64,000 nt of DNA, taken from an uncultured Kiloniellaceae bacterium. Its GTDB lineage: Bacteria > Pseudomonadota > Alphaproteobacteria > Kiloniellales > Kiloniellaceae. The position numbers and the translations under genes were made by a program. The stretch spans positions 546,096-610,095 of the forward strand of contig CANLSF010000005.1 in the NCBI GenBank assembly GCA_947493695.1. Reading direction: 5' to 3'. A model generated the notes under the pieces. The model saw nothing but the letters and a program-made list of their open reading frames with translations, was not told the origin of the DNA and did no database searches. Of this stretch, positions 1 to 64,000 are shown piece after piece. The first letter of the stretch is position 1. Each line of letters begins with the position of its first letter.

Positions 1-1542
1 ACTGTGCATCTTCAGCGCCTGGGATAGAGCCTGAGTGTCGTTCTCACATCTATGAAAAGGCATAAAGCAGGCCTTTGCAGTAAAGGAAAAATCTGGTGGT
101 GTCGGGTCGCAGCCAACCGCGGTGACGTTGGCTTCCTCCATGGAGGTTTCGATCTCCAGATACCCCGCATTATTCCATACGATAAAGATCACAGGCAGCT
201 TCTCATCCACGGCGGTCATCAGTTCCGGCAGGGTAAACTGCGCGCCGCCATCCCCGGTTATGCAAACGACCTGACGGTCCGACGCCGCGATGGCCGCGCC
301 GATCGCCGCGGGGATGCCATAGCCCAAGGCCCCGTATCCGGCGGATGAGTTAAACCAGCCGCCTGCGCAATCATGATCGTAGTAGAGATTCCCGGCATAA
401 ATCGGCTGGGTCGAATCGCCGACGATAATCGAGTTTGGAAAAGAGTCCCGAATCACATTCAACATATCGACCTGATGACGATAATCCTTAGATAACTCCG
501 CCAGCGCCTTCGTCCGAGTTTCCTCTGCTTGAGATACACCCCAGTCAGACGCAGCCTTTCCTCCGATCAGACCTTTACTTAGTAGAGCCAGGACATTTGC
601 CGCCGTCCCCTGTATCTTAACCTCAGCAGGATGCCGGGCAAGCTGATCCGGGCAAACATCGATGCGGATCATATTGTCCAAAGGCGGCAAACCGTCATTA
701 CGGTAAATATCGTAGTCAGTCGATCCAAGCTCAGTGCCGACTGCAAGTATGGCATCCGACGCGCGCAGAAGATCCCGCACGGACTCCAGGCTCGCACTGG
801 CCGGCACGGTCAAGGGGTGAGCATGCATCAAGCCACGTGCGTTGATGGTCTGTACAACCGGCGCGCCCAGCTCTTCTGCGATAGCCAGCATAGCCTCTTC
901 CGCGTGACGCGCGCCACCACCGGCCAGGATGATGGGTTTTTCTGCCGCGGACAAAATCTTGACCGCTTTTGCGAGAACCTCCAAGGCCGGTGCAGTTAAG
1001 TCCTCAAAAACCGGCGCGACGAGCACTTGCCCAAATGGAGCTCCCATTACGTCCAAAGGAACCTCAAGATGCATCGGGCCGGGACGTTTCCTCCCGAAAT
1101 CCTGATAGATACTATTAAGAGCAGGCATCAGCTCGGCATCTGAATTCACCTGTTCCGACCGCTGGGCGATCAGGGCGCAGACGCCCTGCTGGTCAGGAAG
1201 TTCATGCAGGTGTCCCAAACCGCGGCCAAGATCAGCGCGCTCGTTCACACTGGAAACCACCAGCATGGGCACGCTCTCGGACCGCGCCTGCGCCATCGGT
1301 GTCAGGATGTTGGTAATGCCCGGCCCGGTAATGACCAAGGCGACGCCCGGCTTTCCCGACACCCGCGCAAAGCCATCGGCCATAAAGCCTGCGCCCTGCT
1401 CATGGCGCGCGATAACATGCCGGATCCGCGATGTCGCGAGACCGCGATAGAGTTCAACCGTATGCACACCGGGCAGACCAAAAACAACCGGCACTTCCCG
1501 CGCCTCAAGGTACTGGACAATTGCTTCACCGATACTGGTCAT
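1..1542 (-). CDS. Thiamine-diphosphate-dependent acetolactate-synthase-like decarboxylase (partial, C-terminus beyond window)
   Basis: 514 codons are present and the frame runs off the left edge, so the last roughly 30-40 residues are missing compared with the usual ~540-550. The start is the ATG at 1542. The three-domain ThDP fold is readable: PYR domain with the catalytic Glu48 in a RHEQGAGFMADGFAR segment, a central domain around 190-325, and the PP domain with the cofactor motif GDGGAQFT (430-437) followed by WNNAGY (456-461). The overall look is closest to the group containing 5-guanidino-2-oxopentanoate decarboxylase (AruI) and related 2-oxo acid decarboxylases rather than true IlvB; this subfamily call is from memory and tentative. 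It is divergent from an aldehyde dehydrogenase gene (259 bp apart), which fits a decarboxylase making an aldehyde that the neighbour oxidises. Certain as a ThDP enzyme, uncertain in substrate. Confidence 0.85.
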   Translation of the reverse strand, partial: MTSIGEAIVQYLEAREVPVVFGLPGVHTVELYRGLATSRIRHVIARHEQGAGFMADGFARVSGKPGVALVITGPGITNILTPMAQARSESVPMLVVSSVNERADLGRGLGHLHELPDQQGVCALIAQRSEQVNSDAELMPALNSIYQDFGRKRPGPMHLEVPLDVMGAPFGQVLVAPVFEDLTAPALEVLAKAVKILSAAEKPIILAGGGARHAEEAMLAIAEELGAPVVQTINARGLMHAHPLTVPASASLESVRDLLRASDAILAVGTELGSTDYDIYRNDGLPPLDNMIRIDVCPDQLARHPAEVKIQGTAANVLALLSKGLIGGKAASDWGVSQAEETRTKALAELSKDYRHQVDMLNVIRDSFPNSIIVGDSTQPIYAGNLYYDHDCAGGWFNSSAGYGALGYGIPAAIGAAIAASDRQVVCITGDGGAQFTLPELMTAVDEKLPVIFIVWNNAGYLEIETSMEEANVTAVGCDPTPPDFSFTAKACFMPFHRCENDTQALSQALKMHS

Positions 1543-1801
1543 GGAGGCTTCCTGATAGGCGCATACGAATCTGACAACATGTCGATCCTCACAATCCTAG
1601 ATCAGGCAGCAGGGCTGATTTTGTCAATGAAATACGGCCCGGCGGAGACGCTGAATATCTTACCGGTAAGCAATGTCGAAATGTGGGAGCTGCTATTCAA
1701 AATTTCTATTTTAAACTATCTGCGCGAAGCCCGATGCTATAGCCGTGTAAAAACTGCATTCCGCCAGACGCGAAAGCGCCGGGCCCAGAGGAGACGACAT
1801 C

Positions 1802-3277
1802 ATGGAAAAGTACCAGCATTACATCAACGGCACCTGGGTGGTGCCAGACGCTGGGAAATGGTTCGAGACGGTCAACCCCTACAGCGGAGCGCCCTGGGCT
1901 GAGATTGCTCACGGCAACGGCGCGGACGTCGATCGTGCTGTCGCAGCGGCCAAAACTGCCTTTGACGGCGAGTGGTCCATGATGAAGCCTTCTCAGAGGG
2001 GCCGCCTGCTCATGCGTCTTGCTGACCTGATCGAGCGCGAGGCCGAAGCCCTGGCTGAAATCGAGGTGCGTGACAACGGCAAACTCTATGCCGAAATGTC
2101 AGCGCAAACCAAATACATGGCCGAATGGTATCGCTATTACGGCGGCCTTGCCGATAAGATCGAGGGCGCCGTCATTCCGACAGATAAGGAAGCGGTGCTC
2201 AATTTCACACGCTATGAGCCGCTGGGCGTGATTGCGATGATCACCCCATGGAACTCTCCCCTCCTGCTCCTTGCATGGAAGCTTGCGGCGGCCCTGGCAG
2301 CCGGAAATACTGCCGTCATCAAGCCTTCCGAATTTACATCAGCATCAACGCTCGCCTTCATGGAGCTGTTCGAGGAGGCCGGGTTCCCAACGGGCGTGGT
2401 CAACACGGTGACCGGCTTTGGCGCAGATGTCGGGCAGGCGCTGGTCGCCCACAAAGACATAGCGAAAATCGCCTTTACAGGCTCCGACATCGCCGGACGG
2501 AAAATCAACGAGGCCGCTGCGCACGATCTCAAACATGTATCCCTGGAGCTGGGTGGGAAATCCCCCAATATTGTCTTCGAAGACGCCGACCAGGAAGCGG
2601 CAGTCATGGGCGCGATCTCCGGTATCTTCGCGGCCACGGGCCAGACCTGCATCGCCGGTTCCCGCCTGCTGCTGCAAAAGTCCATACACAACGAATTCGT
2701 AGAGCGTCTGGTCAAGGTTGCGAGCGAGGCGAAAATCGGCGATCCCATGTCTGCAGAGACACATGTCGGACCGGTCACGACGCCGCCGCAGTATAAGAAG
2801 GTGCTCGACTACATCGAGATCGCTCGCGCGGAAGGCGCAACATGCGTCCTGGGTGGAAAGCCCTTTGATGGGCCCGGCGCAACCGGCGGACAATTTGTCG
2901 AACCGACGATCTTCACGGATGTGCGCAACGACATGCGCATTGCCCAGGAAGAGGTTTTCGGACCGGTTCTCTCGGTGATCCCTTTCGAAGATGAAGCAGA
3001 CGCCCTGCGCATCGCAAATGATATCGACTTCGGCCTGGCGGCTGGCGTCTGGACAAAAGACATGGGCTGCGCCCTTCGGATGTCAGAGCGATTAAAAGCC
3101 GGTACCGTCTGGGTCAACACCTACCGCGCCGTCAGTTACACCTCGCCCTTCGGCGGATACAAGCAAAGCGGGATCGGCCGGGAAAGCGGACTGGAAGCGA
3201 TCAAGGAATACCTTCAAGTGAAATCCGTCTGGCTGGCACAGGCTTCGTCGGTAGCCAACCCCTTCATCATCCGCTGA
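1802..3277 (+). CDS. NAD(P)+-dependent aldehyde dehydrogenase
   Basis: 491 residues, full length for the ALDH superfamily. The cofactor and catalytic residues are in place: Asn151 in TPWNSP, general base Glu249 in LELGGKSP and nucleophile Cys283 in GQTCIAGSR. An AGAGGAGA ribosome-binding site lies just before the ATG. The enzyme oxidises an aldehyde to the carboxylate in the cytoplasm. It lies between a divergent 2-oxo-acid-decarboxylase-like gene and a convergent two-subunit ThDP decarboxylase, so its substrate is plausibly the aldehyde made by one of these. The family is too broad to name the substrate from sequence. Confidence 0.93.
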   Translation: MEKYQHYINGTWVVPDAGKWFETVNPYSGAPWAEIAHGNGADVDRAVAAAKTAFDGEWSMMKPSQRGRLLMRLADLIEREAEALAEIEVRDNGKLYAEMSAQTKYMAEWYRYYGGLADKIEGAVIPTDKEAVLNFTRYEPLGVIAMITPWNSPLLLLAWKLAAALAAGNTAVIKPSEFTSASTLAFMELFEEAGFPTGVVNTVTGFGADVGQALVAHKDIAKIAFTGSDIAGRKINEAAAHDLKHVSLELGGKSPNIVFEDADQEAAVMGAISGIFAATGQTCIAGSRLLLQKSIHNEFVERLVKVASEAKIGDPMSAETHVGPVTTPPQYKKVLDYIEIARAEGATCVLGGKPFDGPGATGGQFVEPTIFTDVRNDMRIAQEEVFGPVLSVIPFEDEADALRIANDIDFGLAAGVWTKDMGCALRMSERLKAGTVWVNTYRAVSYTSPFGGYKQSGIGRESGLEAIKEYLQVKSVWLAQASSVANPFIIR

Positions 3278-3314
3278 TCGACAACAACCACACGGCTATC
3301 GCCTTGGGCCTGAG

Positions 3315-3899
3315 CTAGAAACTTGTCTGCCCGAGCGCCGCGCGAACCCGGTTCTTGATGTAAACGCCGTCGCGGGATGGCAGTACCCGTTCTTCCTCGG
3401 CCACATCGATTGTGATGGCTGCAAAGTTCAGCGCGTTCTTCGCATGAATTCGCGCGTGCAAATCCTGAACACCCGCCATATCGGTGATACGGGCCGTCCA
3501 GTCGAAGTTGACGCTTTGCGCGACTCTGTCGAGTTCAATGCCGTGGCCTGCATGGCTGCGCTGCATGCCCGTTTCGCCGTAATGACCATTGTCGAGAACG
3601 GCAATGGTTAGATTCCTGGGCGCCTGAACGGCAATCGTCGCCAGCGCCCCCATTCCCATCAGCATCTCACCGTCACCGGTGACCACCAGAACAGAATCCT
3701 GTGGCCTGGACATCGCCAGACCGAGACCAACTGTTGCGGCGCTGCCCATCGCGGCCCAGAGATAATAATTCCGGTCGTGATCTCCCGCCGCCATGACATC
3801 GTAGGATGGCGAGCCGAGACCAGTCGTTACAATCAGATCGCCGCGATCTTTCAGCAACTCGGCAACGACGTCTCTTCGGTTCAAAAGGGCTGAGGTCAT
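3315..3899 (-). CDS. ThDP decarboxylase, beta (PP-domain) subunit; sulfopyruvate/phosphonopyruvate decarboxylase type
   Basis: 194 residues from the ATG at 3899, which overlaps the stop of the upstream alpha-subunit gene as ATGA (translational coupling); a longer reading from 3914 is possible but less likely. It is a stand-alone cofactor-binding domain: GDG at 75-77 and Asn104 in the NGHYGETG segment form the ThDP/Mg2+ motif. Together with the alpha subunit it matches the split architecture of ComDE sulfopyruvate decarboxylase and phosphonopyruvate decarboxylases. No Xsc-like sulfoacetaldehyde acetyltransferase or phosphonate genes are visible nearby, so the actual 2-oxo acid is unassigned. 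Confidence 0.85.
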   Translation of the reverse strand: MTSALLNRRDVVAELLKDRGDLIVTTGLGSPSYDVMAAGDHDRNYYLWAAMGSAATVGLGLAMSRPQDSVLVVTGDGEMLMGMGALATIAVQAPRNLTIAVLDNGHYGETGMQRSHAGHGIELDRVAQSVNFDWTARITDMAGVQDLHARIHAKNALNFAAITIDVAEEERVLPSRDGVYIKNRVRAALGQTSF

Positions 3900-4456
3900 T
3901 TCGCCTTGTTCCATTCCTTTTTGCCGATCAGTTGCTGGCTTAACAGAACCGCACAGGCCTGATCCCCTTCAAACGCCATCGTCGCCGCACCGCGCAACAA
4001 CCCCTCAACCTCTTCCGCCTTCTCCGCGCGCCAGGTCCTGACGCCCATCAGGTTCAAGGCCGCCTCGGTCACCTGCCCCATCGGGTTTTGCCACTGATTG
4101 AATTCGGCCCAATCGCCGCGCATCGTGACCACCATCAGCAGCGGGAAACGCGCACAAACCTGGAGCGCCAGCGTGTTGATACAGTTGCCGACACCGCTGG
4201 ATTGCAGCAACAACACGCCGCGATCCCCTCCAAGCCAGGCACCGGCCAGGTAGCCGATCCCCTCTTCTTCAGTGGTCAGGACAACCGAATGAACAGCTTC
4301 GTCTTCGGCAAAGCGTTCGATCGCTGTGGAATGACCTGCATCGGGCACATAGGCCGCGTGCTTCACATCGAATTCTTTCAGCACTTCATAGATCTGTGCT
4401 TTCCAATCAATCGACGGAACACCATGGGAGGGCGTTTGCAGCATGCGCGGGCTCAC
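3896..4456 (-). CDS. ThDP decarboxylase, alpha (PYR-domain) subunit; sulfopyruvate/phosphonopyruvate decarboxylase type
   Basis: 186 residues making up a single PYR domain with the activating glutamate in a TTEEEGIGYLAG segment (61-72). It is the partner of the PP-domain protein encoded immediately downstream (4-bp overlap), and the two should form one enzyme. The first 15 or so residues look poorly conserved, so the true start may be slightly internal. It is divergent from a LysR-type regulator 105 bp away, the usual arrangement for a regulator controlling its neighbour. Confidence 0.85.
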   Translation of the reverse strand: MSPRMLQTPSHGVPSIDWKAQIYEVLKEFDVKHAAYVPDAGHSTAIERFAEDEAVHSVVLTTEEEGIGYLAGAWLGGDRGVLLLQSSGVGNCINTLALQVCARFPLLMVVTMRGDWAEFNQWQNPMGQVTEAALNLMGVRTWRAEKAEEVEGLLRGAATMAFEGDQACAVLLSQQLIGKKEWNKAK

Positions 4457-4561
4457 AATTCAGTTTAGTTGCGCGAGATGTCAGCAAGAACCATAGGTCT
4501 GCAGCAGACATATTAAAAATATAAGATTTTACAAAGAGCTATAGAATTTTTAAATAGGAAG

Positions 4562-5494
4562 ATGGATCTTAAACAGCTCAACACCTTTGTGCAGGTGGCC
4601 GAACTCGGCAGCCTTAGCAAAACGGCAGAGCGTCTGAGAATTGCGCAACCAGCCCTCAGCCGACAAGTGCGCATGCTGGAAGAAGAACTCAAGACCCAGC
4701 TTTTCTCACGCCACGGGCGCGGCATGCTTCTGACCGAAGCGGGCGAGCTCTTGCTGTCGCGGGCAACCTCGATCCTGAGGCAGGTGGAGGAAACACGCGC
4801 CGATTTGATTGAGCAGACGGAAGCGATCCGGGGAAAAGTGGTCGTCGGCATCCCGCCAACGGTTGGCGATATCCTCGCGGCTCGTATCACGGCGCGATTT
4901 CGTTCTCTCTATCCGGACGTCAGACTCAGGATTGTTCCCGCCTTTACCGAGTATCTTCTGGAGTGGCTCCATCGCGGTGAGATTGACATCGCCGTGGTGT
5001 ATGCGCAGGAGAATCCGGCAAATCTCATGATTCAGCCTTTGCTGATGGAAAACCTCTTTCTGGTCGCAAGCAGGCAAGATGCGCTCGATACCGATCAAGC
5101 GGTGCGTTTTTCCGAGCTCGCAAAGCGCACACTCGTCCTTCCCGGTCCGCGGCACAGCCTGCGCATACTCCTGGAGCAGGAAGCACAGAACCAGGGTCTC
5201 ACGCTCGATGTTCCGGTGGAGGCGGACGCACTGCAAACGTTAAAAGATCTAGCCCGTCGGGGACATGCCGCGACTGTGCTACCCTATGCTTCCATCCACG
5301 AAGAACTCGAAGAAGGAAAACTTACCGCGGCCTCCCTGGTCGAACCTTCACTCTCGCGCAAACTCGTCGTCGCTCTGCCCCTGGGACGACAGACCTCCAA
5401 TGCGGTGAACCGGTTTTCTCAAGAGCTCTACAGGGAAGTGACCCGAATGGTCGATGAAGGCGTCTGGAATGGGCAGCTGCTGCTGAAACGGTGA
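4562..5494 (+). CDS. LysR-type transcriptional regulator
   Basis: 310 residues. The N-terminal winged helix-turn-helix (about 1-60) has the family pattern LxxF..VAELGSLSKTAERL..AQPALSRQVRMLE, followed by a linker helix and a periplasmic-binding-protein-like effector domain (about 90-300). It is divergently placed to the two-subunit ThDP decarboxylase operon, with an AT-rich 105-bp intergenic stretch as the probable site of regulation. Effector unknown; overall it resembles the Nac/nitrogen-assimilation-control-like branch, but that is only an impression. Confidence 0.92.
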   Translation: MDLKQLNTFVQVAELGSLSKTAERLRIAQPALSRQVRMLEEELKTQLFSRHGRGMLLTEAGELLLSRATSILRQVEETRADLIEQTEAIRGKVVVGIPPTVGDILAARITARFRSLYPDVRLRIVPAFTEYLLEWLHRGEIDIAVVYAQENPANLMIQPLLMENLFLVASRQDALDTDQAVRFSELAKRTLVLPGPRHSLRILLEQEAQNQGLTLDVPVEADALQTLKDLARRGHAATVLPYASIHEELEEGKLTAASLVEPSLSRKLVVALPLGRQTSNAVNRFSQELYREVTRMVDEGVWNGQLLLKR

Positions 5495-5619
5495 GAGCAA
5501 TGATCTGATGAAACCACGCGATCAACAAAGGTCTCTTTATTCAGCCGCCCGCTCCAAAGCAAACAGATCCCGAGCTGCGGCACTCAGAAAATTCCTGCGC
5601 AGCCGAAACCCCGCCAGTT

Positions 5620-5988
5620 CTATGGAACCAGGCAAGCGTCGACAGCGACCAGCAACTCATTATTATCCAGGGGTTTGTAAAATGTTTTGCAGGCGCCAAG
5701 CTTTTTGGCCATCGCGAGAAAGTCGAAATTACCGATACGCGACCCGCCGGAGATGGCGATAATTTTTAAGTCAGGCCGCATTTTCTGCAGCTCCATGATC
5801 GTCTCTAAACCGTCTTTCTCCGGCATAACGATATCGGCGATGACAAGTTCCACGGGGATCGTTTTAACAGCGTTAATCGCCTGCCTCCCATCAGTGACCG
5901 CAGTCACGTCATGACCGGCACGAGAAAGAAACACCTCCAGCATTTCGCAAATAAGCGGTTCATCGTCGACAACCAGGATCTTCGCCAC
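5620..5988 (-). CDS. Single-domain response regulator (CheY-like receiver)
   Basis: 122 residues, a receiver domain only, with no output domain. The acidic pocket is Asp8/Asp9, the phosphoacceptor is Asp52 (in IADIVMPEKDG), the switch residue is Ser80 and the conserved lysine is Lys105 (FYKPL). It is 23 bp downstream of a histidine kinase gene and surely its partner. Without an output domain it must act by protein contact, like CheY, or in a phosphorelay. The kinase shares its sensor region with the neighbouring chemotaxis receptor, so a role in motility is a reasonable inference. Confidence 0.93.
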   Translation of the reverse strand: MAKILVVDDEPLICEMLEVFLSRAGHDVTAVTDGRQAINAVKTIPVELVIADIVMPEKDGLETIMELQKMRPDLKIIAISGGSRIGNFDFLAMAKKLGACKTFYKPLDNNELLVAVDACLVP

Positions 5989-6011
5989 TTTTCCCCTCCA
6001 AAAAGACGGTA

Positions 6012-8198
6012 CTACATCATGGAACTCAGCGCACCGCCGCTTTCGAGCCTCTTCCCTTCAAAGACCGGGAGATAAACCTCAAAAGTTGTCCCCTGCCCGA
6101 CTCGGGTAGAAATCACTATGACACCTTCATGCCCCGTTACAATACCATGCACAACCGACAGCCCCAGGCCTGTGCCTTCACCAACCGGCTTTGTTGTGAA
6201 AAAGGGATCGTAGATTTTCAGGAGCACATCATCGGCAATTCCGCAGCCGTGATCTGCCACCACCAGGCGTACGTATGGTCCGGGTCGCAAGCCCAAGTGC
6301 TTTTCAGCGAAAGACTGATCGACATGAGTCTGGTACATCTCCAGACGAATGGATCCCTTTCCGCCCTTGTAGGACTGATAGGCGTTGGTCATCAGATTCA
6401 CGGTCAGTTGCTGAATCTGTGTCTCATCGGCCAACACAACACCGCAATCGTCATCAATCTCCATATCGAGAACCATTGTAGACGGTAAGCCCGCCCTCAG
6501 GAGCGTAACGGATTCACGAACGGCATGGCTGATCTGGAGGGGCTCCCTGTTCGGTTGTTCGCGACGGCTGAAGAACAGTATCTGATCAACAATCGACTTC
6601 GAGCGTTGCGCCGCCTGATCAATTTTCGTGATGAGCTTGTTGATGAGACTTTCTTTAGGTGAATCTTCCAACGCAATTTTGGTACAGCCGAGAATAACGT
6701 ACAGCATGTTGTTGAAATCATGCGCAATACCACCGGCCAGAGTCCCCAGACTGTCGAGTTTCTGGGTATGTACCAGCTGACTCTCCAGGGTTTCCCGCCG
6801 GACGAGCTCTCGTTCCAGATCCCGGTTGGCTGAATCCAATTGATCGGTCCGTTGCTGCACCTGCGCCCGCAATTGGTCAAAGGTGCTTCTGAGCTGCGTC
6901 ACCTCATCGCCACGCCTGCGCAGGGGAGGAACGTTGAAGCCGTAACGCTCACCCAACGAGACCATATCGCCTGTGAGGTTTGTAATCGGGCGTATAACCG
7001 TCAGCACGATAAAGGAAAGCAGACCTACTGAGCCGATGATCGCGACGATCAGCAGCGTCAGAATCGTTGTTCTGGCCTGATCAACCGCCTGCTCTGCGGC
7101 TTCATCGGCGCCGTCACTGATCGCGTCAGCAGTCTCGGCCACCTGGTCGAGTGCGACCACAGCATTGTCCGCATCCGTTTCCAGCCGGTCACCCAACACC
7201 CGTGTCTGGTACTTTGCTTCTAACATCGCGCGATGAGTGTCGAAGAGTTGGTCGACCCCGTGGGCAATTTCGAACAAATTGTCGAGCCTGATTCTTAGCT
7301 CGTCGACATCGCCCCGATCCGCTTGCGTTTCTGTCAGGCGTCTCAGGACGAGGAGATGTGGATCAACACTCTCGTAGAGTGCAACAAAATCGGCTTCAAT
7401 GGTTTTCAGATGTTCCGGGTTGCGCTCTGCAACGAACTCTCCGGCTGTATCCTGAAGCTCGATAATGAGGCGTTGCATCTTCAGTGCCGATTCGACCACC
7501 GGGTAGTCCTTGTCAAAAAGCTGACCCAGAACTCCATTTACGGAAGATCCACCGGCGCCTCGCTCCGCCAGTCTGTCACCTTCCTCCTCCGCCTTGGCCA
7601 TCTGAAGTTCATTTTTTTCGGCAAGGACATCCAAGAGCTGGGTCAACTCATAACCTGCCTTATCGAAGGCTGTGAGGAATCTTGTCTCTTCGAGTTCCTT
7701 GTGCAGGGCAAGTCTCAGGACCGAAATCATCTGGAGCGCATGCTCGTTAAACTCAGATTGCTCCTGACGTGCCGTTTCAAGTTCATCGAGAAGCGAAACA
7801 TCGGTGACCAGACTCTGTAGTTCGAGATAAGTCTCATCGAATTTTTCGTCAAGAATGCCGAGCTCGCGCACAATTGGCTCAATTCGATTTAGGTCGTCGT
7901 CGGCCACGACTTCCTCCGCCACCTTATTTGCTTCAAAAATCAGCGCAATAAGGTCGTCAGACGTCTCAACTGTGGGCGCCGCCACGTCTGAAATATTGTT
8001 CAGGGTGGTGTTGATTCGGTCGATAAAATACAAGCCTGCGACGCCAACCAATACCGCCGCAATCGCAATTGTCGCGAAACCGGCAACAAGTTTTTTCGAG
8101 ATATTGAGGTCAATGAAGGGCGAAAAAAATCTGAGAAGCGCCGAAGGCGACCGAAGTCCCCGCGGCTCCACGGCGATAAAATCACTGGACGAGACCAT
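6012..8198 (-). CDS. Membrane-bound sensor histidine kinase with long helical extracytoplasmic sensor
   Basis: 728 residues from the ATG at 8198, which is preceded by GAGGGGG; an in-frame TTG at 8213 lies upstream of that ribosome-binding site. The order is TM1 (about 38-59), a large alpha-helical extracytoplasmic region (about 60-380), TM2, HAMP, then HisKA with the phosphoacceptor His493 in GGIAHDFNN, and HATPase_c with N box (NLMTNAYQS) and G boxes (DHGCGI, GTGLGLS). The kinase core is of the HDFNN type. Its TM1-sensor-TM2 part is visibly homologous to that of the methyl-accepting chemotaxis protein encoded next door, sharing for example DYPVVE-ALK-QR, LQDTAGE and LFDTHR. It phosphorylates, most likely, the receiver protein encoded 23 bp downstream. 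Confidence 0.93.
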   Translation of the reverse strand: MVSSSDFIAVEPRGLRSPSALLRFFSPFIDLNISKKLVAGFATIAIAAVLVGVAGLYFIDRINTTLNNISDVAAPTVETSDDLIALIFEANKVAEEVVADDDLNRIEPIVRELGILDEKFDETYLELQSLVTDVSLLDELETARQEQSEFNEHALQMISVLRLALHKELEETRFLTAFDKAGYELTQLLDVLAEKNELQMAKAEEEGDRLAERGAGGSSVNGVLGQLFDKDYPVVESALKMQRLIIELQDTAGEFVAERNPEHLKTIEADFVALYESVDPHLLVLRRLTETQADRGDVDELRIRLDNLFEIAHGVDQLFDTHRAMLEAKYQTRVLGDRLETDADNAVVALDQVAETADAISDGADEAAEQAVDQARTTILTLLIVAIIGSVGLLSFIVLTVIRPITNLTGDMVSLGERYGFNVPPLRRRGDEVTQLRSTFDQLRAQVQQRTDQLDSANRDLERELVRRETLESQLVHTQKLDSLGTLAGGIAHDFNNMLYVILGCTKIALEDSPKESLINKLITKIDQAAQRSKSIVDQILFFSRREQPNREPLQISHAVRESVTLLRAGLPSTMVLDMEIDDDCGVVLADETQIQQLTVNLMTNAYQSYKGGKGSIRLEMYQTHVDQSFAEKHLGLRPGPYVRLVVADHGCGIADDVLLKIYDPFFTTKPVGEGTGLGLSVVHGIVTGHEGVIVISTRVGQGTTFEVYLPVFEGKRLESGGALSSMM

Positions 8199-8413
8199 GT
8201 TCCCCCTCAACAAACGTCATCAGCACGATCATTATCGGTACATAAAGGTTGGAATGATCCTGACCGAACGCGAAAACAAAGCACACTTTCCTTGATGTGG
8301 CCGTTTCCTGGCCCCCGGCTGAGCTCTAAAAAGCGCGCCGCACAGTTAGGGTATCCCTCATTCCAGCCTCCAAATGCATCCGTCGGTATGCTAGCAGAGA
8401 ATCCCACCCTCGT

Positions 8414-10657
8414 CTAAGCGCTCCGGATGCCCTCAAGGAAGCCGTCGACACTGTCGCTCATTGACTGAGCCCGCTGCCCCAGTTCATCAGCCGCCAGCAG
8501 AACTTCGTTCGCCGCCCTCTCGGTTTCCTGAGCGCCTTGACTGACCCCGACGATGTTGGCACTGACATTCGCCGTTCCTGTGGATGCCTCGGCTACATTG
8601 CGCGAGATCTCCTGCGTTGCAGCCCGTTGCTCCTCCATCGCGGCAGAAATTGTAGCCGCGATCTCGTTCATCTTACCGATTGTGCCGGCAATCTTATGGA
8701 TCGCCTCAGCGGCCTCTTCCGAGATATCCTGAATGCTATTGATTTGTGTGCCGATTTCCTCGGTCGCCTTCGCCGTCTGGTTCGCGAGCGACTTAACTTC
8801 CGACGCAACCACAGCAAAGCCTTTACCAGCATCGCCTGCCCGCGCGGCTTCGATCGTTGCATTCAGCGCCAGCAGATTGGTCTGTTCTGCGATATCCGTG
8901 ATCAAGCTTACAACATCACCAATCCTCTGAGAGGCTGTGCTGAGATTTTTTACCGTCGCAGTCGTTAACTCTGCTTCTTCTGACGCTGCGCGGGTGATCT
9001 GTGCAGAATGATCCATCTGCTGCGTGATCTCGTCAATTGAGCCACTCAATTGCTCGGTCGCCGAGGCAACAGTCTGAACATTGACGTCAGCCTCCTCGGA
9101 ACCGGCAGCAACGGCAGCAGACTGGACGTTTGACTGTTCCGCCGTCGCGGACAGGGTCTGGGCATTGCTCCGCAATTGCGTGACCGCAGCATTTACCGAG
9201 CTCAAGACATCATTGCTTGAGACTTCAAAGGTTGAAATCAACTCCTCAACCTTTTTCGACCGCGCTTCCCGGGCCATCAAATGTTCCTTTTCACGGCTAT
9301 CCAGGCGTTCCTTTTCAATCGCATTCTCCTTGAAGACCTGCACGGCCTTGGCCATGTCGCCGATTTCATCCCGCCTCTCGATACTTGGAACTTTCACAGA
9401 GGTATCGCCATCGCTCAGATACTTCATGGAGACTGTCATTTCCCTGATCGGCCGGATAACCGCAGCGATCACGAAGAAAATCAAACCAGCCGAAACTACG
9501 GCTGCAAGCAACAGTAATGAAAGGATTGAAACGCTTGCTTGTGTCACAGCCTGATTAGCATCATCCGAAGAACCGTCTGAAATCGCCTCGGCGTATTCAG
9601 CCACTTTGTCCAGAACAAGCGCGACAACGTCAGCCTCTGCTTCCAGGTCTTCGGTCAGCTGGTCTGCATCTGCTTCCGCCTGCAGCATATCCCTGTGGGT
9701 GTCGAAGAGCATCTCGTCATCTCGGGCAAAGACATTCCACTGCTGAAACAGCTCGCTCAGCGATTTGGCGTCCGCCCTATCTTCATCGGTCTCTGCAAGG
9801 TCAGTGAGGATGGTGATATTGTCGAGGACCGCACCTGACAGAGCCTCGAACTCTTTCGCAACAACATCGAGACGAGACGCATCCTCCTCCGCCAGATACT
9901 CGCCAGCGGTATCCTGCATTTCAATCACCTGCCGCTGCAGCTTCAAAGCGGCCTCAACCACCGGGTAGTCAACCTGATAGAGTTGCTTAATCACTTCTTC
10001 GATCTGCACCGCACCTGCACCCTTTGCAAGCAACTCAGCAACTTGGCCTTGCACCAGGGCCATTTCCGCCTCGTTTTCGTTCGCAAACTCATCGAGTGCG
10101 ACGATAATCCGCTCACCCAGTTCGTCGAAAGTGACCAGCAGTTCCTTCGCCTTCGTTTCCTCTTCAAGTTCATGCCGGTGCGCCATGAACATGCGCTGAG
10201 AGATTTCGAAAAACTTCTCGTGCGCATCCCTTGTCGCGAGCAATTCGTCATTTAACTGAGGATCCGTAACGATGTTCCGCATCTCTGAAAACAGAGCCAC
10301 GAACAAGGTGTTCAGAGCCTCGAACTCTTCAACGAGAGCCGGAATATCGCCGAGTTCTTCCTCGGCGATCACTTCCTCGGCAACCTTGGTTGCTTCCCAT
10401 ATGTTTGAATTCAGACTCTCTGCCAGAAACACAGTAGGCTCCGAAACCTCTGTAATATCAGTGAGTCGATCGTTGATCCTGTCGACGAAGAACAAACCAG
10501 CGACACCGATCAACGCGCTCAGCACAGCCAGCCCGGTGAAGCCGGAAATCAGTTTTGCGGAAATTTTGACCGTTGCGAAGGGTACTTCCCCCGCGGCCTT
10601 ACGAACGATCGGTATTCGTCCGGGGTTACGAGCATAATTACTGGCTTGCGGTGACAT
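8414..10657 (-). CDS. Methyl-accepting chemotaxis protein
   Basis: 747 residues from the ATG at 10657, chosen because GGGAG sits 8 nt upstream; in-frame starts at 10678 and 10741 lack such a site. The layout is a cytoplasmic N-tail, TM1 (about 37-58), a large helical sensor (about 60-390) rich in Glu/Ala, TM2, HAMP, and a cytoplasmic signalling domain with the hairpin-tip sequence [18 protein letters not shown]. No C-terminal CheR/CheB-tethering pentapeptide is present (it ends EGIRSA). The sensor region is a paralogue of that in the downstream histidine kinase on the same strand. Role: transmits an unknown stimulus to CheW/CheA and the flagellar motor. Confidence 0.94.
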
Positions 10658-11463
10658 GGCACAATCTCCCAAGATCATGACGCCGCGCTGCACCTGACAG
10701 GGCTCCTGAGTCGCCGGCGAGCCTATACGCCTACTCGACAAACCACTCGTACATGGGATGCGAGCTCTTTAACAAACCAGCACCCGAACGATCGAAACCC
10801 ACCATTAGTTGCGCAAACGTATCGCAGTTAAAAATTTAAACACAGTCATTTGTTTAAACGTTTTTCTATAACGTTCTATTAATTTCAATCAGTGATATTT
10901 TCAACTATGACATCTGGGCGCATGCTTCAACATTACGAGTTCGCTCAATTCAACAAAATCACCGTAATATACTGTTATAAATAGAATATATCTGCTCTTA
11001 GAATTATGAATTTCACTGGGAATTTCGATTAACCATGAGATCAAGCAGGTATACTTTAATACCTAAAGTTGTTTTTTATACCAATTTTTAGAAGTAATTA
11101 CTGTGAATTTTAGTGTGATAAGGTGGGTTGTTTTCACTCTAATAAATGTGAATTTAAAACAATAACTACCAAGTGAACGATTCTGAGTTGTGATAAAATC
11201 GGAAAAGCTCGCACAGCAAATATCATTCGTTACATTGATAACTGATATTCAACATTACGGGACCCAAATGCTGACATCACCACCTATAATTGCTAAATTT
11301 TGCTACCTTGAATTGTTTGATTTTGGTAATTAGAATGACATTTGGCGTTTAGACGCGTATGTGCTCTCGTTTAATCATATGATGTCGACGGCTAAGGTTC
11401 TGATAGCTCGTTGGCAGCATGCTATCCGACGTTTAACTCGCTACAAGACTGGTACTAAATCAG
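10658..11463. other. AT-rich intergenic region
   Basis: About 800 bp without a convincing gene, conspicuously richer in A+T than the surroundings, especially 10820-11400. It separates two divergent genes and so should hold both promoters. Several A/T tracts and a GTTTAAAC palindrome (about 10852-10859) are visible. Short reading frames on both strands do not exceed about 20 codons in the most AT-rich part. The composition suggests foreign DNA or an intrinsically curved regulatory region. Confidence 0.5.
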
Positions 11464-12057
11464 ATGCCAAATAAAGGGAGCGCGCAATCTTCCGGCAAGG
11501 TTCGGGAAGATTGGCTAAGAGAGGTCGCGTCGGCCATGAAAGGTTGGTTCGACGACCTTGGATTCCCGTTGCCCGACTTCGATGTTCGCACTGGTTTTCC
11601 GAGCGTCGGCCGCCGAAGCCCGAATATTACGGACTCCTGGACGCAGGACAACGGCGCCACATATGTGATCATGGTACGTCCCGACCGCAGCGAAGCCAAC
11701 GAGGTTACAGCTGCATTGGCGTTTCAAATGTGCCGGATCGCAGTCGGTGAGCGGGATCAGCATGGCTATCTCTTTCGTCACCTTGCAATTTCCTTGGGCC
11801 TTAAAGGCACCAGGAGCGAGTCTCCACCAGGAGCACTCTTCAAGGAGATCACCAAGTCGATTCTCGAAAAAGCGGGCCCCTTGCCCTCTCCCGAACTCCT
11901 TCAAATCGACAAAGACAAGGCACCGGGGCAAACCTCACGTATGATCAAGGTTTCATGCAGTGAATGCGGTTACGTTGCACGCGTGTCACGGAAGTGGTTG
12001 TCAGATGTAGGTCCGCCGCATTGCCCCAACCACGGGGCAATGGTGCCTGACGACTGA
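11464..12057 (+). CDS. SprT-like family protein with degenerate metallopeptidase site and C-terminal zinc ribbon
   Basis: 197 residues. The frame aligns by eye with small SprT-like proteins common in phages and bacterial genomes, which carry an HELVHA zinc-protease motif, then GHG..FR, then a C-terminal zinc ribbon ending in CPCG. Here the first part survives (VTAALA, then FRHLAISLGLKG) but HELVHA has become FQMCRI at 87-92, so both histidines and the catalytic glutamate are gone; His100 remains. The ribbon keeps Cys165, Cys168 and Cys187, and the fourth ligand would be His190. It is therefore probably a non-catalytic, nucleic-acid- or protein-binding relative. It is monocistronic and preceded by an AT-rich gap. 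No clear ribosome-binding site. The family call is from memory. Confidence 0.65.
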   Translation: MPNKGSAQSSGKVREDWLREVASAMKGWFDDLGFPLPDFDVRTGFPSVGRRSPNITDSWTQDNGATYVIMVRPDRSEANEVTAALAFQMCRIAVGERDQHGYLFRHLAISLGLKGTRSESPPGALFKEITKSILEKAGPLPSPELLQIDKDKAPGQTSRMIKVSCSECGYVARVSRKWLSDVGPPHCPNHGAMVPDD

Positions 12058-12126
12058 CCCAGGTGGATTCGCCAGATCTAACGTAAAATCCGAAGCGGCA
12101 AAAAGCAGGCACCCGCTGTGCTCCGT

Positions 12127-13185
12127 TCAGCTTGGGAACCAACGTTGCGTTCTGTTTGCGATTGCCACCAGGGACAGCATAACGGGAACCTCGACCAACA
12201 CCCCGACGACGGTCGCCAGCGCAGCTCCGGATTCCAATCCAAAAAGACTGATGGCGACAGCGACGGCGAGTTCGAAGAAGTTGGATGTCCCGATCAGTGC
12301 GCAGGGTGCCGCAACGTTAAAGGGAATGCGCCATGCCCAGGCTGCGCCATAGGCGATAATAAAGATACCGTAGGTCTGCAGCAGCAGGGGAACAGCGATC
12401 AAAGCAATCACCAGAGGACGGTCGAGAATAATCTGCCCCTGGAAGCCAAACAAAAGCACCACTGTCGCAAGCAAACCGATGACAGAGAATGGTTTCACCT
12501 CTGCTTTGAACGCTTCTACTGCAAGCTCACCGCCTTTGCGAACCAGATGGCGGCGTGTCACAAAGCCGGCGAGTAGCGGAATAGCGACATACAATCCTAC
12601 GGAAAGAAGCAGCGTTTCCCAGGGAACCGGAATGTCGGTTACACCCAGCAGCAATGCAACGATCGGCGCAAAGGCAAAAATCATCACGACATCGTTCACA
12701 CTGACCTGAACCAGTGTATAGGTCGGGTCACCACGCGTTAGTTGTGACCACACAAAGACCATCGCGGTGCAGGGTGCAGCTCCGAGCAGGATAACGCCGG
12801 CAAGGTAAGCCTGAGCGTCCTCGGGCGAAATCAGATCGGCAAACACATACTCAAAGAAGAGTACGCCCAGGGCCGCCATGGTGAAAGGCTTGACCAGCCA
12901 GTTCACGACCAGCGTCACCACCAGCCCCTTGGGTCGTTCTCCGATCTGGCCAAGCGCACCAAAATCAACCCCAACCATCATCGGGTACACCATGGCCCAG
13001 ATGAGAACGGCGATAACCAGATTGACCTTGGCAAACTCCATCGATGCAAGAAGCTCAAATGCACCCGGCGCGAAGGAGCCAAGGCCAAGGCCCGCAAGAA
13101 TGGCAAGAGCCACCCAGACACTCAGCCATTTCTCAAAAAAACCAATACCGCCCGGTTCTATCAGGGCGCCTTCAGACTTAGACAT
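12127..13185 (-). CDS. acr3: Arsenite efflux permease ACR3
   Basis: 352 residues from the ATG at 13185, with ten predicted membrane spans. It carries the ACR3 hallmarks: the conserved cysteine in [13 protein letters not shown] and the [11 protein letters not shown] segment with its essential glutamate. It exports As(OH)3 across the inner membrane using the proton gradient. The start overlaps the stop of the arsR-arsC fusion gene by 8 bp (13178-13185), so the two are translationally coupled, and the arsenate reductase product is handed directly to its exporter. A 25-codon upstream extension in the same frame lies inside the preceding gene and is unlikely to be used. Confidence 0.95.
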
Positions 13186-14056
13186 CAGCAGTTGATCCAG
13201 GAGAAGTCGGCGCATCCGATTGCGCAATAGTGAAGAGTTTGCTCTGAAGAGACATGGCATCGAGTGACGCTATCGGAAGCGCAACGAAAGCAGATAAACG
13301 GTGATATAGCTGTCGGAAGGCTTCACGAAACGCAAGTGCCTTCTCTCCTTCAGTCCCCTCGCATCGGGTCGGATCATCGACACCCCAGTGGGCTGTCATT
13401 GGTTGTCCTGCCCAAGGCGGGCAGTCTTCATGAGCCGCATCGTCGCAAACCGTAAAAACGAAGTCGAATTGCGGTGCATCGATGCCCTGGAACTCGCTCA
13501 GATTTTTGGCCCGCAAGCCGGAAGCGTCATAGTCGAGCTGCTTCAAGAGATCGATGGCGTAGGGATTGAGAGACGACGAAGGCTCTGTTCCGGCTGAATA
13601 GGCCCGGAACTTTCCCCGACCCTCTTTATTCAGGATCGCTTCGGCAAAGATCGAACGCGCCGAGTTTCCGGTGCAGATGAACAAAACATTGAAGATCCGG
13701 TCAGTCATAGCCTCGGCATCTGTATTTAATCGTTGAAGAGAATGCGCCGCGAGCGGCTCGCAAAGTTCCGGATACCCCCGGCAGCAGTCCACGACCAGAA
13801 ACTGAACCAACGCGCCGATCTGTTTGAGATCAATCCGGTAATAGATTGAGCGGCCGTCACGTTCCGATGTAATCAAACCCGCACGCGACAGCGTCGCTAG
13901 ATACACCGACAGCGTATTTTGCTTCAGTCCGAGTGGCCCCATTATCTCGCTTGGCCGCACCGCATCCGGTGCGCGCCGCGCCAGTAAGCGAAAGACAGCG
14001 AGCCGCCCCGGGTGACCAAGTGCTGTCAGAGCATCTGTTTCCAGTTTGTAGATCAT
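13178..14056 (-). CDS. ArsR repressor-arsenate reductase (ArsC, LMW-phosphatase type) fusion
   Basis: 292 residues from the ATG at 14056; an in-frame ATG at 14071 is an alternative but would place the operator palindrome inside the start region. Residues about 5-105 form an ArsR-type winged helix ([20 protein letters not shown]) with cysteines 91, 92 and 99 ([11 protein letters not shown]), suited to As(III) sensing. Residues about 122-265 form a low-molecular-weight phosphatase-fold arsenate reductase with the CX5R loop from Cys128 to Arg134 (CTGNSAR) and a [13 protein letters not shown] segment. One polypeptide thus senses As(III) and produces it from arsenate. The pairing is known in proteobacteria; the gene drives acr3. 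Confidence 0.93.
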
Positions 14057-14061
14057 AATTC

Positions 14062-14087
14062 TATATATCATGTTTTATTGATATATA
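14062..14087. promoter_or_regulatory. Inverted repeat upstream of arsR-arsC, probable ArsR operator
   Basis: A perfect 9-bp inverted repeat, TATATATCA at 14062-14070 and TGATATATA at 14079-14087, with an 8-bp spacer. It lies directly before the chosen start of the ArsR-ArsC gene. The AT-rich arms could also serve as the -10 region. ArsR-family repressors commonly bind such AT-rich palindromes, so autoregulation is inferred. Confidence 0.6.
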
Positions 14088-14260
14088 AAGTCAAAAATCA
14101 TGAAACTCGCATTGGAACGCTGCTCACGATGCAGCGAAGACCGCAAGAAGACAGACCTGCAAAGAGAACTGGCGAGTACGTTCTGGAGGCCGGCCGGAAC
14201 CAGAAGCCCCTCCCTGTCCTCAAGGATCACCACCAGTGCAGACGGGAACTCACATGGACC

Positions 14261-15595
14261 TCAAGCCGTAACCCGAAGGCCAGCCGCTTGACTTGATGGT
14301 GCCTTATGGAACTTGCCATCCTTCATGATCGCGAGCAGGCGGTTCTTGTCCTGCAGAATCCGGACATCGGCGACAGGATCACCATCAACCAACAGGAGAT
14401 CGGCCAGGAAGCCCTCGCGAATCATCCCTAACTCATTGCCCATGCCCATGATCTGCCCCCCATACTTGGTCGCCGCCTGGATTGCCTCCATAGGCGACAT
14501 GCCGAGCAGATCGACGAAAGTATGGATGTCAGTGGCGTTGGTGCCTTGTGGCGTCCAGGCGAAGCCATAGTCGCCGCCGATCAACACCCGGATGCCACGT
14601 TTGTGCATCTTTTTCATCGTTTCGACCGCCATCTCCAATTCGCGCTCGTATGCAATGGTGATCGGGGTGCCCGGCTTGATTCCGTAATCACCGGCATTGC
14701 GCGAAGTATTGATCAACCAGGCGAGGCCAGGTGCGACGAAGTGCTTGTCCTTGGCGGCTTCAAGCATATCCAGAGCTTCTTCATCCGCGAAGGAGGCATG
14801 ATAGATGTACTCGATTCCATGCCGGACGCACTGCTTGACTGATTCCGATGACCGGGCGTGGGCGGCGAGTGACTTCCCTCTTACACGTGCCTCACGCACC
14901 GCCATGGCGATCTCTTCTTCGGACATGGGCGTTTCCTCCGCGCCCATACCGGTGATCTCTTCGCCGGAGAGATTGAGCTTGATGGTATCAACGCCGTATT
15001 TGATGAGCTCACGCACCGTCCGCCGGATTTCCTCCGGCCCGGAAACCACAATTCCAAGGTTCATGCCTTCATGCTGGATATGCGGCGGCGAGGTATCACC
15101 CAGACCGCCAACGGTGGTGATCTCCGGACCGGCAGCCGTATACCGCGGACCGGGAATACGACCCTCGTTGATGAAATTTCGGATCACAACATCAAGTCGA
15201 TGCTTTGCTGCGGCGGCCCCGCGACCAGCAGTGAACCCGGCATCCAGCATGATCTTCGCCATCTCAGCGGTGACCAGGACATGCTCTTCCAGCGGCATCA
15301 TTTGGATCGGCGCAATGCCGGGTGCGTTGTTCCAGCTTAGATGAAGATGGGCATCGATCAGCCCGGGCATCAAAGTTGCCCCCCGTCCATCAATCCGTTG
15401 GCCACCACCATTTCCCCAGGCGTACCCCCCGCTGGAGCGGCTGACCGACTTGATGCGATTTCCCTCAACCACAACTTCACCTGTGTAGGGCGCTTCGCCA
15501 GTGGCATCCAAAACCCTGACATTGGTAAAGGTAATGGCGCTGTCGCTCACTGTACTGCGTCCACCACCCCAATCGGTATAGTTGGTATCGGCCAT
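14261..15595 (-). CDS. Imidazolonepropionase-like amidohydrolase
   Basis: 444 residues of the metal-dependent amidohydrolase superfamily. Visible ligands are His83 and His85 (DAHLHLS), probable carboxylated Lys206 (DTIKLNLSG), His246 (AAHARSS), His266 (YIYHASF) and Asp342 (GGDYGF). A small beta domain is built from the N- and C-termini. It hydrolyses a cyclic amide, lactam or similar C-N bond; the substrate is not evident. It is the last gene of the 12-gene operon, starting 30 bp after the alpha/beta hydrolase. Together with the fumarylacetoacetase-family and alpha/beta-hydrolase genes it points to breakdown of a ring compound. Confidence 0.88.
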   Translation of the reverse strand: MADTNYTDWGGGRSTVSDSAITFTNVRVLDATGEAPYTGEVVVEGNRIKSVSRSSGGYAWGNGGGQRIDGRGATLMPGLIDAHLHLSWNNAPGIAPIQMMPLEEHVLVTAEMAKIMLDAGFTAGRGAAAAKHRLDVVIRNFINEGRIPGPRYTAAGPEITTVGGLGDTSPPHIQHEGMNLGIVVSGPEEIRRTVRELIKYGVDTIKLNLSGEEITGMGAEETPMSEEEIAMAVREARVRGKSLAAHARSSESVKQCVRHGIEYIYHASFADEEALDMLEAAKDKHFVAPGLAWLINTSRNAGDYGIKPGTPITIAYERELEMAVETMKKMHKRGIRVLIGGDYGFAWTPQGTNATDIHTFVDLLGMSPMEAIQAATKYGGQIMGMGNELGMIREGFLADLLLVDGDPVADVRILQDKNRLLAIMKDGKFHKAPSSQAAGLRVTA

Positions 15596-15625
15596 CGCTA
15601 TATCCTTCCCATCCGCTTCGTCAGA

Positions 15626-16399
15626 TTAGTTTCCGTTCAATTGCAAACGGAGATGCTCGGATGTTTCCTCCGGCATTTCCATCATGGTCCAATGCCCGCA
15701 GTCGGGCAGGACGTGGAGCTCAGCTCCGGTAATCCGTGCCGCGAGCGCCTCCGCCATTTTAGGAGGGGCAACAACATCCTCAGCGCCGGTCACCAGCCTG
15801 GTCGGGCAGGAAATCGCGCTGTGATCGGGCGGTCGCACGTCGGCCAGTGCCTCGCAATGGCGGGCATAGCCGGCTGGGTCCTGGCGCATAAGGCTCTCGC
15901 GTACAAATGCAACAATCGCGCTATTCGTTTCCTTGGTTCTCGCCGAGAGGCTGGCGTTCGATACGGCATCGGCAATACCGCTCATGCCATTTTTGCGGGC
16001 TTCTTCCGCCCGGGCCTGCAAGGCTTCGCGCGCCGGCGGGGGTGGCTCGAGGATCGGCCCAAAAAGGGTCATGCTCTTGACCAGTTCGGGTTGCGATGCC
16101 GCAAGCTCCTGACAGATCACAGTGCCCATGGAGTGACCCACAAAATGCGCGCTCGTAATAGCCTGTGCGCGCAGCATCTCCGAGACCGCGGCTGACAGAC
16201 CTTTTATTCCGGCCAGCCCGGGGCGAATAGACGAGCGCCCCGCACCTGGAAGGTCAGGCCGGATCGCCCGAAAGCCCTGCAATGCCGGCATCAGACGCTG
16301 GAACGTGTTGGAGCTCCCGCCCAAACCGTGAATCAGCACCACAACCGGTCCTTCTCCGGTTACTTCACTCACCATGCTACCAAGATTGATATCGACCAT
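15626..16399 (-). CDS. Alpha/beta hydrolase
   Basis: 257 residues with the complete catalytic triad: nucleophile Ser90 in GHSMG, acid Asp208 (GAEDVV) and His236 (CGHWTMM), with the oxyanion segment HGLGGSS at 24-30. This resembles 3-oxoadipate enol-lactonase and meta-cleavage hydrolases, which open lactones or split C-C bonds in aromatic catabolism. Its ATG follows the stop of the fumarylacetoacetase-family gene by 3 bp, so it is co-transcribed. Exact substrate unknown. Confidence 0.9.
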   Translation of the reverse strand: MVDINLGSMVSEVTGEGPVVVLIHGLGGSSNTFQRLMPALQGFRAIRPDLPGAGRSSIRPGLAGIKGLSAAVSEMLRAQAITSAHFVGHSMGTVICQELAASQPELVKSMTLFGPILEPPPPAREALQARAEEARKNGMSGIADAVSNASLSARTKETNSAIVAFVRESLMRQDPAGYARHCEALADVRPPDHSAISCPTRLVTGAEDVVAPPKMAEALAARITGAELHVLPDCGHWTMMEMPEETSEHLRLQLNGN

Positions 16400-16402
16400 A
16401 AT

Positions 16403-17269
16403 TCAATAGGCCTCCACCGGGTTGTCCAGGCGCCCGATCCCTTCGATCTCAACAGACATCTTATCGCCTGACTTAAGATACTTCGGCGGATTAAACCCGA
16501 TCCCCACCCCCGCCGGAGTTCCCGTCGCAATCACGTCTCCCGGCATCAGCGTCAAGCCGTTTGAGATGGCCGCAATGATGGTTGGTACATCGAAAATCAG
16601 GAGTTTGATGTTGGAGTCCTGGCGCAATTCACCATTGATCCAACAACGGATCGCCGCATCCTCCAGGTTCATTTCGTCGGCGGTGACCGCCCAGGGGCCC
16701 ATTGGACAAAAGCTGTCCTGCGACTTGCCGATCAGCCATTGACTGTGCTGCCCCTGGAGATCCCGGGCCGTCACATCATTGACGATGGTGTAACCCCACA
16801 CATGGGACAGCGCGTCTTCCGCCCGGATGTTGCGCCCGCCCTTGCCAATGATGACCGTGAGCTCAGCCTCATAGTCGATGGCTTCGGAAACAGATCGGTC
16901 AATCCTTACCGGCGCCTGCGCAGGGACGACACTCTCCGGTGTCTTGGAAAAGACAATCGGATGCTCCGGCACTGCGCCCTTGGCCGCCGAACTATCGAAC
17001 CCCGAAGAGGCAAATTCCTGCGCATGCTCATGGTAATTCTTCCCGACACAGAAGACATTCCGGCGTGGGCGCGGAATTGGCGCGCAGAGGGTCACCTCCG
17101 ACAGGGGCACCGGGCTTCCTTTCGGCGGCATCCGTCGACCGATCAACGCAGTGACCCCGGCTTCGTCTGCGGCACCGAGTGGCAAATCAAAGGGCGCGAC
17201 CGTCTGCGCGGATTCATCGACCTGTCCGACACGCCGGACAGCATTCCAATCAAAGACGGCTATTTTCAC
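16403..17269 (-). CDS. Fumarylacetoacetate hydrolase family protein
   Basis: 288 residues, a typical FAH-family enzyme. It has a short N-terminal domain and a C-terminal barrel with metal ligands Glu134, Glu136 (DYEAEL) and Asp165 (VNDVTARD), the FCVGKNYHEHAQE segment, and GDVIATGTPAGVG near the end. Members are acylpyruvases, hydratases or decarboxylases such as 2-hydroxyhepta-2,4-diene-1,7-dioate isomerase-like enzymes acting at the end of aromatic ring-cleavage routes. It starts at a GTG that overlaps the stop of the upstream oxidoreductase gene (GTGA, 17266-17269), so expression is coupled. Confidence 0.9.
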   Translation of the reverse strand: MKIAVFDWNAVRRVGQVDESAQTVAPFDLPLGAADEAGVTALIGRRMPPKGSPVPLSEVTLCAPIPRPRRNVFCVGKNYHEHAQEFASSGFDSSAAKGAVPEHPIVFSKTPESVVPAQAPVRIDRSVSEAIDYEAELTVIIGKGGRNIRAEDALSHVWGYTIVNDVTARDLQGQHSQWLIGKSQDSFCPMGPWAVTADEMNLEDAAIRCWINGELRQDSNIKLLIFDVPTIIAAISNGLTLMPGDVIATGTPAGVGIGFNPPKYLKSGDKMSVEIEGIGRLDNPVEAY

Positions 17270-18735
17270 AGGTTGTCCCCCGGTATGAGAATTGTCGATC
17301 CCGTTGTGTTCCGCGCTTCAAGATCGCGATGCGCCCGCGCGGCTTCCGAAAGCGCCAATCGCTGGCCAACATCGACACTCACTGCCCCCGAGCGCAGTGC
17401 CTCGAAAAAGCGTGATGTAATCTCAGCCACCTTCTCAGGCGTATCGGTGTAATGACCAAAGTTCGGGCGGGAGATTGTCGCGGAGCGCGCAGAAAGCGCA
17501 CCGATATCCCAGGCGCCAACAGGCCCGGAAGCCTGCCCATAGCTGACCAGATGTCCCTGGATTGCCAGCGCCCGCAGGGAATGCGCGAAGCTATCCCGGC
17601 CTACCGCATCAAAGATCACGTCGGCCCCGCGACCTTCGGTGAGCTCCATGACCTGAGTCTCAAGGCTGGTATCGCCAGGCAGAATTACTTCCTGCGCACC
17701 CGCGGCCTTCGCTGCCGCTGCTTTTTCCGGACTTGAAGTGGCACCAATCACACGAGCGCCAAGATGAGAGGCCCATTGGCAAAGCATACGGCCAACCCCG
17801 CCAGCAGGCGCGTAGACCAGTAGGTTTTCCCCGGGCTGCAGCCTGTGAACTCGATGCAACAGAAATTCCGCAGTCATCCCCTTGAGAAGGCTAGCAGCGG
17901 CAACTTCGTCGCTCACATCCTCGGGCAGGCGAAAGACCAGATTCGCAGACATGGTCCTGTGACTGGCATAAGCCCCCACAGGTGGACAGGCATAGCCAAC
18001 CCGATCGCCAACGCTCAGGCGCGATACCCCCTGCCCCACGTCGAGGACGATACCCGCGGCTTCCATTCCGGGCACAGCGGGCGGCGTCAACAGATCGAAA
18101 TATCCAGTGCGGCAATAGACATCGATGAAATTCACACCGATGGCCGTATGACGGAGCCTCACCTCGCCGGGTCCGGGCGGAGGCACCTGCACCTGCACCA
18201 GCGTCAATTCCTCAGGGCCGCCGTGGCGTCGGACCACAACAGCCTCGCCCTCAATGGCCCCGGCAGCGGAGGCCATCGGAAGTGAGGACGACCTCTGAGC
18301 TCCGGATACCAGCGCGCGGATTGCCTCGAAACCCGCATCATAAACGCCTTCTGCAACCAGCTGCGCCAGCTCCTGCTCACGTCCTGCGGGCGGGCGGAAC
18401 TTTGAACGCCAGTCCCAGAATGTGCGCCGCCCGTCTGTAACCGGCTTCAATGCCACATGCGCCACATAATCATTGAGCGGTACATCGCTCTCGACGATCG
18501 CGTAACTGAAACTCCGGTTCTTGTCCGAGAGACTCAGGAGTTGCTCCTTCACCCGCTCACCGCCGGTCAGCCTGAAATCCCGAAGGGATCCGACCTGATC
18601 CGTAAACCTGGCCCCGGCAAGCCTGCTCTCGGCAACAGCAGGATGCCAGCGATCGTGACCGTTGAAGTCGCGCAGAATCCGCCAGACATCGTCAATCGGA
18701 GCATCAAGTACGGTAGAGCGGCGGACCTCGACCAT
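17266..18735 (-). CDS. SRPBCC domain-quinone oxidoreductase (zinc-less MDR) fusion
   Basis: 489 residues from the ATG at 18735, which has GGGAG five nt upstream. Residues about 1-145 form an SRPBCC (START/Bet v 1-like) ligand-binding domain homologous to the small protein encoded just upstream (shared: RDFN, WHP, AES, VRDFRL/LRDFRL, PVTDG-RTF). Residues about 165-489 form a medium-chain quinone oxidoreductase with ATGs-like substrate segments (IGVNFIDVYCRTGYF) and the Rossmann motif AGGVGRMLCQWA. No structural zinc cysteines are seen. It probably reduces an alpha,beta-unsaturated carbonyl with NADPH, with the SRPBCC part binding or delivering the hydrophobic substrate. Stop-to-start distance to the upstream gene is essentially zero. 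Confidence 0.88.
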   Translation of the reverse strand: MVEVRRSTVLDAPIDDVWRILRDFNGHDRWHPAVAESRLAGARFTDQVGSLRDFRLTGGERVKEQLLSLSDKNRSFSYAIVESDVPLNDYVAHVALKPVTDGRRTFWDWRSKFRPPAGREQELAQLVAEGVYDAGFEAIRALVSGAQRSSSLPMASAAGAIEGEAVVVRRHGGPEELTLVQVQVPPPGPGEVRLRHTAIGVNFIDVYCRTGYFDLLTPPAVPGMEAAGIVLDVGQGVSRLSVGDRVGYACPPVGAYASHRTMSANLVFRLPEDVSDEVAAASLLKGMTAEFLLHRVHRLQPGENLLVYAPAGGVGRMLCQWASHLGARVIGATSSPEKAAAAKAAGAQEVILPGDTSLETQVMELTEGRGADVIFDAVGRDSFAHSLRALAIQGHLVSYGQASGPVGAWDIGALSARSATISRPNFGHYTDTPEKVAEITSRFFEALRSGAVSVDVGQRLALSEAARAHRDLEARNTTGSTILIPGDNL

Positions 18736-18736
18736 G

Positions 18737-19174
18737 TTAACTCCCAAAGTGGCTTTTCAGGGCGTTGAAGCCGCCCTGAAAGACATCGCCGCCGATATCC
18801 GCAATCAACTGCGCCTCCGCCCCTGCAGCACACTCAAATTCCGCTGACCATTCGGCAAAGGTACGGTCGCCATCGGTCACGGGCGTCAGCTTCAGGGTCG
18901 CCACGTAGTTTTCGACTCCCATCGGACTTTCCAGGATGGAATAGCTGCAGGAGAACTCGTAGTCGGACAACGCCAGCAACTTCTCGCGAATACGTCCGCC
19001 GTCTTTCAACCGGAAATCACGCACACACCCGACCTGGTCCGATGGTGCGCCGCTTTCGATCCGGCTTTCGGCAATCAAGGGATGCCAGGCCGGTAGCGCG
19101 TTGAAGTCACGGATACGCGCCCAAACCCGCTCGGCCGGCGCATTGATGATCGAGGAGGTGTAGACCTCCGCCAT
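18737..19174 (-). CDS. Stand-alone SRPBCC family protein
   Basis: 145 residues, a full SRPBCC/polyketide-cyclase-like fold with a hydrophobic ligand pocket. It is a paralogue of the N-terminal domain of the fusion protein encoded immediately downstream, so the two genes record a tandem duplication followed by fusion. Function is likely binding of a hydrophobic or aromatic substrate, possibly with cyclase, hydrolase or lyase activity; no catalytic residue can be named. It starts 3 bp after the stop of the flotillin-like gene and is co-transcribed. Confidence 0.85.
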   Translation of the reverse strand: MAEVYTSSIINAPAERVWARIRDFNALPAWHPLIAESRIESGAPSDQVGCVRDFRLKDGGRIREKLLALSDYEFSCSYSILESPMGVENYVATLKLTPVTDGDRTFAEWSAEFECAAGAEAQLIADIGGDVFQGGFNALKSHFGS

Positions 19175-19177
19175 AAC

Positions 19178-21235
19178 CTAATCGTCCTTCTTCGTATCTT
19201 TGGCGCTCTTGGCGAGACTCTGCGCGTCCCGCGCGGCCCGGAAGACGTCGCCCATCCGGGCGACGTTGGAGCCCTCCACGCCGATTTCCTTCATCATCTC
19301 GTCGATCAACGGTGCCTGAGCCCGGTACCGCAAGGCACTCTCGATGACCTCGTCCGTGGGCGAGCGCGGAGCACCATTTCCGCCGCCGCCGCCAAGCCCG
19401 TCCACATGCAGGATCTTGATACCCTCGATGTTCTCCATCGGGCGCACGGACTCACGCACGATGCCCTCAAGTCGCTCGATCAGTTTGCCACGTAGCAGGC
19501 TGGCCCGCGCATCATCGGTGAGGACGTTCTCGGCCTCATTCATGAGCCGCTGAGCTTCGGCGGCAACACCCGCGCGGACCTTCTCGGCCTCCGCTGCGAT
19601 TTTCGCCGTATCTGCGTTCTTGGCGGCCAGCAAACGGTCGATGGCGGCAAGACGATCCGCGACCTCGATCTCACGAATGGTCGTTACCTTTTCTTCCGCG
19701 ACTGCGGCTTCGGCGCGGGCCGTTTCCGTTGACACCCTCGTCGCCGCTTCATCGGACTGTTTATTCAATAGGGCAATTTGCTTATCCAATTCCGCGAGCT
19801 CGATCACCTGCTGCCGTTCGACATCGAGACGCTTGAGGTCCCGCTCCAGCAGAATACGAGCTTCATCCAGTCCCCGGTTAGACGCGATCCGTGCCCGCTC
19901 AACCTCTTCGCGCGCTGAAATCTCAGCCTCGTCTGTTGCCTGACGTTCGGCGATCTGCTGTGACTTCAGGAGTTTCTCACGCTCGATGCGCGCCTTATCG
20001 AGGGCCTGCTCCTGCAGAATTCTCGCCGCTTCAACTGCCTGACGCGCCGAGATCTCGGCTGATTCAATCTGCTGCCCGCGTGCAATCTCTCTGGCCTGGG
20101 TTTCCTCTTCAGACACAATGCGGGCTTCCCGGAGTTGACGGTCGGACACGATGCGCGCGCGTTCGATATCCTCATTCGCCGAGATCTCAGCTACTTCGGT
20201 TGCGTGACGCTGTTGGATCTGCTGGGACCGCAGAAGCTTTTCCCGCTCAATGCGGGCTTTGTCCAAAACCTGTTCCTGCGCGATACGCGCCTGTTCAACC
20301 TCTTCCTGTGCCTTGATTTCCGAGTCTTCCAGCGCGATGCGGCGTTCAATCTCGCGCTTCCTGGTATCCTGTTCCGTGGAAATACGAGCACGAGCTGCCT
20401 CGGCTTCCCGTTCTACCTGTTCCCGCACGATCTCTGCCCGCTGAGCAGCACGCAGCGCTTCAATATCGCGTTCCTGCGACAGGCGCGCGTTTTCGCTTTC
20501 CCGCTCCAGCTCAAGCGTCGCCTTCTCGGCCTCCAGATTCCGACTACGGATCGCAACCATGGAGCCCTGCTCAATATCGTTACGGGCTTTTCGGCGGGTC
20601 TCGATCGCTTCGATCAGCTGGGTCAGGCCTTCTGCGTCAAAGCGGTTTGCAGGATTGAAAAACTCCAGGTCGGTTTGATCAAGATCCGTGATTGCTACGG
20701 ACTCCAGTTCCAGGCCATTTCGCGCCAAAACGTCCATAGCGCGCGCTTCAACCTCACCAACATAGTCGCCACGCTTTTCATGCATCTCATCCAGTGACAT
20801 CTCAGCCGCCACCGACCGCAAAGCGCCAATAAACTTACCGGAAAGCAGATCCGCGAGCCCGTCCGGGTCCATCGTCCGCCGGCCGAGCGTGGCCGCGGCG
20901 GCCGATACCGCTTCCGGCTTTGGAGCGACACGCACGAAAAACTCAGCTTCGATATCTACGCGCATCCGATCGCGGGTAATCACCGCCTCTTCACGGCTGC
21001 GCCGCACCGGGATGCGCACCACATTCATGTTGACGGGTGTCACTTCATGAACGATGGGCAGCACCAGGGCCCCGCCGTTGATCACGACCGTTTCACCGCC
21101 GAAGCCCGTGCGAACGAACGACACTTCCTTCGTCGAACGGTGATAGAGCCAGTGCAAGAGATAGACGACCACCGCGATCCCGATGATCGCAATAATCAGC
21201 CAGAGTATGACCGCGCCAATCAATCCGCTTGTCAT
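19178..21235 (-). CDS. Flotillin/YqiK-like SPFH-domain membrane protein with long repeated coiled coil
   Basis: 685 residues. One N-terminal membrane segment (about 5-27) is followed by an SPFH domain (about 30-200), then a very long Glu/Arg/Gln-rich coiled coil (about 210-560) in which units of the type DKARIEREKLL-SQQI and E-ERARI recur, and a Gly-rich tail. A unit of roughly 85-95 residues appears to be duplicated. Flotillins scaffold ordered membrane microdomains. No NfeD/YqiJ-type partner is present; instead the gene is embedded in a transport and catabolism operon. GGAGGG ribosome-binding site present; 13 bp from the upstream TIM-barrel gene. Confidence 0.9.
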   Translation of the reverse strand: MTSGLIGAVILWLIIAIIGIAVVVYLLHWLYHRSTKEVSFVRTGFGGETVVINGGALVLPIVHEVTPVNMNVVRIPVRRSREEAVITRDRMRVDIEAEFFVRVAPKPEAVSAAAATLGRRTMDPDGLADLLSGKFIGALRSVAAEMSLDEMHEKRGDYVGEVEARAMDVLARNGLELESVAITDLDQTDLEFFNPANRFDAEGLTQLIEAIETRRKARNDIEQGSMVAIRSRNLEAEKATLELERESENARLSQERDIEALRAAQRAEIVREQVEREAEAARARISTEQDTRKREIERRIALEDSEIKAQEEVEQARIAQEQVLDKARIEREKLLRSQQIQQRHATEVAEISANEDIERARIVSDRQLREARIVSEEETQAREIARGQQIESAEISARQAVEAARILQEQALDKARIEREKLLKSQQIAERQATDEAEISAREEVERARIASNRGLDEARILLERDLKRLDVERQQVIELAELDKQIALLNKQSDEAATRVSTETARAEAAVAEEKVTTIREIEVADRLAAIDRLLAAKNADTAKIAAEAEKVRAGVAAEAQRLMNEAENVLTDDARASLLRGKLIERLEGIVRESVRPMENIEGIKILHVDGLGGGGGNGAPRSPTDEVIESALRYRAQAPLIDEMMKEIGVEGSNVARMGDVFRAARDAQSLAKSAKDTKKDD

Positions 21236-21248
21236 GTTTCCCTCCCCT

Positions 21249-22082
21249 TCAGCGACCGCTTATGGCCTTAAAGGCCCGGGTCTGTTCCGTCAGTGCAACC
21301 TCGGTCGGCAGACGCTCCATCGAGGAGGCTCCATAGAATCCGTGGCAGGCTTCGGTATTGCTAAGAACGTAAGTGGCGTCGTCAGGCATGGCGACCGGGC
21401 CGCCGTGAACCAGCACGATGATATCGGGATTGACCCGCAGTGCAGCCGTAGCCCATGCATCGACAAGCGCAGGGCAATCCTGCAACTTGAGCGACGTCTC
21501 CGCGCCGATCGAACCGCCGGTCGTCAGACCCAGGTGGCAAACCACAATGTCGGCACCGGCCTTTGCCATGGCGGTCGCATCGTCTTCGTTAAAGACGTAG
21601 GGTGTGGTGAACATATCCTTTTCATGAGCCATGCGGATCATGTCCACTTCCAGACCGTAGGACATGCCGGTCTCTTCCAGGTTCGCGCGGAAGGTGCCGT
21701 CGATCAGACCGACTGTCGGAAAGTTCTGTACACCGGAGAACCCGACCCGTTTCAGGTCATCGAGAAAGCTGTCGAACACGCAAAAAGGGTCTGTGCCGTT
21801 CACCCCGGCCAACACCGGTGTCTTAGGTGCCATCGGCAAAACTTCAGGCGCCATCTCCATGACGATCTCGTTGGCGTTCCCGTAAGCCAAAAGCCCCGAC
21901 AATGAGCCACGCCCGGCCATCCGGTAACGACCGGAATTGTAAATCACGATCAGATCGATCCCGCCCGCCTCTTCACACTTGGCCGAAAGGCCGGTACCCG
22001 CACCGCCACCAATTATGGGTTGGCCGTTTTCCTTCATTTGCTGAAACTTTTTCAGCAGATCCGATCGCTCAAAGCGCGGCAT
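21249..22082 (-). CDS. Phosphoenolpyruvate hydrolase-like TIM-barrel protein (Tm-1 C-terminal-domain homologue)
   Basis: 277 residues of the family annotated as PEP hydrolase-like or TIM-barrel signal-transduction protein. Recognisable segments are [45 protein letters not shown] and [10 protein letters not shown]. In bacteria it is usually encoded beside a Tm-1-like/UPF0261 protein, and in plant Tm-1 the two are halves of one protein. Here the start overlaps the end of the ATPase-Tm-1 fusion gene by 14 bp, with CGGGAGAG as ribosome-binding site. The biochemical function of the family is not firmly established. Two further proteins in this locus contain related barrels. Confidence 0.88.
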
Positions 22083-24357
22083 GTCGCTCTCTCCCGAGGT
22101 AACTGTCGATTTCTGTCAAAGCGGCGACCGCGGCATCCGTAAAGGCCGGGTCGTTGATGTTATGCGGCAGACGCAGGAGCCGGCGGTTCGCCGTTTCCTT
22201 GAAGCCACTGGAAATTGCATCGAAGAGAGCCTGATCGGCCTCCGGATCGTGGAAAGGCTGACCGGGGGCGTCGAGGGCCGAGACCCCGCCTTCGGGAATC
22301 AAAAAGCGGACAGACCCTTCCATCTGGTTCAGACGCTCGACGATCCAGGCGCCCATACGCCGGTTCTCATCCACAGTCGTACGCATCAGCGTGACCTGCG
22401 GATTGTGCTCGACAAAGTTCCGGCCTTTGTACTTCTGCGGCACGGTTTCCGGTGCCCCGAAGTTGACCATGTCGAGGGCGCCGACGGACCCTACATAGGG
22501 AATCCGCGTTCGGATGAAGGCGCCAAAGCGATCCTCGTCAGCGGCAAAAACACCGCCCATCATCATGTCGCAAATCTCGGTCGTGGTCAGGTCAATGGCC
22601 GCTGTCAACATCCCACTGTCGACCAGTTTCTCCATGGAGCGTCCGCCAACACCGGTGGCGTGGAAGACAAGACAATCGTAATAGTCTTTAAGCTGCGCGG
22701 TGATCTGGCTGACGGCGGTGGTGGTCACACCAAACATGGTCAATCCGAGACCGGGCAAATCTTGCTCGCCATCATGCCTCAAGGGTTTGTCACTCGCCTG
22801 TTTCACCATCCCGGCCAAAGCGTTCGCCCCGTTCGAAAGCACCTGCTTCGAGATACGATTGAGCCCCTGCACGTCTGTCACCGAGTACATCATCATAATA
22901 TCGGAGGGACCGACATACTGACCGACATCTCCAGAGGCGACCGTCGAGATCATCACTTTGGGAATGCCCACCGGCAGCCGCCGCATAGCCGGCGTTGCCA
23001 ACGCAGTACCGCCAGACCCCGCAGCTGAGATAATCCCGCCAATTCCCTCCTGCCGCTGGATCCATCCCTCAAAAGCCTTCGCCATGGCGCGGACCGACGC
23101 ACCGCGATCACCGGTAAAAACACCACTCGCTCCACCGCGGTAATCGGCGGCAATCATGTGTGGGGGGACGTCAGCGCTTGACGGTTTGCCGGAAGTCGAG
23201 ACATCGACCGTCCGTACGGTTAGACCTTGCGCTGCGATGCGGTCGCGAATGTAACGGAGTTCAGCGCTTTTGGTATCAAATGTTCCGACGACCAGAACCT
23301 CCTTGCCGCGCAACTGAGATAGCGGCGTCAAAGCTTCGGCGAAAAGGGGTTCCGGCTTTGCGTCAAAGGGTCGGCTTTTCGCGTCTGGAGCATCGCGCGC
23401 CTGGTCCTCTCGCTCTGCGTCCAGCGTGGTGCCCGTGCTGACCTCACCTGTCCGTTCTTTCCAGGCGGCGCTGGACCAGCGTGTCGGAGGAACATAGAGC
23501 ACCTTTCGCGGTTTGGTATCCGGCGTGGGCGCGGGCACTGCTTGCTGCGGCACAGGCTCTTCGCCGGCGTCAGGTACTGGCGCTACTTCTTCCCTCGGCG
23601 GCAGGTCGAGATCCTCGTGCGAATGACGTCCCACGCCTAACAAGCGCTCCTGCAGCGTCCGGTCATTGGCGAGCTGTCCTGCCGGCAGAACCCGATTGAT
23701 CCGGCCATTCACCATAATTGCGATGTTTTCGGCGATGGCCGTCGCCACGCCGATGTTCTGCTCGATCAGCAAAACGGAGACATCGCCCTCCTCGGCAAGC
23801 TTCGCCAGCATGTCTTCGACCTGTTGGACAATGACCGGCGCCAAACCCTCGGTCGGCTCGTCCAGAACCAGAAGTTCCGGGTCCTGCAGCAAGGCGCGCG
23901 CAATCGCGACCATCTGCTGCTCACCGCCGGAAAGCTGTCCACCGCCATTGCTCCTGCGCTCCGCAAGGCGTGGAAAGGTGTCGTAGATCCGCTCAATCGT
24001 CCAGGTGCTGCCGCCCCGGTCTGAAAGACGCATGTGTTCGTCGACTGTAAGCGAGGGCCAAAGCCTCCGTCCTTGAGGCGTATAACCAATGCCAAGGGTC
24101 GCAATCCGATGTGGCGGCAGTTTGGTCAGCTCGTCACCATGGAAGCGGATCGAGCCGCGGCTCGCCGGCACCAGTCCCATGATCGCGTTACAGAGCGTCG
24201 TCTTGCCCATACCGTTGCGCCCGACGATGGCCTGAACGCCATGCTCCAGCATGAAGTCAACGCCCTGCAGGGCGTGGGAACTACCATAAAAGACATGCAG
24301 ATCCCGGATCTGGAGAACACTGTCTGAAGGCTTCCTGCTCCGCTGGCGTTCAGGCAT
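22069..24357 (-). CDS. LivF-like ABC ATPase fused to Tm-1-like (UPF0261) domain
   Basis: 762 residues from the ATG at 24357 (GGGAGG five nt upstream; a GTG at 24363 falls within that site). Residues about 10-245 form a branched-chain-amino-acid-type ATPase: Walker A GRNGMGKT at 46-53, signature LSGGEQQ, Walker [13 protein letters not shown] Pro/Glu-rich linker of about 100 residues follows. From about 350 to the end is a complete UPF0261/Tm-1-like domain beginning [19 protein letters not shown] and containing [18 protein letters not shown] and [14 protein letters not shown] segments. The two parts are normally separate proteins. This is the only LivF present, so the fusion must serve the importer. 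It overlaps livG by 8 bp and the TIM-barrel gene by 14 bp. Confidence 0.9.
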
Positions 24358-25135
24358 GTTCACCTCCCAGGTAGAGTTCCTGAACTTCCGGATCGTTCTC
24401 GATCTCCTCCGGATCGCCTTCTTTAAAGATCCGTCCGTTGTGCATCATGGTTACGCTCTCCGCGACGCGCAGAGCGACATCCATGTCGTGTTCGATAATG
24501 ATAAAGCCGATATGAGCCGGCAGCGCCTGTAGAATTTCGATCAGCTCGCTGCGTTCGGTCGGCGACAGGCCTGCGGCAGGTTCATCGAAAAGGATGAAAC
24601 GCGGGGCTCCCGCCAGGGCAAGGGCAATTTCGAGCTGCCGCTGCTGCCCGTGGCTGAGTTCCGCGACAAGACTGTCGCGCTCAGCTCCGAGATGTACAGC
24701 ATCAAGCAAAGTTTCGGCTGAGTGTGTCATGGCGTCGTCCGGCTTTGGACGCCGCAAGGAAAGTCGCCCCCGGCTCGCGCCACGACAGGCGAGATAAACA
24801 TTGTCGACCACACTCAGACCATCAAAGAGTAGGGAGATCTGATAGGTTCGCCTCAGTCCACGCCGAATTCTTTCATGAACCGGAAGATCGGTGACATCTT
24901 CACCGAACAACCGAACGCGGCCCGTCGTCGGCGGGAAGTCGCCTGTGATCGCGTTGAAGAGCGTGGTCTTTCCTGCCCCGTTAGAACCCAGAACCGCACG
25001 CCGCTCACCCGCCTTGACGGTCAGGTTAATGTCCGCCAGGGCCACCAGCGCACCGAAATGGCGGCTGACGGCCTCGAGTTCCAGCGCATACTGGCCAGTA
25101 CTCTGCAGACGGGTAAGGGCGTCGGTCCGGAGCAT
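24350..25135 (-). CDS. Branched-chain-amino-acid-type ABC transporter ATPase (LivG-like)
   Basis: 261 residues: Walker A GSNGAGKTT, a variant signature LSHGQQRQ in place of LSGGQ, and Walker B FILFDEPAAGLSP, followed by the H-loop histidine (IIEHDMD). It pairs with the fusion ATPase to energise the importer on the cytoplasmic face. It lies 10 bp after the substrate-binding-protein gene. The long insert between Walker A and signature (about 85-130) is typical of LivG. Confidence 0.93.
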   Translation of the reverse strand: MLRTDALTRLQSTGQYALELEAVSRHFGALVALADINLTVKAGERRAVLGSNGAGKTTLFNAITGDFPPTTGRVRLFGEDVTDLPVHERIRRGLRRTYQISLLFDGLSVVDNVYLACRGASRGRLSLRRPKPDDAMTHSAETLLDAVHLGAERDSLVAELSHGQQRQLEIALALAGAPRFILFDEPAAGLSPTERSELIEILQALPAHIGFIIIEHDMDVALRVAESVTMMHNGRIFKEGDPEEIENDPEVQELYLGGEHA

Positions 25136-25145
25136 TAGGTCAGCC

Positions 25146-26396
25146 TCAACCGCACTTTGGGTTTTCGCGGCTGACCGGGCCGTACTTCAAGAACTCATCA
25201 TATGAAACCCCCAGGGTCTGGCTGACCGATGGGATAACCTTGATGGTCTTGTTCAGCAGATTTCCATCCGGCCCTTCTGCGACCTCGGTCAGGAAGATAT
25301 CGGCAACAGCATTGCGCCGCTCATCCAGTTTGACCATGCCCGTCGGGGTCTCGAAGGAAAGACCGGACAGAACATCGCGGTACTTCTTGCCGCCGTCAGA
25401 AAGATCTCCACCGACCTTATCAAGGGCCAGCAATGCCGCCTTTGTATTGATATAGTAGGCATGGGCGAAGAGTGAAGGAGATGGAAATCCATCCGGGAAC
25501 TGGGCTTTGTAAGCGTCGACAAACTCCTGCCAACTTGGATTATCCCAGGTGTCGGAAATCGGACCGGCTGAAGGCGTCCCCACCACAAAATCGCGGGTCC
25601 GGCCCTTTGATCCCAGGACAGTCTGATCAACCGTGATGGAACCACCGACCAACGGCAGATCACCACCGGCTTGCTCATATTGGGTCAGGAAATTGACAGC
25701 ATCGGCTCCACCGAGTGCCACGTAAATGGCATCAACATCGTCAGGCAGGGCAGCGATGACGGAAGAATAGTCCTTGTTGCCAATCGGTACCCAGAAGCGG
25801 GCGTCCGCCGGGGCTTTTCCGCCCAGACGGCAGAAAGGCTCCAAAAACCCGAAGACCTGGGTGTAAGGGAAAGAGTAATCCTCAGCGAGCACAGCAACGC
25901 TGCGATAACCCTTTTCCTTGTAGACATACTCACCCAGTCCCGCCATCCACTGCGCGCCTTCTGTGCCGAAGCGGAAGAAGTTTTCAGCCGGATCGCGTAA
26001 GGTAGTGTCCTGGGCTGCGGAAGAGCCGTTCAGGAAAGTGACGTCAGGCTGGGTTTTCGCGTAATCCTTGACCGCCAAACCTTCCGAGCCTGAAAGCGGG
26101 CCCACTAGGACCTTCACGCCGTCCTGTTCTACAAGCTTGCGCGTCGCCCGGATGGCACTGTCCGGCGAAGCATCGGACGAGCCGGTAATGAGTTCGATTT
26201 TTTTACCGCCTGCTGTGTACTTGAATTCCTCCAGCGCCATCTTGACGCCGCGCATGGAATCCTCACCCAATACCGTGAAGGCGCCTTCCAGGGTCGCCAG
26301 CGCCCCCATCTTCACAGAATCTTCCTGTGCCAATGCCGGGCCTGCCAGCGTGGCCGCGACAGCTGCTGCAATCAAAGTCCGCTTATCGGTTATCAT
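25146..26396 (-). CDS. Periplasmic substrate-binding protein of Liv-type ABC importer
   Basis: 416 residues with a signal peptide (MITDKRTLIAAAVAATLAG, cleavage likely after ALA near residue 23) and a type I periplasmic binding fold (GALATLEGAFTVLGEDSMRG..., VLVGPLSGSEG). It is related to branched-chain amino acid, amide and aromatic-acid binding proteins. The ligand is not predictable by eye; the catabolic genes in the same operon suggest an aromatic or cyclic compound rather than leucine. GGGAGG ribosome-binding site six nt before the ATG. Confidence 0.92.
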   Translation of the reverse strand: MITDKRTLIAAAVAATLAGPALAQEDSVKMGALATLEGAFTVLGEDSMRGVKMALEEFKYTAGGKKIELITGSSDASPDSAIRATRKLVEQDGVKVLVGPLSGSEGLAVKDYAKTQPDVTFLNGSSAAQDTTLRDPAENFFRFGTEGAQWMAGLGEYVYKEKGYRSVAVLAEDYSFPYTQVFGFLEPFCRLGGKAPADARFWVPIGNKDYSSVIAALPDDVDAIYVALGGADAVNFLTQYEQAGGDLPLVGGSITVDQTVLGSKGRTRDFVVGTPSAGPISDTWDNPSWQEFVDAYKAQFPDGFPSPSLFAHAYYINTKAALLALDKVGGDLSDGGKKYRDVLSGLSFETPTGMVKLDERRNAVADIFLTEVAEGPDGNLLNKTIKVIPSVSQTLGVSYDEFLKYGPVSRENPKCG

Positions 26397-26450
26397 TTTT
26401 TCCTCCCTATTGTGGGTTGACCGTGCTCGGGCCTTTTCGCCTGATCCCGG

Positions 26451-27482
26451 TTATTGCCCACCGCCGCTGTCCGACGGTGTGCGTCGCTTGAGCATCAATG
26501 CGTCTTTCATGCGCATCCAAAGCCCGAGCAGGCCGTCCGGTGAAAAAAGGACGACCAGAAGAAAAGCAAGTCCGATGACCGTGTTGAAACGTTCCCGGTC
26601 GATCAGATCGATGGCAAAATTTTCTAAAAGAACGAAGGCCAGCGCACCGATGAAAGGCCCGATCGGATGGCGCATACCGCCGACCACCGCGATGACCAGG
26701 ATATCGATGACCACATCTACCCCGACCGAACCCGGTGAGATACGGCCGTTGAACCAAACCATCAGAACCCCGGCGGTTCCGGCAATCAATCCCGCCAGCC
26801 AGTATGCAAAGATGCGGTGCAAGGTAACATCGTACCCAATCGCACGCATACGCCGCGGGTTGTCGCGAATGGCCTGCAGGCTAAGCCCGAAGGTCGAACG
26901 CGCGCCATAGAGAACCGCAAAGAAAAAGAAAGCCGCGACTGCGAGACTCAGATAGTAGAAAGGCGTTGGATTACGCCAATAAACACCGAAAAGAACCGGC
27001 GGCTCGACTCCCGCATAACCGGTGAATCCGTTGAAGATGACGTAATTCTGACGCACGAAGTAGAAGAACGCGACGGCAATCGCGAGGGTGATCATGATCG
27101 TGTAGATCCCCTCGGTCCGCACCGATATCGCGCCGATCAGCGCACTAAAGACCGATGCCGCAAAAATTGCGGTCAGGGCCGTCAACCACCAGGGCCACCC
27201 CAGGCCCATGACACCTACGGAGTTATCTCCGAGGATCGCCATCAGATAACCTGCCAGGCCCGCGACTGTCAGTTGAGACAGGCTGACCATGCCACCATAA
27301 CCGGCCAACATCATCAGCGACAATGCGATGGTGCCGAGCACCAGCGAGTAAGCCCCGATCTGGAAGACAAAAAAGTTCGAGGCAAACGCCGGATAGAACA
27401 ACAGAAAGACAGCAACCAGAGCCGCAGCGGGATGAATGGTCGGAAGCCTGTTTTTGCCGGCGATAAGGGAAAGATCAGCCAT
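26451..27482 (-). CDS. Liv-type ABC transporter permease (LivM-like)
   Basis: 343 residues with about nine to ten hydrophobic segments and the family pattern (GYGGMVSLSQLTVAGLAGY near 65-85; GGMRHPIGPFIGA near 268-280). It forms the inner-membrane channel with the LivH-like permease encoded 3 bp upstream. GGGGAG ribosome-binding site overlaps the end of the upstream gene, consistent with coupled translation. Confidence 0.92.
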   Translation of the reverse strand: MADLSLIAGKNRLPTIHPAAALVAVFLLFYPAFASNFFVFQIGAYSLVLGTIALSLMMLAGYGGMVSLSQLTVAGLAGYLMAILGDNSVGVMGLGWPWWLTALTAIFAASVFSALIGAISVRTEGIYTIMITLAIAVAFFYFVRQNYVIFNGFTGYAGVEPPVLFGVYWRNPTPFYYLSLAVAAFFFFAVLYGARSTFGLSLQAIRDNPRRMRAIGYDVTLHRIFAYWLAGLIAGTAGVLMVWFNGRISPGSVGVDVVIDILVIAVVGGMRHPIGPFIGALAFVLLENFAIDLIDRERFNTVIGLAFLLVVLFSPDGLLGLWMRMKDALMLKRRTPSDSGGGQ

Positions 27483-27485
27483 AGT

Positions 27486-28589
27486 CTAGCTACTCCCCAT
27501 AATGCCCTGCGGACGCACCGCCAGCACCACGACCATGATCACGAAAGTCAGCACCACGCCGTAGGTCGGGAAGTATGCCAACCCGAACTGCTCAGCCAAG
27601 CCGATCAGCAGTGCACCGATAGCTGCGCCAGGTACGGATCCCATGCCGCCGACAATGACCACGACGAGGGATGCCAGGAGGTAGCGGATATCCTCGCCCG
27701 GCGCGATTGAAAGTGCGGTACCGCCGATGACGCCGGCAAAACCGGCCAGACCGGCACCAATTGCAAACACGAGCGCGAAGACGACCTGTACGTTCACGCC
27801 GGACGCCGCAAGCATGTCCCGGTCATTCACCCCCGCACGAATCATCATGCCTACGCGTGTCCGGTTCAGGAACAGCCAGAGCGCAATGCCAACCGCGATA
27901 GCCACCGCCAGCACCGCCAAACGATAGATCGGATATTTGAGGAAAACCTCCTGGCCCGAGGAGCGTATGGTCGAGATAATCGGGAGTTCTGCAGCGCCGA
28001 ACAACCACTCCGGCGGCGCAAACTGATAGGTCGTGCCTGACCAGGTCGCCAGCATGAGGTCCGCCGCAACAATCGAGACACCGATGGTCACCAGGGTTTG
28101 GCGGAGGTCATCGCCTTCCATCCTCCGAAAGACAAGAACCTGCAGCAAAATACCGGTAATTGCGATTGCGATGAAGGCGGCACCCAGGCCGACAAACCAG
28201 TTCCCTGAGACCTCAGCCGCCTCGTAGCCGATGTAGGCTCCGAGCAGGTACATCGAGCCGTGGGCCAGATTTACATTGCGCATCAGTCCAAAGACGAGCG
28301 TGAAACCACTGGCCACCAGAAAATAGAGTCCGGCCAGGGTAAGGCCGTTGAGAAAGGTGTTTACGAAGGTTTTCTTGCGCCCAAGCGTTGAGATCATCCA
28401 ATCCGGCCAGACCGCAAAGATCATCCAGAGGAAGATGCCCGCCGAAATCAGGATCACAATCGCCCAGAAAGTGTGCCGCTCGATAAATCGCCTCAAGAGG
28501 TCACGCCTCCAGCCGACACGATTTCGGAACACGGGTCCGGCAAGGACACCCGGATCAGATGGCCAAGCGGCATAGAACGCAATGTCCAT
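27486..28589 (-). CDS. Liv-type ABC transporter permease (LivH-like)
   Basis: 367 residues from the ATG at 28589 (GGAAAG a few nt upstream). The frame remains open to 28727, but those 46 residues look non-conserved. An N-terminal extension of roughly 75 residues with one extra hydrophobic segment (IVILISAGIFLWMIFAV) precedes the usual permease core, which has FGLMRNVNLAHGSMYLLGAY and GGMGSVPGAAIGALLIG. It is the first gene of a 12-gene operon running to 14261. Confidence 0.9.
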   Translation of the reverse strand: MDIAFYAAWPSDPGVLAGPVFRNRVGWRRDLLRRFIERHTFWAIVILISAGIFLWMIFAVWPDWMISTLGRKKTFVNTFLNGLTLAGLYFLVASGFTLVFGLMRNVNLAHGSMYLLGAYIGYEAAEVSGNWFVGLGAAFIAIAITGILLQVLVFRRMEGDDLRQTLVTIGVSIVAADLMLATWSGTTYQFAPPEWLFGAAELPIISTIRSSGQEVFLKYPIYRLAVLAVAIAVGIALWLFLNRTRVGMMIRAGVNDRDMLAASGVNVQVVFALVFAIGAGLAGFAGVIGGTALSIAPGEDIRYLLASLVVVIVGGMGSVPGAAIGALLIGLAEQFGLAYFPTYGVVLTFVIMVVVLAVRPQGIMGSS

Positions 28590-29014
28590 CGTCCGGACTT
28601 TCCATTCAGCCTGTCGCCCATTTTTCCGCAGCATATCGACGCCGGAACACCGCGCGTCAAATGCATCGCCAAGCTCATGGATACCATGATCTCTCGTGCC
28701 TCCCTCGATGCCATCTCGTTCCAGCAAGACGACGTTTTTTATGGGATGGTCTGGCTATGAGTTCCGGGGTACATGTCCCAGGCTCGCTTGGTGACGTCCC
28801 ATACTGCCTTTTTGGCGTTGACTTGAGTGTGGAGAGGAAAATTAACCCTCACAAGCCGGTTTAATTGCGATTTTGGGTAATATCGGGTAAATATTGAGGC
28901 ATGCTGCGGAATCATTTGAGCTGGGACATTACCTTGCGGGAGGAGTCGCGCTGGCAATCACCGGCGTTACCGCCTGCTATTCTGACCACCCGTCCCCGCT
29001 TTCCGGAAACGGGA
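28590..29014. other. Divergent promoter region of the Liv/Tm-1 operon
   Basis: This stretch separates the start of the 12-gene minus-strand operon from a plus-strand gene and should contain both promoters. At 28875-28894 there is an imperfect direct repeat, GGGTAATAT followed by GGGTAAATAT, a possible regulator site. No convincing -24/-12 sigma-54 promoter was found by eye. If the downstream plus-strand gene starts at 28901 instead of 29015, its first codons fall here. Confidence 0.4.
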
Positions 29015-29620
29015 ATGCCCAACGAAGTCGCGCTATTGCTGCCGAACGATCATGGCGCCTCAGATCTCATTTCCAAAGTTCTGACTATGCCGTCGTATCT
29101 TCAGGCTCGCGCACTCGGCCTTTTCCTTGCCGACCCCTTTTTTAATGCCGGCACCGAAGCGGCACGGATGCGTGATACCGGAATCAAGTGGGTCGCCAAT
29201 CTGCCCTCTGTCGAACAACAGGATCAGGAATTCGTGCAACTGCTCGGCGACGTCGGGCTCGACCGCAGTATGGAAATCAAGCAGCTGGGAGAGCTGGCCG
29301 CAGCCGGATTCCAGGTCCTGGCTGTGGTCTCCGGTCCTGAAGCAGTCGAGGCCGCGGCCAGGATCAACCCGGCTGCATTTTTCGTAATCCCAAAAGTGAC
29401 TGACTTTGCAGCGGGCTTCCCATCCCTGCGCCAGCGTGGAGCGGCTGCAAGAGAGGTCCGTGAGGCTGCCAGCAATGCCGGGTGGAAAGGCGCGTTACTG
29501 GGTCTCGCTGCCGAAAGTGAGGTTGCGCACGAAACGCTCTGGCCTGATGTGCTCGACGGTGTGGTCTGCCGACCCGTCCCGATTGCAGCCTTTCCTGCTG
29601 ACGGAGAGCGCACGCAATGA
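29015..29620 (+). CDS. Degenerate PEP-hydrolase-like TIM-barrel protein
   Basis: 201 residues from the ATG at 29015 (GGAAACGGGA just upstream); the frame extends back to an ATG at 28901. I do not recognise a named family with confidence, but the middle aligns by eye with the TIM-barrel protein encoded at 21249-22082: a LADPF-like strand, then WVANLPSVEQQDQEF matching [14 protein letters not shown], then LGDVGLDRSMEIKQLGELAA and FVIPKV. The first strand and its GGGAGTG-type loop are missing, so it is shorter and probably not an enzyme. It is divergent from the transport operon and may be a regulatory or binding offshoot. Confidence 0.6.
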   Translation: MPNEVALLLPNDHGASDLISKVLTMPSYLQARALGLFLADPFFNAGTEAARMRDTGIKWVANLPSVEQQDQEFVQLLGDVGLDRSMEIKQLGELAAAGFQVLAVVSGPEAVEAAARINPAAFFVIPKVTDFAAGFPSLRQRGAAAREVREAASNAGWKGALLGLAAESEVAHETLWPDVLDGVVCRPVPIAAFPADGERTQ

Positions 29621-29740
29621 CACGCGATCCATCATCCTTTCTCTGCCTGCAAGGCATCGAAACATATATTTCTTGTAGCAACCTTCTCACTCGGCAGACA
29701 ATCCAGAAACACCAGCGAAAAATCTGATAGGACGATTGAC

Positions 29741-30112
29741 TTGAAGACTTCCAACCTCGTGACAGTGGGGCACGCCTACAGCGGATCTACGGCGGCCCAG
29801 GTGAAGGCAATGCTTGAATCTTCGGGCATAAAGGTTTTCGCTCATCCCTGGTACATGCAGGCATTGCAATGGAATTTGACCCACGCCCTAGGCGGAATTG
29901 AGCTACAGGTACCTGCTTCGCAGGTCGAACTGGCCGAAGTTATCCTTGCCGACGTTGAAATGACATCGCTGTCCAGGAGCAGGCTTTTTTTATTGCTGAT
30001 CGGTGTGATTGGTGTGATCTGGGTCGCCGTACCGCCCCCGCCTTCGGGGTTCTTTGCTACCGTCAGACGACCGGCTATAGCAAGCACTGCCGCCGGGGAA
30101 GTTATCCCTTAA
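29741..30112 (+). CDS. DUF2007-type small protein with one membrane segment
   Basis: 123 residues starting at a TTG. The N-terminal about 70 residues fit the DUF2007 (putative signal-transducing) pattern: an initial strand, AAQVKAMLESSGIKVF, then LGGIELQVPASQVELAEVIL. This is a ferredoxin-like fold found in many bacteria with unknown role. A hydrophobic segment follows (about 80-97), then a Pro-rich tail. The 3' end overlaps the convergent regulator gene by 11 bp. The start codon is uncertain. Confidence 0.6.
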   Translation: MKTSNLVTVGHAYSGSTAAQVKAMLESSGIKVFAHPWYMQALQWNLTHALGGIELQVPASQVELAEVILADVEMTSLSRSRLFLLLIGVIGVIWVAVPPPPSGFFATVRRPAIASTAAGEVIP

Positions 30113-31841
30113 GGCCGTACTTCGCCATTTTGTTATACAGCGTCTTGCGTGAGATCCCGAGACTTTCTGCGGTTCGCGTCCTGTGGAAGCCGTTTCGCCA
30201 GAGCGCATCGACCACCCTACGTTTTTCGGTCCGCGCATCGGCAACATCTTCCTGGCTGCTTTCCAGAATCCCGGTCAATTCTTCCGGCTGAATTTGATAT
30301 GAGAGTTTGCGGCCTGCCAGCGAGCCAAGGAGACGCCGCAGCTCAGCTTCATTTTCATTCCAGGTATGTGCCGTCAGAAGCTTTCGCGCCGCGGTCGAGA
30401 ACTCACTGCGGCCGGGCGCGGCAGGTGACAAATCCTCCGCAATCGTATCAAGAGTGACAAAAAGATCTTCAATGCGGTCTCTCAAAGGCGGCAAGCGCAA
30501 GCTCCAACCCGCCATGACCCGCGCGAGTTCAGCACCGGCTCCCTGCTCTTGATCGCTTCTCTCGTCTGTGCCATCGCAAACCAGGATCACACGCGGCAAG
30601 ACCGGGACACGTCGGCGACTGCCCGGTACGACAAAATGCCCCTCGCTCAAAGCACGGGCGAGACGGCGCTTGATCGTCGCGGGTAAGGCACCCGGCGCAC
30701 GAATGATGATTAGGCCGAGGTTCTCATCGGTCAGTGCACCGTTGGTCAGGCTCCCAGGGTCCGCTGAGCCGAACAGCCTGCGGCCAACGCCCGCTGGGAA
30801 ATCCTCGGATAAGAGATCGATCTCCAGCAGCGTTTTATTGCCGCGGACACTCTGGTTCGTAAGTGCACTCAGGGTTGGACCAACGTCCAGACCGCGTTCA
30901 GCTAAAATCATAAGGGGTGTTTGCAGGCTTGCGAGCGCCCGCAGCCGACGCAGAAACATGAGCAGTGTCGATGAGCGACCGACGAAACCGCAGCGTTGTC
31001 CCCATGACACCAGTTTGGCGCTTTCGCTGTCCAAAGCGACCCGGCGGTTGGTGGCGCGCCGGTAGGCATCGATTTGATCGGCAACCGAGGCTTCAAAGGG
31101 GAGACGTTCGATCGTTGAGCCGCCGACGTAGCCGTCGATCGGCGCGCGGGCTGTCACGCGCCCCAGATCTTCCGCCGTGACGATAGGTCCGCCTTCCAGA
31201 AGAAACGCCACATCGGGATGAATACGCTTGATCAGGCGGCCAATCTCGCGCGCAACGGAGGCGGTTTCCTCGATCGAGGCACGCATGCGATGACCGAAAG
31301 CCCCACCGGCATTCCAACCCAGGTTCAGACACACCATATCCAATCCGGCATCTGCGCCAAGGCGTGCCTGGGTCCGGGTGGCACAGTAGAACATTGAGGT
31401 CAGACCGACATCCTGAACCGCCCGCAGCAACTCGACTTCCTTTTCAATACCGCGTCCGGCCCGGGACAGGAGCTGCTGCATGGCATGTGTATAGTGCATG
31501 CCACTTGGAAAGTTAACTGCCCCCGCGAACCCGCTCTGTTTGACCTCTTCCGCGATTTCCGCGGGGTCACAGTGTTCGCCCCAGGCATTGACTCCCAAGA
31601 GAACCGGTACTTTGCATTGAGGAAGCAACTCACGAAGAGCGAAGCCTTTGGTCAAGGACCCGGCATCCAGGATCGGCAACATGCAGGCAATCGAAGGTGC
31701 CCCCATATTTCTGAGGCGCCCCGCATTAATCGCCAGCAGGAAATCCGCGCCGCCACGCTCCGCCGCCAGCGCAGCATTACCTGAGCCGATAGCCGCACCG
31801 ACTAAAAAGTGAGATTCTGATTTCGCCAAGCGCACTGTCAT
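30102..31841 (-). CDS. Fis-type regulator with PEP-hydrolase-like TIM-barrel sensor and degenerate AAA+ domain
   Basis: 579 residues. About 1-275 is a TIM barrel of the PEP-hydrolase-like family (LVGAAIGSGNAALAAERGGA, INAGRLRNMG, GFAGAVNFPSG, GGSTIERLPFE, the last matching ASSMERLP of the 277-residue enzyme). About 290-480 resembles a sigma-54 activator AAA+ module in outline (LLEIDLLSEDFPAGVGRRLFG, LRLPPLRDRIEDL), but neither a clear Walker A nor a GAFTGA loop is visible. About 535-576 is a Fis-type helix-turn-helix (AESLGISRKTLYNKMAKYGL). It probably regulates the neighbouring operon in response to a metabolite bound in the barrel. Lack of GAFTGA argues against conventional sigma-54 activation. 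Confidence 0.85.
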   Translation of the reverse strand: MTVRLAKSESHFLVGAAIGSGNAALAAERGGADFLLAINAGRLRNMGAPSIACMLPILDAGSLTKGFALRELLPQCKVPVLLGVNAWGEHCDPAEIAEEVKQSGFAGAVNFPSGMHYTHAMQQLLSRAGRGIEKEVELLRAVQDVGLTSMFYCATRTQARLGADAGLDMVCLNLGWNAGGAFGHRMRASIEETASVAREIGRLIKRIHPDVAFLLEGGPIVTAEDLGRVTARAPIDGYVGGSTIERLPFEASVADQIDAYRRATNRRVALDSESAKLVSWGQRCGFVGRSSTLLMFLRRLRALASLQTPLMILAERGLDVGPTLSALTNQSVRGNKTLLEIDLLSEDFPAGVGRRLFGSADPGSLTNGALTDENLGLIIIRAPGALPATIKRRLARALSEGHFVVPGSRRRVPVLPRVILVCDGTDERSDQEQGAGAELARVMAGWSLRLPPLRDRIEDLFVTLDTIAEDLSPAAPGRSEFSTAARKLLTAHTWNENEAELRRLLGSLAGRKLSYQIQPEELTGILESSQEDVADARTEKRRVVDALWRNGFHRTRTAESLGISRKTLYNKMAKYGLKG

Positions 31842-31991
31842 TCAGCCCCGCCACCGCTTTGAGCCTGTTTTCTTAGCAGATTTATGCTCGAACAGCGACG
31901 CCGCAGTCTACCGGCGGTCGCGGTAACGGGGATTAATTCTGAATCTGACGATCAGAATTACTGCCGGATACTCTTCAAATATCGGTCATTT

Positions 31992-33284
31992 CTACTGGGA
32001 CGACTTGGATAAATCCTTGGATCTTGAGAGCTGCGTTGCGCAGAGAAAACTCAGGAATGACATGGCGGCAGCGGTCGCCAAGCAGAGTGAGAGCCCCCCC
32101 AATTGATAGCTCAAACCCGAGAGCAGTGTCCCAAGCAGACGCCCAGCAGCGTTGGACATGTAGTAGAAACCCACATCCATAGTCACACGTGCCGAACTTG
32201 TAATGGCGAGTATCAGGTAGGAATGGAGTGAAGAGTTCAGCGCAAAGACTGCGCCAAAAACAAGCAATCCGCCGATGAGGACGACTGTCAGCCATGTGAC
32301 GTCACTCTGTCCGTCCGAAATCCAGGCGGAGAATGCCAGGATTGCCGGAATGGCAGTGAGCAACGCAACCCATAGCCTGGCCATCTGAGCAATCTCGGAC
32401 AGGGACTTTCCCTTGGCACGCAGCAATTTCGGTGTCGCGGCCTGGATAATGCCGTAACCGATAACCCAGAGAGCCATAAAAGCGCCTATCTGAAAGAAGG
32501 CGGCGCGGTTTCCGGCGTCACTGCCGTCAGACAAGACGCTGTAGAAGTAGATCGGGATACCGACAACGAACCAGGTGTCACGCGCGCCAAATAGGAACAG
32601 GCGCGCTGCGGAGAGACGGTTCACATTTGCGTCTTTTGAAAAGACCTCCCGGAACTTCACTCCCTTTTTGCTTCCAGACAAGCCAGCCGGCATCAACATC
32701 ACGACGGCAAGCAGGATAACCCCTAGCGCGATAGCCATCGCCAAGACTGACGCGGTGAAACCGATAGAACCCAGCAACAACGTACCGAGCAAAAAACCCA
32801 AGCCCTTAACCGCATTCTTGGATCCGGTCAAAACCGCGACCCAGCGGAACAACGCCCCCTGATCCTTCGCGGGAGCAAGAACCTTTACCGCGCTCTTCGC
32901 GCTCATCTTCGAGAGATCCTTGGCCACACCGGAGACACCCTGCACTGTCATGACAAAGACGACCGAAACCACCAGAGCCCAGTCTGTGTCGATTTGCGTC
33001 AGTGCCAGCAAAGCTCCAATTTGCAATACGAGACCGGCGTAGAGCGTGCTTGTCAGTCCAAAACGAGCGGCGATCCAACCCGCCGAGAGATTGGTGACCA
33101 TGCCCATGAATTCATAGAGCAAAAACAGCCAGGCGAGCTGGAGCGCACTGAAGCCCAGGCTGTGAAAATGCAGAAGCACAAGCATGCGCAACGCGCCATC
33201 GGTTAACATGAATGCCCAATAGGCAAGTGTAACTACGGCATAGGCCACGAGCCCATTGGGGGGCTGCGCAGTTATCTCACTCAT
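31992..33284 (-). CDS. arsJ: Organoarsenical efflux MFS transporter ArsJ
   Basis: 430 residues from the ATG at 33284, with GAGGGGCGG directly upstream; an ATG at 33308 lies inside the preceding gene. About eleven to twelve membrane spans, major facilitator fold, with the ArsJ-type loop GVSGVAKDLSKMSAKSAVK. It is encoded immediately after a glyceraldehyde-3-phosphate dehydrogenase gene, the defining arrangement of the ArsJ pathway: GAPDH makes the unstable 1-arseno-3-phosphoglycerate from arsenate and ArsJ exports it. Expressed with the GAPDH gene as an operon. Confidence 0.93.
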   Translation of the reverse strand: MSEITAQPPNGLVAYAVVTLAYWAFMLTDGALRMLVLLHFHSLGFSALQLAWLFLLYEFMGMVTNLSAGWIAARFGLTSTLYAGLVLQIGALLALTQIDTDWALVVSVVFVMTVQGVSGVAKDLSKMSAKSAVKVLAPAKDQGALFRWVAVLTGSKNAVKGLGFLLGTLLLGSIGFTASVLAMAIALGVILLAVVMLMPAGLSGSKKGVKFREVFSKDANVNRLSAARLFLFGARDTWFVVGIPIYFYSVLSDGSDAGNRAAFFQIGAFMALWVIGYGIIQAATPKLLRAKGKSLSEIAQMARLWVALLTAIPAILAFSAWISDGQSDVTWLTVVLIGGLLVFGAVFALNSSLHSYLILAITSSARVTMDVGFYYMSNAAGRLLGTLLSGLSYQLGGLSLCLATAAAMSFLSFLCATQLSRSKDLSKSSQ

Positions 33285-33291
33285 CCGCCCC

Positions 33292-34302
33292 TCATAAAGA
33301 TTCGGCAAGCATCCGGGTCACATCCGCCAGCCGCCAAGCATAGCCATATTCGTTGTCGTACCACGCATAGACCTTCACCTGCGTTTCGTTGACGACCACG
33401 GTGGATAAAGCATCGACGATCGCAGATCTGGGATCATTCACATAGTCTGCGGATACCAGCGGACGGGTTTCATAACCGAGGATGCCCTTGAGAGCACCAT
33501 CGGCCCAACTCTTGAAAAATCCATTCACCTCCTCGATAGAAGTAGGCCTTTTCATTTCGAAGACGCAGTCGGTCAAAGAGGCATTCAAGAGCGGTACCCT
33601 GACAGCGTGCCCGTTCAGGCGACCTTTCAGTTCAGGATAAATCAGTGTGATCGCAGTCGCCGCACCGGTGGTGGTCGGGATCAGTGAGTTAAGTGCCGAG
33701 CGTGCCCGCCTCAGGTCCTTCGCGGGCCGGTCCACCATTATCTGCGTGTTGGTCACATCATGGATGGTCGTGATTGATCCATGCTGAATGCCGATTTCTT
33801 CGTGCAACACCTTGACAACCGGCGCAAGGCAATTGGTCGTGCAACTTGCGGCCGTAACAAGATGATGTTTTTGCGGGTCGTAGAGCCCGTGGTTTACACC
33901 GTAAACAAGATTTAGCGCTGGGGCCTCCTTAACCGGCGCAGAAACGGCGAGCTTTTTCACACCGGCATCATAGTAGGCCTGCAAAAGCGCCGGGGTTTTG
34001 AAAACACCCGTGCAATCGATCACAAGATCGACGTCCAGCTCCCTGAGCGGCAGATCCTCGATCCGCGCCGCGCCCGTCATCAGCATTCGATTGTCGTTGA
34101 TTGTGACGCTTTTCGAATCATGAGAAAAATCGGCGTCCCAACGACCGTGAACTGTATCGAACTCAAAAAGATGAGCATGCTGTTCCGGGTCACCTTCAAC
34201 ATCGTTTAGCAAAACAAGCTTGCCCGGTACGCCCTCCTCCACAAGCGCACGCAGCACAAGCTTGCCGATACGGCCCATGCCGTTGATCGCGATATTCACC
34301 AT
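33292..34302 (-). CDS. ArsJ-associated glyceraldehyde-3-phosphate dehydrogenase
   Basis: 336 residues from the ATG at 34302 (GGGAG seven nt upstream). The GAPDH pattern is complete: NAD-binding INGMGRIGKLVLRA, catalytic cysteine in AASCTTNCLAPV, the histidine and IHDVTNTQ segment, and C-terminal AWYDNEYGYAWR. Its position directly before arsJ marks it as the dedicated arsenate-detoxification form rather than the glycolytic enzyme. It converts glyceraldehyde-3-phosphate plus arsenate to 1-arseno-3-phosphoglycerate. No arsR gene is adjacent; the nearest is the fusion about 20 kb away. Confidence 0.95.
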   Translation of the reverse strand: MVNIAINGMGRIGKLVLRALVEEGVPGKLVLLNDVEGDPEQHAHLFEFDTVHGRWDADFSHDSKSVTINDNRMLMTGAARIEDLPLRELDVDLVIDCTGVFKTPALLQAYYDAGVKKLAVSAPVKEAPALNLVYGVNHGLYDPQKHHLVTAASCTTNCLAPVVKVLHEEIGIQHGSITTIHDVTNTQIMVDRPAKDLRRARSALNSLIPTTTGAATAITLIYPELKGRLNGHAVRVPLLNASLTDCVFEMKRPTSIEEVNGFFKSWADGALKGILGYETRPLVSADYVNDPRSAIVDALSTVVVNETQVKVYAWYDNEYGYAWRLADVTRMLAESL

Positions 34303-35010
34303 TCTTCGTCTCCCGACGTTCCGATAGAAATTTGAGGAAAGATTGAGCCCAGGGTGCAAATGCCGTTGCGCCGGAGCTCTCGAACCTCATCTATCAGACT
34401 CAAGCGAAGTGTCGCGATTGAGAGATGAAAAGTTGTCGGAGCGTTGCCCGATATGAGCAAGCGGGTGATGATCTGCAACATGAAAAACAAACTGACGCGC
34501 ACCAAAGAATCGATAGTAAACTCAAAAACATCCGGCCGCTGCAAACAGCAACCGAGCATCGGAAAGCACTGTTTCTGGGACATTTAGGCCGTACAAAGCC
34601 CACAACGCCTAGTGTTTCCCGAATCCGAATAGACAAAAAGAGGCGAATTGAGCCGCTTCTTTTGAACGTCATACTGCGTATAGGTTACATTCAGATGACA
34701 AGGCCGGTCTGCGGAAGATCATTCTTGCCGGTATGTTCCGGAGACAAACTCTCTTCAAGAGTTACAGTGAGGTTAAGCGCCAAGTTCCCGGAAAACCTTG
34801 CAACAGCCTGGCGCCTAGATCCAACAAATACAGAAAACCTGAACACTTCATCAGGAAAACTGAATTGAGCTTCCCTCACCCCTGCCCCAAGGTCACGAAA
34901 CTATAACAGGCAGGCAAGTTAGTCCGGTCGGTTGAAAACTGAGGCTTTATTTCGCGCGGCAAACAAAAACAACGACCACGCGAATGGGGAAAATCTGGGA
35001 GGACACTATT
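34303..35010. other. Intergenic region between GAPDH and TRAP genes
   Basis: About 700 bp. It should hold the divergent promoters of the gapdh-arsJ pair and the TRAP transporter. An open frame at 34425-34868 (+) encodes 147 residues with no recognisable motif, heavy in Arg/Lys/Ser, and no good ribosome-binding site, so I do not call it. GGGAGG at 34997-35002 is the ribosome-binding site of the TRAP binding-protein gene. Confidence 0.4.
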
Positions 35011-36057
35011 TTGTTGAAAAAATTGGCTAGCACCTTGCTTGGTGCAACGATGCTTGCTGGCACAGCGTCGGCACAAGAAACACTGGAAATGACATCTGCA
35101 TTTCCACAGAACCTGCCTATACTTGGCGATGCTGGTGTTGACTTTGTAAATAAGATCAACGGCATATCTGAATCGGTCGAGTTCGAACATTACGATCCCA
35201 ACAAGCTGGTTCCAACGCTGGAAGCTCTGGACGCAGTGTCCAACGGTTCGGTTGACTCGGCGTTCACGACCCCGGGCTATTGGCAGGGTAAAATCAACTC
35301 CGCCTCTCTCTTTGCAGCTGTTCCTTTCGGACCGGAACCTGGTGAAATGCTCGCCTGGATCCTGTATGACGACGGTGCCAGGCTCTGGCAGCAGATGTAC
35401 GACGACAACGGTTACAACGTCGTGGTTGTCCCCTGCGGTATCTACTCGCCGGAAACCTCCGGCTGGTTCAAAAAAGAGATTAATTCGCTGGACGACCTTA
35501 AAGGCCTGAATATGCGCTTTTTCGGTCTCGGCGCGAAAGTCATGGAGAAGCTCGGCGTTTCGACGTCCCTGCTTGCAGCGGGTGATATCTTCCCGGCTCT
35601 CGAGCGTGGCGCAATCGATGCGACCGAATTCTCGATGCCTATCGTCGATGCCCGTCTCGGGTTCTACAAAATCGCGAAATACAACTACTTCCCGGGCTGG
35701 CATCAGCCGTCGACTTTGTTCGAGCTGATCGTGAACAAAGATGTCTGGGAGTCGCTGGACGAGAAATCTCACAACCAGATCCGGACCGCGTGTCAGGCCA
35801 ATATCACCACCAACCTGGCAAATGGCGAAGCGTCAAACTTCCCGGCAATGGTTGAGAATCAGGAAAAACACGGCGTCATCATCAAGCGCTGGTCGCCAGA
35901 AATGCTCGATGCTTTCGAAGCAAGCTGGAATGAAGTTGCAAGCGAGCTCGCAGCCGAAGACCCTTTCTTCAAGACCGTTTGGGATGACCTGCAGGAATTC
36001 CGTAAGGGCTATAAGACCTGGGGCGATAACATTAACCTGCCACGCCCGCGTAACTGA
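35011..36057 (+). CDS. TRAP transporter periplasmic substrate-binding protein (DctP/TakP-like)
   Basis: 348 residues from the TTG at 35011, chosen because GGGAGG (34997-35002) lies 8 nt upstream; an ATG at 34984 in the same frame precedes that site. A signal peptide of about 20 residues ends ATMLAGTASA. The mature DctP fold shows NKLVPTLEALDAVSNGSVD, the ligand-region arginine in LKGLNMRFFGLGAKVMEKLG, and PGWHQPSTLFELIVN, reminiscent of the 2-oxo-acid-binding TakP group. It captures an organic acid in the periplasm for the DctQM permease encoded downstream. A rho-independent hairpin separates it from those genes. Confidence 0.93.
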   Translation: MLKKLASTLLGATMLAGTASAQETLEMTSAFPQNLPILGDAGVDFVNKINGISESVEFEHYDPNKLVPTLEALDAVSNGSVDSAFTTPGYWQGKINSASLFAAVPFGPEPGEMLAWILYDDGARLWQQMYDDNGYNVVVVPCGIYSPETSGWFKKEINSLDDLKGLNMRFFGLGAKVMEKLGVSTSLLAAGDIFPALERGAIDATEFSMPIVDARLGFYKIAKYNYFPGWHQPSTLFELIVNKDVWESLDEKSHNQIRTACQANITTNLANGEASNFPAMVENQEKHGVIIKRWSPEMLDAFEASWNEVASELAAEDPFFKTVWDDLQEFRKGYKTWGDNINLPRPRN

Positions 36058-36080
36058 TAGACGCGTCAGGTTTAAACTGA

Positions 36081-36104
36081 AAAGCGGCCCTTCGGGGCCG
36101 CTTT
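36081..36104 (+). terminator. Hairpin terminator/attenuator between dctP- and dctQ-like genes
   Basis: Perfect 10-bp stem AAAGCGGCCC / GGGCCGCTTT with a TTCG tetraloop, the 3' arm running into CTTTCTTTG. Its place after the binding-protein gene and before the permease genes fits partial termination that makes the binding protein more abundant than the membrane subunits. Confidence 0.85.
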
Positions 36105-36201
36105 CTTTGATGTATCCTGCTATCCGAAAAGTTGACCTGCAATCCTGTACCTGTGCTGATTGCGAGAGGCTTGATGTTGTTGCGGCACATCTGGGGAATA
36201 G

Positions 36202-36987
36202 ATGACAAATCAACCGAATCCGGCGGGTGTTGAAGATCCGTCAAGCACTGGTCACCTGGCCAAGGAAGATCAACTCTGGGGCGACCGGGTCGTGGTCTTT
36301 GTCGCTCACTGCACTTCCTGGCTGTTCCCGATATTGGTTCTCGCGATCGTAGCGCAGGTGATTCTGCGCGGTATTGGCCACAATCAGGCCTGGCTGGACG
36401 ATCTTCACTGGTGGCTTTACGGCGCGGCCTTAATGACCGGTTTTGCCTACGCTATTACAAACGACAGTCATGTTCGCGTCGATATCTTCTATGATAATTT
36501 CAGCCCGAGAAAACAGACCCTGACGAACATAATCGGCCTGGGTTGGCTGTTGCTGCCGTTCATCATGATCATGACGGATATCATGTTTCATTATGCGGCG
36601 TCGTCCGTTTCGGCACGTGAAGGCTCGGACAGCCCGAACGGGTTGCACGGCCTTTATCTTTTGAAAACACTGCTTGTCGCTCTGTTTTTTCTGGCCATGA
36701 TTGCAGCCTGGGCCGCGCTTCAACGCAACCTAAGAAGGATTTCCAACCCCGATTTCTACAAGTTGATCCTCTGCGCGCTTCCGGCAGTCTGGTTCTTTGG
36801 AGAACGCGTCGCTCACTATTGTTTCTGGTGGTATGTGAGGCTTTCTCAACCAGATCTGAACCCCAGGCGTATCGTTCGAGAAGACATCTTCGATTACACT
36901 AATTGGACAGGTTTAGCGCTGCTCATCGCTTTGCTGATCGTGGCCTTTTTATGGTCCCGTCTGAAACCCAACAGCAAAGAGATCTGA
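36202..36987 (+). CDS. TRAP transporter small permease (DctQ-like)
   Basis: 261 residues, longer than the usual ~170-230. Four main hydrophobic segments lie at about 38-55, 70-90, 108-135 and 150-172, with the DctQ pattern ITNDSHVRVDIFYDNFSPR (about 91-109). A C-terminal extension holds an additional hydrophobic stretch (TGLALLIALLIVAFLW). It forms the membrane complex with the large subunit encoded 3 bp downstream. GGGGAA ribosome-binding site precedes the ATG. Confidence 0.9.
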   Translation: MTNQPNPAGVEDPSSTGHLAKEDQLWGDRVVVFVAHCTSWLFPILVLAIVAQVILRGIGHNQAWLDDLHWWLYGAALMTGFAYAITNDSHVRVDIFYDNFSPRKQTLTNIIGLGWLLLPFIMIMTDIMFHYAASSVSAREGSDSPNGLHGLYLLKTLLVALFFLAMIAAWAALQRNLRRISNPDFYKLILCALPAVWFFGERVAHYCFWWYVRLSQPDLNPRRIVREDIFDYTNWTGLALLIALLIVAFLWSRLKPNSKEI

Positions 36988-36990
36988 TCC

Positions 36991-38439
36991 GTGGAAGTTT
37001 TGTCGCTCATGTCCGGCCTGATGGATTTGAACCAGTGGATGGTTCTTTCCATGTTCATCCTTTTTATCGTTTTCCTGTTTTACGGCATTCCAGTCGCCTA
37101 CGCCCTGGTGGGTGTCAGCCTGGTGTTTGTTGTCCTTGGAGAATTCGTACTCGATGAAAACCGCAAACTGATCACTCAATTCATCGACTTCAAGCGAACC
37201 GGGATAAACTATACAAAGCTGGGCGCAAACGCCGGGCGCTTCTTTGGCGGTGTGATCAAAAATCCGGTTCTTGTTGCGCTCCCCATGTTCATTTTCATGG
37301 GTCTGATGCTCGATCAATCGGGCATTGCGCAGCGCATGATGCGGAATATGCAGCTGCTGTTCGGTGCATTGCGTGGTGGCCTCGCCCTGACTGTCATGCT
37401 GATCGGTATCATTCTCGCCGCATCCACTGGCGTGATCGGCGCATCCGTGGTCTTGCTCGGCGTGATGGGCATTCCCGCCATGATGAAGCAGAATTATGCC
37501 AAACCGATCGCAACTGGCACGATCGCGGCCTCCGGCACTCTCGGGATCCTCATCCCTCCCTCGATCATGCTGGTCATTATGTCTGACCAGATGGCGATTT
37601 CGCTCGGCGATCTTTTCATGGGTGCGGTCTTCCCGGGCCTTATCCTCGGTGGCCTCTACATAACCTATATCGTTCTCTACGGCCTGGTCAGGCCGAACGC
37701 CATGCCTCTGCCGGAAAACCGTGTGCCTATCTCGCGCAAGATCGTCATCGAGGTCCTCCTTTCCGTCGTACCGCCAATGTTGTTGATCCTTCTGGTGTTG
37801 GGCTCGATTTTCTTCGGGGTTGCAACACCTACGGAGGCTTCCGGCTTGGGCGCGCTCGGCGCAACCGTCCTGGCGTTCATGAACACAGGAATGAGCTTTA
37901 AAAAGCTGAGAGATGCCGCACGCCAGACCATGAATACGGCGGGTTACATTGTCGGTATCTTTATCGCGGCCAATTTCTTTGCCTATGTGCTTCGAAGATA
38001 CCGCGGCGATGATATCATTGAGAACCTCGTCCTGGGGTCGTTCGACAATCCCTACTTCGTCGTCGCTTTCATCCTCTTCGTCATTTTCCTCCTCGGCTTC
38101 CTACTCGACTGGATTGAGATCACGCTCATCATCATGCCGCTGATGCTACCCGTCATCCATGCCCTGAACATCACTGTCGAGGGTTATGGCGTGGTCGGCG
38201 ACCCGGTCGTCGTGTGGTTTGCCGTTTTGGTCGCGGTCACGCTTCAGACATCATTCCTGACGCCTCCAGTGGGTTTTGCGCTCTTCTATCTCAAGGGCGT
38301 TTGTCCGCCTGATATCAGCCTGGGGCACGTATACCGGGGCATCATCCCCTTTGTGATTCTTCAGCTGATCGGGCTTGGCATCGTGTTCCTCTTCCCGAAA
38401 GTCATTACCTGGCTGCCGGCGGTCGCCTACGCGAATTAG
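36991..38439 (+). CDS. TRAP transporter large permease (DctM-like)
   Basis: 482 residues from a GTG at 36991, with about twelve to thirteen hydrophobic segments. Family signatures are ALPMFIFMGLMLDQSG, the re-entrant-loop segment GVIGASVVLLGVMGIPAMMK, SGTLGILIPPSIMLVIMS and a late TSFLTPPVGFALFYLKG. It is the ion-coupled channel of a Na+- or H+-driven tripartite importer. Inserted sequence around 45-85 makes it longer than the ~425-residue standard. It is co-transcribed with the small permease. Confidence 0.93.
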   Translation: MEVLSLMSGLMDLNQWMVLSMFILFIVFLFYGIPVAYALVGVSLVFVVLGEFVLDENRKLITQFIDFKRTGINYTKLGANAGRFFGGVIKNPVLVALPMFIFMGLMLDQSGIAQRMMRNMQLLFGALRGGLALTVMLIGIILAASTGVIGASVVLLGVMGIPAMMKQNYAKPIATGTIAASGTLGILIPPSIMLVIMSDQMAISLGDLFMGAVFPGLILGGLYITYIVLYGLVRPNAMPLPENRVPISRKIVIEVLLSVVPPMLLILLVLGSIFFGVATPTEASGLGALGATVLAFMNTGMSFKKLRDAARQTMNTAGYIVGIFIAANFFAYVLRRYRGDDIIENLVLGSFDNPYFVVAFILFVIFLLGFLLDWIEITLIIMPLMLPVIHALNITVEGYGVVGDPVVVWFAVLVAVTLQTSFLTPPVGFALFYLKGVCPPDISLGHVYRGIIPFVILQLIGLGIVFLFPKVITWLPAVAYAN

Positions 38440-38462
38440 GCACGGCTGTGCGTTTTCGTTTT
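38440..38462 (+). terminator. Weak terminator after the TRAP operon
   Basis: A short stem GCAC-GGCT-GTGC directly after the dctM-like stop codon, followed by a T-rich run (TTTTCGTTTTT). The stem is only 4 bp, so this is a tentative call. Confidence 0.35.
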
Positions 38463-38520
38463 TCTGACGCCGGTCGTGGGTGGTAGCTTCAGACAACGGA
38501 AGAATGGCTTTTTTGTCTGA

Positions 38521-39426
38521 ATGACACGTGTAAACAATATAAACCTGAAGCTGCTGCAGACCTTTTTACTCGCGGCTGTGCATGGCAGCTTCAGGCGTGC
38601 CGCAGAGCTGGGGCAGCGCTCCCCTTCGGCGATAAGCATGCAGATCAAGGATCTGGAAGCCCAGATCGGCATGAGCCTCTTCATCCGCACACCGCAGCGG
38701 GTTGTCCTGACGCCTGAGGGCAAAATCCTGTTCGCACAGATCCAGTCGGCCATGGACAGTATTCATGGTGGCCTGGAACGTCTGGCTGAAATTTCGGCTG
38801 CGCGGCAGGGGCACATCAGAATTGCCTGTGCGCCGACCCTGGCGGCTTCCCGGCTCGGGAACATTCTTTCGACCTTCAAGACCCGTTTTCCCAAGAGTCA
38901 GGTCAACGTCAAGGAAATGCCGCCGCGCGACGCCCTGGTTCTCCTGCAGGAGCAAGAGGCGGAGTTCTACGTGGGGCCGGAACTCCCCAACCTCTCCGAC
39001 TTCGAATTTCAGGCTGTGATCGAGGACCCGTTGGTCTTTTGCATTCCACCGCTCCTGGACAGGGGTGACAAAAGCATCGCACTGGACGGTCTCGACGACA
39101 CGCCGATCATTCTTCTGGACAAAACAACCGCAATTCGGACGGTGATTGACGAGATCATTTCATCTGAAGACATAAAGCTCAACGCCCAGTATGAAGTCCA
39201 AAATGCGCACACGGCGATTGCATTGGCGTCTGCCGGACTAGGTATCGCGATTGTCCCGGGGATCGCACTTGGCTCGGTCAGCTGCGATGGGTTCCGAGTC
39301 GTGCCGATCGACAACAAGCGCGCACGCCGCTCGGTCGGCATCATCACCGCACGTGGGTATGTAAGTCACAATTACTCCGAGCAGTTAATTGAGCTGATCT
39401 GCCAGGACCTCAAGTCTATCGGGTAA
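38521..39426 (+). CDS. LysR-type transcriptional regulator
   Basis: 301 residues: N-terminal winged helix (NINLKLLQTFLLAAVHGSFRRAAE...SPSAISMQIKDLE) and LysR substrate-binding domain (about 95-295). It lies between the TRAP transporter and an aldehyde dehydrogenase/SDR pair, all on the same strand, and probably controls one or both in response to the transported acid. Inducer unknown. Confidence 0.92.
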   Translation: MTRVNNINLKLLQTFLLAAVHGSFRRAAELGQRSPSAISMQIKDLEAQIGMSLFIRTPQRVVLTPEGKILFAQIQSAMDSIHGGLERLAEISAARQGHIRIACAPTLAASRLGNILSTFKTRFPKSQVNVKEMPPRDALVLLQEQEAEFYVGPELPNLSDFEFQAVIEDPLVFCIPPLLDRGDKSIALDGLDDTPIILLDKTTAIRTVIDEIISSEDIKLNAQYEVQNAHTAIALASAGLGIAIVPGIALGSVSCDGFRVVPIDNKRARRSVGIITARGYVSHNYSEQLIELICQDLKSIG

Positions 39427-39609
39427 TGCCTTTCCCAGCGCGGAACTGCATCTTTCGCAGCATAAAGAAAACTGACACCCCGTTTAGATAATCAGACTGT
39501 CAGTGGCTCGGGATGAGTGGATACTCTCGCGCGACTAGGCTTGGAACTGAGGCAGGACACCAGGTGGAGTGAAGCTTCGAAAAAATCGAAAATGCGACAA
39601 GGCAAGAGT

Positions 39610-41064
39610 ATGAGCAGCGAAGACATATGGTTCGATACCCGCAGATGTTTCATCGGCGGCGCATGGGTCGAGAGTGACTCCGGCGAAGACCTGGAACTGA
39701 CAAACCCCTCGAACGGCAAAATAATCTGTTCAATCGTCCGGGGAAACACGGCCGATATCGAGCGCGCCGTAACGGCTGCGTCCAAGGCACTTGAGGACAG
39801 CTGGGGCCGAATGACGGCACCAGAGCGCGGCCGGATCCTCTTTCGCCTTGGCCAGCTCGTGCTCGACAACACCGAGACGTTGGCCCGCCTGGAAGCCATG
39901 GACGTTGGCAAGCCGCTGACCCAGGCGCGCGCCGATGTCATCGCCCTTGCGCGATATCTCGAGTTTTATGGCGGTGCTGTCGATAAAGTTCACGGCGAGA
40001 CGATCCCATACCTGGATGGTTACACCGTTTACACCCTACGCGAACGTCATGGTGTCACCGGCCATATCATTCCCTGGAACTATCCGATGCAGATCATCGG
40101 CCGCTCGGTCGGCGCCGCCCTGGCGATGGGCAACGCCGCTGTTTTGAAACCCGCCGAAGAAGCCTGTTTGACCGCCCTGGCTTTCGCCGACCTGGCGCGG
40201 CAAGCGGGCCTCCCTGCAGGCGCGTTGAACGTTGTGCCGGGATTGGGTGCGGAAGCGGGCGCGGCCCTCACACAGCACCCTGGTGTGCAACACATTTCCT
40301 TCACCGGATCGGTCGGTGTTGGCAAACTCATTCAGGCCGCAGCCGCGCAGAACGTCGTACCGGTTACCCTCGAACTAGGTGGGAAATCGCCTCAGTTGGT
40401 CTTCGAGGATGCCGATGTCGAAAAAGCCCTCCCTTTCCTGGTGAACGCAGGTATCCAGAATGCAGGGCAAACCTGTTCCGCTTCCTCCCGGATTCTCGTA
40501 CACAGCAGCCGCTATGACGAAGTCGTCTCGAAGATGGCGGCGCGTTACAGAAACCTGCAAGTCGGTCCGGCGATGGACGACCTGGACGTCGGTCCCCTCA
40601 TTTCCCAACGGCAAAAAACAATCGTCGAAGGTTTCCTGGAACGGGGTAAAGGGCTGGAGGTCGCTGCCGAGGGTGACATTACCAGTGATGCCCCCTCCGA
40701 CGGCGCCTACGTCAGGCCGACCCTATACAGCGGCGTAAGCCCGGATCATGTGCTCGCTCAGCAGGAGATCTTCGGACCGGTCCAGGTGATTATCCCCTTT
40801 TCGGACGAGGAAGAGGCTGTTCGCATTGCAAACGGTACGCCTTTCGGTCTTGTCGCCTCCGTTTGGAGCGACAGTGGCGCGCGGCAAATGCGACTGGCGA
40901 AAAAGCTGCGGGCGGGACAGGTCTTCCTAAACAATTATGGTGCCGGCGGCGGAGTGGAACTTCCCTTCGGCGGTGCTGGTCTCTCAGGGCACGGGCGTGA
41001 AAAAGGCTTTGAAGCGCTCTATGGCTTTTCAACACTCAAAACAGTAGCCGCACATCACGGATAG
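39610..41064 (+). CDS. NAD(P)+-dependent aldehyde dehydrogenase
   Basis: 484 residues from the ATG at 39610 (AAGGCAAG upstream); the frame is open back to 39517, but those residues are not ALDH-like. Catalytic set complete: Asn157 (PWNYPM), Glu255 (LELGGKSP) and Cys289 (GQTCSASSR). It resembles betaine-aldehyde and gamma-glutamyl-aminobutyraldehyde-type dehydrogenases in general outline. The SDR gene follows 2 bp later, suggesting an alcohol-to-aldehyde-to-acid or similar oxidation series fed by the TRAP importer. Confidence 0.92.
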   Translation: MSSEDIWFDTRRCFIGGAWVESDSGEDLELTNPSNGKIICSIVRGNTADIERAVTAASKALEDSWGRMTAPERGRILFRLGQLVLDNTETLARLEAMDVGKPLTQARADVIALARYLEFYGGAVDKVHGETIPYLDGYTVYTLRERHGVTGHIIPWNYPMQIIGRSVGAALAMGNAAVLKPAEEACLTALAFADLARQAGLPAGALNVVPGLGAEAGAALTQHPGVQHISFTGSVGVGKLIQAAAAQNVVPVTLELGGKSPQLVFEDADVEKALPFLVNAGIQNAGQTCSASSRILVHSSRYDEVVSKMAARYRNLQVGPAMDDLDVGPLISQRQKTIVEGFLERGKGLEVAAEGDITSDAPSDGAYVRPTLYSGVSPDHVLAQQEIFGPVQVIIPFSDEEEAVRIANGTPFGLVASVWSDSGARQMRLAKKLRAGQVFLNNYGAGGGVELPFGGAGLSGHGREKGFEALYGFSTLKTVAAHHG

Positions 41065-41066
41065 GA

Positions 41067-41819
41067 ATGTACATGCGATTAGAAGGAAAAGTAGCCATCG
41101 TGACCGGTGGCGCTTCCGGCTTTGGTGCGGGAATCGTCCGCAAGTTTCTTGCCGAGGGCGCAAGCGTTATGATCGCCGACCTTAATGGCGATGCCGCGCA
41201 AAAGATGGCCGATGCAATCGGCGGAGAGGTTCGTTCCTGCAACGCAAATGTCACAAAATCCGCCGACTTGGAAGCGATGACGTCTGCCACTCTCGACGCC
41301 TTTGGCCGGATCGACATCCTGGTCAACAATGCAGGCACGACCCATCTTCCGGCTCCCATGGAAGAGGTCACCGAAGAGGATTTCGATCTGGTCCTAGCGG
41401 TGAACGCCAAGTCCGTGTTCCTGACCGCAAAGCACATCGTGCCTCTCATGAAGGCACAAAATTCCGGCGCCATTCTGAATGTCGCATCAACCGCTGCAGT
41501 CAGCCCGCGGCCCCGCTTGAGCTGGTACAACGCCTCGAAAGGCTGGATGACAACCGCCACCAAAGCCATGGCCATCGAACTGGCGGCCGAGGGTGTTCGG
41601 GTAAATGCGATTAACCCGGTTGCAGGCGACACCCCTCTCCTCAAGAGTTTCATGGGCGAGGACACGCCCGAGGTACGCGCAAAATTTCTTTCCACCATAC
41701 CGATCGGGCGCTTTTCGACACCGGAAGATATGGGCAACGCCGCCTGTTATCTCTGTTCGGACGAAGCCAGCATGATTACCGGTGTCTGCATGGAGGTAGA
41801 TGGCGGCCGCTGTATCTGA
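41067..41819 (+). CDS. Short-chain dehydrogenase/reductase (SDR)
   Basis: 250 residues, classical SDR. Cofactor motif TGGASGFG at 13-20, NNAG at 87-90, and catalytic Ser141, Tyr154 and Lys158 (YNASK). A second in-frame ATG at 41073 is possible. It oxidises or reduces a hydroxyl/keto group with NAD(P); the substrate is unknown but presumably the compound handled by the aldehyde dehydrogenase encoded just upstream. Confidence 0.93.
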   Translation: MYMRLEGKVAIVTGGASGFGAGIVRKFLAEGASVMIADLNGDAAQKMADAIGGEVRSCNANVTKSADLEAMTSATLDAFGRIDILVNNAGTTHLPAPMEEVTEEDFDLVLAVNAKSVFLTAKHIVPLMKAQNSGAILNVASTAAVSPRPRLSWYNASKGWMTTATKAMAIELAAEGVRVNAINPVAGDTPLLKSFMGEDTPEVRAKFLSTIPIGRFSTPEDMGNAACYLCSDEASMITGVCMEVDGGRCI

Positions 41820-42175
41820 CGCAGCGCCTGCTGGATCTAACCTAGCAAGCGTTGCTTTCAACTTGTCAGGATTCAGAAATTCTCATGCATTCAGATGAGT
41901 TGTTCGCTCTTTTGGAAGCCTTAGAAATAAGCACCTGAAAACCTTTACATCAATCGAGCTTTCCCAGTTAAGTCTAAGCATCCAACGCGAACAACCGCCC
42001 TGAAAAAGGAAAAGCACATTCAGAATAAGCTGAGGGTCTGGTGATGAGGTCTTTTAAAGCAGTGCAGGTCGGTGAAGCTGGTATTTCTTCGCGTTTTTCC
42101 ACCTTCCTTCGTTATGGAATTTCGGATTGTAGTTTTAGAATCCGTTCAGAAAGCAGATGAGTCTGAAACGGACCA
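41820..42175. other. Intergenic region between convergent genes
   Basis: About 356 bp between convergent SDR genes. I see no gene, RNA or strong terminator; a short AGCAA-GCG-TTGCT hairpin near 41843-41855 is too weak to call. It marks the border between the TRAP-linked and Dpp-linked clusters. Confidence 0.4.
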
Positions 42176-42913
42176 TCATGACTGCCCGCCGTCGACGCAC
42201 AGCACCTGCCCCGTGATCCATCCGGCATCTTGACCGGCCAGAAAGGAAGCCGCATTTGCGATGTCCTCCGGCTGGCCCAGGCGGCGCAGATGAATGCGCT
42301 CGACCAGAGCTTTCTGGCCGTCTTCGCCGTAGCTTTCCCACTGACGACGTGTGGCATCGTTGGACAACACGAAACCAGGCGCAATGGAATTGACGGTAAT
42401 GCCCTGGGGACCTAGTTCCAGCGCCAACTGACGCGTCAGGCCGATCAAAGCGTGCTTGGATGCGGTGTAGGCCTGAATCCCTGTCAGGCTTGGGCGCAAC
42501 CCCGCTCCCGAGCTGATAGTTACGATCCTGCCGCTGCCCAACGCGCGCATTTTCGGCACCAGCACTTGGGCCAGGAAGAAAGCACTGTCGATGTTGGCAG
42601 CAAAGACTCTGCGCCAGTCTTCCTCGCTCACCTCGTCGAGCGGCTGGCGGGTCTGCCCGCAAACACCCCCGGCCGCATTGATCAGAACTTCCGGTGCCCC
42701 CTGTTCCGTAATCACCGCGTCCACGAGACGGGCAACATTGGATTTGTTTCCCAGGTCGGCCTCGAAAGCCGGAAAACCGAGTTCGGCAGCAGCCTGTTCA
42801 AAGGCTTCGCCGGGCCGGTCGGTGACCACCACCTGAAAACCATCCCTTGAGAGCCGGCGGGCGATGGCCGCGCCGATGCCACCGCAGATCCCGGAGACGA
42901 GGGCAACGCTCAT
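42176..42913 (-). CDS. Short-chain dehydrogenase/reductase (SDR)
   Basis: 245 residues. Cofactor segment SGICGGIG at 7-14, NAAGG at 79-83, catalytic Ser134/135, Tyr149 and Lys153 (YTASK), and the C-terminal ITGQVLCVDGG typical of FabG-like enzymes. The start overlaps the stop of the ketopantoate-reductase-like gene as ATGA. It is the last gene of the MarR-creatininase-PanE-like-SDR operon and probably acts on a keto or hydroxy intermediate of that pathway. Confidence 0.92.
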   Translation of the reverse strand: MSVALVSGICGGIGAAIARRLSRDGFQVVVTDRPGEAFEQAAAELGFPAFEADLGNKSNVARLVDAVITEQGAPEVLINAAGGVCGQTRQPLDEVSEEDWRRVFAANIDSAFFLAQVLVPKMRALGSGRIVTISSGAGLRPSLTGIQAYTASKHALIGLTRQLALELGPQGITVNSIAPGFVLSNDATRRQWESYGEDGQKALVERIHLRRLGQPEDIANAASFLAGQDAGWITGQVLCVDGGQS

Positions 42914-43947
42914 GGAATGGCTCCATCGTATAGAGCCGCGTTGAGTTCGGCGAAGGTTTCGGCTGACTGCGGTCTGTGGCCTTCTTCGATATCGTGCACA
43001 AGAGAAACCAGACGCGATAAAACCGGTACCTCGATGCCGTGTGTTGCCGCTATTTCGGCAATCACGCCGATCTGCGGATCGACCTCAGTCCGGCGGCGTC
43101 GGATAGCCAGGTCCCGCCAGATACCGGAGTGGGTTTTCGCAGTCTTCGATGTGAAGTCAGCCAGTGCGGCAATTGACTGCCGTGCCGCCTCATCTGATGC
43201 ACCGGGAACGAAGGCATTCGGGTCGAAGCCGTTGAAGCCGCGCGGCGTCACCCCTTCGGCGATTGCGACCGCCATAACTTCTCGCCCGAGCGCAATCAGC
43301 ACCGGCCCCCGCACCGGGTCGGCAAAATTGGCTGACATGCTGTCGGGTGTCAGCGCCGTGGCAAAGAGCATGGCGCCGTATCCGAGCTTACCCCATAGAT
43401 AGCTCCAGATGTCGTCTGTCAGAACCGCATCGGGTTCGAAAATCTTGAGCAGGCGATGCATCTCACGGGTACGCGGCTTTGCGGCGCCATCGATCTCGCC
43501 GACGACAACCGCGCCACGGTTACCGAAGAGAATCCGGCCCGGCTCCTGCCAGTCGCTGCCATAGTTCACGAAAGCGCCCATCACCCGGTCCCGCCCCGCC
43601 ATCTCAGCGATCAGGCGTTCATTCAATCCGTTCTGAGCTGAGAGCACAAAGCCGTCCTCTGCCAGATGGGGCAGCAGCATGCGCATTGCCTCTTCCGTCG
43701 CCTGGGCCTTAACGGCCAGCACGATACAGCGATAACGTCCCTCAACCTCATCGGGCGTGAGGGTTTTGACGACCTGGCGGAAATCCTCGACCGGTCCCTC
43801 GATCAACACGCCTTCATTGGAACAGGCGGCTGCATGGTCAGCATCAATATCGGTCATCAACACCGGGATGCCGGCACGTGCCCAGTAGGCTCCCAGGATA
43901 CCGCCGATGGCGCCGGCACCCCAGATCAGGACCGGATCGCGCGACAC
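42910..43947 (-). CDS. Ketopantoate reductase-like (PanE/ApbA family) oxidoreductase
   Basis: 345 residues from a GTG at 43947, overlapping the TAG of the upstream gene by one base; a longer reading to 43971 exists. N-terminal Rossmann domain with GAGAIGG at about 10-16, then the all-alpha C-terminal ApbA domain (LWGKLGYGAMLFATALT, and RRRRTEVDPQIGVI, which carries the family's late conserved segment). True PanE is a pantothenate enzyme; members in catabolic operons reduce or oxidise other 2-hydroxy/2-oxo acids. The operon context favours a catabolic role. Confidence 0.85.
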   Translation of the reverse strand: MSRDPVLIWGAGAIGGILGAYWARAGIPVLMTDIDADHAAACSNEGVLIEGPVEDFRQVVKTLTPDEVEGRYRCIVLAVKAQATEEAMRMLLPHLAEDGFVLSAQNGLNERLIAEMAGRDRVMGAFVNYGSDWQEPGRILFGNRGAVVVGEIDGAAKPRTREMHRLLKIFEPDAVLTDDIWSYLWGKLGYGAMLFATALTPDSMSANFADPVRGPVLIALGREVMAVAIAEGVTPRGFNGFDPNAFVPGASDEAARQSIAALADFTSKTAKTHSGIWRDLAIRRRRTEVDPQIGVIAEIAATHGIEVPVLSRLVSLVHDIEEGHRPQSAETFAELNAALYDGAIP

Positions 43948-44663
43948 TAATCCAGCCTCAGCTCGGGCCACGGCCCCTCAATGGCGGCGCGGGTTTCTTC
44001 GACACCCGTCTTCCAGAGCGCGAGTGCCGCCTCGTCGTCTACCTGCCAGGGACCGCCGAAGTTGCCATCTCCCAGAATTTCCCGCGCCTTTTGTGGCGTC
44101 GCGGCACGGATCGCCGCCATATCCGGTGCCGGTTTTTCACCCTCCGGCGCTGGTGCATGGTCAAGCCGGGTCCAGGGAAAATTCTCCATCCAGTTGGCGT
44201 GGGTACCGATTGGGTGGATCTCCTTCGTTTTGGCCGCTGTGCGCGGTGCATTCCACCAGTTGTGCAGCCGGACCGATATATCGCCATAGTCCGCCATCAG
44301 TTCCTGACCGAGCGCGCCGACAGCGGAGTTTCCGCCGTGGCCGTTGACGATCAGAATCCGATTGAAACCGGTCCGGCGCAGCGACGCGATGATGTCGCGC
44401 ATCAAAGCCATCAGAGTCTCAATCCGCAAGGTCACCGTACCGGGATAAGCCGTAAAGTAAGGTGTCATGCCGTAGGGGATAACCGGATAAACGGGGACGC
44501 CCAGCGGCTCTGCAGCTTCACAGGCCACGCGCTCGGAATTGAGCACATCGACACAGAGCGAAAGCTGCGCGTGCTGTTCGACCGAACCGATCGGCAGAAC
44601 ACAGCGCGTGTCCTTCGCCACCTGACGTTCGACATCCATCCAGTTCATATCCGAAATCATCAT
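43947..44663 (-). CDS. Creatininase family amidohydrolase
   Basis: 238 residues. The family metal site is recognisable: Glu29 and His31 in GSVEQH, Asp39, and His109 in VNGHGGN. The usual EQHGPHLPLGTD loop is altered: one residue shorter and lacking the second histidine (EQHAQLSLCVD). Creatininase relatives open cyclic amides (creatinine, hydantoin-like or formylated compounds). It is in one operon with a MarR regulator, a PanE-like reductase and an SDR, opposite a peptide-type ABC importer. Confidence 0.85.
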   Translation of the reverse strand: MMISDMNWMDVERQVAKDTRCVLPIGSVEQHAQLSLCVDVLNSERVACEAAEPLGVPVYPVIPYGMTPYFTAYPGTVTLRIETLMALMRDIIASLRRTGFNRILIVNGHGGNSAVGALGQELMADYGDISVRLHNWWNAPRTAAKTKEIHPIGTHANWMENFPWTRLDHAPAPEGEKPAPDMAAIRAATPQKAREILGDGNFGGPWQVDDEAALALWKTGVEETRAAIEGPWPELRLD

Positions 44664-44669
44664 GGTTTC

Positions 44670-45221
44670 TTATTCCGTCGCGGAGGGTTTGAAATCTTTG
44701 GGGAACTCGTCTGAAAGCGGCGCGCAGTTCAGCACGACCTTGGCAAGCAGGTGGGACAGGGTGCGTTCTTCCTCGCTGCTGAGACCGGTGAGCATTTCGC
44801 GTTCACGCCGCTCAAAAGCCGGCAGGGTTCGTCGGAACAGCGCCTTGCCTTCATCACTTAAAAACAAAGCCTGGCCGCGTCCATCGCCTGTGCCGCGCCG
44901 CCGGGTGATCAGTCCGGAGTCCTCGAGCTTCGCGATTGCGCGCGACAGGCTGTTTTTGGGAAAGCCGGAGGAACGGGCGATATCGCGCGCCTGCCCGCCC
45001 TCATGGAGCGCCAGTGAATAGACGACCATGTATTCGATCCGACTCAGGCCTTCGGTTTTCTGAACCCAGTCGTAGCACGCGCTGTTGTAGCGAAGGGCCA
45101 GGTAGTTCAACCGAAAGGAAAAGGGACAAGGATTACGCCAGAGCTTGGCTTCGGTCATGAGGTCCATGCCCGACACGCTTACTGGCCGTGGCGGAGAAGA
45201 GGGATCAGACTGAAATGACAT
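44670..45221 (-). CDS. MarR-family transcriptional regulator
   Basis: 183 residues from the ATG at 45221; the frame runs further upstream, but the extension covers the divergent promoter and the start of the opposite gene. Winged helix: IEYMVVYSLALHEGGQARDIA, then FPKNSLSRAIAKLEDSGLI, then RRGTGDGRGQALFLSDEGK. It lies 7 bp before the creatininase gene and is divergent from the Dpp-type transporter. Two copies of a TTCCATAT-centred palindrome in the intergenic region are its likely operators, giving it control over both directions. Confidence 0.9.
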   Translation of the reverse strand: MSFQSDPSSPPRPVSVSGMDLMTEAKLWRNPCPFSFRLNYLALRYNSACYDWVQKTEGLSRIEYMVVYSLALHEGGQARDIARSSGFPKNSLSRAIAKLEDSGLITRRRGTGDGRGQALFLSDEGKALFRRTLPAFERREREMLTGLSSEEERTLSHLLAKVVLNCAPLSDEFPKDFKPSATE

Positions 45222-45252
45222 TGTGCCCGATTTCGTTTTTAGAGTTTCATTA

Positions 45253-45266
45253 GTTCCATATAGAAC
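45253..45266. promoter_or_regulatory. Probable MarR operator, copy 1
   Basis: GTTCCATATAGAAC, an inverted repeat with a single mismatch pair, 32 bp upstream of the MarR gene start. A TTGACA hexamer begins at the next base (45267). It shares its core with copy 2, centred 54 bp away. Confidence 0.65.
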
Positions 45267-45306
45267 TTGACAGATCGAATATTCCTGAACATCGTCAGGA
45301 TTACAA

Positions 45307-45320
45307 GTTCCATATGGAAT
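45307..45320. promoter_or_regulatory. Probable MarR operator, copy 2
   Basis: GTTCCATATGGAAT contains the perfect 12-bp palindrome TTCCATATGGAA (45308-45319). It is 39 bp upstream of the binding-protein gene of the Dpp-type importer. Same core as copy 1; two sites about five helical turns apart suggest cooperative or looped repression of both divergent operons. Confidence 0.65.
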
Positions 45321-45358
45321 TAAAAATGATGTTTCCACATTCTGCAACAGGGGGAACC

Positions 45359-46960
45359 ATGAAAACAAAACAGCTTTTTGCATCCGCGGCGCTGGCTCTG
45401 GGTGTAACCATGGCAGCCGGTATTTCGGTTGCCCCGCTTCAGGCTCAAACCCTGACAATGGGCGTACGCGGTGGGCCGGAATCTCTGGATCCGCATTTCT
45501 CGGCTCTGGGTAGCCATGCCGAAGCGGCCAAGCACATATACGATACGCTCGTCTGGTCGGGCGATGATCTGCAGATCGAACCCGGTCTGGCGACATCCTG
45601 GAAGGCACTCGACGCAACGACCTGGGAGTTCAAACTCCGCGAAGGCGTCAAGTTCCATGACGGCTCGGACTTTGATGCCGAGGATGTCAAGTTCTCCATC
45701 GAACGCATCCCCGTTGTCAGCGGGCCAACCACGACGACAATCTATGTGCGCCGTGTTGCAGAGGTCGAGATTGTCGATCCCTACACGCTTCACATCAAAA
45801 CCAACGGACCTGCGGCAACCCTGCCCTACGACTTCGTGCGTCTCTTTGTCGTCAGTTCAGATGCGGCCAAGGATTACTCGACACCTGAAACGGCAGCTGA
45901 AGGTTTTAACGGTGGCCCTGCCGCAGTCGGCACAGGTCCCTACAAACTGGTCAGTTGGGAACCAAAGGGCGATCTCGTTCTCGAGCGTTTTGACGGTTAC
46001 TGGCGTGGTGAAGGCCCCTGGGCCAAGGTAATCCGCAAGGAAATGCCGAACGACAGCTCGCGTCTGGCGGCACTGAAATCCGGTCAGGTCGATGTCATCA
46101 ATTACGTCTCCTCGATCGACTATCTTGCGCTGCAAAGAGACTCCAGCGTTGAAGCGGTGATCGGTGACAGTGTCTACATCATGAACCTCCAGCTCGATCA
46201 GCGGGAAGACACACCGCTGGTTCGCGCCAAGGATGGCTCCAAGCTGGACAAGAATCCGCTTCGTGATCCGCTGGTGCGTGAGGCGATCGATCTGGCTATC
46301 GACCGTGAGTCCATGGTGGGAATCGTTCTCGAAGGTCTCGGCAAGCCCGCCAATCAGATGATGCCTCCGGGTTTCTTCGGCTCCAGTGAAGAAATTCCGG
46401 CGCGCAAACATGATTCCGCACAAGCCCGCGCTCTGCTGACCGAAGCCGGGTATCCGGATGGTTTCGAGTTCGATCTCTACTGCACATCCGACAGACTGCC
46501 GGGCGACGGCGCGATCTGTCAGGGCCTTGGCCAGATGTTCAGCCAGATCGGCATCAAAACCAATGTGAACGCAATCTCGAAAACCGTTTACTTCCCGGCG
46601 CAGTCCCGTCTGGAGTATTCAGTCTTCATGAACGGCTGGGGTACACTCACCGGTGAAGCCTCCTACACCCTGGGATCGTTGGCGCATTCCAATGACCCGG
46701 AGGTCAAGATGGGCGCCTTCAACCGCGTCGCGTACAAAAATGACGAGGTTGACCGCCTGATGCAGGAAGGCGCGACGACCCTTGATCCGGACTCTCGCCG
46801 TAAGCTCTACGAACAGGCGATGGTCGCGACCATGGCCGACCGGGTTTACATTCCGGTCGTTCAGCTTCAAACCGTCTGGGCGGCGAAGGCCAACAGCGTG
46901 ATCTTTGCACCTCGGTTCGATGAAGATACTCTGGCATTCTTTATCAAGGCCAAGAACTGA
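45359..46960 (+). CDS. Peptide/nickel-type ABC transporter substrate-binding protein (DppA/OppA family)
   Basis: 533 residues from the ATG at 45359 (GGGGGAA upstream); upstream in-frame codons to 45314 overlap the operator and are unlikely. A signal peptide of about 30 residues ends in PLQAQ. The mature protein has the SBP_bac_5 pattern: GGPESLDPHFSALGSHAEA, WEFKLREGVKFHDGSDFDAEDV, NPLRDPLVREAIDLAIDRE. It binds an oligopeptide-like or other amide compound. The creatininase-family enzyme encoded opposite suggests a cyclic amide, but this is inference. Confidence 0.93.
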   Translation: MKTKQLFASAALALGVTMAAGISVAPLQAQTLTMGVRGGPESLDPHFSALGSHAEAAKHIYDTLVWSGDDLQIEPGLATSWKALDATTWEFKLREGVKFHDGSDFDAEDVKFSIERIPVVSGPTTTTIYVRRVAEVEIVDPYTLHIKTNGPAATLPYDFVRLFVVSSDAAKDYSTPETAAEGFNGGPAAVGTGPYKLVSWEPKGDLVLERFDGYWRGEGPWAKVIRKEMPNDSSRLAALKSGQVDVINYVSSIDYLALQRDSSVEAVIGDSVYIMNLQLDQREDTPLVRAKDGSKLDKNPLRDPLVREAIDLAIDRESMVGIVLEGLGKPANQMMPPGFFGSSEEIPARKHDSAQARALLTEAGYPDGFEFDLYCTSDRLPGDGAICQGLGQMFSQIGIKTNVNAISKTVYFPAQSRLEYSVFMNGWGTLTGEASYTLGSLAHSNDPEVKMGAFNRVAYKNDEVDRLMQEGATTLDPDSRRKLYEQAMVATMADRVYIPVVQLQTVWAAKANSVIFAPRFDEDTLAFFIKAKN

Positions 46961-46967
46961 GTCGGTC

Positions 46968-46992
46968 GAGCCGGAGATTTCGTCTCCGGCTC
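46968..46992 (+). terminator. Hairpin attenuator after the binding-protein gene
   Basis: Perfect 10-bp stem GAGCCGGAGA / TCTCCGGCTC with a TTTCG loop, followed by TTCCTTCTCT. As with the TRAP locus, it sits between the binding-protein and permease genes and likely lowers permease expression relative to the binding protein. Confidence 0.75.
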
Positions 46993-47022
46993 TTCCTTCT
47001 CTCCATGTAGGTAGCGGATTGA

Positions 47023-47994
47023 ATGCTGGGTTTTGTGATTCAACGCCTTCTTCAGGCGGCTGTTGTCATGGCGGTCATGTCGGCGGTCGTCTTCGTCGGC
47101 GTTTATGCCATCGGCAATCCGATCGAAATCATCATTCCCCCTGAGGCTACGCAGGAAATTCGCGAGGCGACCATAAAACGCTTCGGTCTCGACCTGCCAC
47201 TCTGGGAACAGTACTTCATCTTCGTCACCAACCTTCTGCAGGGCGACTTCGGGCGCTCCTTTATCTACAACGTCCCCGTGCTGGAACTGATTGCAGGACG
47301 CCTCCCGGCAACACTGGAACTGGTGCTGATTTCCGTGGTCACAGCCACGCTGCTGGGGGTTGGTCTCGGCGTCTATGCAGGATACCGGCCGGATAGCTGG
47401 ATCGCCCGCGGCATCATGGCGATATCCGTGCTCGGGTTTTCAGTTCCCAGTTTCTGGGTCGGCCTGATTCTCATTTTGATTTTTGCCGTTAATCTTGGAT
47501 GGTTGCCCGCCGGCGGCCGGGGCGAAGTTGTGAGCATCCTGGGTGTGAACTGGAGTTTCCTGACACCTGACGGTCTCTCTCACATCTTCCTGCCGGCCCT
47601 CAATTTGGCCTTTTTCAAGCTGGCGATGATGATCCGCCTTGCCCGGGCGGGAACGAGGGAGATCATGCTCACCGATACGATCAAATTCGCACGCGCCGCA
47701 GGTATTCCGGAACGTCAAATCCTCCTGCAGCATCTGCTCAAACTGATCTCGATTCCCATCATTACGGTCTTTGGCCTGGAACTGGGCTCGACCCTGGCCT
47801 TTGCGGTCGTGACCGAAACGATCTTCTCCTGGCCGGGTGTGGGTAAACTGATCATCGACAGCATTACCGTGCTGGATCGGCCTGTTATGGTGGCCTATCT
47901 GATTTTGACGGCGCTGCTCTTTGTCCTGATCAATCTAACAGTGGACCTGGTCTTTGCTGTGATCGACCCGCGCATCCGTGCGAGGGGCGCATAA
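47023..47994 (+). CDS. ABC transporter permease, DppB type
   Basis: 323 residues with six predicted membrane spans and the conserved cytoplasmic coupling loop (FARAAGIPERQILLQHLLK). It is the first of two permease subunits of the peptide-type importer. Its stop shares a base with the next start (TAATG). Confidence 0.93.
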   Translation: MLGFVIQRLLQAAVVMAVMSAVVFVGVYAIGNPIEIIIPPEATQEIREATIKRFGLDLPLWEQYFIFVTNLLQGDFGRSFIYNVPVLELIAGRLPATLELVLISVVTATLLGVGLGVYAGYRPDSWIARGIMAISVLGFSVPSFWVGLILILIFAVNLGWLPAGGRGEVVSILGVNWSFLTPDGLSHIFLPALNLAFFKLAMMIRLARAGTREIMLTDTIKFARAAGIPERQILLQHLLKLISIPIITVFGLELGSTLAFAVVTETIFSWPGVGKLIIDSITVLDRPVMVAYLILTALLFVLINLTVDLVFAVIDPRIRARGA

Positions 47995-48875
47995 TGATCG
48001 AACAGCAGTCACCTCTCCGCCAGTTCTGGTCCGAGTTTCAGGAAAACCGTCTCGCGGTGCTGGCGCTTTTCGTCGTTATTGTTCTGGCCCTTCTGGCGTT
48101 CTTTGCACCATACGTCGTGCCACAAAATCCTTACGACCTGGAAAACCTGTCACTGCTTGATGCCCGCCGTCCTCCCGGGTTTGTCGGCTCCGGCGGTTAC
48201 AGTCACCTTCTGGGCACCGACCCGCAGGGACGCGACCTGCTCTCGGCCATTCTTTACGGCCTGCGCATTTCCATCCTGATCGGTCTGGCGGCCGGTGTTG
48301 TCGCCCTGGCGCTCGGCACGAGCGTGGGTATTGCCGCAGCCTATGTCGGCGGACGCGTTGAAACCGTCCTGATGCGGATCATCGATCTTCAGCTTTCATT
48401 CCCCGCCATCCTGCTGGCGCTGGTTCTGGTCGCTCTTCTGGGGCAGGGAAAAGGACAGCTGATCACCGCGCTTGTGGCGGCGCAGTACGCCTATTTCGCC
48501 CGGACGGCCTATGGCGCTGCCAAAGGTGAAAGACGCAAGGACTACATAGAGGCGGCGCTGGCCACTCCCCTCTCGGGCAGGCAAGTCGCCTTTCGCCATA
48601 TCTTGCCGAACTGCCTGCCGCCCCTGATCGTGGTCGCGACAGTCCAGATTGCCAACGCTATTTCTCTGGAGGCCACCTTAAGCTTTCTCGGTCTGGGTCT
48701 GCCGGTCACCGAGCCAAGCCTCGGAATGCTGATCTCCAACGGCTTCCCCTATATGATGAGCGGCCGCTACTGGATTTCAGTTTATCCCGGCATTGCCCTG
48801 ATTATTCTGATCGTGGCCATCAATATGGTCGGCGATCAGATACGCGATCAGTTCAATCCGAGGCTTCGCAAATGA
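47994..48875 (+). CDS. ABC transporter permease, DppC type
   Basis: 293 residues, an N-terminal membrane span followed by five more, with the DppC-type segments HLLGTDPQGRDLLSAILYG and EAALATPLSGRQVAFRHILP. It partners the DppB-type subunit. The end overlaps the first ATPase gene by 4 bp (ATGA). Confidence 0.93.
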   Translation: MIEQQSPLRQFWSEFQENRLAVLALFVVIVLALLAFFAPYVVPQNPYDLENLSLLDARRPPGFVGSGGYSHLLGTDPQGRDLLSAILYGLRISILIGLAAGVVALALGTSVGIAAAYVGGRVETVLMRIIDLQLSFPAILLALVLVALLGQGKGQLITALVAAQYAYFARTAYGAAKGERRKDYIEAALATPLSGRQVAFRHILPNCLPPLIVVATVQIANAISLEATLSFLGLGLPVTEPSLGMLISNGFPYMMSGRYWISVYPGIALIILIVAINMVGDQIRDQFNPRLRK

Positions 48876-49849
48876 CCGCGGTGCTGGAGGTGCGGGACCT
48901 GCGCACGGAGTTCAACACCCGCGCAGGCGTGATCCGCGCCGTCGATGGCGTCAGCTTTACCTTGAATCGGGGCGAGATTCTTGGACTGGTCGGTGAGTCT
49001 GGTTCGGGTAAGAGCGTGACCGGTTTTTCCTTGCTTGGTCTGGTCGATCAGCCGGGACGCATCTCAGGAGGAAGCATCCGGCTGAACGGCACCGAGCTGG
49101 TGGGCCTGCCGGAGAGCGAACTGCGCGACCGTCGGGGCAGAGAGATTGCGATGATTTTCCAGGATCCGATCGCAACCCTGAACCCACTGCTGACCATCCG
49201 CAAGCAGATGATGATGGCTGTCGCTGCGCACAGCCGCATGACCGCAAAGGCCGCGGAGGCAAGATGCATTGAAGTGCTGCAGCGCGTTGGCATTCCCGAT
49301 CCTGTGGCGCGGATCAAGGGCTATCCGCATGAGTTCTCGGGCGGCATGCGCCAGCGGGTCGCCATCGCCATCGCCTTGTTGCACGACCCGGCGGTGATCG
49401 TCGCCGACGAACCCACCACGGCACTGGACGTTTCGATCCAGGCACAGATCCTTCATGAGATGCGCAGCCTTGCTGCTGAGACCGGTACGGCGATGATCTG
49501 GATCAGCCACGATCTGGCCACGGTCTCCAGTCTGGCGAAGCGCTTGCTGGTCATGTACGCGGGCAAGGTCGTGGAAGAAGGTGCCACCGCCACAGTCCTG
49601 CGCGATCCGCGGCATCCTTACACCCGCGGCCTGATCACCTCCCTGCCGGCAATTGCGAGCCCGGGCGAAGACCTGCTGCAGATACCCGGCACAACACCGT
49701 CTTTCCTGTCATTGCCGCCGGGCTGCCCCTTTGCGCCGCGGTGCGATTTTGTCGAGTCGAGCTGCGAGAAGATGCCGGAGATCACGCTGGAGAATGAGCG
49801 CATGTGGCGTTGTCATCACCCTCTCGGCCTGAGCGGAGCGGAACGATGA
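48872..49849 (+). CDS. ABC transporter ATPase, DppD type
   Basis: 325 residues: Walker A GESGSGKS, signature FSGGMRQR, Walker [14 protein letters not shown]. The C-terminal oligopeptide-transporter domain has cysteines ([18 protein letters not shown]) typical of a [4Fe-4S]-like or structural Cys site in DppD. It energises import with the DppF-type partner; the stop overlaps that gene's start as ATGA. Confidence 0.93.
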
Positions 49850-50844
49850 CCGCATTCTTTCGGATAGATCAGGTCTCGCGCGCTTTCGCACCTGAGATCA
49901 CGCTGGGAGACCGGATAGCCGCGAAGCTGGGCGCCCAGGTGGAGACCCGCTCGCTTCAGGCGGTCAATGCGGTGACGCTGGAACTGGCCAAGGGTGAAAC
50001 GCTGGGTCTGGTTGGGGAATCCGGCTGCGGTAAATCCACACTGGGACGGGTCGCTGCCGGTATTCTGCCTCCCAGTTCCGGTACGGTTGCGCTGGAAGGT
50101 AAGCCGGTCCTTATCAACGGCCACAAAGCAACCACACGTATCCAGACGGTTTTCCAGGACCCCTTTGCCTCGCTCGATCCACGGATGAAGGTTGGCGAGA
50201 CCGTCGCCGAAGGGCCGATTGCCCATAATCTGGTTTCACGCACGAAGTCCGGAGGTTACGTGGCAGAGTGGTTCTCCCGTGTCGGCCTGGACCCATCGTT
50301 CGCGGGCCGCTATCCCCATCAGTTCTCCGGTGGCCAGCGTCAGCGCATCGCCATTGCCCGCGCCCTGGCGATGAAGCCCGATCTACTGATCTGTGATGAG
50401 CCGGTCGCCTCCCTCGACGTTTCGATCCAGGCTCAGATCCTCAATCTCTTTTTACAGTTGCGCCGCGAACTGAACCTGACCTGCCTTTTCATCAGCCATG
50501 ACCTTTCTGTCGTGCGTCATGTCAGCGATCGCATGGCAGTGATGTATCTCGGACGCGTCGTTGAGGAAGGAGGGGCCGATCAGGTTTTCGACAGACCTGC
50601 TCACCCCTACACCAAGGCGCTGCTCGCCTCCGTCCCCAAGTTGACGCTGGACGATGAAGCACTTGTCCATTTCGAGCCGATTGAAGGTGAAATCCCTTCG
50701 CCCCTGTCACCGCCTTCTGGCTGCCACTTCTCTCCGCGCTGTGCTTTCGCTGAAGAGCGTTGTCGCAAGGATTTACCGGAACTGCGCGAAGTTGAGGACC
50801 GGCGCTTCTCAGCCTGTCACTTCGCTGAAGTGCTGGTCGGCTAA
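49846..50844 (+). CDS. ABC transporter ATPase, DppF type
   Basis: 332 residues from the ATG at 49846, which overlaps the upstream stop as ATGA; an in-frame ATG at 49804 lies inside the previous gene. Walker A GESGCGKST, signature FSGGQRQR, Walker B LLICDEPVASLDV, and C-terminal Cys segment (PPSGCHFSPRCAFAEERC). Last gene of the importer operon. Confidence 0.93.
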   Translation: MTAFFRIDQVSRAFAPEITLGDRIAAKLGAQVETRSLQAVNAVTLELAKGETLGLVGESGCGKSTLGRVAAGILPPSSGTVALEGKPVLINGHKATTRIQTVFQDPFASLDPRMKVGETVAEGPIAHNLVSRTKSGGYVAEWFSRVGLDPSFAGRYPHQFSGGQRQRIAIARALAMKPDLLICDEPVASLDVSIQAQILNLFLQLRRELNLTCLFISHDLSVVRHVSDRMAVMYLGRVVEEGGADQVFDRPAHPYTKALLASVPKLTLDDEALVHFEPIEGEIPSPLSPPSGCHFSPRCAFAEERCRKDLPELREVEDRRFSACHFAEVLVG

Positions 50845-51316
50845 AAATTGAGTAATTTCAGCAGGCGTTGAAAAATTGACCTTCCGGCTCCTTCGACGTC
50901 GAAGCAATAGGTTCTGTCTCAAGGAGATGGCGAAGATACAGATGCAGCTTTAACTGTGCATACTTGTTCTGCAAAACAAACGAACAATAGAAAGTCTATA
51001 TCGCAGGCTCCTAAGCAGCACGATAGCTAGCGGTACTTGACCTAACTGAACCTTATCTATGCCGGACACTTCACGCCCTTCATCGAGAGCTTTCTTGGCG
51101 TCTTAGTTCTCAGATTCCCTGCGGACAGACCAATGGCGATAGCGCGCTCACGCTGCTCTAACTCTGGACACCAATTGGCAGCCCGCGATCTTGTTCCGAT
51201 GGTAAGCTGCTTAGCAAATTAGGAACACTGCCGGTTTTCCTCGATAAGGCTCCAGAGTTTCTACCCAGCAATCGAACTCGCAGCGGTACTCGCCACGCTG
51301 TAGTCCGGAGCGCAGT
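50845..51316. other. Intergenic region between Dpp operon and apbE
   Basis: About 470 bp between convergent genes. A perfect 14-bp palindrome, CTTCGACGTCGAAG, lies at 50891-50904 but has no loop or T-run, so it is not an evident terminator. Reading frames here lack recognisable motifs. Scattered stops suggest either true non-coding DNA or an old gene remnant. Confidence 0.4.
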
Positions 51317-52366
51317 CTACGTCTCGAAGCGTCGAACGAATGCAGGCGAAGCCATCTCTGAAAAGGCCTCGTCGTTGCCGGTAACGAAGAAGGCCGCGAT
51401 GTCGTGCTCGACCGCGAGTTCCATTCCCGCATCGGGTCCGAGCACCAACAGCGAGGTCGAGAGTGCGTCGGCTTCCATGGTCGTTGGCGCAACCACCGTC
51501 GCCGAGGCAAGGTCGTGGTTCACCGGACGACCGGTTTGCGGATTGATTATGTGCGAATAGCGATGGCCATCCTGTTCGAAGAAAATGCGATAGTTGCCGG
51601 AAGTCGCAAGCGCTTCGCCCTTGAGATCAACGACCTGCTGTAGATCGCCTGGGACCCCGCTTGGCCGTTCTATTCCGACACGCCAGGCCTGCCCTGCCGG
51701 GCCATGACCTCTGCTCCGCAGTTCGCCACCGACCTCGACGAGATAATTCTCGACGCCTTGCCGCTCAAGATATTCCGCCACCATGTCAACGCCAAAGCCC
51801 TTGGCAATGCCCGACAGGTCCAGATGTACCACCGGTGTCTGCTTAAGGACCGCAGACTCGCTCGCGCGCGTCTCTATCTTTGAGAAGCCAACCATCTCCT
51901 GCACAGCCGCAACGTCTTCCGAAGGCGGCAGCTGCGGTTCATCACCGCCTGAGCCAAAACCCCATAGATCGACAATCGGACCAACGGTGGGGTCGAACGC
52001 GCCCTTAGTCATTCGGCTGATCCGCAGGGCTTCGTCGATGACAGAGCGCGTGTCATCCGAGGTCGGCACCCAAACGCCCGCGTCGGCAGCATTGAAACGA
52101 GAAAGCTCGGATTCGGGCCGATATGTGGACATCCGCCGATTGACGGTTTCCAAAGTCTCCCCGACGCCCTGCGCAATTGCGTCGCTGTCGAGATCCCGAG
52201 GGGTATCCACAAGCTTCACGCTATAGGTGGTTCCCATCGTCTTGCCATTCAGCGTGACCAGGTCCTGAGACGCCTCACTGCAGCCATAGAGGCTTAGAAA
52301 CGGCGTCGCAAGCACCACGCCTTGCGCTTGGCCGATAAATTTTCGTCTGGAAAGACTATGAGCCAT
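51317..52366 (-). CDS. apbE: FAD:protein FMN transferase (ApbE)
   Basis: 349 residues. The N-terminus has a Tat-type SRRKF motif (6-10), a hydrophobic stretch and a lipobox-like cysteine at 29 (SLYGC), so it is exported and probably lipid-anchored. ApbE signatures include MGTTYSVKL, TKGAFDPTVGPIVDLWGFG, LDLSGIAKGFGVD, YLVEVGGELRSRG, HIINPQTGRPV and a late segment with EADALSTSLLVLG. The enzyme attaches FMN to threonines of target proteins; NqrB and NqrC, encoded nearby on the opposite strand, carry matching SGAT/AGAT motifs. Confidence 0.95.
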   Translation of the reverse strand: MAHSLSRRKFIGQAQGVVLATPFLSLYGCSEASQDLVTLNGKTMGTTYSVKLVDTPRDLDSDAIAQGVGETLETVNRRMSTYRPESELSRFNAADAGVWVPTSDDTRSVIDEALRISRMTKGAFDPTVGPIVDLWGFGSGGDEPQLPPSEDVAAVQEMVGFSKIETRASESAVLKQTPVVHLDLSGIAKGFGVDMVAEYLERQGVENYLVEVGGELRSRGHGPAGQAWRVGIERPSGVPGDLQQVVDLKGEALATSGNYRIFFEQDGHRYSHIINPQTGRPVNHDLASATVVAPTTMEADALSTSLLVLGPDAGMELAVEHDIAAFFVTGNDEAFSEMASPAFVRRFET

Positions 52367-52659
52367 CGTCTCGAATCCTCAATCGATCAGTCACGGTTGT
52401 TTATCTCAATCCGTCCCGGTCTTGTCTAGTTTGTCGTAGCCTTACTTTTGATGGTTTTTCACGAATTGGCCCGGCAGTCGGCAAACGCCCGGGCATCTCG
52501 AGTGAGCGCAAGGCTTTGTAAAAATTGCTGTGGGAGCCTTAATGGGTCTACCCATTTCATGGCATTAGGTTGTATTCTAGCTGTAAGTGTCCCGGCCAGC
52601 CGGAAGATCGACGACTGGTCCAACAAGCAGCCGCGAGTTGCCGGAGGAGGATAAGATCA

Positions 52660-53190
52660 ATGGCGCCAATTTCCTATAAAAGCCCGATGGCAGAAGACGA
52701 AAAGCACCAGAGAACCCATTCCCAGACCGCTGCAGCGAGCGTGGGCGCCGGGCTGCCCAGCCTGACCGTTGCCGCGATTCTCGCCGACAAGGGTGGTGAG
52801 ACATTCACAGTGCCGCCGCAAATGACCGTGAAAGAAGTGGTGGCCGAGCTGAATCGCAGGCGGGTCGGCGCACTCGTAGTCGTAGACGGCGGCGATAAGC
52901 CCATCGGGATCATTTCCGAGCGCGACGTTGTCCGCTACCTCGATACAAAAGGCCTGGAAGTCTTTGAGAGTCAGGTTCAGGAGATCATGACGGCCGATCC
53001 CAAAACCTGCACACCTAAAGACAATCTGGAAGATGTCATGAAGCGCATGACCGACGGTCGTTTCCGGCACCTGCCCGTGGTCGATGCAGGCAAGTTGTGC
53101 GGACTGGTCTCTATCGGCGACGCGGTGCGGCATCGTATGCTGGAGATTGAGTACGAGAACCTCAAAATGAAGCAGGCCATCGTCGGATGA
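52660..53190 (+). CDS. CBS-domain pair protein
   Basis: 176 residues from the ATG at 52660, preceded by GGAGGAGG. After a ~35-residue polar N-terminus there are two CBS motifs: about 40-105 (ETFTVPPQMTVKEVVAELN, PIGIISERDVVRYL) and about 108-165 (MTADPKTCTPKDNLEDVM, GLVSIGDAV). CBS pairs bind adenine nucleotides and act as energy sensors. Its position 107 bp upstream of nqrA, same strand, suggests a link to respiration, though no direct contact is known. Stand-alone CBS proteins of this size are common in alphaproteobacteria. Confidence 0.88.
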   Translation: MAPISYKSPMAEDEKHQRTHSQTAAASVGAGLPSLTVAAILADKGGETFTVPPQMTVKEVVAELNRRRVGALVVVDGGDKPIGIISERDVVRYLDTKGLEVFESQVQEIMTADPKTCTPKDNLEDVMKRMTDGRFRHLPVVDAGKLCGLVSIGDAVRHRMLEIEYENLKMKQAIVG

Positions 53191-53297
53191 CTGCAGGGGT
53201 GCGGAACGGCTTTGCGCCTCTTCGCTGTGCGTATTATAAGAACGGAATGTTGCCGCACCTGGTGTGGCTGAGAAGCGAGTGAGAGTGACGAGGCCAA

Positions 53298-54716
53298 ATG
53301 CTTGAGCCACAGACAGAGCAACCGCCCCAAGGGATCGGTCGGGGCGAATCCGGCGCGGAAATTATTGCCTTTCGGCTCAAGAAAGGCCTCGATCTGCCGA
53401 TAAGCGGCGCGCCGGAGCAAAAAATAGAAGACGGCCCGGCAGTAACCAGCTGTGCTGTGATCGGTACAGACTATCACGAACTCAAGCCGAAGATGATGAT
53501 TGCGGAAGGCGATACGGTACGCCTTGGCCAAACCTTGTTCGCAGACAGACGGTTCGAAGGCGTCGTCTATACATCCCCGGCAGGCGGACGGATTCGGGCG
53601 ATCAACCGTGGCCCCCGGCGCGTCTTGGAGTCGATCGTTATCGACATCGACGAAGAAGAGGATCCAGTCTCCTTCGCCCGATACAAAGCCGTGGATATCC
53701 CGCATCTCGACCGGGACCGGATTAAGGACAATCTTTTGGCCTCCGGTCTTTGGACGGCCCTGCGCACACGCCCTTACTCCTGGGTTCCCGATCCCGAATC
53801 GGCTCCGGCCGCAATCTTCATCACTGCGATGGATTCGAGCCCACTCGCGCCGGATGCCGCAACGATCATTCGCGAAGCGCCGGGCGATTTTTGCAACGGC
53901 GTGCGCCTGCTGGCCAAGCTCACCGAGGGAACAACCTATCTATGTCACCGCGCAGGTGCGGACATTCCGCCGGTTTCGGGCGAGAACGTCGTGTGGGCGA
54001 CCTTCGAAGGGCCGCATCCGGCAGGCCTCGTGGGCACTCACATACATCATCTCGACCCGGTGCATGCCAACAAGACCGTATGGCATGTCAACTATCAGGA
54101 TGTCATGGCGATTGGAGCGCTGTTCCGCACAGGACACTTGCCAAGCGAGCGCGTGATATCGATCGCCGGTCCGGCGGCAAAGCGACCCAGGCTCGTCCGC
54201 AGTCGCGTTGGTGCCTCCACCGCCACTCTGGTCGAGGGTGAAACCATCGACGCAGAAGTGAGGGTGATCGCCGGAAACGTGCTGACAGGACGCACAGCAG
54301 AAGGCTCCTTCGGCTACCTCGGCCGCTTTCACCAGCAAATCACACTGATGGAAGAGGGCCGCAAGCGCGAGCTCTTCGGCTGGCTGATTCCCAGTATGCG
54401 GAAATTCTCAACCGCAAACGTCCACTTTTCGAGCCTCTTTGGCCGCGGAAACCGCTTTCCGTTCAATACCAGCCTGAATGGCAGTCCGCGGGCTATGGTC
54501 CCGGTTGGGCTCTACGAAGATGTGATGCCGCTCGACGTTCTTCCGACGCAACTGCTTCGCGCGTTGCTGATATTGGACACTGAAGACGCACAGGCGCTTG
54601 GCTGCCTCGAACTTGACGAGGAAGACCTTGCGCTCTGCTCCTATGTCTGTCTGAGCAAATACGAATACGGTATGGCGCTACGCGCGAACCTCAAGAAGAT
54701 TGAAGCGGAAGGTTAG
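53298..54716 (+). CDS. nqrA: Na+-translocating NADH:quinone reductase subunit A
   Basis: 472 residues, the peripheral cytoplasmic subunit of Na+-NQR, which couples NADH oxidation to sodium export. It starts with an RLKKGLDLPISGAPEQ segment typical of NqrA and contains VGTHIHHLDPVHANKTVWHVNYQD-type conserved sequence near the middle (about 245-275). First gene of the nqrABCDEF operon; nqrB follows 2 bp later. Confidence 0.95.
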   Translation: MLEPQTEQPPQGIGRGESGAEIIAFRLKKGLDLPISGAPEQKIEDGPAVTSCAVIGTDYHELKPKMMIAEGDTVRLGQTLFADRRFEGVVYTSPAGGRIRAINRGPRRVLESIVIDIDEEEDPVSFARYKAVDIPHLDRDRIKDNLLASGLWTALRTRPYSWVPDPESAPAAIFITAMDSSPLAPDAATIIREAPGDFCNGVRLLAKLTEGTTYLCHRAGADIPPVSGENVVWATFEGPHPAGLVGTHIHHLDPVHANKTVWHVNYQDVMAIGALFRTGHLPSERVISIAGPAAKRPRLVRSRVGASTATLVEGETIDAEVRVIAGNVLTGRTAEGSFGYLGRFHQQITLMEEGRKRELFGWLIPSMRKFSTANVHFSSLFGRGNRFPFNTSLNGSPRAMVPVGLYEDVMPLDVLPTQLLRALLILDTEDAQALGCLELDEEDLALCSYVCLSKYEYGMALRANLKKIEAEG

Positions 54717-54718
54717 TT

Positions 54719-55927
54719 ATGGGTCTGCGGCAATGGCTTGATTCGATCGAGCCGCAGTTTCTCAAAGGCGGAAAGTACGAGAAGTATTATGCCGTCTACG
54801 AGATGGTCGATACTCTTCTCTACTCCCCGAGAACAGTCACTCAGGCCGCACCTCACGCCCGAGTCAGCCTCGACCTCAAGCGGACGATGACCTATGTGGT
54901 CCTCGCGACGATCCCTTGCATACTCTGGGGCCTCTGGAATACCGGGTACCAGGCCAATCTCGCACTCGCTCAATTGGGCCTGGAGACAGCCGGCGGCTGG
55001 CGAGGTTGGATTCTGGATGTCCTTGGTGTCGGCTATTCACCTGACAATCTCTTTGCCTGCTTTTTCCACGGTTTCCTCTACTTTTTTCCCATATACGTAG
55101 TCACACTTGCCGCCGGCGGTCTTTGCGAAGTCGCCTTCGCAGTGATTCGGGGCCATGAGGTCAACGAAGGCTTCTTCGTCTCCTCCATGCTCTACGTTCT
55201 GATCCTCCCAGCTTCCACGCCGCTATGGCAGGTCGCCCTTGGGATCATTTTCGGCGTTGTGATCGGCAAGGAAATCTTTGGCGGCACCGGCAAGAATATT
55301 CTCAATCCTGCGCTCACAGGCCGGGCCTTTCTGTACTTCGCCTACCCCGCGCAGATGTCGGGTGATGCCGTCTGGGTACCGGTTGACGGCTTCAGCGGCG
55401 CAACTTCACTGAGTGTGGTCGCTTCTCAAGGCCACACGGCGCTCGGGAGCATAGGACTGGATTGGTGGAACGCCTTCTTCGGCTTTATGCACGGATCGCT
55501 GGGTGAGACCTCGGCTCTCGCATGTTTGATCGGCGGGATCTTCCTCGTTTACACGCGGATTGCAAACATCCGACTGATCGCCGGCTGCGTGCTCGGCACA
55601 ATAGCTATGAGCACGCTGTTCAACATGATCGGCAGCGATACCAACCCGGCTTTTGCCATGCCCTGGTATTGGCATCTTGTGGTCGGTGGCTATGCTTTCG
55701 GCCTCGTTTACATGGTTACCGAACCGGTCTCCGCAGCCATGACGAATGCGGGGCGCTGGTGGTATGGTGCGCTGATCGGAGTGATGTGCGTCTTGATCCG
55801 CGTGGTAAACCCGGCATTCCCGGAAGGCATGATGCTGGCCATTCTATTCGGCAATGTTTTCGCGCCGCTGATTGACTATGTAGTGGTGCGGGCGAACATT
55901 CAACGCAGGCGGAGGCGACATGGCTGA
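54719..55927 (+). CDS. nqrB: Na+-translocating NADH:quinone reductase subunit B
   Basis: 402 residues, about ten membrane spans. The covalent FMN site is Thr229 in GFSGATSLS. Residues GKEIFGGTGKNILNPALTGR mark the NqrB/RnfD family. It forms part of the sodium and electron path across the inner membrane, with FMN attached by ApbE. Overlaps nqrC by 8 bp. Confidence 0.96.
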   Translation: MGLRQWLDSIEPQFLKGGKYEKYYAVYEMVDTLLYSPRTVTQAAPHARVSLDLKRTMTYVVLATIPCILWGLWNTGYQANLALAQLGLETAGGWRGWILDVLGVGYSPDNLFACFFHGFLYFFPIYVVTLAAGGLCEVAFAVIRGHEVNEGFFVSSMLYVLILPASTPLWQVALGIIFGVVIGKEIFGGTGKNILNPALTGRAFLYFAYPAQMSGDAVWVPVDGFSGATSLSVVASQGHTALGSIGLDWWNAFFGFMHGSLGETSALACLIGGIFLVYTRIANIRLIAGCVLGTIAMSTLFNMIGSDTNPAFAMPWYWHLVVGGYAFGLVYMVTEPVSAAMTNAGRWWYGALIGVMCVLIRVVNPAFPEGMMLAILFGNVFAPLIDYVVVRANIQRRRRRHG

Positions 55928-56738
55928 GCAGCCATCCTGGATACAGCGGCTCCTCGCCGTACCAAACGACAATCCCTGGAAAACCATAGGTGTAGCGGTC
56001 GTGCTTTGCCTGGTCTGCTCTATCGTAGTATCGGCAACGGCAGTTGGCTTACGCGATCTGCAAGAAGCCAACAAACGCGAGGAAGTGCGCCGAAATATTC
56101 TCGAGGTCTCAGGTTTGATGCGTCCGGGCGGGGACATCGATGAGCTCTTCAAACAGGTGGAGCCACGCGTCGTCGACCTTCGCACAGGCTCTTTCAGCGA
56201 TGCGGTAGATCACGCGAGCTACATTCAACGCGACGCGGCGCGGGACCCTGAGATGAGTGTTGCGCTCACACCCGATCAGGATATTGCTTCTATCCGCCGA
56301 AAGGCGCACTACGCGACGGTTTATCTGGTCAAGGATAGTCAAGACGCCGTCAGCACGGTCATTCTGCCGGTGCACGGCTACGGCCTCTGGTCAACACTTT
56401 ACGGCTATCTCGCTGTCAAACCCGATGGCCGCGAAGTAATAGGACTGCAATTCTACGAGCATGCGGAAACGCCCGGACTGGGGGGTGAGGTCGATAACCC
56501 GAGATGGCGGAGCCAGTGGCCGGGCAAGCTTCTGTCCGACGATGACGGAAAACTACGCATTGAAGTGGTCAAGGGTACAGCGGCAAGCGGGCCGGAAGGT
56601 GTTCATCAGGTAGATGGCCTCGCGGGCGCGACGCTGACCTCCCGTGGGGTCAACAACCTCGTGAGGTTCTGGGTTGACGAGAACGGCTTTGGCCTCTTTT
56701 TGAATAATCTGCAACAGGAGTTGGCGGACAATGGCTGA
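55920..56738 (+). CDS. nqrC: Na+-translocating NADH:quinone reductase subunit C
   Basis: 272 residues with one N-terminal membrane span (about 22-44) and a periplasmic FMN-binding domain; the flavinylated residue is Thr238 in [22 protein letters not shown] and [10 protein letters not shown] are family signatures. It passes electrons between the NqrDE iron centre and NqrB. Overlaps nqrD by 8 bp. Confidence 0.96.
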
Positions 56739-57390
56739 AACTCGGAAGCTGGTGACCGACCCCCTGATCGAAAATAATCCGATCATCCTGCAAACTCTCG
56801 GCATCTGCTCAGCGCTGGCGGTGACCTCCTCGCTTGGGGTCTCTCTGATCATGTGCATTGCACTCACCAGCGTGACGGCTTTTTCAAACCTTTCTATCAG
56901 CCTGATCCGCCATCAGGTGCCAGGGAGCATCCGCATCATCGTGCAGATGGTGATCATTGCCTCGCTGGTGATCGTCGTCGACCAGATTCTCAAGGCCTAC
57001 GCCTATGAAGTTTCCAAGACGCTCTCGGTCTTCGTCGGCCTGATTATCACCAACTGCATCGTCATGGGCCGTGCCGAAGCCTATGCAATGCAGAACCCGC
57101 CGATGGCAAGCTTCCTCGACGGGATCGGCAACGGGCTCGGCTATAGTGCAATTCTGATCAGCGTCGCCGTGATCCGGGAACTCTTCGGCGCGGGCACGCT
57201 GCTCGGGCTGGAAATCCTGCCCTTGGTCAAGAACGGTGGCTGGTACGAGCCCAATGGCCTGCTGCTTCTGCCCCCGAGCGCCTTCTTCATTATCGGCTGT
57301 TTCATCTGGATCCTGCGAACCGTTAAGACACGGCAACGCGAAAAGATCGCTTTTCAGATCATGGACGTGCAGGTCAAGGAACACGCGTGA
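56731..57390 (+). CDS. nqrD: Na+-translocating NADH:quinone reductase subunit D
   Basis: 219 residues, six membrane spans. Family features include [17 protein letters not shown] at the start and the cysteine-containing [13 protein letters not shown], where the NqrD/NqrE pair coordinates an iron centre in the membrane. Overlaps nqrE by 4 bp. Confidence 0.96.
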
Positions 57391-57998
57391 TGGAAGTTTA
57401 TCTCAGCCTCTTCGTCAAAGTCATATTCGTCGAGAATCTGGCGCTCTCGTTTTTCCTCGGGATGTGTACCTTCCTGGCCGTTTCCAAGAAGATCGAGACC
57501 GCTTTCGGCCTTGGCGTCGCGGTGGTCGTCGTCCAGGCAATCACGGTTCCTGCCAACAATCTGATTGTGACGTATTTTCTGCGGCAGGACGCTTTGAGCT
57601 GGCTCGGCGTAACAGGAACCGACCTGAGTTTTGTCGGACTGATCAGCTACATCGGCGTGATCGCAGCAATGGTGCAGATTCTCGAGATGACGCTCGATCG
57701 CTTCTTCCCGGCGCTCTACAACGCGCTTGGCATCTTTCTCCCGCTCATTACTGTAAACTGCGCGATCCTGGGCGGCTCTCTCTTTATGGTGGAGCGGAAT
57801 TATGATTTCCCCGAAAGCGTAGTCTACGGTGTGGGCTCGGGTATCGGCTGGGCGATGGCAATTGTCGCGCTGGCAGGGTTGCGCGAGAAACTCAAGTACA
57901 GCGACGTACCTCCGGGCCTGCAGGGCCTGGGCATCTCTTTCATGACAGCAGGCCTCATGTCTCTGGCCTTTATGTCATTCTCCGGCGTTCAGCTCTGA
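57387..57998 (+). CDS. nqrE: Na+-translocating NADH:quinone reductase subunit E
   Basis: 203 residues, six membrane spans, homologous to NqrD in inverted topology. Typical segments are [19 protein letters not shown] with its conserved cysteine and [16 protein letters not shown] with the second one. Eleven bases separate it from nqrF. Confidence 0.96.
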
Positions 57999-58009
57999 CG
58001 GATCCAGCT

Positions 58010-59236
58010 ATGGAAAACTTCATTTTCGGGGTTACCCTCTTTACAGCCGTTATCCTGGCGTTGGTCGGTGTTATCCTTTTCGCCCGCTCGAAACTGGTTG
58101 CCAGTGGCGAGGTCGAGATTCTGATCAACGATGAGCGCACAATCCAGGTACCGGCCGGCGGCAAGCTTCTGGGCGCGTTGGCTGCGGAGAAACTCTTCGT
58201 GGCATCGGCCTGCGGCGGCGGCGGTACCTGTGCCCAGTGCCGGGTCAAAATCGATGAAGGCGGCGGATCGATTCTGCCGACGGAGTTATCGCATATCACC
58301 AAGCGCGAGGCGCGCGAGGGAGACAGGCTGTCTTGCCAGGTTTCGGTTAAACAGCCGATGAAGATCCGGATTCCCGACGAGGTCTTCGGCGTCAAGAAAT
58401 GGCGCTGCCGCGTCCGCTCCAACGACAACGTTGCGACCTTTATCAAGTGTCTCGTGCTGGAACTTCCTGACGGTGAGAATGTCGACTTCCGCGCGGGCGG
58501 TTACATTCAGATTGAGTGCCCGCCCTACAAACTCGACTTCAAGGAGTTCGAAGTCGCAGAGGAATATCGAGAGGATTGGGACAAGTTTCACCTTTGGGAC
58601 TTGCAGGTCGACAACAAAGAAGACGTCGTGCGCGCCTACTCCATGGCCAACTATCCTGAGGAAAAAGGCGTCATCATGCTCAACGTGCGCATCGCCACGC
58701 CGCCACCTCACGCCGATCCGAAAACTGTCCCGTCAGGTCTCATGTCCTCCTATGTCTTCAACCTGAAACCGGGCGACGAAGTCACCATCTCGGGTCCTTT
58801 CGGTGATTTCTTCGCACGCGACACGCCTAAGGAAATGGTCTTTATCGGTGGCGGCGCCGGAATGGCACCGATGCGCTCTCATATCTTCGATCAGTTGATG
58901 CGGATCCATTCCGAGCGGAAGATCTCGTTCTGGTATGGCGCACGTAGCCGACGCGAAATGTTCTTTGTCGAGGACTTCGACAAACTGCAGGCGGAAAACA
59001 AGAACTTCGAGTGGCACGTCGCACTCTCAGACCCGCAACCGAATGACGACTGGGACGGCGAGACCGGCTTCATCCACAATGTCCTTTTTGAAAACTATCT
59101 GAAAAATCACCCGGCCCCTGAGGAATGTGAGTACTACCTCTGCGGCCCCCCCATCATGAATATCTCGGTGATCAACATGCTGCTTGATCTGGGTGTCGAA
59201 CGTGAAGACATCATGCTCGACGACTTCGGCGGTTAG
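58010..59236 (+). CDS. nqrF: Na+-translocating NADH:quinone reductase subunit F
   Basis: 408 residues: an N-terminal membrane anchor (about 4-25), a ferredoxin-like [2Fe-2S] domain with Cys68, Cys74, Cys77 and Cys109, an FAD domain ([11 protein letters not shown]) and an NADH domain ([25 protein letters not shown]). It is the NADH entry point of the complex. Confidence 0.97.
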
Positions 59237-59264
59237 ACGGTACGCCGGGAAAGGATTGCAGATA

Positions 59265-59465
59265 ATGCTTTTGGAAACTATCGGCGCTGCTTTTGTTGTG
59301 TTGTTGCTTGTGGTTGCCGGGATGGCGGTCGGCGTTATCCTGTCCGGCCGCAGAATTGCCGGAAGCTGTGGCGGCCTCAGCGCCATCGACGGTGTAGACC
59401 GCTGCGATCTTTGCGGACGGGACGTGCGCGACAGTTCGCAGAGCGACTGCGGGAAAAAGGTATAA
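59265..59465 (+). CDS. nqrM: Na+-NQR maturation protein NqrM
   Basis: 66 residues, starting 28 bp after nqrF. One N-terminal membrane helix (about 5-27), then the cysteine-rich tail with GSCGGL at about 32-37 and CDLC plus a further cysteine (SDCGKK). NqrM is needed to deliver iron to the NqrD/NqrE centre. Its presence indicates the complex can be fully assembled. Confidence 0.9.
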   Translation: MLLETIGAAFVVLLLVVAGMAVGVILSGRRIAGSCGGLSAIDGVDRCDLCGRDVRDSSQSDCGKKV

Positions 59466-59480
59466 GACGGGCACCGTCTT
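59464..59480 (+). terminator. Terminator at the end of the nqr operon
   Basis: Seven-bp stem AAGACGG / CCGTCTT with a GCA loop followed by TCTCG, overlapping the nqrM stop codon. T-run is short, so efficiency is uncertain. Confidence 0.5.
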
Positions 59481-59552
59481 TCTCGTAAGGCTCAGGTGAG
59501 CCCGCCAGAGCGAGAAGCGATCACGGTCGGGTCTGGCGAAACGCTGCTGGCC

Positions 59553-59729
59553 TTACAGCTGAACTTCGAAAAACGCCACAAAGAGAAAACAGGCCAGGCA
59601 AAGACTGCCGAAAATGATACGGCGTACGGGCGCGCCCGTTGTTTCGTCGCGCCATGCATCGAGAAACTTACGCCCCGCTATCACGAAAACCGCAAGCACA
59701 AGAATGTAGAAATAGCGGCCCAGTTCCAT
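59553..59729 (-). CDS. Small two-helix membrane protein (58 residues), unknown
   Basis: A short frame with coding character: starts MELGRYFYILVLAVFVIAG, then a charged loop (RKFLDAWRDETTG), then a second hydrophobic segment (IIFGSLCLACFLFVAFF) and ends EVQL. Two transmembrane helices with a positively charged connecting loop are predicted. GGGCGAAAAG lies upstream of the ATG. It is convergent with the nqr operon. I do not recognise the family; small membrane proteins of this kind are often missed in annotation. Confidence 0.55.
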   Translation of the reverse strand: MELGRYFYILVLAVFVIAGRKFLDAWRDETTGAPVRRIIFGSLCLACFLFVAFFEVQL

Positions 59730-60304
59730 TCACTTTTCGCCCTGTTTGGAAGCACTCAAGCATACTTCATAGCTGGTTTACGAGACCAGCACCGATCTGC
59801 AGCTCGTGCTCTATTAAATGTAGCCAGCCAGAAGTACTGTCGGCAGGATTTAAGCCCAATCGCAAAGACCTATCGAGTTCACATTCAGACGTCTTAGCAC
59901 CGAAAGCGCAAAAGTCTCGCACTTATGCGAGGCTTTAACCGCGAATTGGATTCCAGGGCCAGTATTTGGACAACACAGTCTCGTTCGATTAGACAGTTTT
60001 GTTCAGCAAAGAAAGTTTGACGGCTGCTTGTCCGGCGATGATTTGCGCTTTGCACAGCATCCTGACTGATGTGAAATGCACCCAGTGCTCATAATAGAGT
60101 GACGTTGCCAGCCAAGTTCGCCTTCCCCCCCTTACGTTGACCGCGATAGGAGGATTTGCAGCAAGGCATGCGCTGAGTTGGCGCGCGCGTCAGAGCTTCT
60201 TACCTTCTTGCATCTCATGCATGTTACGTTATAACGTATTCTCCAAAATCGTAAGCGCCGATTGCTCCCGCAGAATCGGACTTGAATGCAGTGAAGGATT
60301 AGAC
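59730..60304. other. Intergenic region upstream of folE
   Basis: About 575 bp with no convincing gene. It contains the promoter of the minus-strand small membrane protein and, near the right end, the palindrome at 60225-60238 proposed as a Zur site. A plus-strand frame at 59496-59897 lacks any recognisable motif and overlaps the small minus-strand gene. Confidence 0.4.
60225..60238. promoter_or_regulatory. Probable Zur box upstream of folE
   Basis: Perfect 14-bp palindrome TACGTTATAACGTA with the GTTATAAC core typical of Zur/Fur-family sites, 66 bp before the folE start. The genes downstream (GTP cyclohydrolase, HisI paralogue, COG0523 GTPase, DUF1826) are a well-known zinc-starvation set, so control by Zur is inferred. 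Confidence 0.65.
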
Positions 60305-60958
60305 ATGGACACAGCAGTGGTTGGGAGCCAGCCGGCGGACACAGCAAGCAGCGCCTCAAGCGCGCCTCGCCATCCAAGCCGGTCGAAGGCGGAGGCGGCT
60401 GTCCGCACCTTGATCGAGTGGGCAGGTGACGACCCGGACCGCGAGGGGTTGAAGGGAACACCCGCGCGTGTCGTCCGTGCATATGAGGAATTCTTCGCCG
60501 GATACCACGAAAGCCCCGTCGCGTTGCTCGCCACCACATTCGAGGAGACAGCCGCTTACGACGAGATGATCGTCCTGCGCGACATTCGCCTTGAATCACA
60601 CTGCGAACATCACATGGTTCCGATCCTGGGTAAGGCACATATCGGTTACCTGCCATCCAAGAGAGTCGTCGGTATCTCCAAACTCGCCCGTCTGGTCGAA
60701 GTCTTCGCGAAACGGATGCAGATCCAGGAGGCGCTGACATCGCAAATAGCAGACAGCATTCACGAAGTTCTAAAACCCCGTGGTGTCGGCGTCGTGATTG
60801 AAGCTGCGCACCAGTGTATGACCACGCGCGGCATCCGTAAGCCAGGAGTCAGCATGGTGACCAGCCGCATGTTGGGTTCCTTTCGCGACGACCCTGATAC
60901 CCGGCGGGAATTCCTTGCGATGATCAGTGGTTCCAGGAGCGCGCTAGATGAATCCTGA
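60305..60958 (+). CDS. folE: GTP cyclohydrolase I (type IA)
   Basis: 217 residues from the ATG at 60305; the frame extends upstream to 60137 but passes through the putative operator. Zinc ligands are Cys100 and His103 (ESHCEHHM) and Cys171 (HQCMTTRG). Other signatures are [28 protein letters not shown] sequence at 109-132. It makes dihydroneopterin triphosphate from GTP for folate or related pterins. Unexpectedly for a zinc-starvation operon it is the zinc-dependent type IA rather than the metal-flexible IB (FolE2). The end overlaps hisI by 11 bp. Confidence 0.93.
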
Positions 60959-61451
60959 CAACTCTGTGCCGTCAGCAACGCCCCACTTCGCCGCCCGAAC
61001 GACTGTCGAACAGGTGGAGGAAGGTCTGGCCTTAGCGCCAAAATTCGATGCCGACGGACTGATTCCCTGCGTTACCACCGACGATGAAACCGGCGACGTT
61101 CTAATGCTCGGATACATGAACCGGGAAGCGCTGGCACGAACGATCGCGACCGCCGAGGCACACTACTGGAGCCGGAGCCGCCAGTGTCTTTGGCACAAGG
61201 GAGCGACCAGCGGTCTGGTTCAGGAAGTTGTCGAGATCCGCATTGACGACGATCAGGACGCTGTCTGGCTCCGTGTCCGGGTCGGTGGGTCTGGCGCAAG
61301 TTGCCATGTTGGATACCGTTCCTGCTTTTATCGATCAGTAGAGCTTCGTGGCCCGTCTGGTGGGCCCGCACGACTCGTTTTCAGGGAATCAGAGCGGAGC
61401 TTCGATCCAACGGACGTCTACGGTGACGCGCCGAACCCAACGCAACTATGA
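60948..61451 (+). CDS. hisI: Phosphoribosyl-AMP cyclohydrolase (HisI), probable zinc-starvation paralogue
   Basis: 167 residues, longer than the usual ~120-140 because of an N-terminal extension of about 30. Mg2+ residues Asp100, Asp102 and Asp104 ([10 protein letters not shown]) and zinc cysteines 80, 119 and 126 (CHVGYRSC) are in place; [15 protein letters not shown] is the family core. There is no fused HisE. Duplicate HisI proteins are recurrent members of Zur regulons, thought to replace or supplement the main enzyme when zinc is scarce. Overlaps neighbours on both sides. Confidence 0.92.
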
Positions 61452-61732
61452 GAGACCGCCATATGCCTGAAAGCACAAGAATACAGACCCTGCTTGAGCC
61501 CGTCGACGATGCTTCTGACGTCGATCTGCCACTGCTTTTTGCTGAGGCCCAGGGTCATGTTCGCGCTGCGATCGTGCGCTGCGATACAGCGGGGATCCCC
61601 AGCGATTCGATTATCGCCGCCTTGATGACGGAGTTGATGCCACGCCTCGTTCAGGCCTACGAACCAAGCGCCGTGGCAGCTGTGTTGAACCAGCTTGCTG
61701 ACGAGATATCGACCACAGGCAGATCGCACTGA
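61448..61732 (+). CDS. Small conserved-looking protein of the zinc-starvation operon, unknown function
   Basis: 94 residues if started at the ATG overlapping the hisI stop (ATGA), or 89 from the ATG at 61463. I do not recognise it. It is acidic and helical in character (LLEPVDDASDVDLPLLFAEA, then LVQAYEPSAVAAVLNQLADE), with a single cysteine and no metal-binding motif. Tight coupling to hisI argues for being a real gene and part of the same response. Confidence 0.65.
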   Translation: MRDRHMPESTRIQTLLEPVDDASDVDLPLLFAEAQGHVRAAIVRCDTAGIPSDSIIAALMTELMPRLVQAYEPSAVAAVLNQLADEISTTGRSH

Positions 61733-61782
61733 GCGATCCAATACTGCCGCAACCGATATAGTATAGATGAAAGCCATCGCCC

Positions 61783-63015
61783 ATGAATGAAACTGTCACA
61801 GAGCCTAAGCTTCTTCCCGTAACAGTCCTGTCCGGCTTTCTTGGTGCCGGCAAGACCACGTTGATGAACCACATCCTAAACAACCGCGAAGGCAAGCGCG
61901 TTGCGGTCATCGTCAACGACATGAGCGAGGTCAACATTGATGCCGATCTCATTCGCGACGGTGGCGCCAATCTCAGCCGTACCGAAGAGACGCTGGTCGA
62001 GATGACCAATGGCTGCATCTGCTGCACCTTACGCGATGATCTTCTCAAGGAAGTGCGCCGCCTCGCTGAAGACGGCCGGTTCGATCATCTTCTGATCGAA
62101 TCCACCGGCATCTCGGAGCCATTGCCCGTGGCGGCTACATTCAACTTTCGCTCGGAAGATGGCGATAGCCTCCTGGACGTTTCACAGCTCGACACCATGG
62201 TGACGGTCGTCGATGCAGTGAACCTTCTGCGCGATTACGCATCTACTGATTTCCTCAAGGACCGGGGCGAAGCACTCGGCGATGAAGACACTCGCACGCT
62301 TGTCAACCTGCTCGTCGAGCAGATCGAGTTTGCCGACGTCATCATCTTGAACAAAATCGATTCTGCATCGCCGGATCAGCTCGATGCCGCGCGCAAGATC
62401 ATCCGCTCACTCAATCCTGACGCCGATCTCGTCGAAACAAACATGTCGCGTGTGCCCCTCGCCAAGGTCTTGAACACCGGTCGATTTGACCACGACAAAG
62501 CACAGGAGCATCCGCTTTGGTTCAAGGAACTCTATGGCTTCGAAGACCACACACCAGAAACGGAAGAATATGGGGTCCGCAGTTTTGTATACCGGGCGCG
62601 CCGTCCCTTTCATCCTCAGAAATTCCACGCCTTCCTTAACGCATCCTGGCCGGGTGTCATTCGTGCAAAGGGGCATTTTTGGCTCGCCACCCGCCCGGAA
62701 TGGGTCGGCGAGCTGAGTCAAGCTGGAGCGCTTGTCCGCCATGAAGCCATGGGCTTCTGGTGGGCCAGTGTGCCCCAGGCGCGTTGGCCAGATAATCCTG
62801 AGTGGCGCGATTATGTCGCAGAATCCTGGGATCTCGTTTACGGCGACCGACGTCAGGAAATCGTCTTTATAGGGGCTGACTTAGATGAGGCAAAGATCAG
62901 ACAACAGCTAGATAAATGCCTTGTCGGAGACGAAAACGCTACATCCATGCAGCCGGCTGCATGGCAGAAGTTGAAAGATCCATTTCCAACCTGGGAGCGG
63001 GCTGCGCGGCAATGA
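61783..63015 (+). CDS. COG0523-family GTPase, putative zinc metallochaperone
   Basis: 410 residues. N-terminal G3E GTPase: Walker A GFLGAGKT at 18-25, the metal-binding CxCC motif Cys78, Cys80, Cys81 (GCICC), ESTGISEP, and NKID. C-terminal CobW_C domain with [12 protein letters not shown]. It is of the ZigA/YeiR-like type encoded in Zur operons, believed to deliver zinc to client enzymes under starvation; the FolE and HisI paralogues encoded in the same operon are candidate clients. The stop overlaps the DUF1826 gene start as ATGA. Confidence 0.93.
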
Positions 63016-63722
63016 CCTTATCCACCATCTCTCTGCTCGCCGAAGCCAAAGCTGAAGTCGGAGCCAAAGAATTCACGAGGCAGATGCCTGATGGTATCGA
63101 TGTATGTAAGACGATTGAGGGGTTGAAGTCGATTCAGAATCCGGATGTCGCCCTTGCAATCTGGCGCCGATCCCCACCCTTATGTTTGCGAAGCTGGCTG
63201 GAGCAGCTGGCTCCGCCCGCGCTGCCCGATCTGAGACTGCTTATCCGGCCAGCCGATCTGCATCGCGCCATGCAGCCGCTTCTGGAAGAAGCGGGCATGC
63301 CAGGCGGTTCCATGCGCGACCTTCTGCTCGACGACATCGACACACTGGTCCAGCAGTACGCCGATATCGTCGGCACTGAACTGATCGATGTTCGTTTCGA
63401 GCGGATCTCCCATGACGCTTGTTGGAAGTTTCATCGGGACAGCGTGGAGACACGACTGCTTACGACCTATCGCGGCTCGGCGACCGAGTGGGTTCATCCG
63501 TCACAATCAGAAGCAGCGCTCAGCGAGCAGAAAGAGTTCATGGGGCCAATCGAGAGACTGGCGGTGCATGACGTTGCCATCTTCCGGGGAAGCAGTGCGG
63601 GACCTGGGCGCGGGATCGTGCATCGTTCCCCTCCCATCGCCGGCACCGGAGAAACACGCTTGTTGCTCTGCCTGAACACGCCGTCAATGTCATCCCCCAA
63701 ACAATGGCCGGCTCCAGTGTAA
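63012..63722 (+). CDS. DUF1826 domain protein
   Basis: 236 residues from the ATG at 63012, which overlaps the upstream stop as ATGA. DUF1826 features are [11 protein letters not shown], a [23 protein letters not shown] segment with His and Asp that could bind metal, and [18 protein letters not shown] near the end. This family regularly accompanies COG0523 GTPases in zinc-responsive operons; the biochemical role is unknown. The FHRD ... HRSPP arrangement is reminiscent of a double-stranded beta-helix oxygenase fold, which is speculation. Confidence 0.88.
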
Positions 63723-63774
63723 CGCGTTAAGCAAAGGACCTTGGAATTCATGTACGAGATCAGCGTACATCACT

Positions 63775-63814
63775 GTCAGGCAAGAGAGCTCTGGGTCAGG
63801 CAAGACGGCTCTGG
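63775..63814. repeat. Tandem 20-bp repeat, two copies
   Basis: GTCAGGCAAGAGAGCTCTGG (63775-63794) is followed directly by GTCAGGCAAGACGGCTCTGG (63795-63814), 18 of 20 bases identical. Non-coding; no function assigned. Confidence 0.75.
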
Positions 63815-63877
63815 GAACAGCTTGGTGGGAGAAAACCTTGAGTCCAATTCAAGGCCATACACGCTCTTGAACGCAGA

Positions 63878-63899
63878 AAGCCACCCCTTTGGGTGGCTT
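63878..63899 (+). terminator. Rho-independent-type hairpin downstream of the zinc operon
   Basis: Nine-bp perfect stem AAGCCACCC / GGGTGGCTT with a CTTT loop. The following bases (GTGTGTGGG) are not a clean T-run on the plus strand, but the minus strand also lacks one, so direction is unsure. Confidence 0.6.
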
Positions 63900-64000
63900 G
63901 TGTGTGGGTTGGCTCTGGATTTGTTTGGTTTCGGGGTCATGATTTGCGCATTGCGCAGTCTGCGCGCGGGCTGTTCGCCCGTGCCGGGCCTTCGGGCTAA

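Follow-up and report, generated by a model that had tools for sequence, protein, structure and literature searches.

The twelve genes that run on the minus strand from position 28589 down to 14261 of the window (the whole stretch of DNA analysed here, 64,000 nt of an uncultured Kiloniellaceae bacterium, GCA_947493695.1, contig CANLSF010000005.1, positions 546,096-610,095 of the forward strand) are a real unit, and we consider the chances about even that this operon imports a hydroxylated, probably aromatic compound, which would be phosphorylated by the UPF0261 domain fused to an importer ATPase and then degraded by a TIM barrel, SRPBCC proteins, a redox enzyme and three hydrolases, a reading drawn from sequence families. 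The tightly spaced one-strand arrangement given in the preliminary description was borne out by the ORF coordinates, and the Pfam families are those it named. Intergenic gaps from livH to the amidohydrolase gene measure +3, +54, +10, -14, -14, +13, +3, -11, -4, +3 and +30 bp, and all twelve genes appear under purifying selection, with dN/dS of 0.013-0.097 against three same-genus loci, values that are rough because dS often exceeds 1. The operon comprises:

27486..28589, minus strand, LivH-type permease (BPD_transp_2, 1e-35)
26451..27482, minus strand, LivM-type permease (BPD_transp_2, 2.2e-32)
25146..26396, minus strand, LivK-type periplasmic binding protein (Peripla_BP_6, 7.2e-52)
24350..25135, minus strand, LivG-type ATPase (ABC_tran, 3.8e-29; Walker A and B present)
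22069..24363, minus strand, LivF-type ATPase plus UPF0261 (Tm-1), predicted small-molecule kinase (Pfam ABC_tran, UPF0261 and UPF0261_C)
21249..22082, minus strand, PEP-hydrolase-like TIM barrel, predicted binder of a phosphorylated intermediate (PF09370, 1.4e-129)
19178..21235, minus strand, flotillin with a hydrophobic N-terminal segment (Band_7, 3e-16; Flot, 1.5e-33)
18737..19174, minus strand, SRPBCC protein (PF10604, Polyketide_cyc2, 1.2e-26)
17266..18747, minus strand, SRPBCC plus zinc-less medium-chain oxidoreductase of the NADPH:quinone reductase type (PF10604, 4.1e-23; PF00107, 1.6e-24)
16403..17269, minus strand, FAH-family enzyme (PF01557, FAA_hydrolase, 1.8e-72)
15626..16399, minus strand, alpha/beta hydrolase (PF00561, Abhydrolase_1, 7.5e-30; GHSMG motif)
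14261..15595, minus strand, amidohydrolase of the Xaa-Pro dipeptidase / arginine carboxypeptidase / ochratoxinase group (PF01979, Amidohydro_1, 5.6e-32)

The gene set recurs in many genomes, which excludes a chance grouping. The joint occurrence of UPF0261, PEP-hydrolase-like, Liv-type and SPFH proteins, earlier proposed as the mark of a functional unit, was indeed found, both in the class sample, where operon-type flotillin adjoins UPF0261 in 21 of 387 genomes from 14 families, and among 137 fetched loci, where the LivF-UPF0261 fusion is accompanied by flotillin in 92, neither occurs in 40, and the two disagree in 1 and 4. The 20 best-scoring flotillin genomes of the class sample all carry the flotillin gene beside UPF0261, and in the order sample flotillin occurs in 19 of the 20 fetched UPF0261 loci as well as in the window. 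The operon exists in two mutually exclusive redox versions, since the 87 flotillin loci contain either the quinone-oxidoreductase type (47, the version of the window) or a CO-dehydrogenase-like molybdenum hydroxylase (39), with neither in one locus and both in none. Among the literature matches listed, mostly judged from titles, no publication was recognisable as describing this operon.

The UPF0261 domain is predicted to phosphorylate the incoming compound, on the basis of its structural and residue similarity to a solved relative. The fusion protein has 764 residues, with a proline-rich linker of roughly 100 residues joining its two halves, and it scores far above the family cut-offs of 27 (PF06792, 209.1 bits; PF23189, 297 bits). 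Its UPF0261 domain fits the structure of PDB 9mpy, by its title a UPF0261 protein with bound acetovanillone, which is Saro_1862 of Novosphingobium aromaticivorans. Across 17 UPF0261 domains, unfused ones included, 93 columns are invariant, and 59 of these 93 operon-invariant residues are common to 9mpy, the overall identity of Saro_1862 being only 30-34%. In that organism the breakdown of acetovanillone begins with a kinase, MarK, which is described in a brief summary as a single-component enzyme, with no mention of a TIM-barrel partner (PMC13101465); we infer that MarK is Saro_1862. As 9mpy binds acetovanillone and MarK, according to that summary, starts its breakdown, the earlier statement that the Tm-1-like and PEP-hydrolase-like proteins have no agreed role in bacteria no longer holds for UPF0261.

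The operon differs in several respects from the systems it recalls. In MarK-type acetovanillone catabolism (Saro_1862, 9mpy) the kinase stands alone, whereas here the UPF0261 domain is part of an ABC ATPase protein, has the TIM barrel encoded after it and is accompanied by an importer and a flotillin; no domain of a biotin-dependent carboxylase or a phosphatase, which take the later steps of the acetovanillone pathways, was found by Pfam in the twelve operon proteins. The HpeHI/AcvAB pathway for hydroxyphenylethanones likewise places phosphorylation ahead of breakdown, and its authors proposed phosphorylation as a means of trapping; in the part of that report available, however, HpeHI is a dikinase with ATP-grasp and swivel domains, from a family unrelated to UPF0261, and uptake is thought to be passive, in contrast to the ABC importer here (PMC12167813). 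Homology to an HpeHI-type dikinase was rejected; PPDK ATP-grasp and PEP-utilizer swivel domains are absent from the twelve proteins. A Thermomicrobium UPF0261 cluster contains a second phenol-kinase-like pair, with PPDK_N and PEP-utilizers as in HpeHI. In plant Tm-1 the UPF0261 domain is fused to a PEP-hydrolase-like/TBST barrel, while here its fusion partner is the ABC ATPase and a gene of its own encodes the barrel. With this operon the long-unassigned UPF0261/PEP-hydrolase-like pair, ancestral to this plant resistance gene, gains a concrete, testable bacterial setting in uptake and catabolism.

The barrel is predicted, from its modelled structure, to bind a phosphorylated intermediate. It belongs to PF09370 (431.4 bits, cut-off 33.8) and matches PDB 2p10 at 1.1e-121; the closest fold to its model is also 2p10, followed by TrpC, TrpA and TIM. 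The family name PEP_hydrolase goes back to the putative assignment in the PDB title of 2p10. A barrel gene is present in 122 of the 137 fetched loci; it is absent from ten operons of the Mesorhizobium type, in which a barrel gene was found elsewhere in the 8 genomes searched.

The importer has the composition of the Liv (HAAT) systems for branched-chain amino acids and urea, with two BPD_transp_2 permeases, a binding protein and two intact ATPases, but its proteins stay far under the cut-offs of the curated LivH, LivM, LivG, LivF and Urt models, and its second ATPase carries the UPF0261 domain. NCBIfam equivalog scores do not support an E. coli-type Liv or Urt identity (LivH 86.9 bits against 379, UrtB 164.9 against 250.3, UrtE 221.7 against 285.8). 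The PDB chains closest to LivK are 4zpj and then 4ey3 and 4evq, the latter two being R. palustris-type binding proteins whose ligands we take to be aromatic.

The function of flotillins in bacteria is debated, and a flotillin with fixed operon partners, here one with both SPFH/Band_7 and Flot domains, offers a defined cargo for them. The SRPBCC-oxidoreductase matches Pfam ADH_N/ADH_zinc_N, scores 290.7 bits with NF008024 (cut-off 348) and lacks a CxxC motif. The described models nearest to the alpha/beta hydrolase are those of 3-oxoadipate enol-lactonase (TIGR02427, 140.2 bits, cut-off 255.85), and the amidohydrolase reaches 238.8 bits with NF051886 (cut-off 500) and matches PDB entries 3mtw, 2qs8 and 4c5y.

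A regulator gene and a divergent PEP_hydrolase-like gene, the third of its kind here, adjoin the block 14261..28589, outside the limits drawn by the preliminary description, and the stretch upstream of livH contains a putative control region:

30102..31841, minus strand, regulator with a PEP_hydrolase-type sensor, degenerate AAA+ region and Fis-type HTH (PF09370, 1e-57; HTH_8, 1.7e-11)
28901..29620, plus strand, divergent PEP_hydrolase-like gene (PF09370, 1.9e-4, below the curated cut-off)
28875..28890, minus strand, probable operator TTACCC-N4-TTACCC (0 mismatches), upstream of livH
28852..28854, minus strand, TTG within a -35-like element, following the operator repeat by 20 bp

The repeat TTACCC-N4-TTACCC is probably the operator of this regulator, judging from its distribution: of the 23 test loci having the regulator, 20 contain it, and it is the sole match in the window at up to one mismatch and the sole perfect match in the genome. 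This single operator-like repeat, upstream of livH, speaks for reading the genes as one unit. A third repeat was looked for, with no signal. Of 29 hand-picked sites, 21 have the -35-like TTG at this distance and 4 have it one base earlier. The regulator shares the Fis-type HTH with sigma-54-dependent activators, and a relative (locus L079) matches an intact sigma-54 AAA+ domain; in contrast to those activators, however, its sensor is an enzyme-like barrel, in which the phosphate-loop residues of the enzyme are kept and the invariant histidines replaced. GAFTGA is absent from 29 of 29 regulators, and Walker A from the clade of the window. A sigma-54 promoter was rejected, with no TGGCAC-N5-TTGC site at up to two mismatches between 28590 and 29000 (the window as a whole has 51 such sites, shuffled sequences 70.8). 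Sigma-70-like consensus promoters gave no useful signal (4 between 13 and 32.5 kb, 7.0 expected). For the operon leader, an Rfam scan of the window returned no riboswitch match, and the fold had a z of -1.49, with 16 of 200 shuffles equally good. Operator and enzyme-derived sensor together provide a route to the regulon, and hence to the substrate, by reporter screens.

In the mechanism that we propose, LivHMKGF, to go by its families, would import the ligand, and the UPF0261 domain, as a relative of Saro_1862, would move phosphate from ATP onto a ligand hydroxyl during entry; through its attachment to the importer, this domain would keep the ligand trapped inside the cell. The barrel may grip the compound by this phosphate while catalysing a lyase or hydrolase reaction, the membrane-anchored flotillin would gather the oxidoreductase and both SRPBCC units, which would act on a hydrophobic product, and the FAH enzyme, the alpha/beta hydrolase and the amidohydrolase would complete the breakdown. 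The sensor of the regulator may bind the phosphorylated intermediate and turn the promoter on. Only tentatively do we extend this to group translocation by means of an ABC importer, in which UPF0261, joined to the importer's own ATPase, would phosphorylate the ligand at its exit from the channel and pass it to the barrel and then to the flotillin-anchored SRPBCC-oxidoreductase, with a copy of the barrel, its histidines replaced, as sensor. Should the fused domain indeed phosphorylate what is imported, a single ABC subunit would combine transport with chemical trapping.

The suggestion in the preliminary description that a ring compound is taken up and broken down is partly supported: it has become likelier through 9mpy with its acetovanillone and through what the available text says of MarK, but the UPF0261-barrel pair also lies beside sugar-type ABC importers (NGR234, Bosea, Terrarubrum, Rhizobium, Paraburkholderia, Qingshengfaniella), often with a Gfo/Idh oxidoreductase and a cupin and with ThuA also among the neighbours, which leaves room for a non-aromatic ligand. 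Import and phosphorylation of a polyol, sugar acid or glycoside is a possibility of some weight, though doubtful; it agrees with the operator-like repeat being present at those sugar-type loci too, while the flotillin operons have a Liv-type importer, LivK after 4zpj is nearest to presumably aromatic-acid-type proteins, and the solved relative holds an aromatic compound. We regard it as unlikely that UPF0261 is a non-catalytic ATP-binding control domain gating the importer ATPase, as the covalent fusion might suggest and as the inhibition of a viral replication protein by plant Tm-1, reported in the part of the source available (PMC5028733), might recall, since the 93 columns are invariant in unfused domains as well, a barrel gene usually follows it and a member has been solved with a small aromatic ligand.

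For CoxG-type SRPBCC proteins a role in quinone or lipid handling has been proposed, and the flotillin-SRPBCC-oxidoreductase part could accordingly make the operon one for membrane lipid turnover, not for an outside compound; the CO-dehydrogenase-like hydroxylase that replaces the oxidoreductase in 39 of 87 flotillin loci and the hydrophobic segment of the flotillin fit this, but it is made improbable by the Liv-type importer and its periplasmic binding protein, by the three hydrolases of the window's type and by a dedicated regulator whose sensor derives from an enzyme. A block for arsenic or organoarsenical detoxification, to which acr3 and an arsR-arsC fusion downstream, arsJ with its GAPDH upstream, and the GAPDH that also occurs close by in the same-genus loci L031 and L033 might point, is very improbable and was rejected, as ars matches lie beside the operon only in same-genus loci and at most one arsR-type match was seen among all the other loci examined (L081, flotillin-less). 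That the twelve genes are mere neighbours without common function, for which only their mixed annotation speaks, has next to no probability and is refuted by conservation, besides the coincidence of fusion and flotillin, the exclusive redox modules and the single operator.

ORF 29741-30112 is left out of the parts because it matches no Pfam family and the three same-genus loci lack a counterpart. The divergent gene, whose true start may lie farther downstream, is kept in 20 REG-type loci and appears under purifying selection (dN/dS 0.080-0.090).

Reading down the minus strand from position 28589 to 14261, twelve open reading frames follow one another head to tail, spaced −14 to +54 bp apart: livH, livM, livK, livG, a livF-UPF0261 fusion, a PEP_hydrolase-like TIM barrel, a flotillin, an SRPBCC protein, an SRPBCC-oxidoreductase, a FAH-family protein, an alpha/beta hydrolase and an amidohydrolase. 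This block is real and conserved, and it is predicted to be regulated as one unit. Compared with three loci of the same genus, all twelve genes lie in the purifying range (dN/dS 0.013–0.097, with dS often >1). Walker A and Walker B are intact in both importer ATPases and LSGGE is present in the LivF part of the fusion, while LivG gave no match to the ABC signature pattern used. GHSMG is kept in the alpha/beta hydrolase and HxH in the amidohydrolase. The LivF-UPF0261 protein contains a Pro-rich linker of ~100 residues, and the flotillin N-terminus is a long hydrophobic segment.

Across the order Kiloniellales, UPF0261 gave 23 hits, spread over 22 of the 61 genomes. Apart from the window, itself the 23rd hit, and two hits left out on short contigs, 20 loci were examined, and flotillin was present in 19, one of them truncated by a contig end; the exception, L041, holds a second UPF0261 copy, 32% identical. 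In the alphaproteobacterial sample, UPF0261 was found in 55 of 387 genomes, and flotillin in 17 of the 40 such loci examined outside the order. Used as query against the same 387 genomes, the operon flotillin gave matches in 59, and in the 20 top-scoring genomes it adjoins UPF0261 by coordinates; G164 follows without UPF0261 (334.9 bits), and then G112 (334.8 bits), again adjoining it. Weaker matches were ordinary flotillins, including two in the window's own genome. In total, the flotillin-UPF0261 unit was present in 21 of the sampled genomes, from 14 families. Among the best 80 of at least 589 UPF0261 relatives in named genomes, a set whose rates are biased by selection for similarity to the window's domain, the flotillin version appeared in Hwanghaeella, Pelagibius, Fodinicurvata, Bradyrhizobium, Mesorhizobium, Jannaschia, Hoeflea and Azospirillum, as well as in Variovorax, Burkholderiales, Granulosicoccus and a Rokuibacteriota MAG.

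Several features travel together. Within 154 unique UPF0261 loci (of 160), 137 had at least 4 kb downstream; the LivF-UPF0261 fusion and flotillin were both present in 92 and both missing in 40, with one fused locus lacking flotillin (L119) and four flotillin loci lacking an in-frame fusion (L047, L138, L159 and L111, which starts inside the region). Where the sequence downstream of a flotillin locus reached at least 8 kb (87 loci), the quinone-oxidoreductase-type enzyme occurs in 47 and a molybdenum hydroxylase in 39, never both, and L042 has neither. The hydroxylase was identified from the Pfam domains of L035 (FAD_binding_5, Fer2_2, Ald_Xan_dh_C, MoCoBD_1, MoCoBD_2). The amidohydrolase tracks the oxidoreductase version (49/53, vs 0/43 for the hydroxylase version). 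In ten Mesorhizobium-type loci of the best-80 set (L131, L149, L151, L159, L160, L163, L165, L172, L181, L182) the barrel gene is missing between UPF0261 and flotillin; all eight of their genomes that were searched encode a full-length copy elsewhere, in six beside another UPF0261 within the stretch examined.

The families named in the preliminary description were recovered by Pfam for all twelve genes, but that account overlooked two genes upstream of the operon:

30102-31841, minus strand: regulator, PEP_hydrolase-type domain (1e-57) plus Fis-type HTH
28901-29620, plus strand: divergent PEP_hydrolase-like gene between regulator and operon (1.9e-4, under the curated cut-off)

Three barrel-family members therefore stand together, an enzyme, a sensor and a divergent copy, and the same trio occurs in NGR234, Azospirillum and Qingshengfaniella records. 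The divergent gene is conserved under purifying selection (dN/dS 0.080–0.090). A 123-aa ORF between it and the regulator (29741-30112, plus strand) had no Pfam match and no counterpart in same-genus loci.

In all 14 aligned regulators the sensor domain keeps R52, R54, G57, S60, N120, E145, Y162, G185, G189, G227, G228, G248 and S253. H226 is replaced by E in 14/14, H183 by N in 10/14 and E37 by A in 13/14; in 16 barrel enzymes both histidines are invariant. Sigma-54 control is unlikely, since GAFTGA is absent from all 29 regulators and Walker A is also lost in those of the window clade.

Alignment of four same-genus leaders revealed a candidate operator, TTACCC-N4-TTACCC. With at most one mismatch it was present in 20 of the 23 regulator loci outside those defining it, against an expectation of 0.33 from 30 shuffles (maximum 1); among 128 regulator-less loci, two had it. 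L027, L079 and L087 lack it at that threshold; L087 has two sites at two mismatches. Of the 23 loci with both regulator and livH (two are duplicates), 21 carry the repeat 172–372 bp 5' of the livH match. Of 29 hand-picked sites, 21 have a TTG exactly 20 bp after the repeat and four have it at 19 bp. The window has a single site, without mismatch. It is the only perfect repeat in the whole genome, where ten further sites carry one mismatch and the backward control gave ten in all. A livH leader segment (28690-28760) is strongly conserved within the genus; the leader had no Rfam match and a weak fold signal (z −1.49).

The operon is best interpreted as taking up, and probably phosphorylating, a hydroxylated compound that is likely aromatic. 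The nearest PDB entries to LivK are 4zpj, followed by 4ey3 and 4evq, the latter two being aromatic-acid binding proteins. Amino acids or urea are not indicated as ligand, because the importer scores well under the cut-offs of the NCBIfam Liv and Urt models. In Thermomicrobium roseum, a plasmid cluster with UPF0261, barrel and Liv genes (L093) also encodes a PPDK_N protein (12425-13396) and a PEP-utilizer protein (16262-17956), domains resembling those of the phenol dikinase HpeHI. However, known acetovanillone pathways include a carboxylase and a phosphatase, both absent among the twelve genes. The UPF0261-barrel pair without flotillin adjoins sugar-type importers, Gfo/Idh enzymes and cupins in some genomes and a BMP-type importer elsewhere, and was also seen with no importer in view. 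The literature searched yielded no recognised description of this layout, in which a flotillin accompanies an importer ATPase with a fused, probable kinase domain. A Brucella UPF0261 gene, BAB2_1127, is reported among signature-tagged mutagenesis hits (PMC2364660).

Arsenic genes flank the operon, acr3 and an arsR-arsC fusion downstream (12127-14071) and arsJ with its GAPDH upstream (31992-34359); in the same-genus loci L031 and L033 the GAPDH likewise lies close to the operon. Further along the window are a TRAP transporter adjoining an aldehyde dehydrogenase (34984-38439), a peptide-type ABC importer (45314-50844) and Na+-translocating NADH:quinone reductase-like genes (53298-59236) for NqrA, NqrB and an NqrF-like protein.
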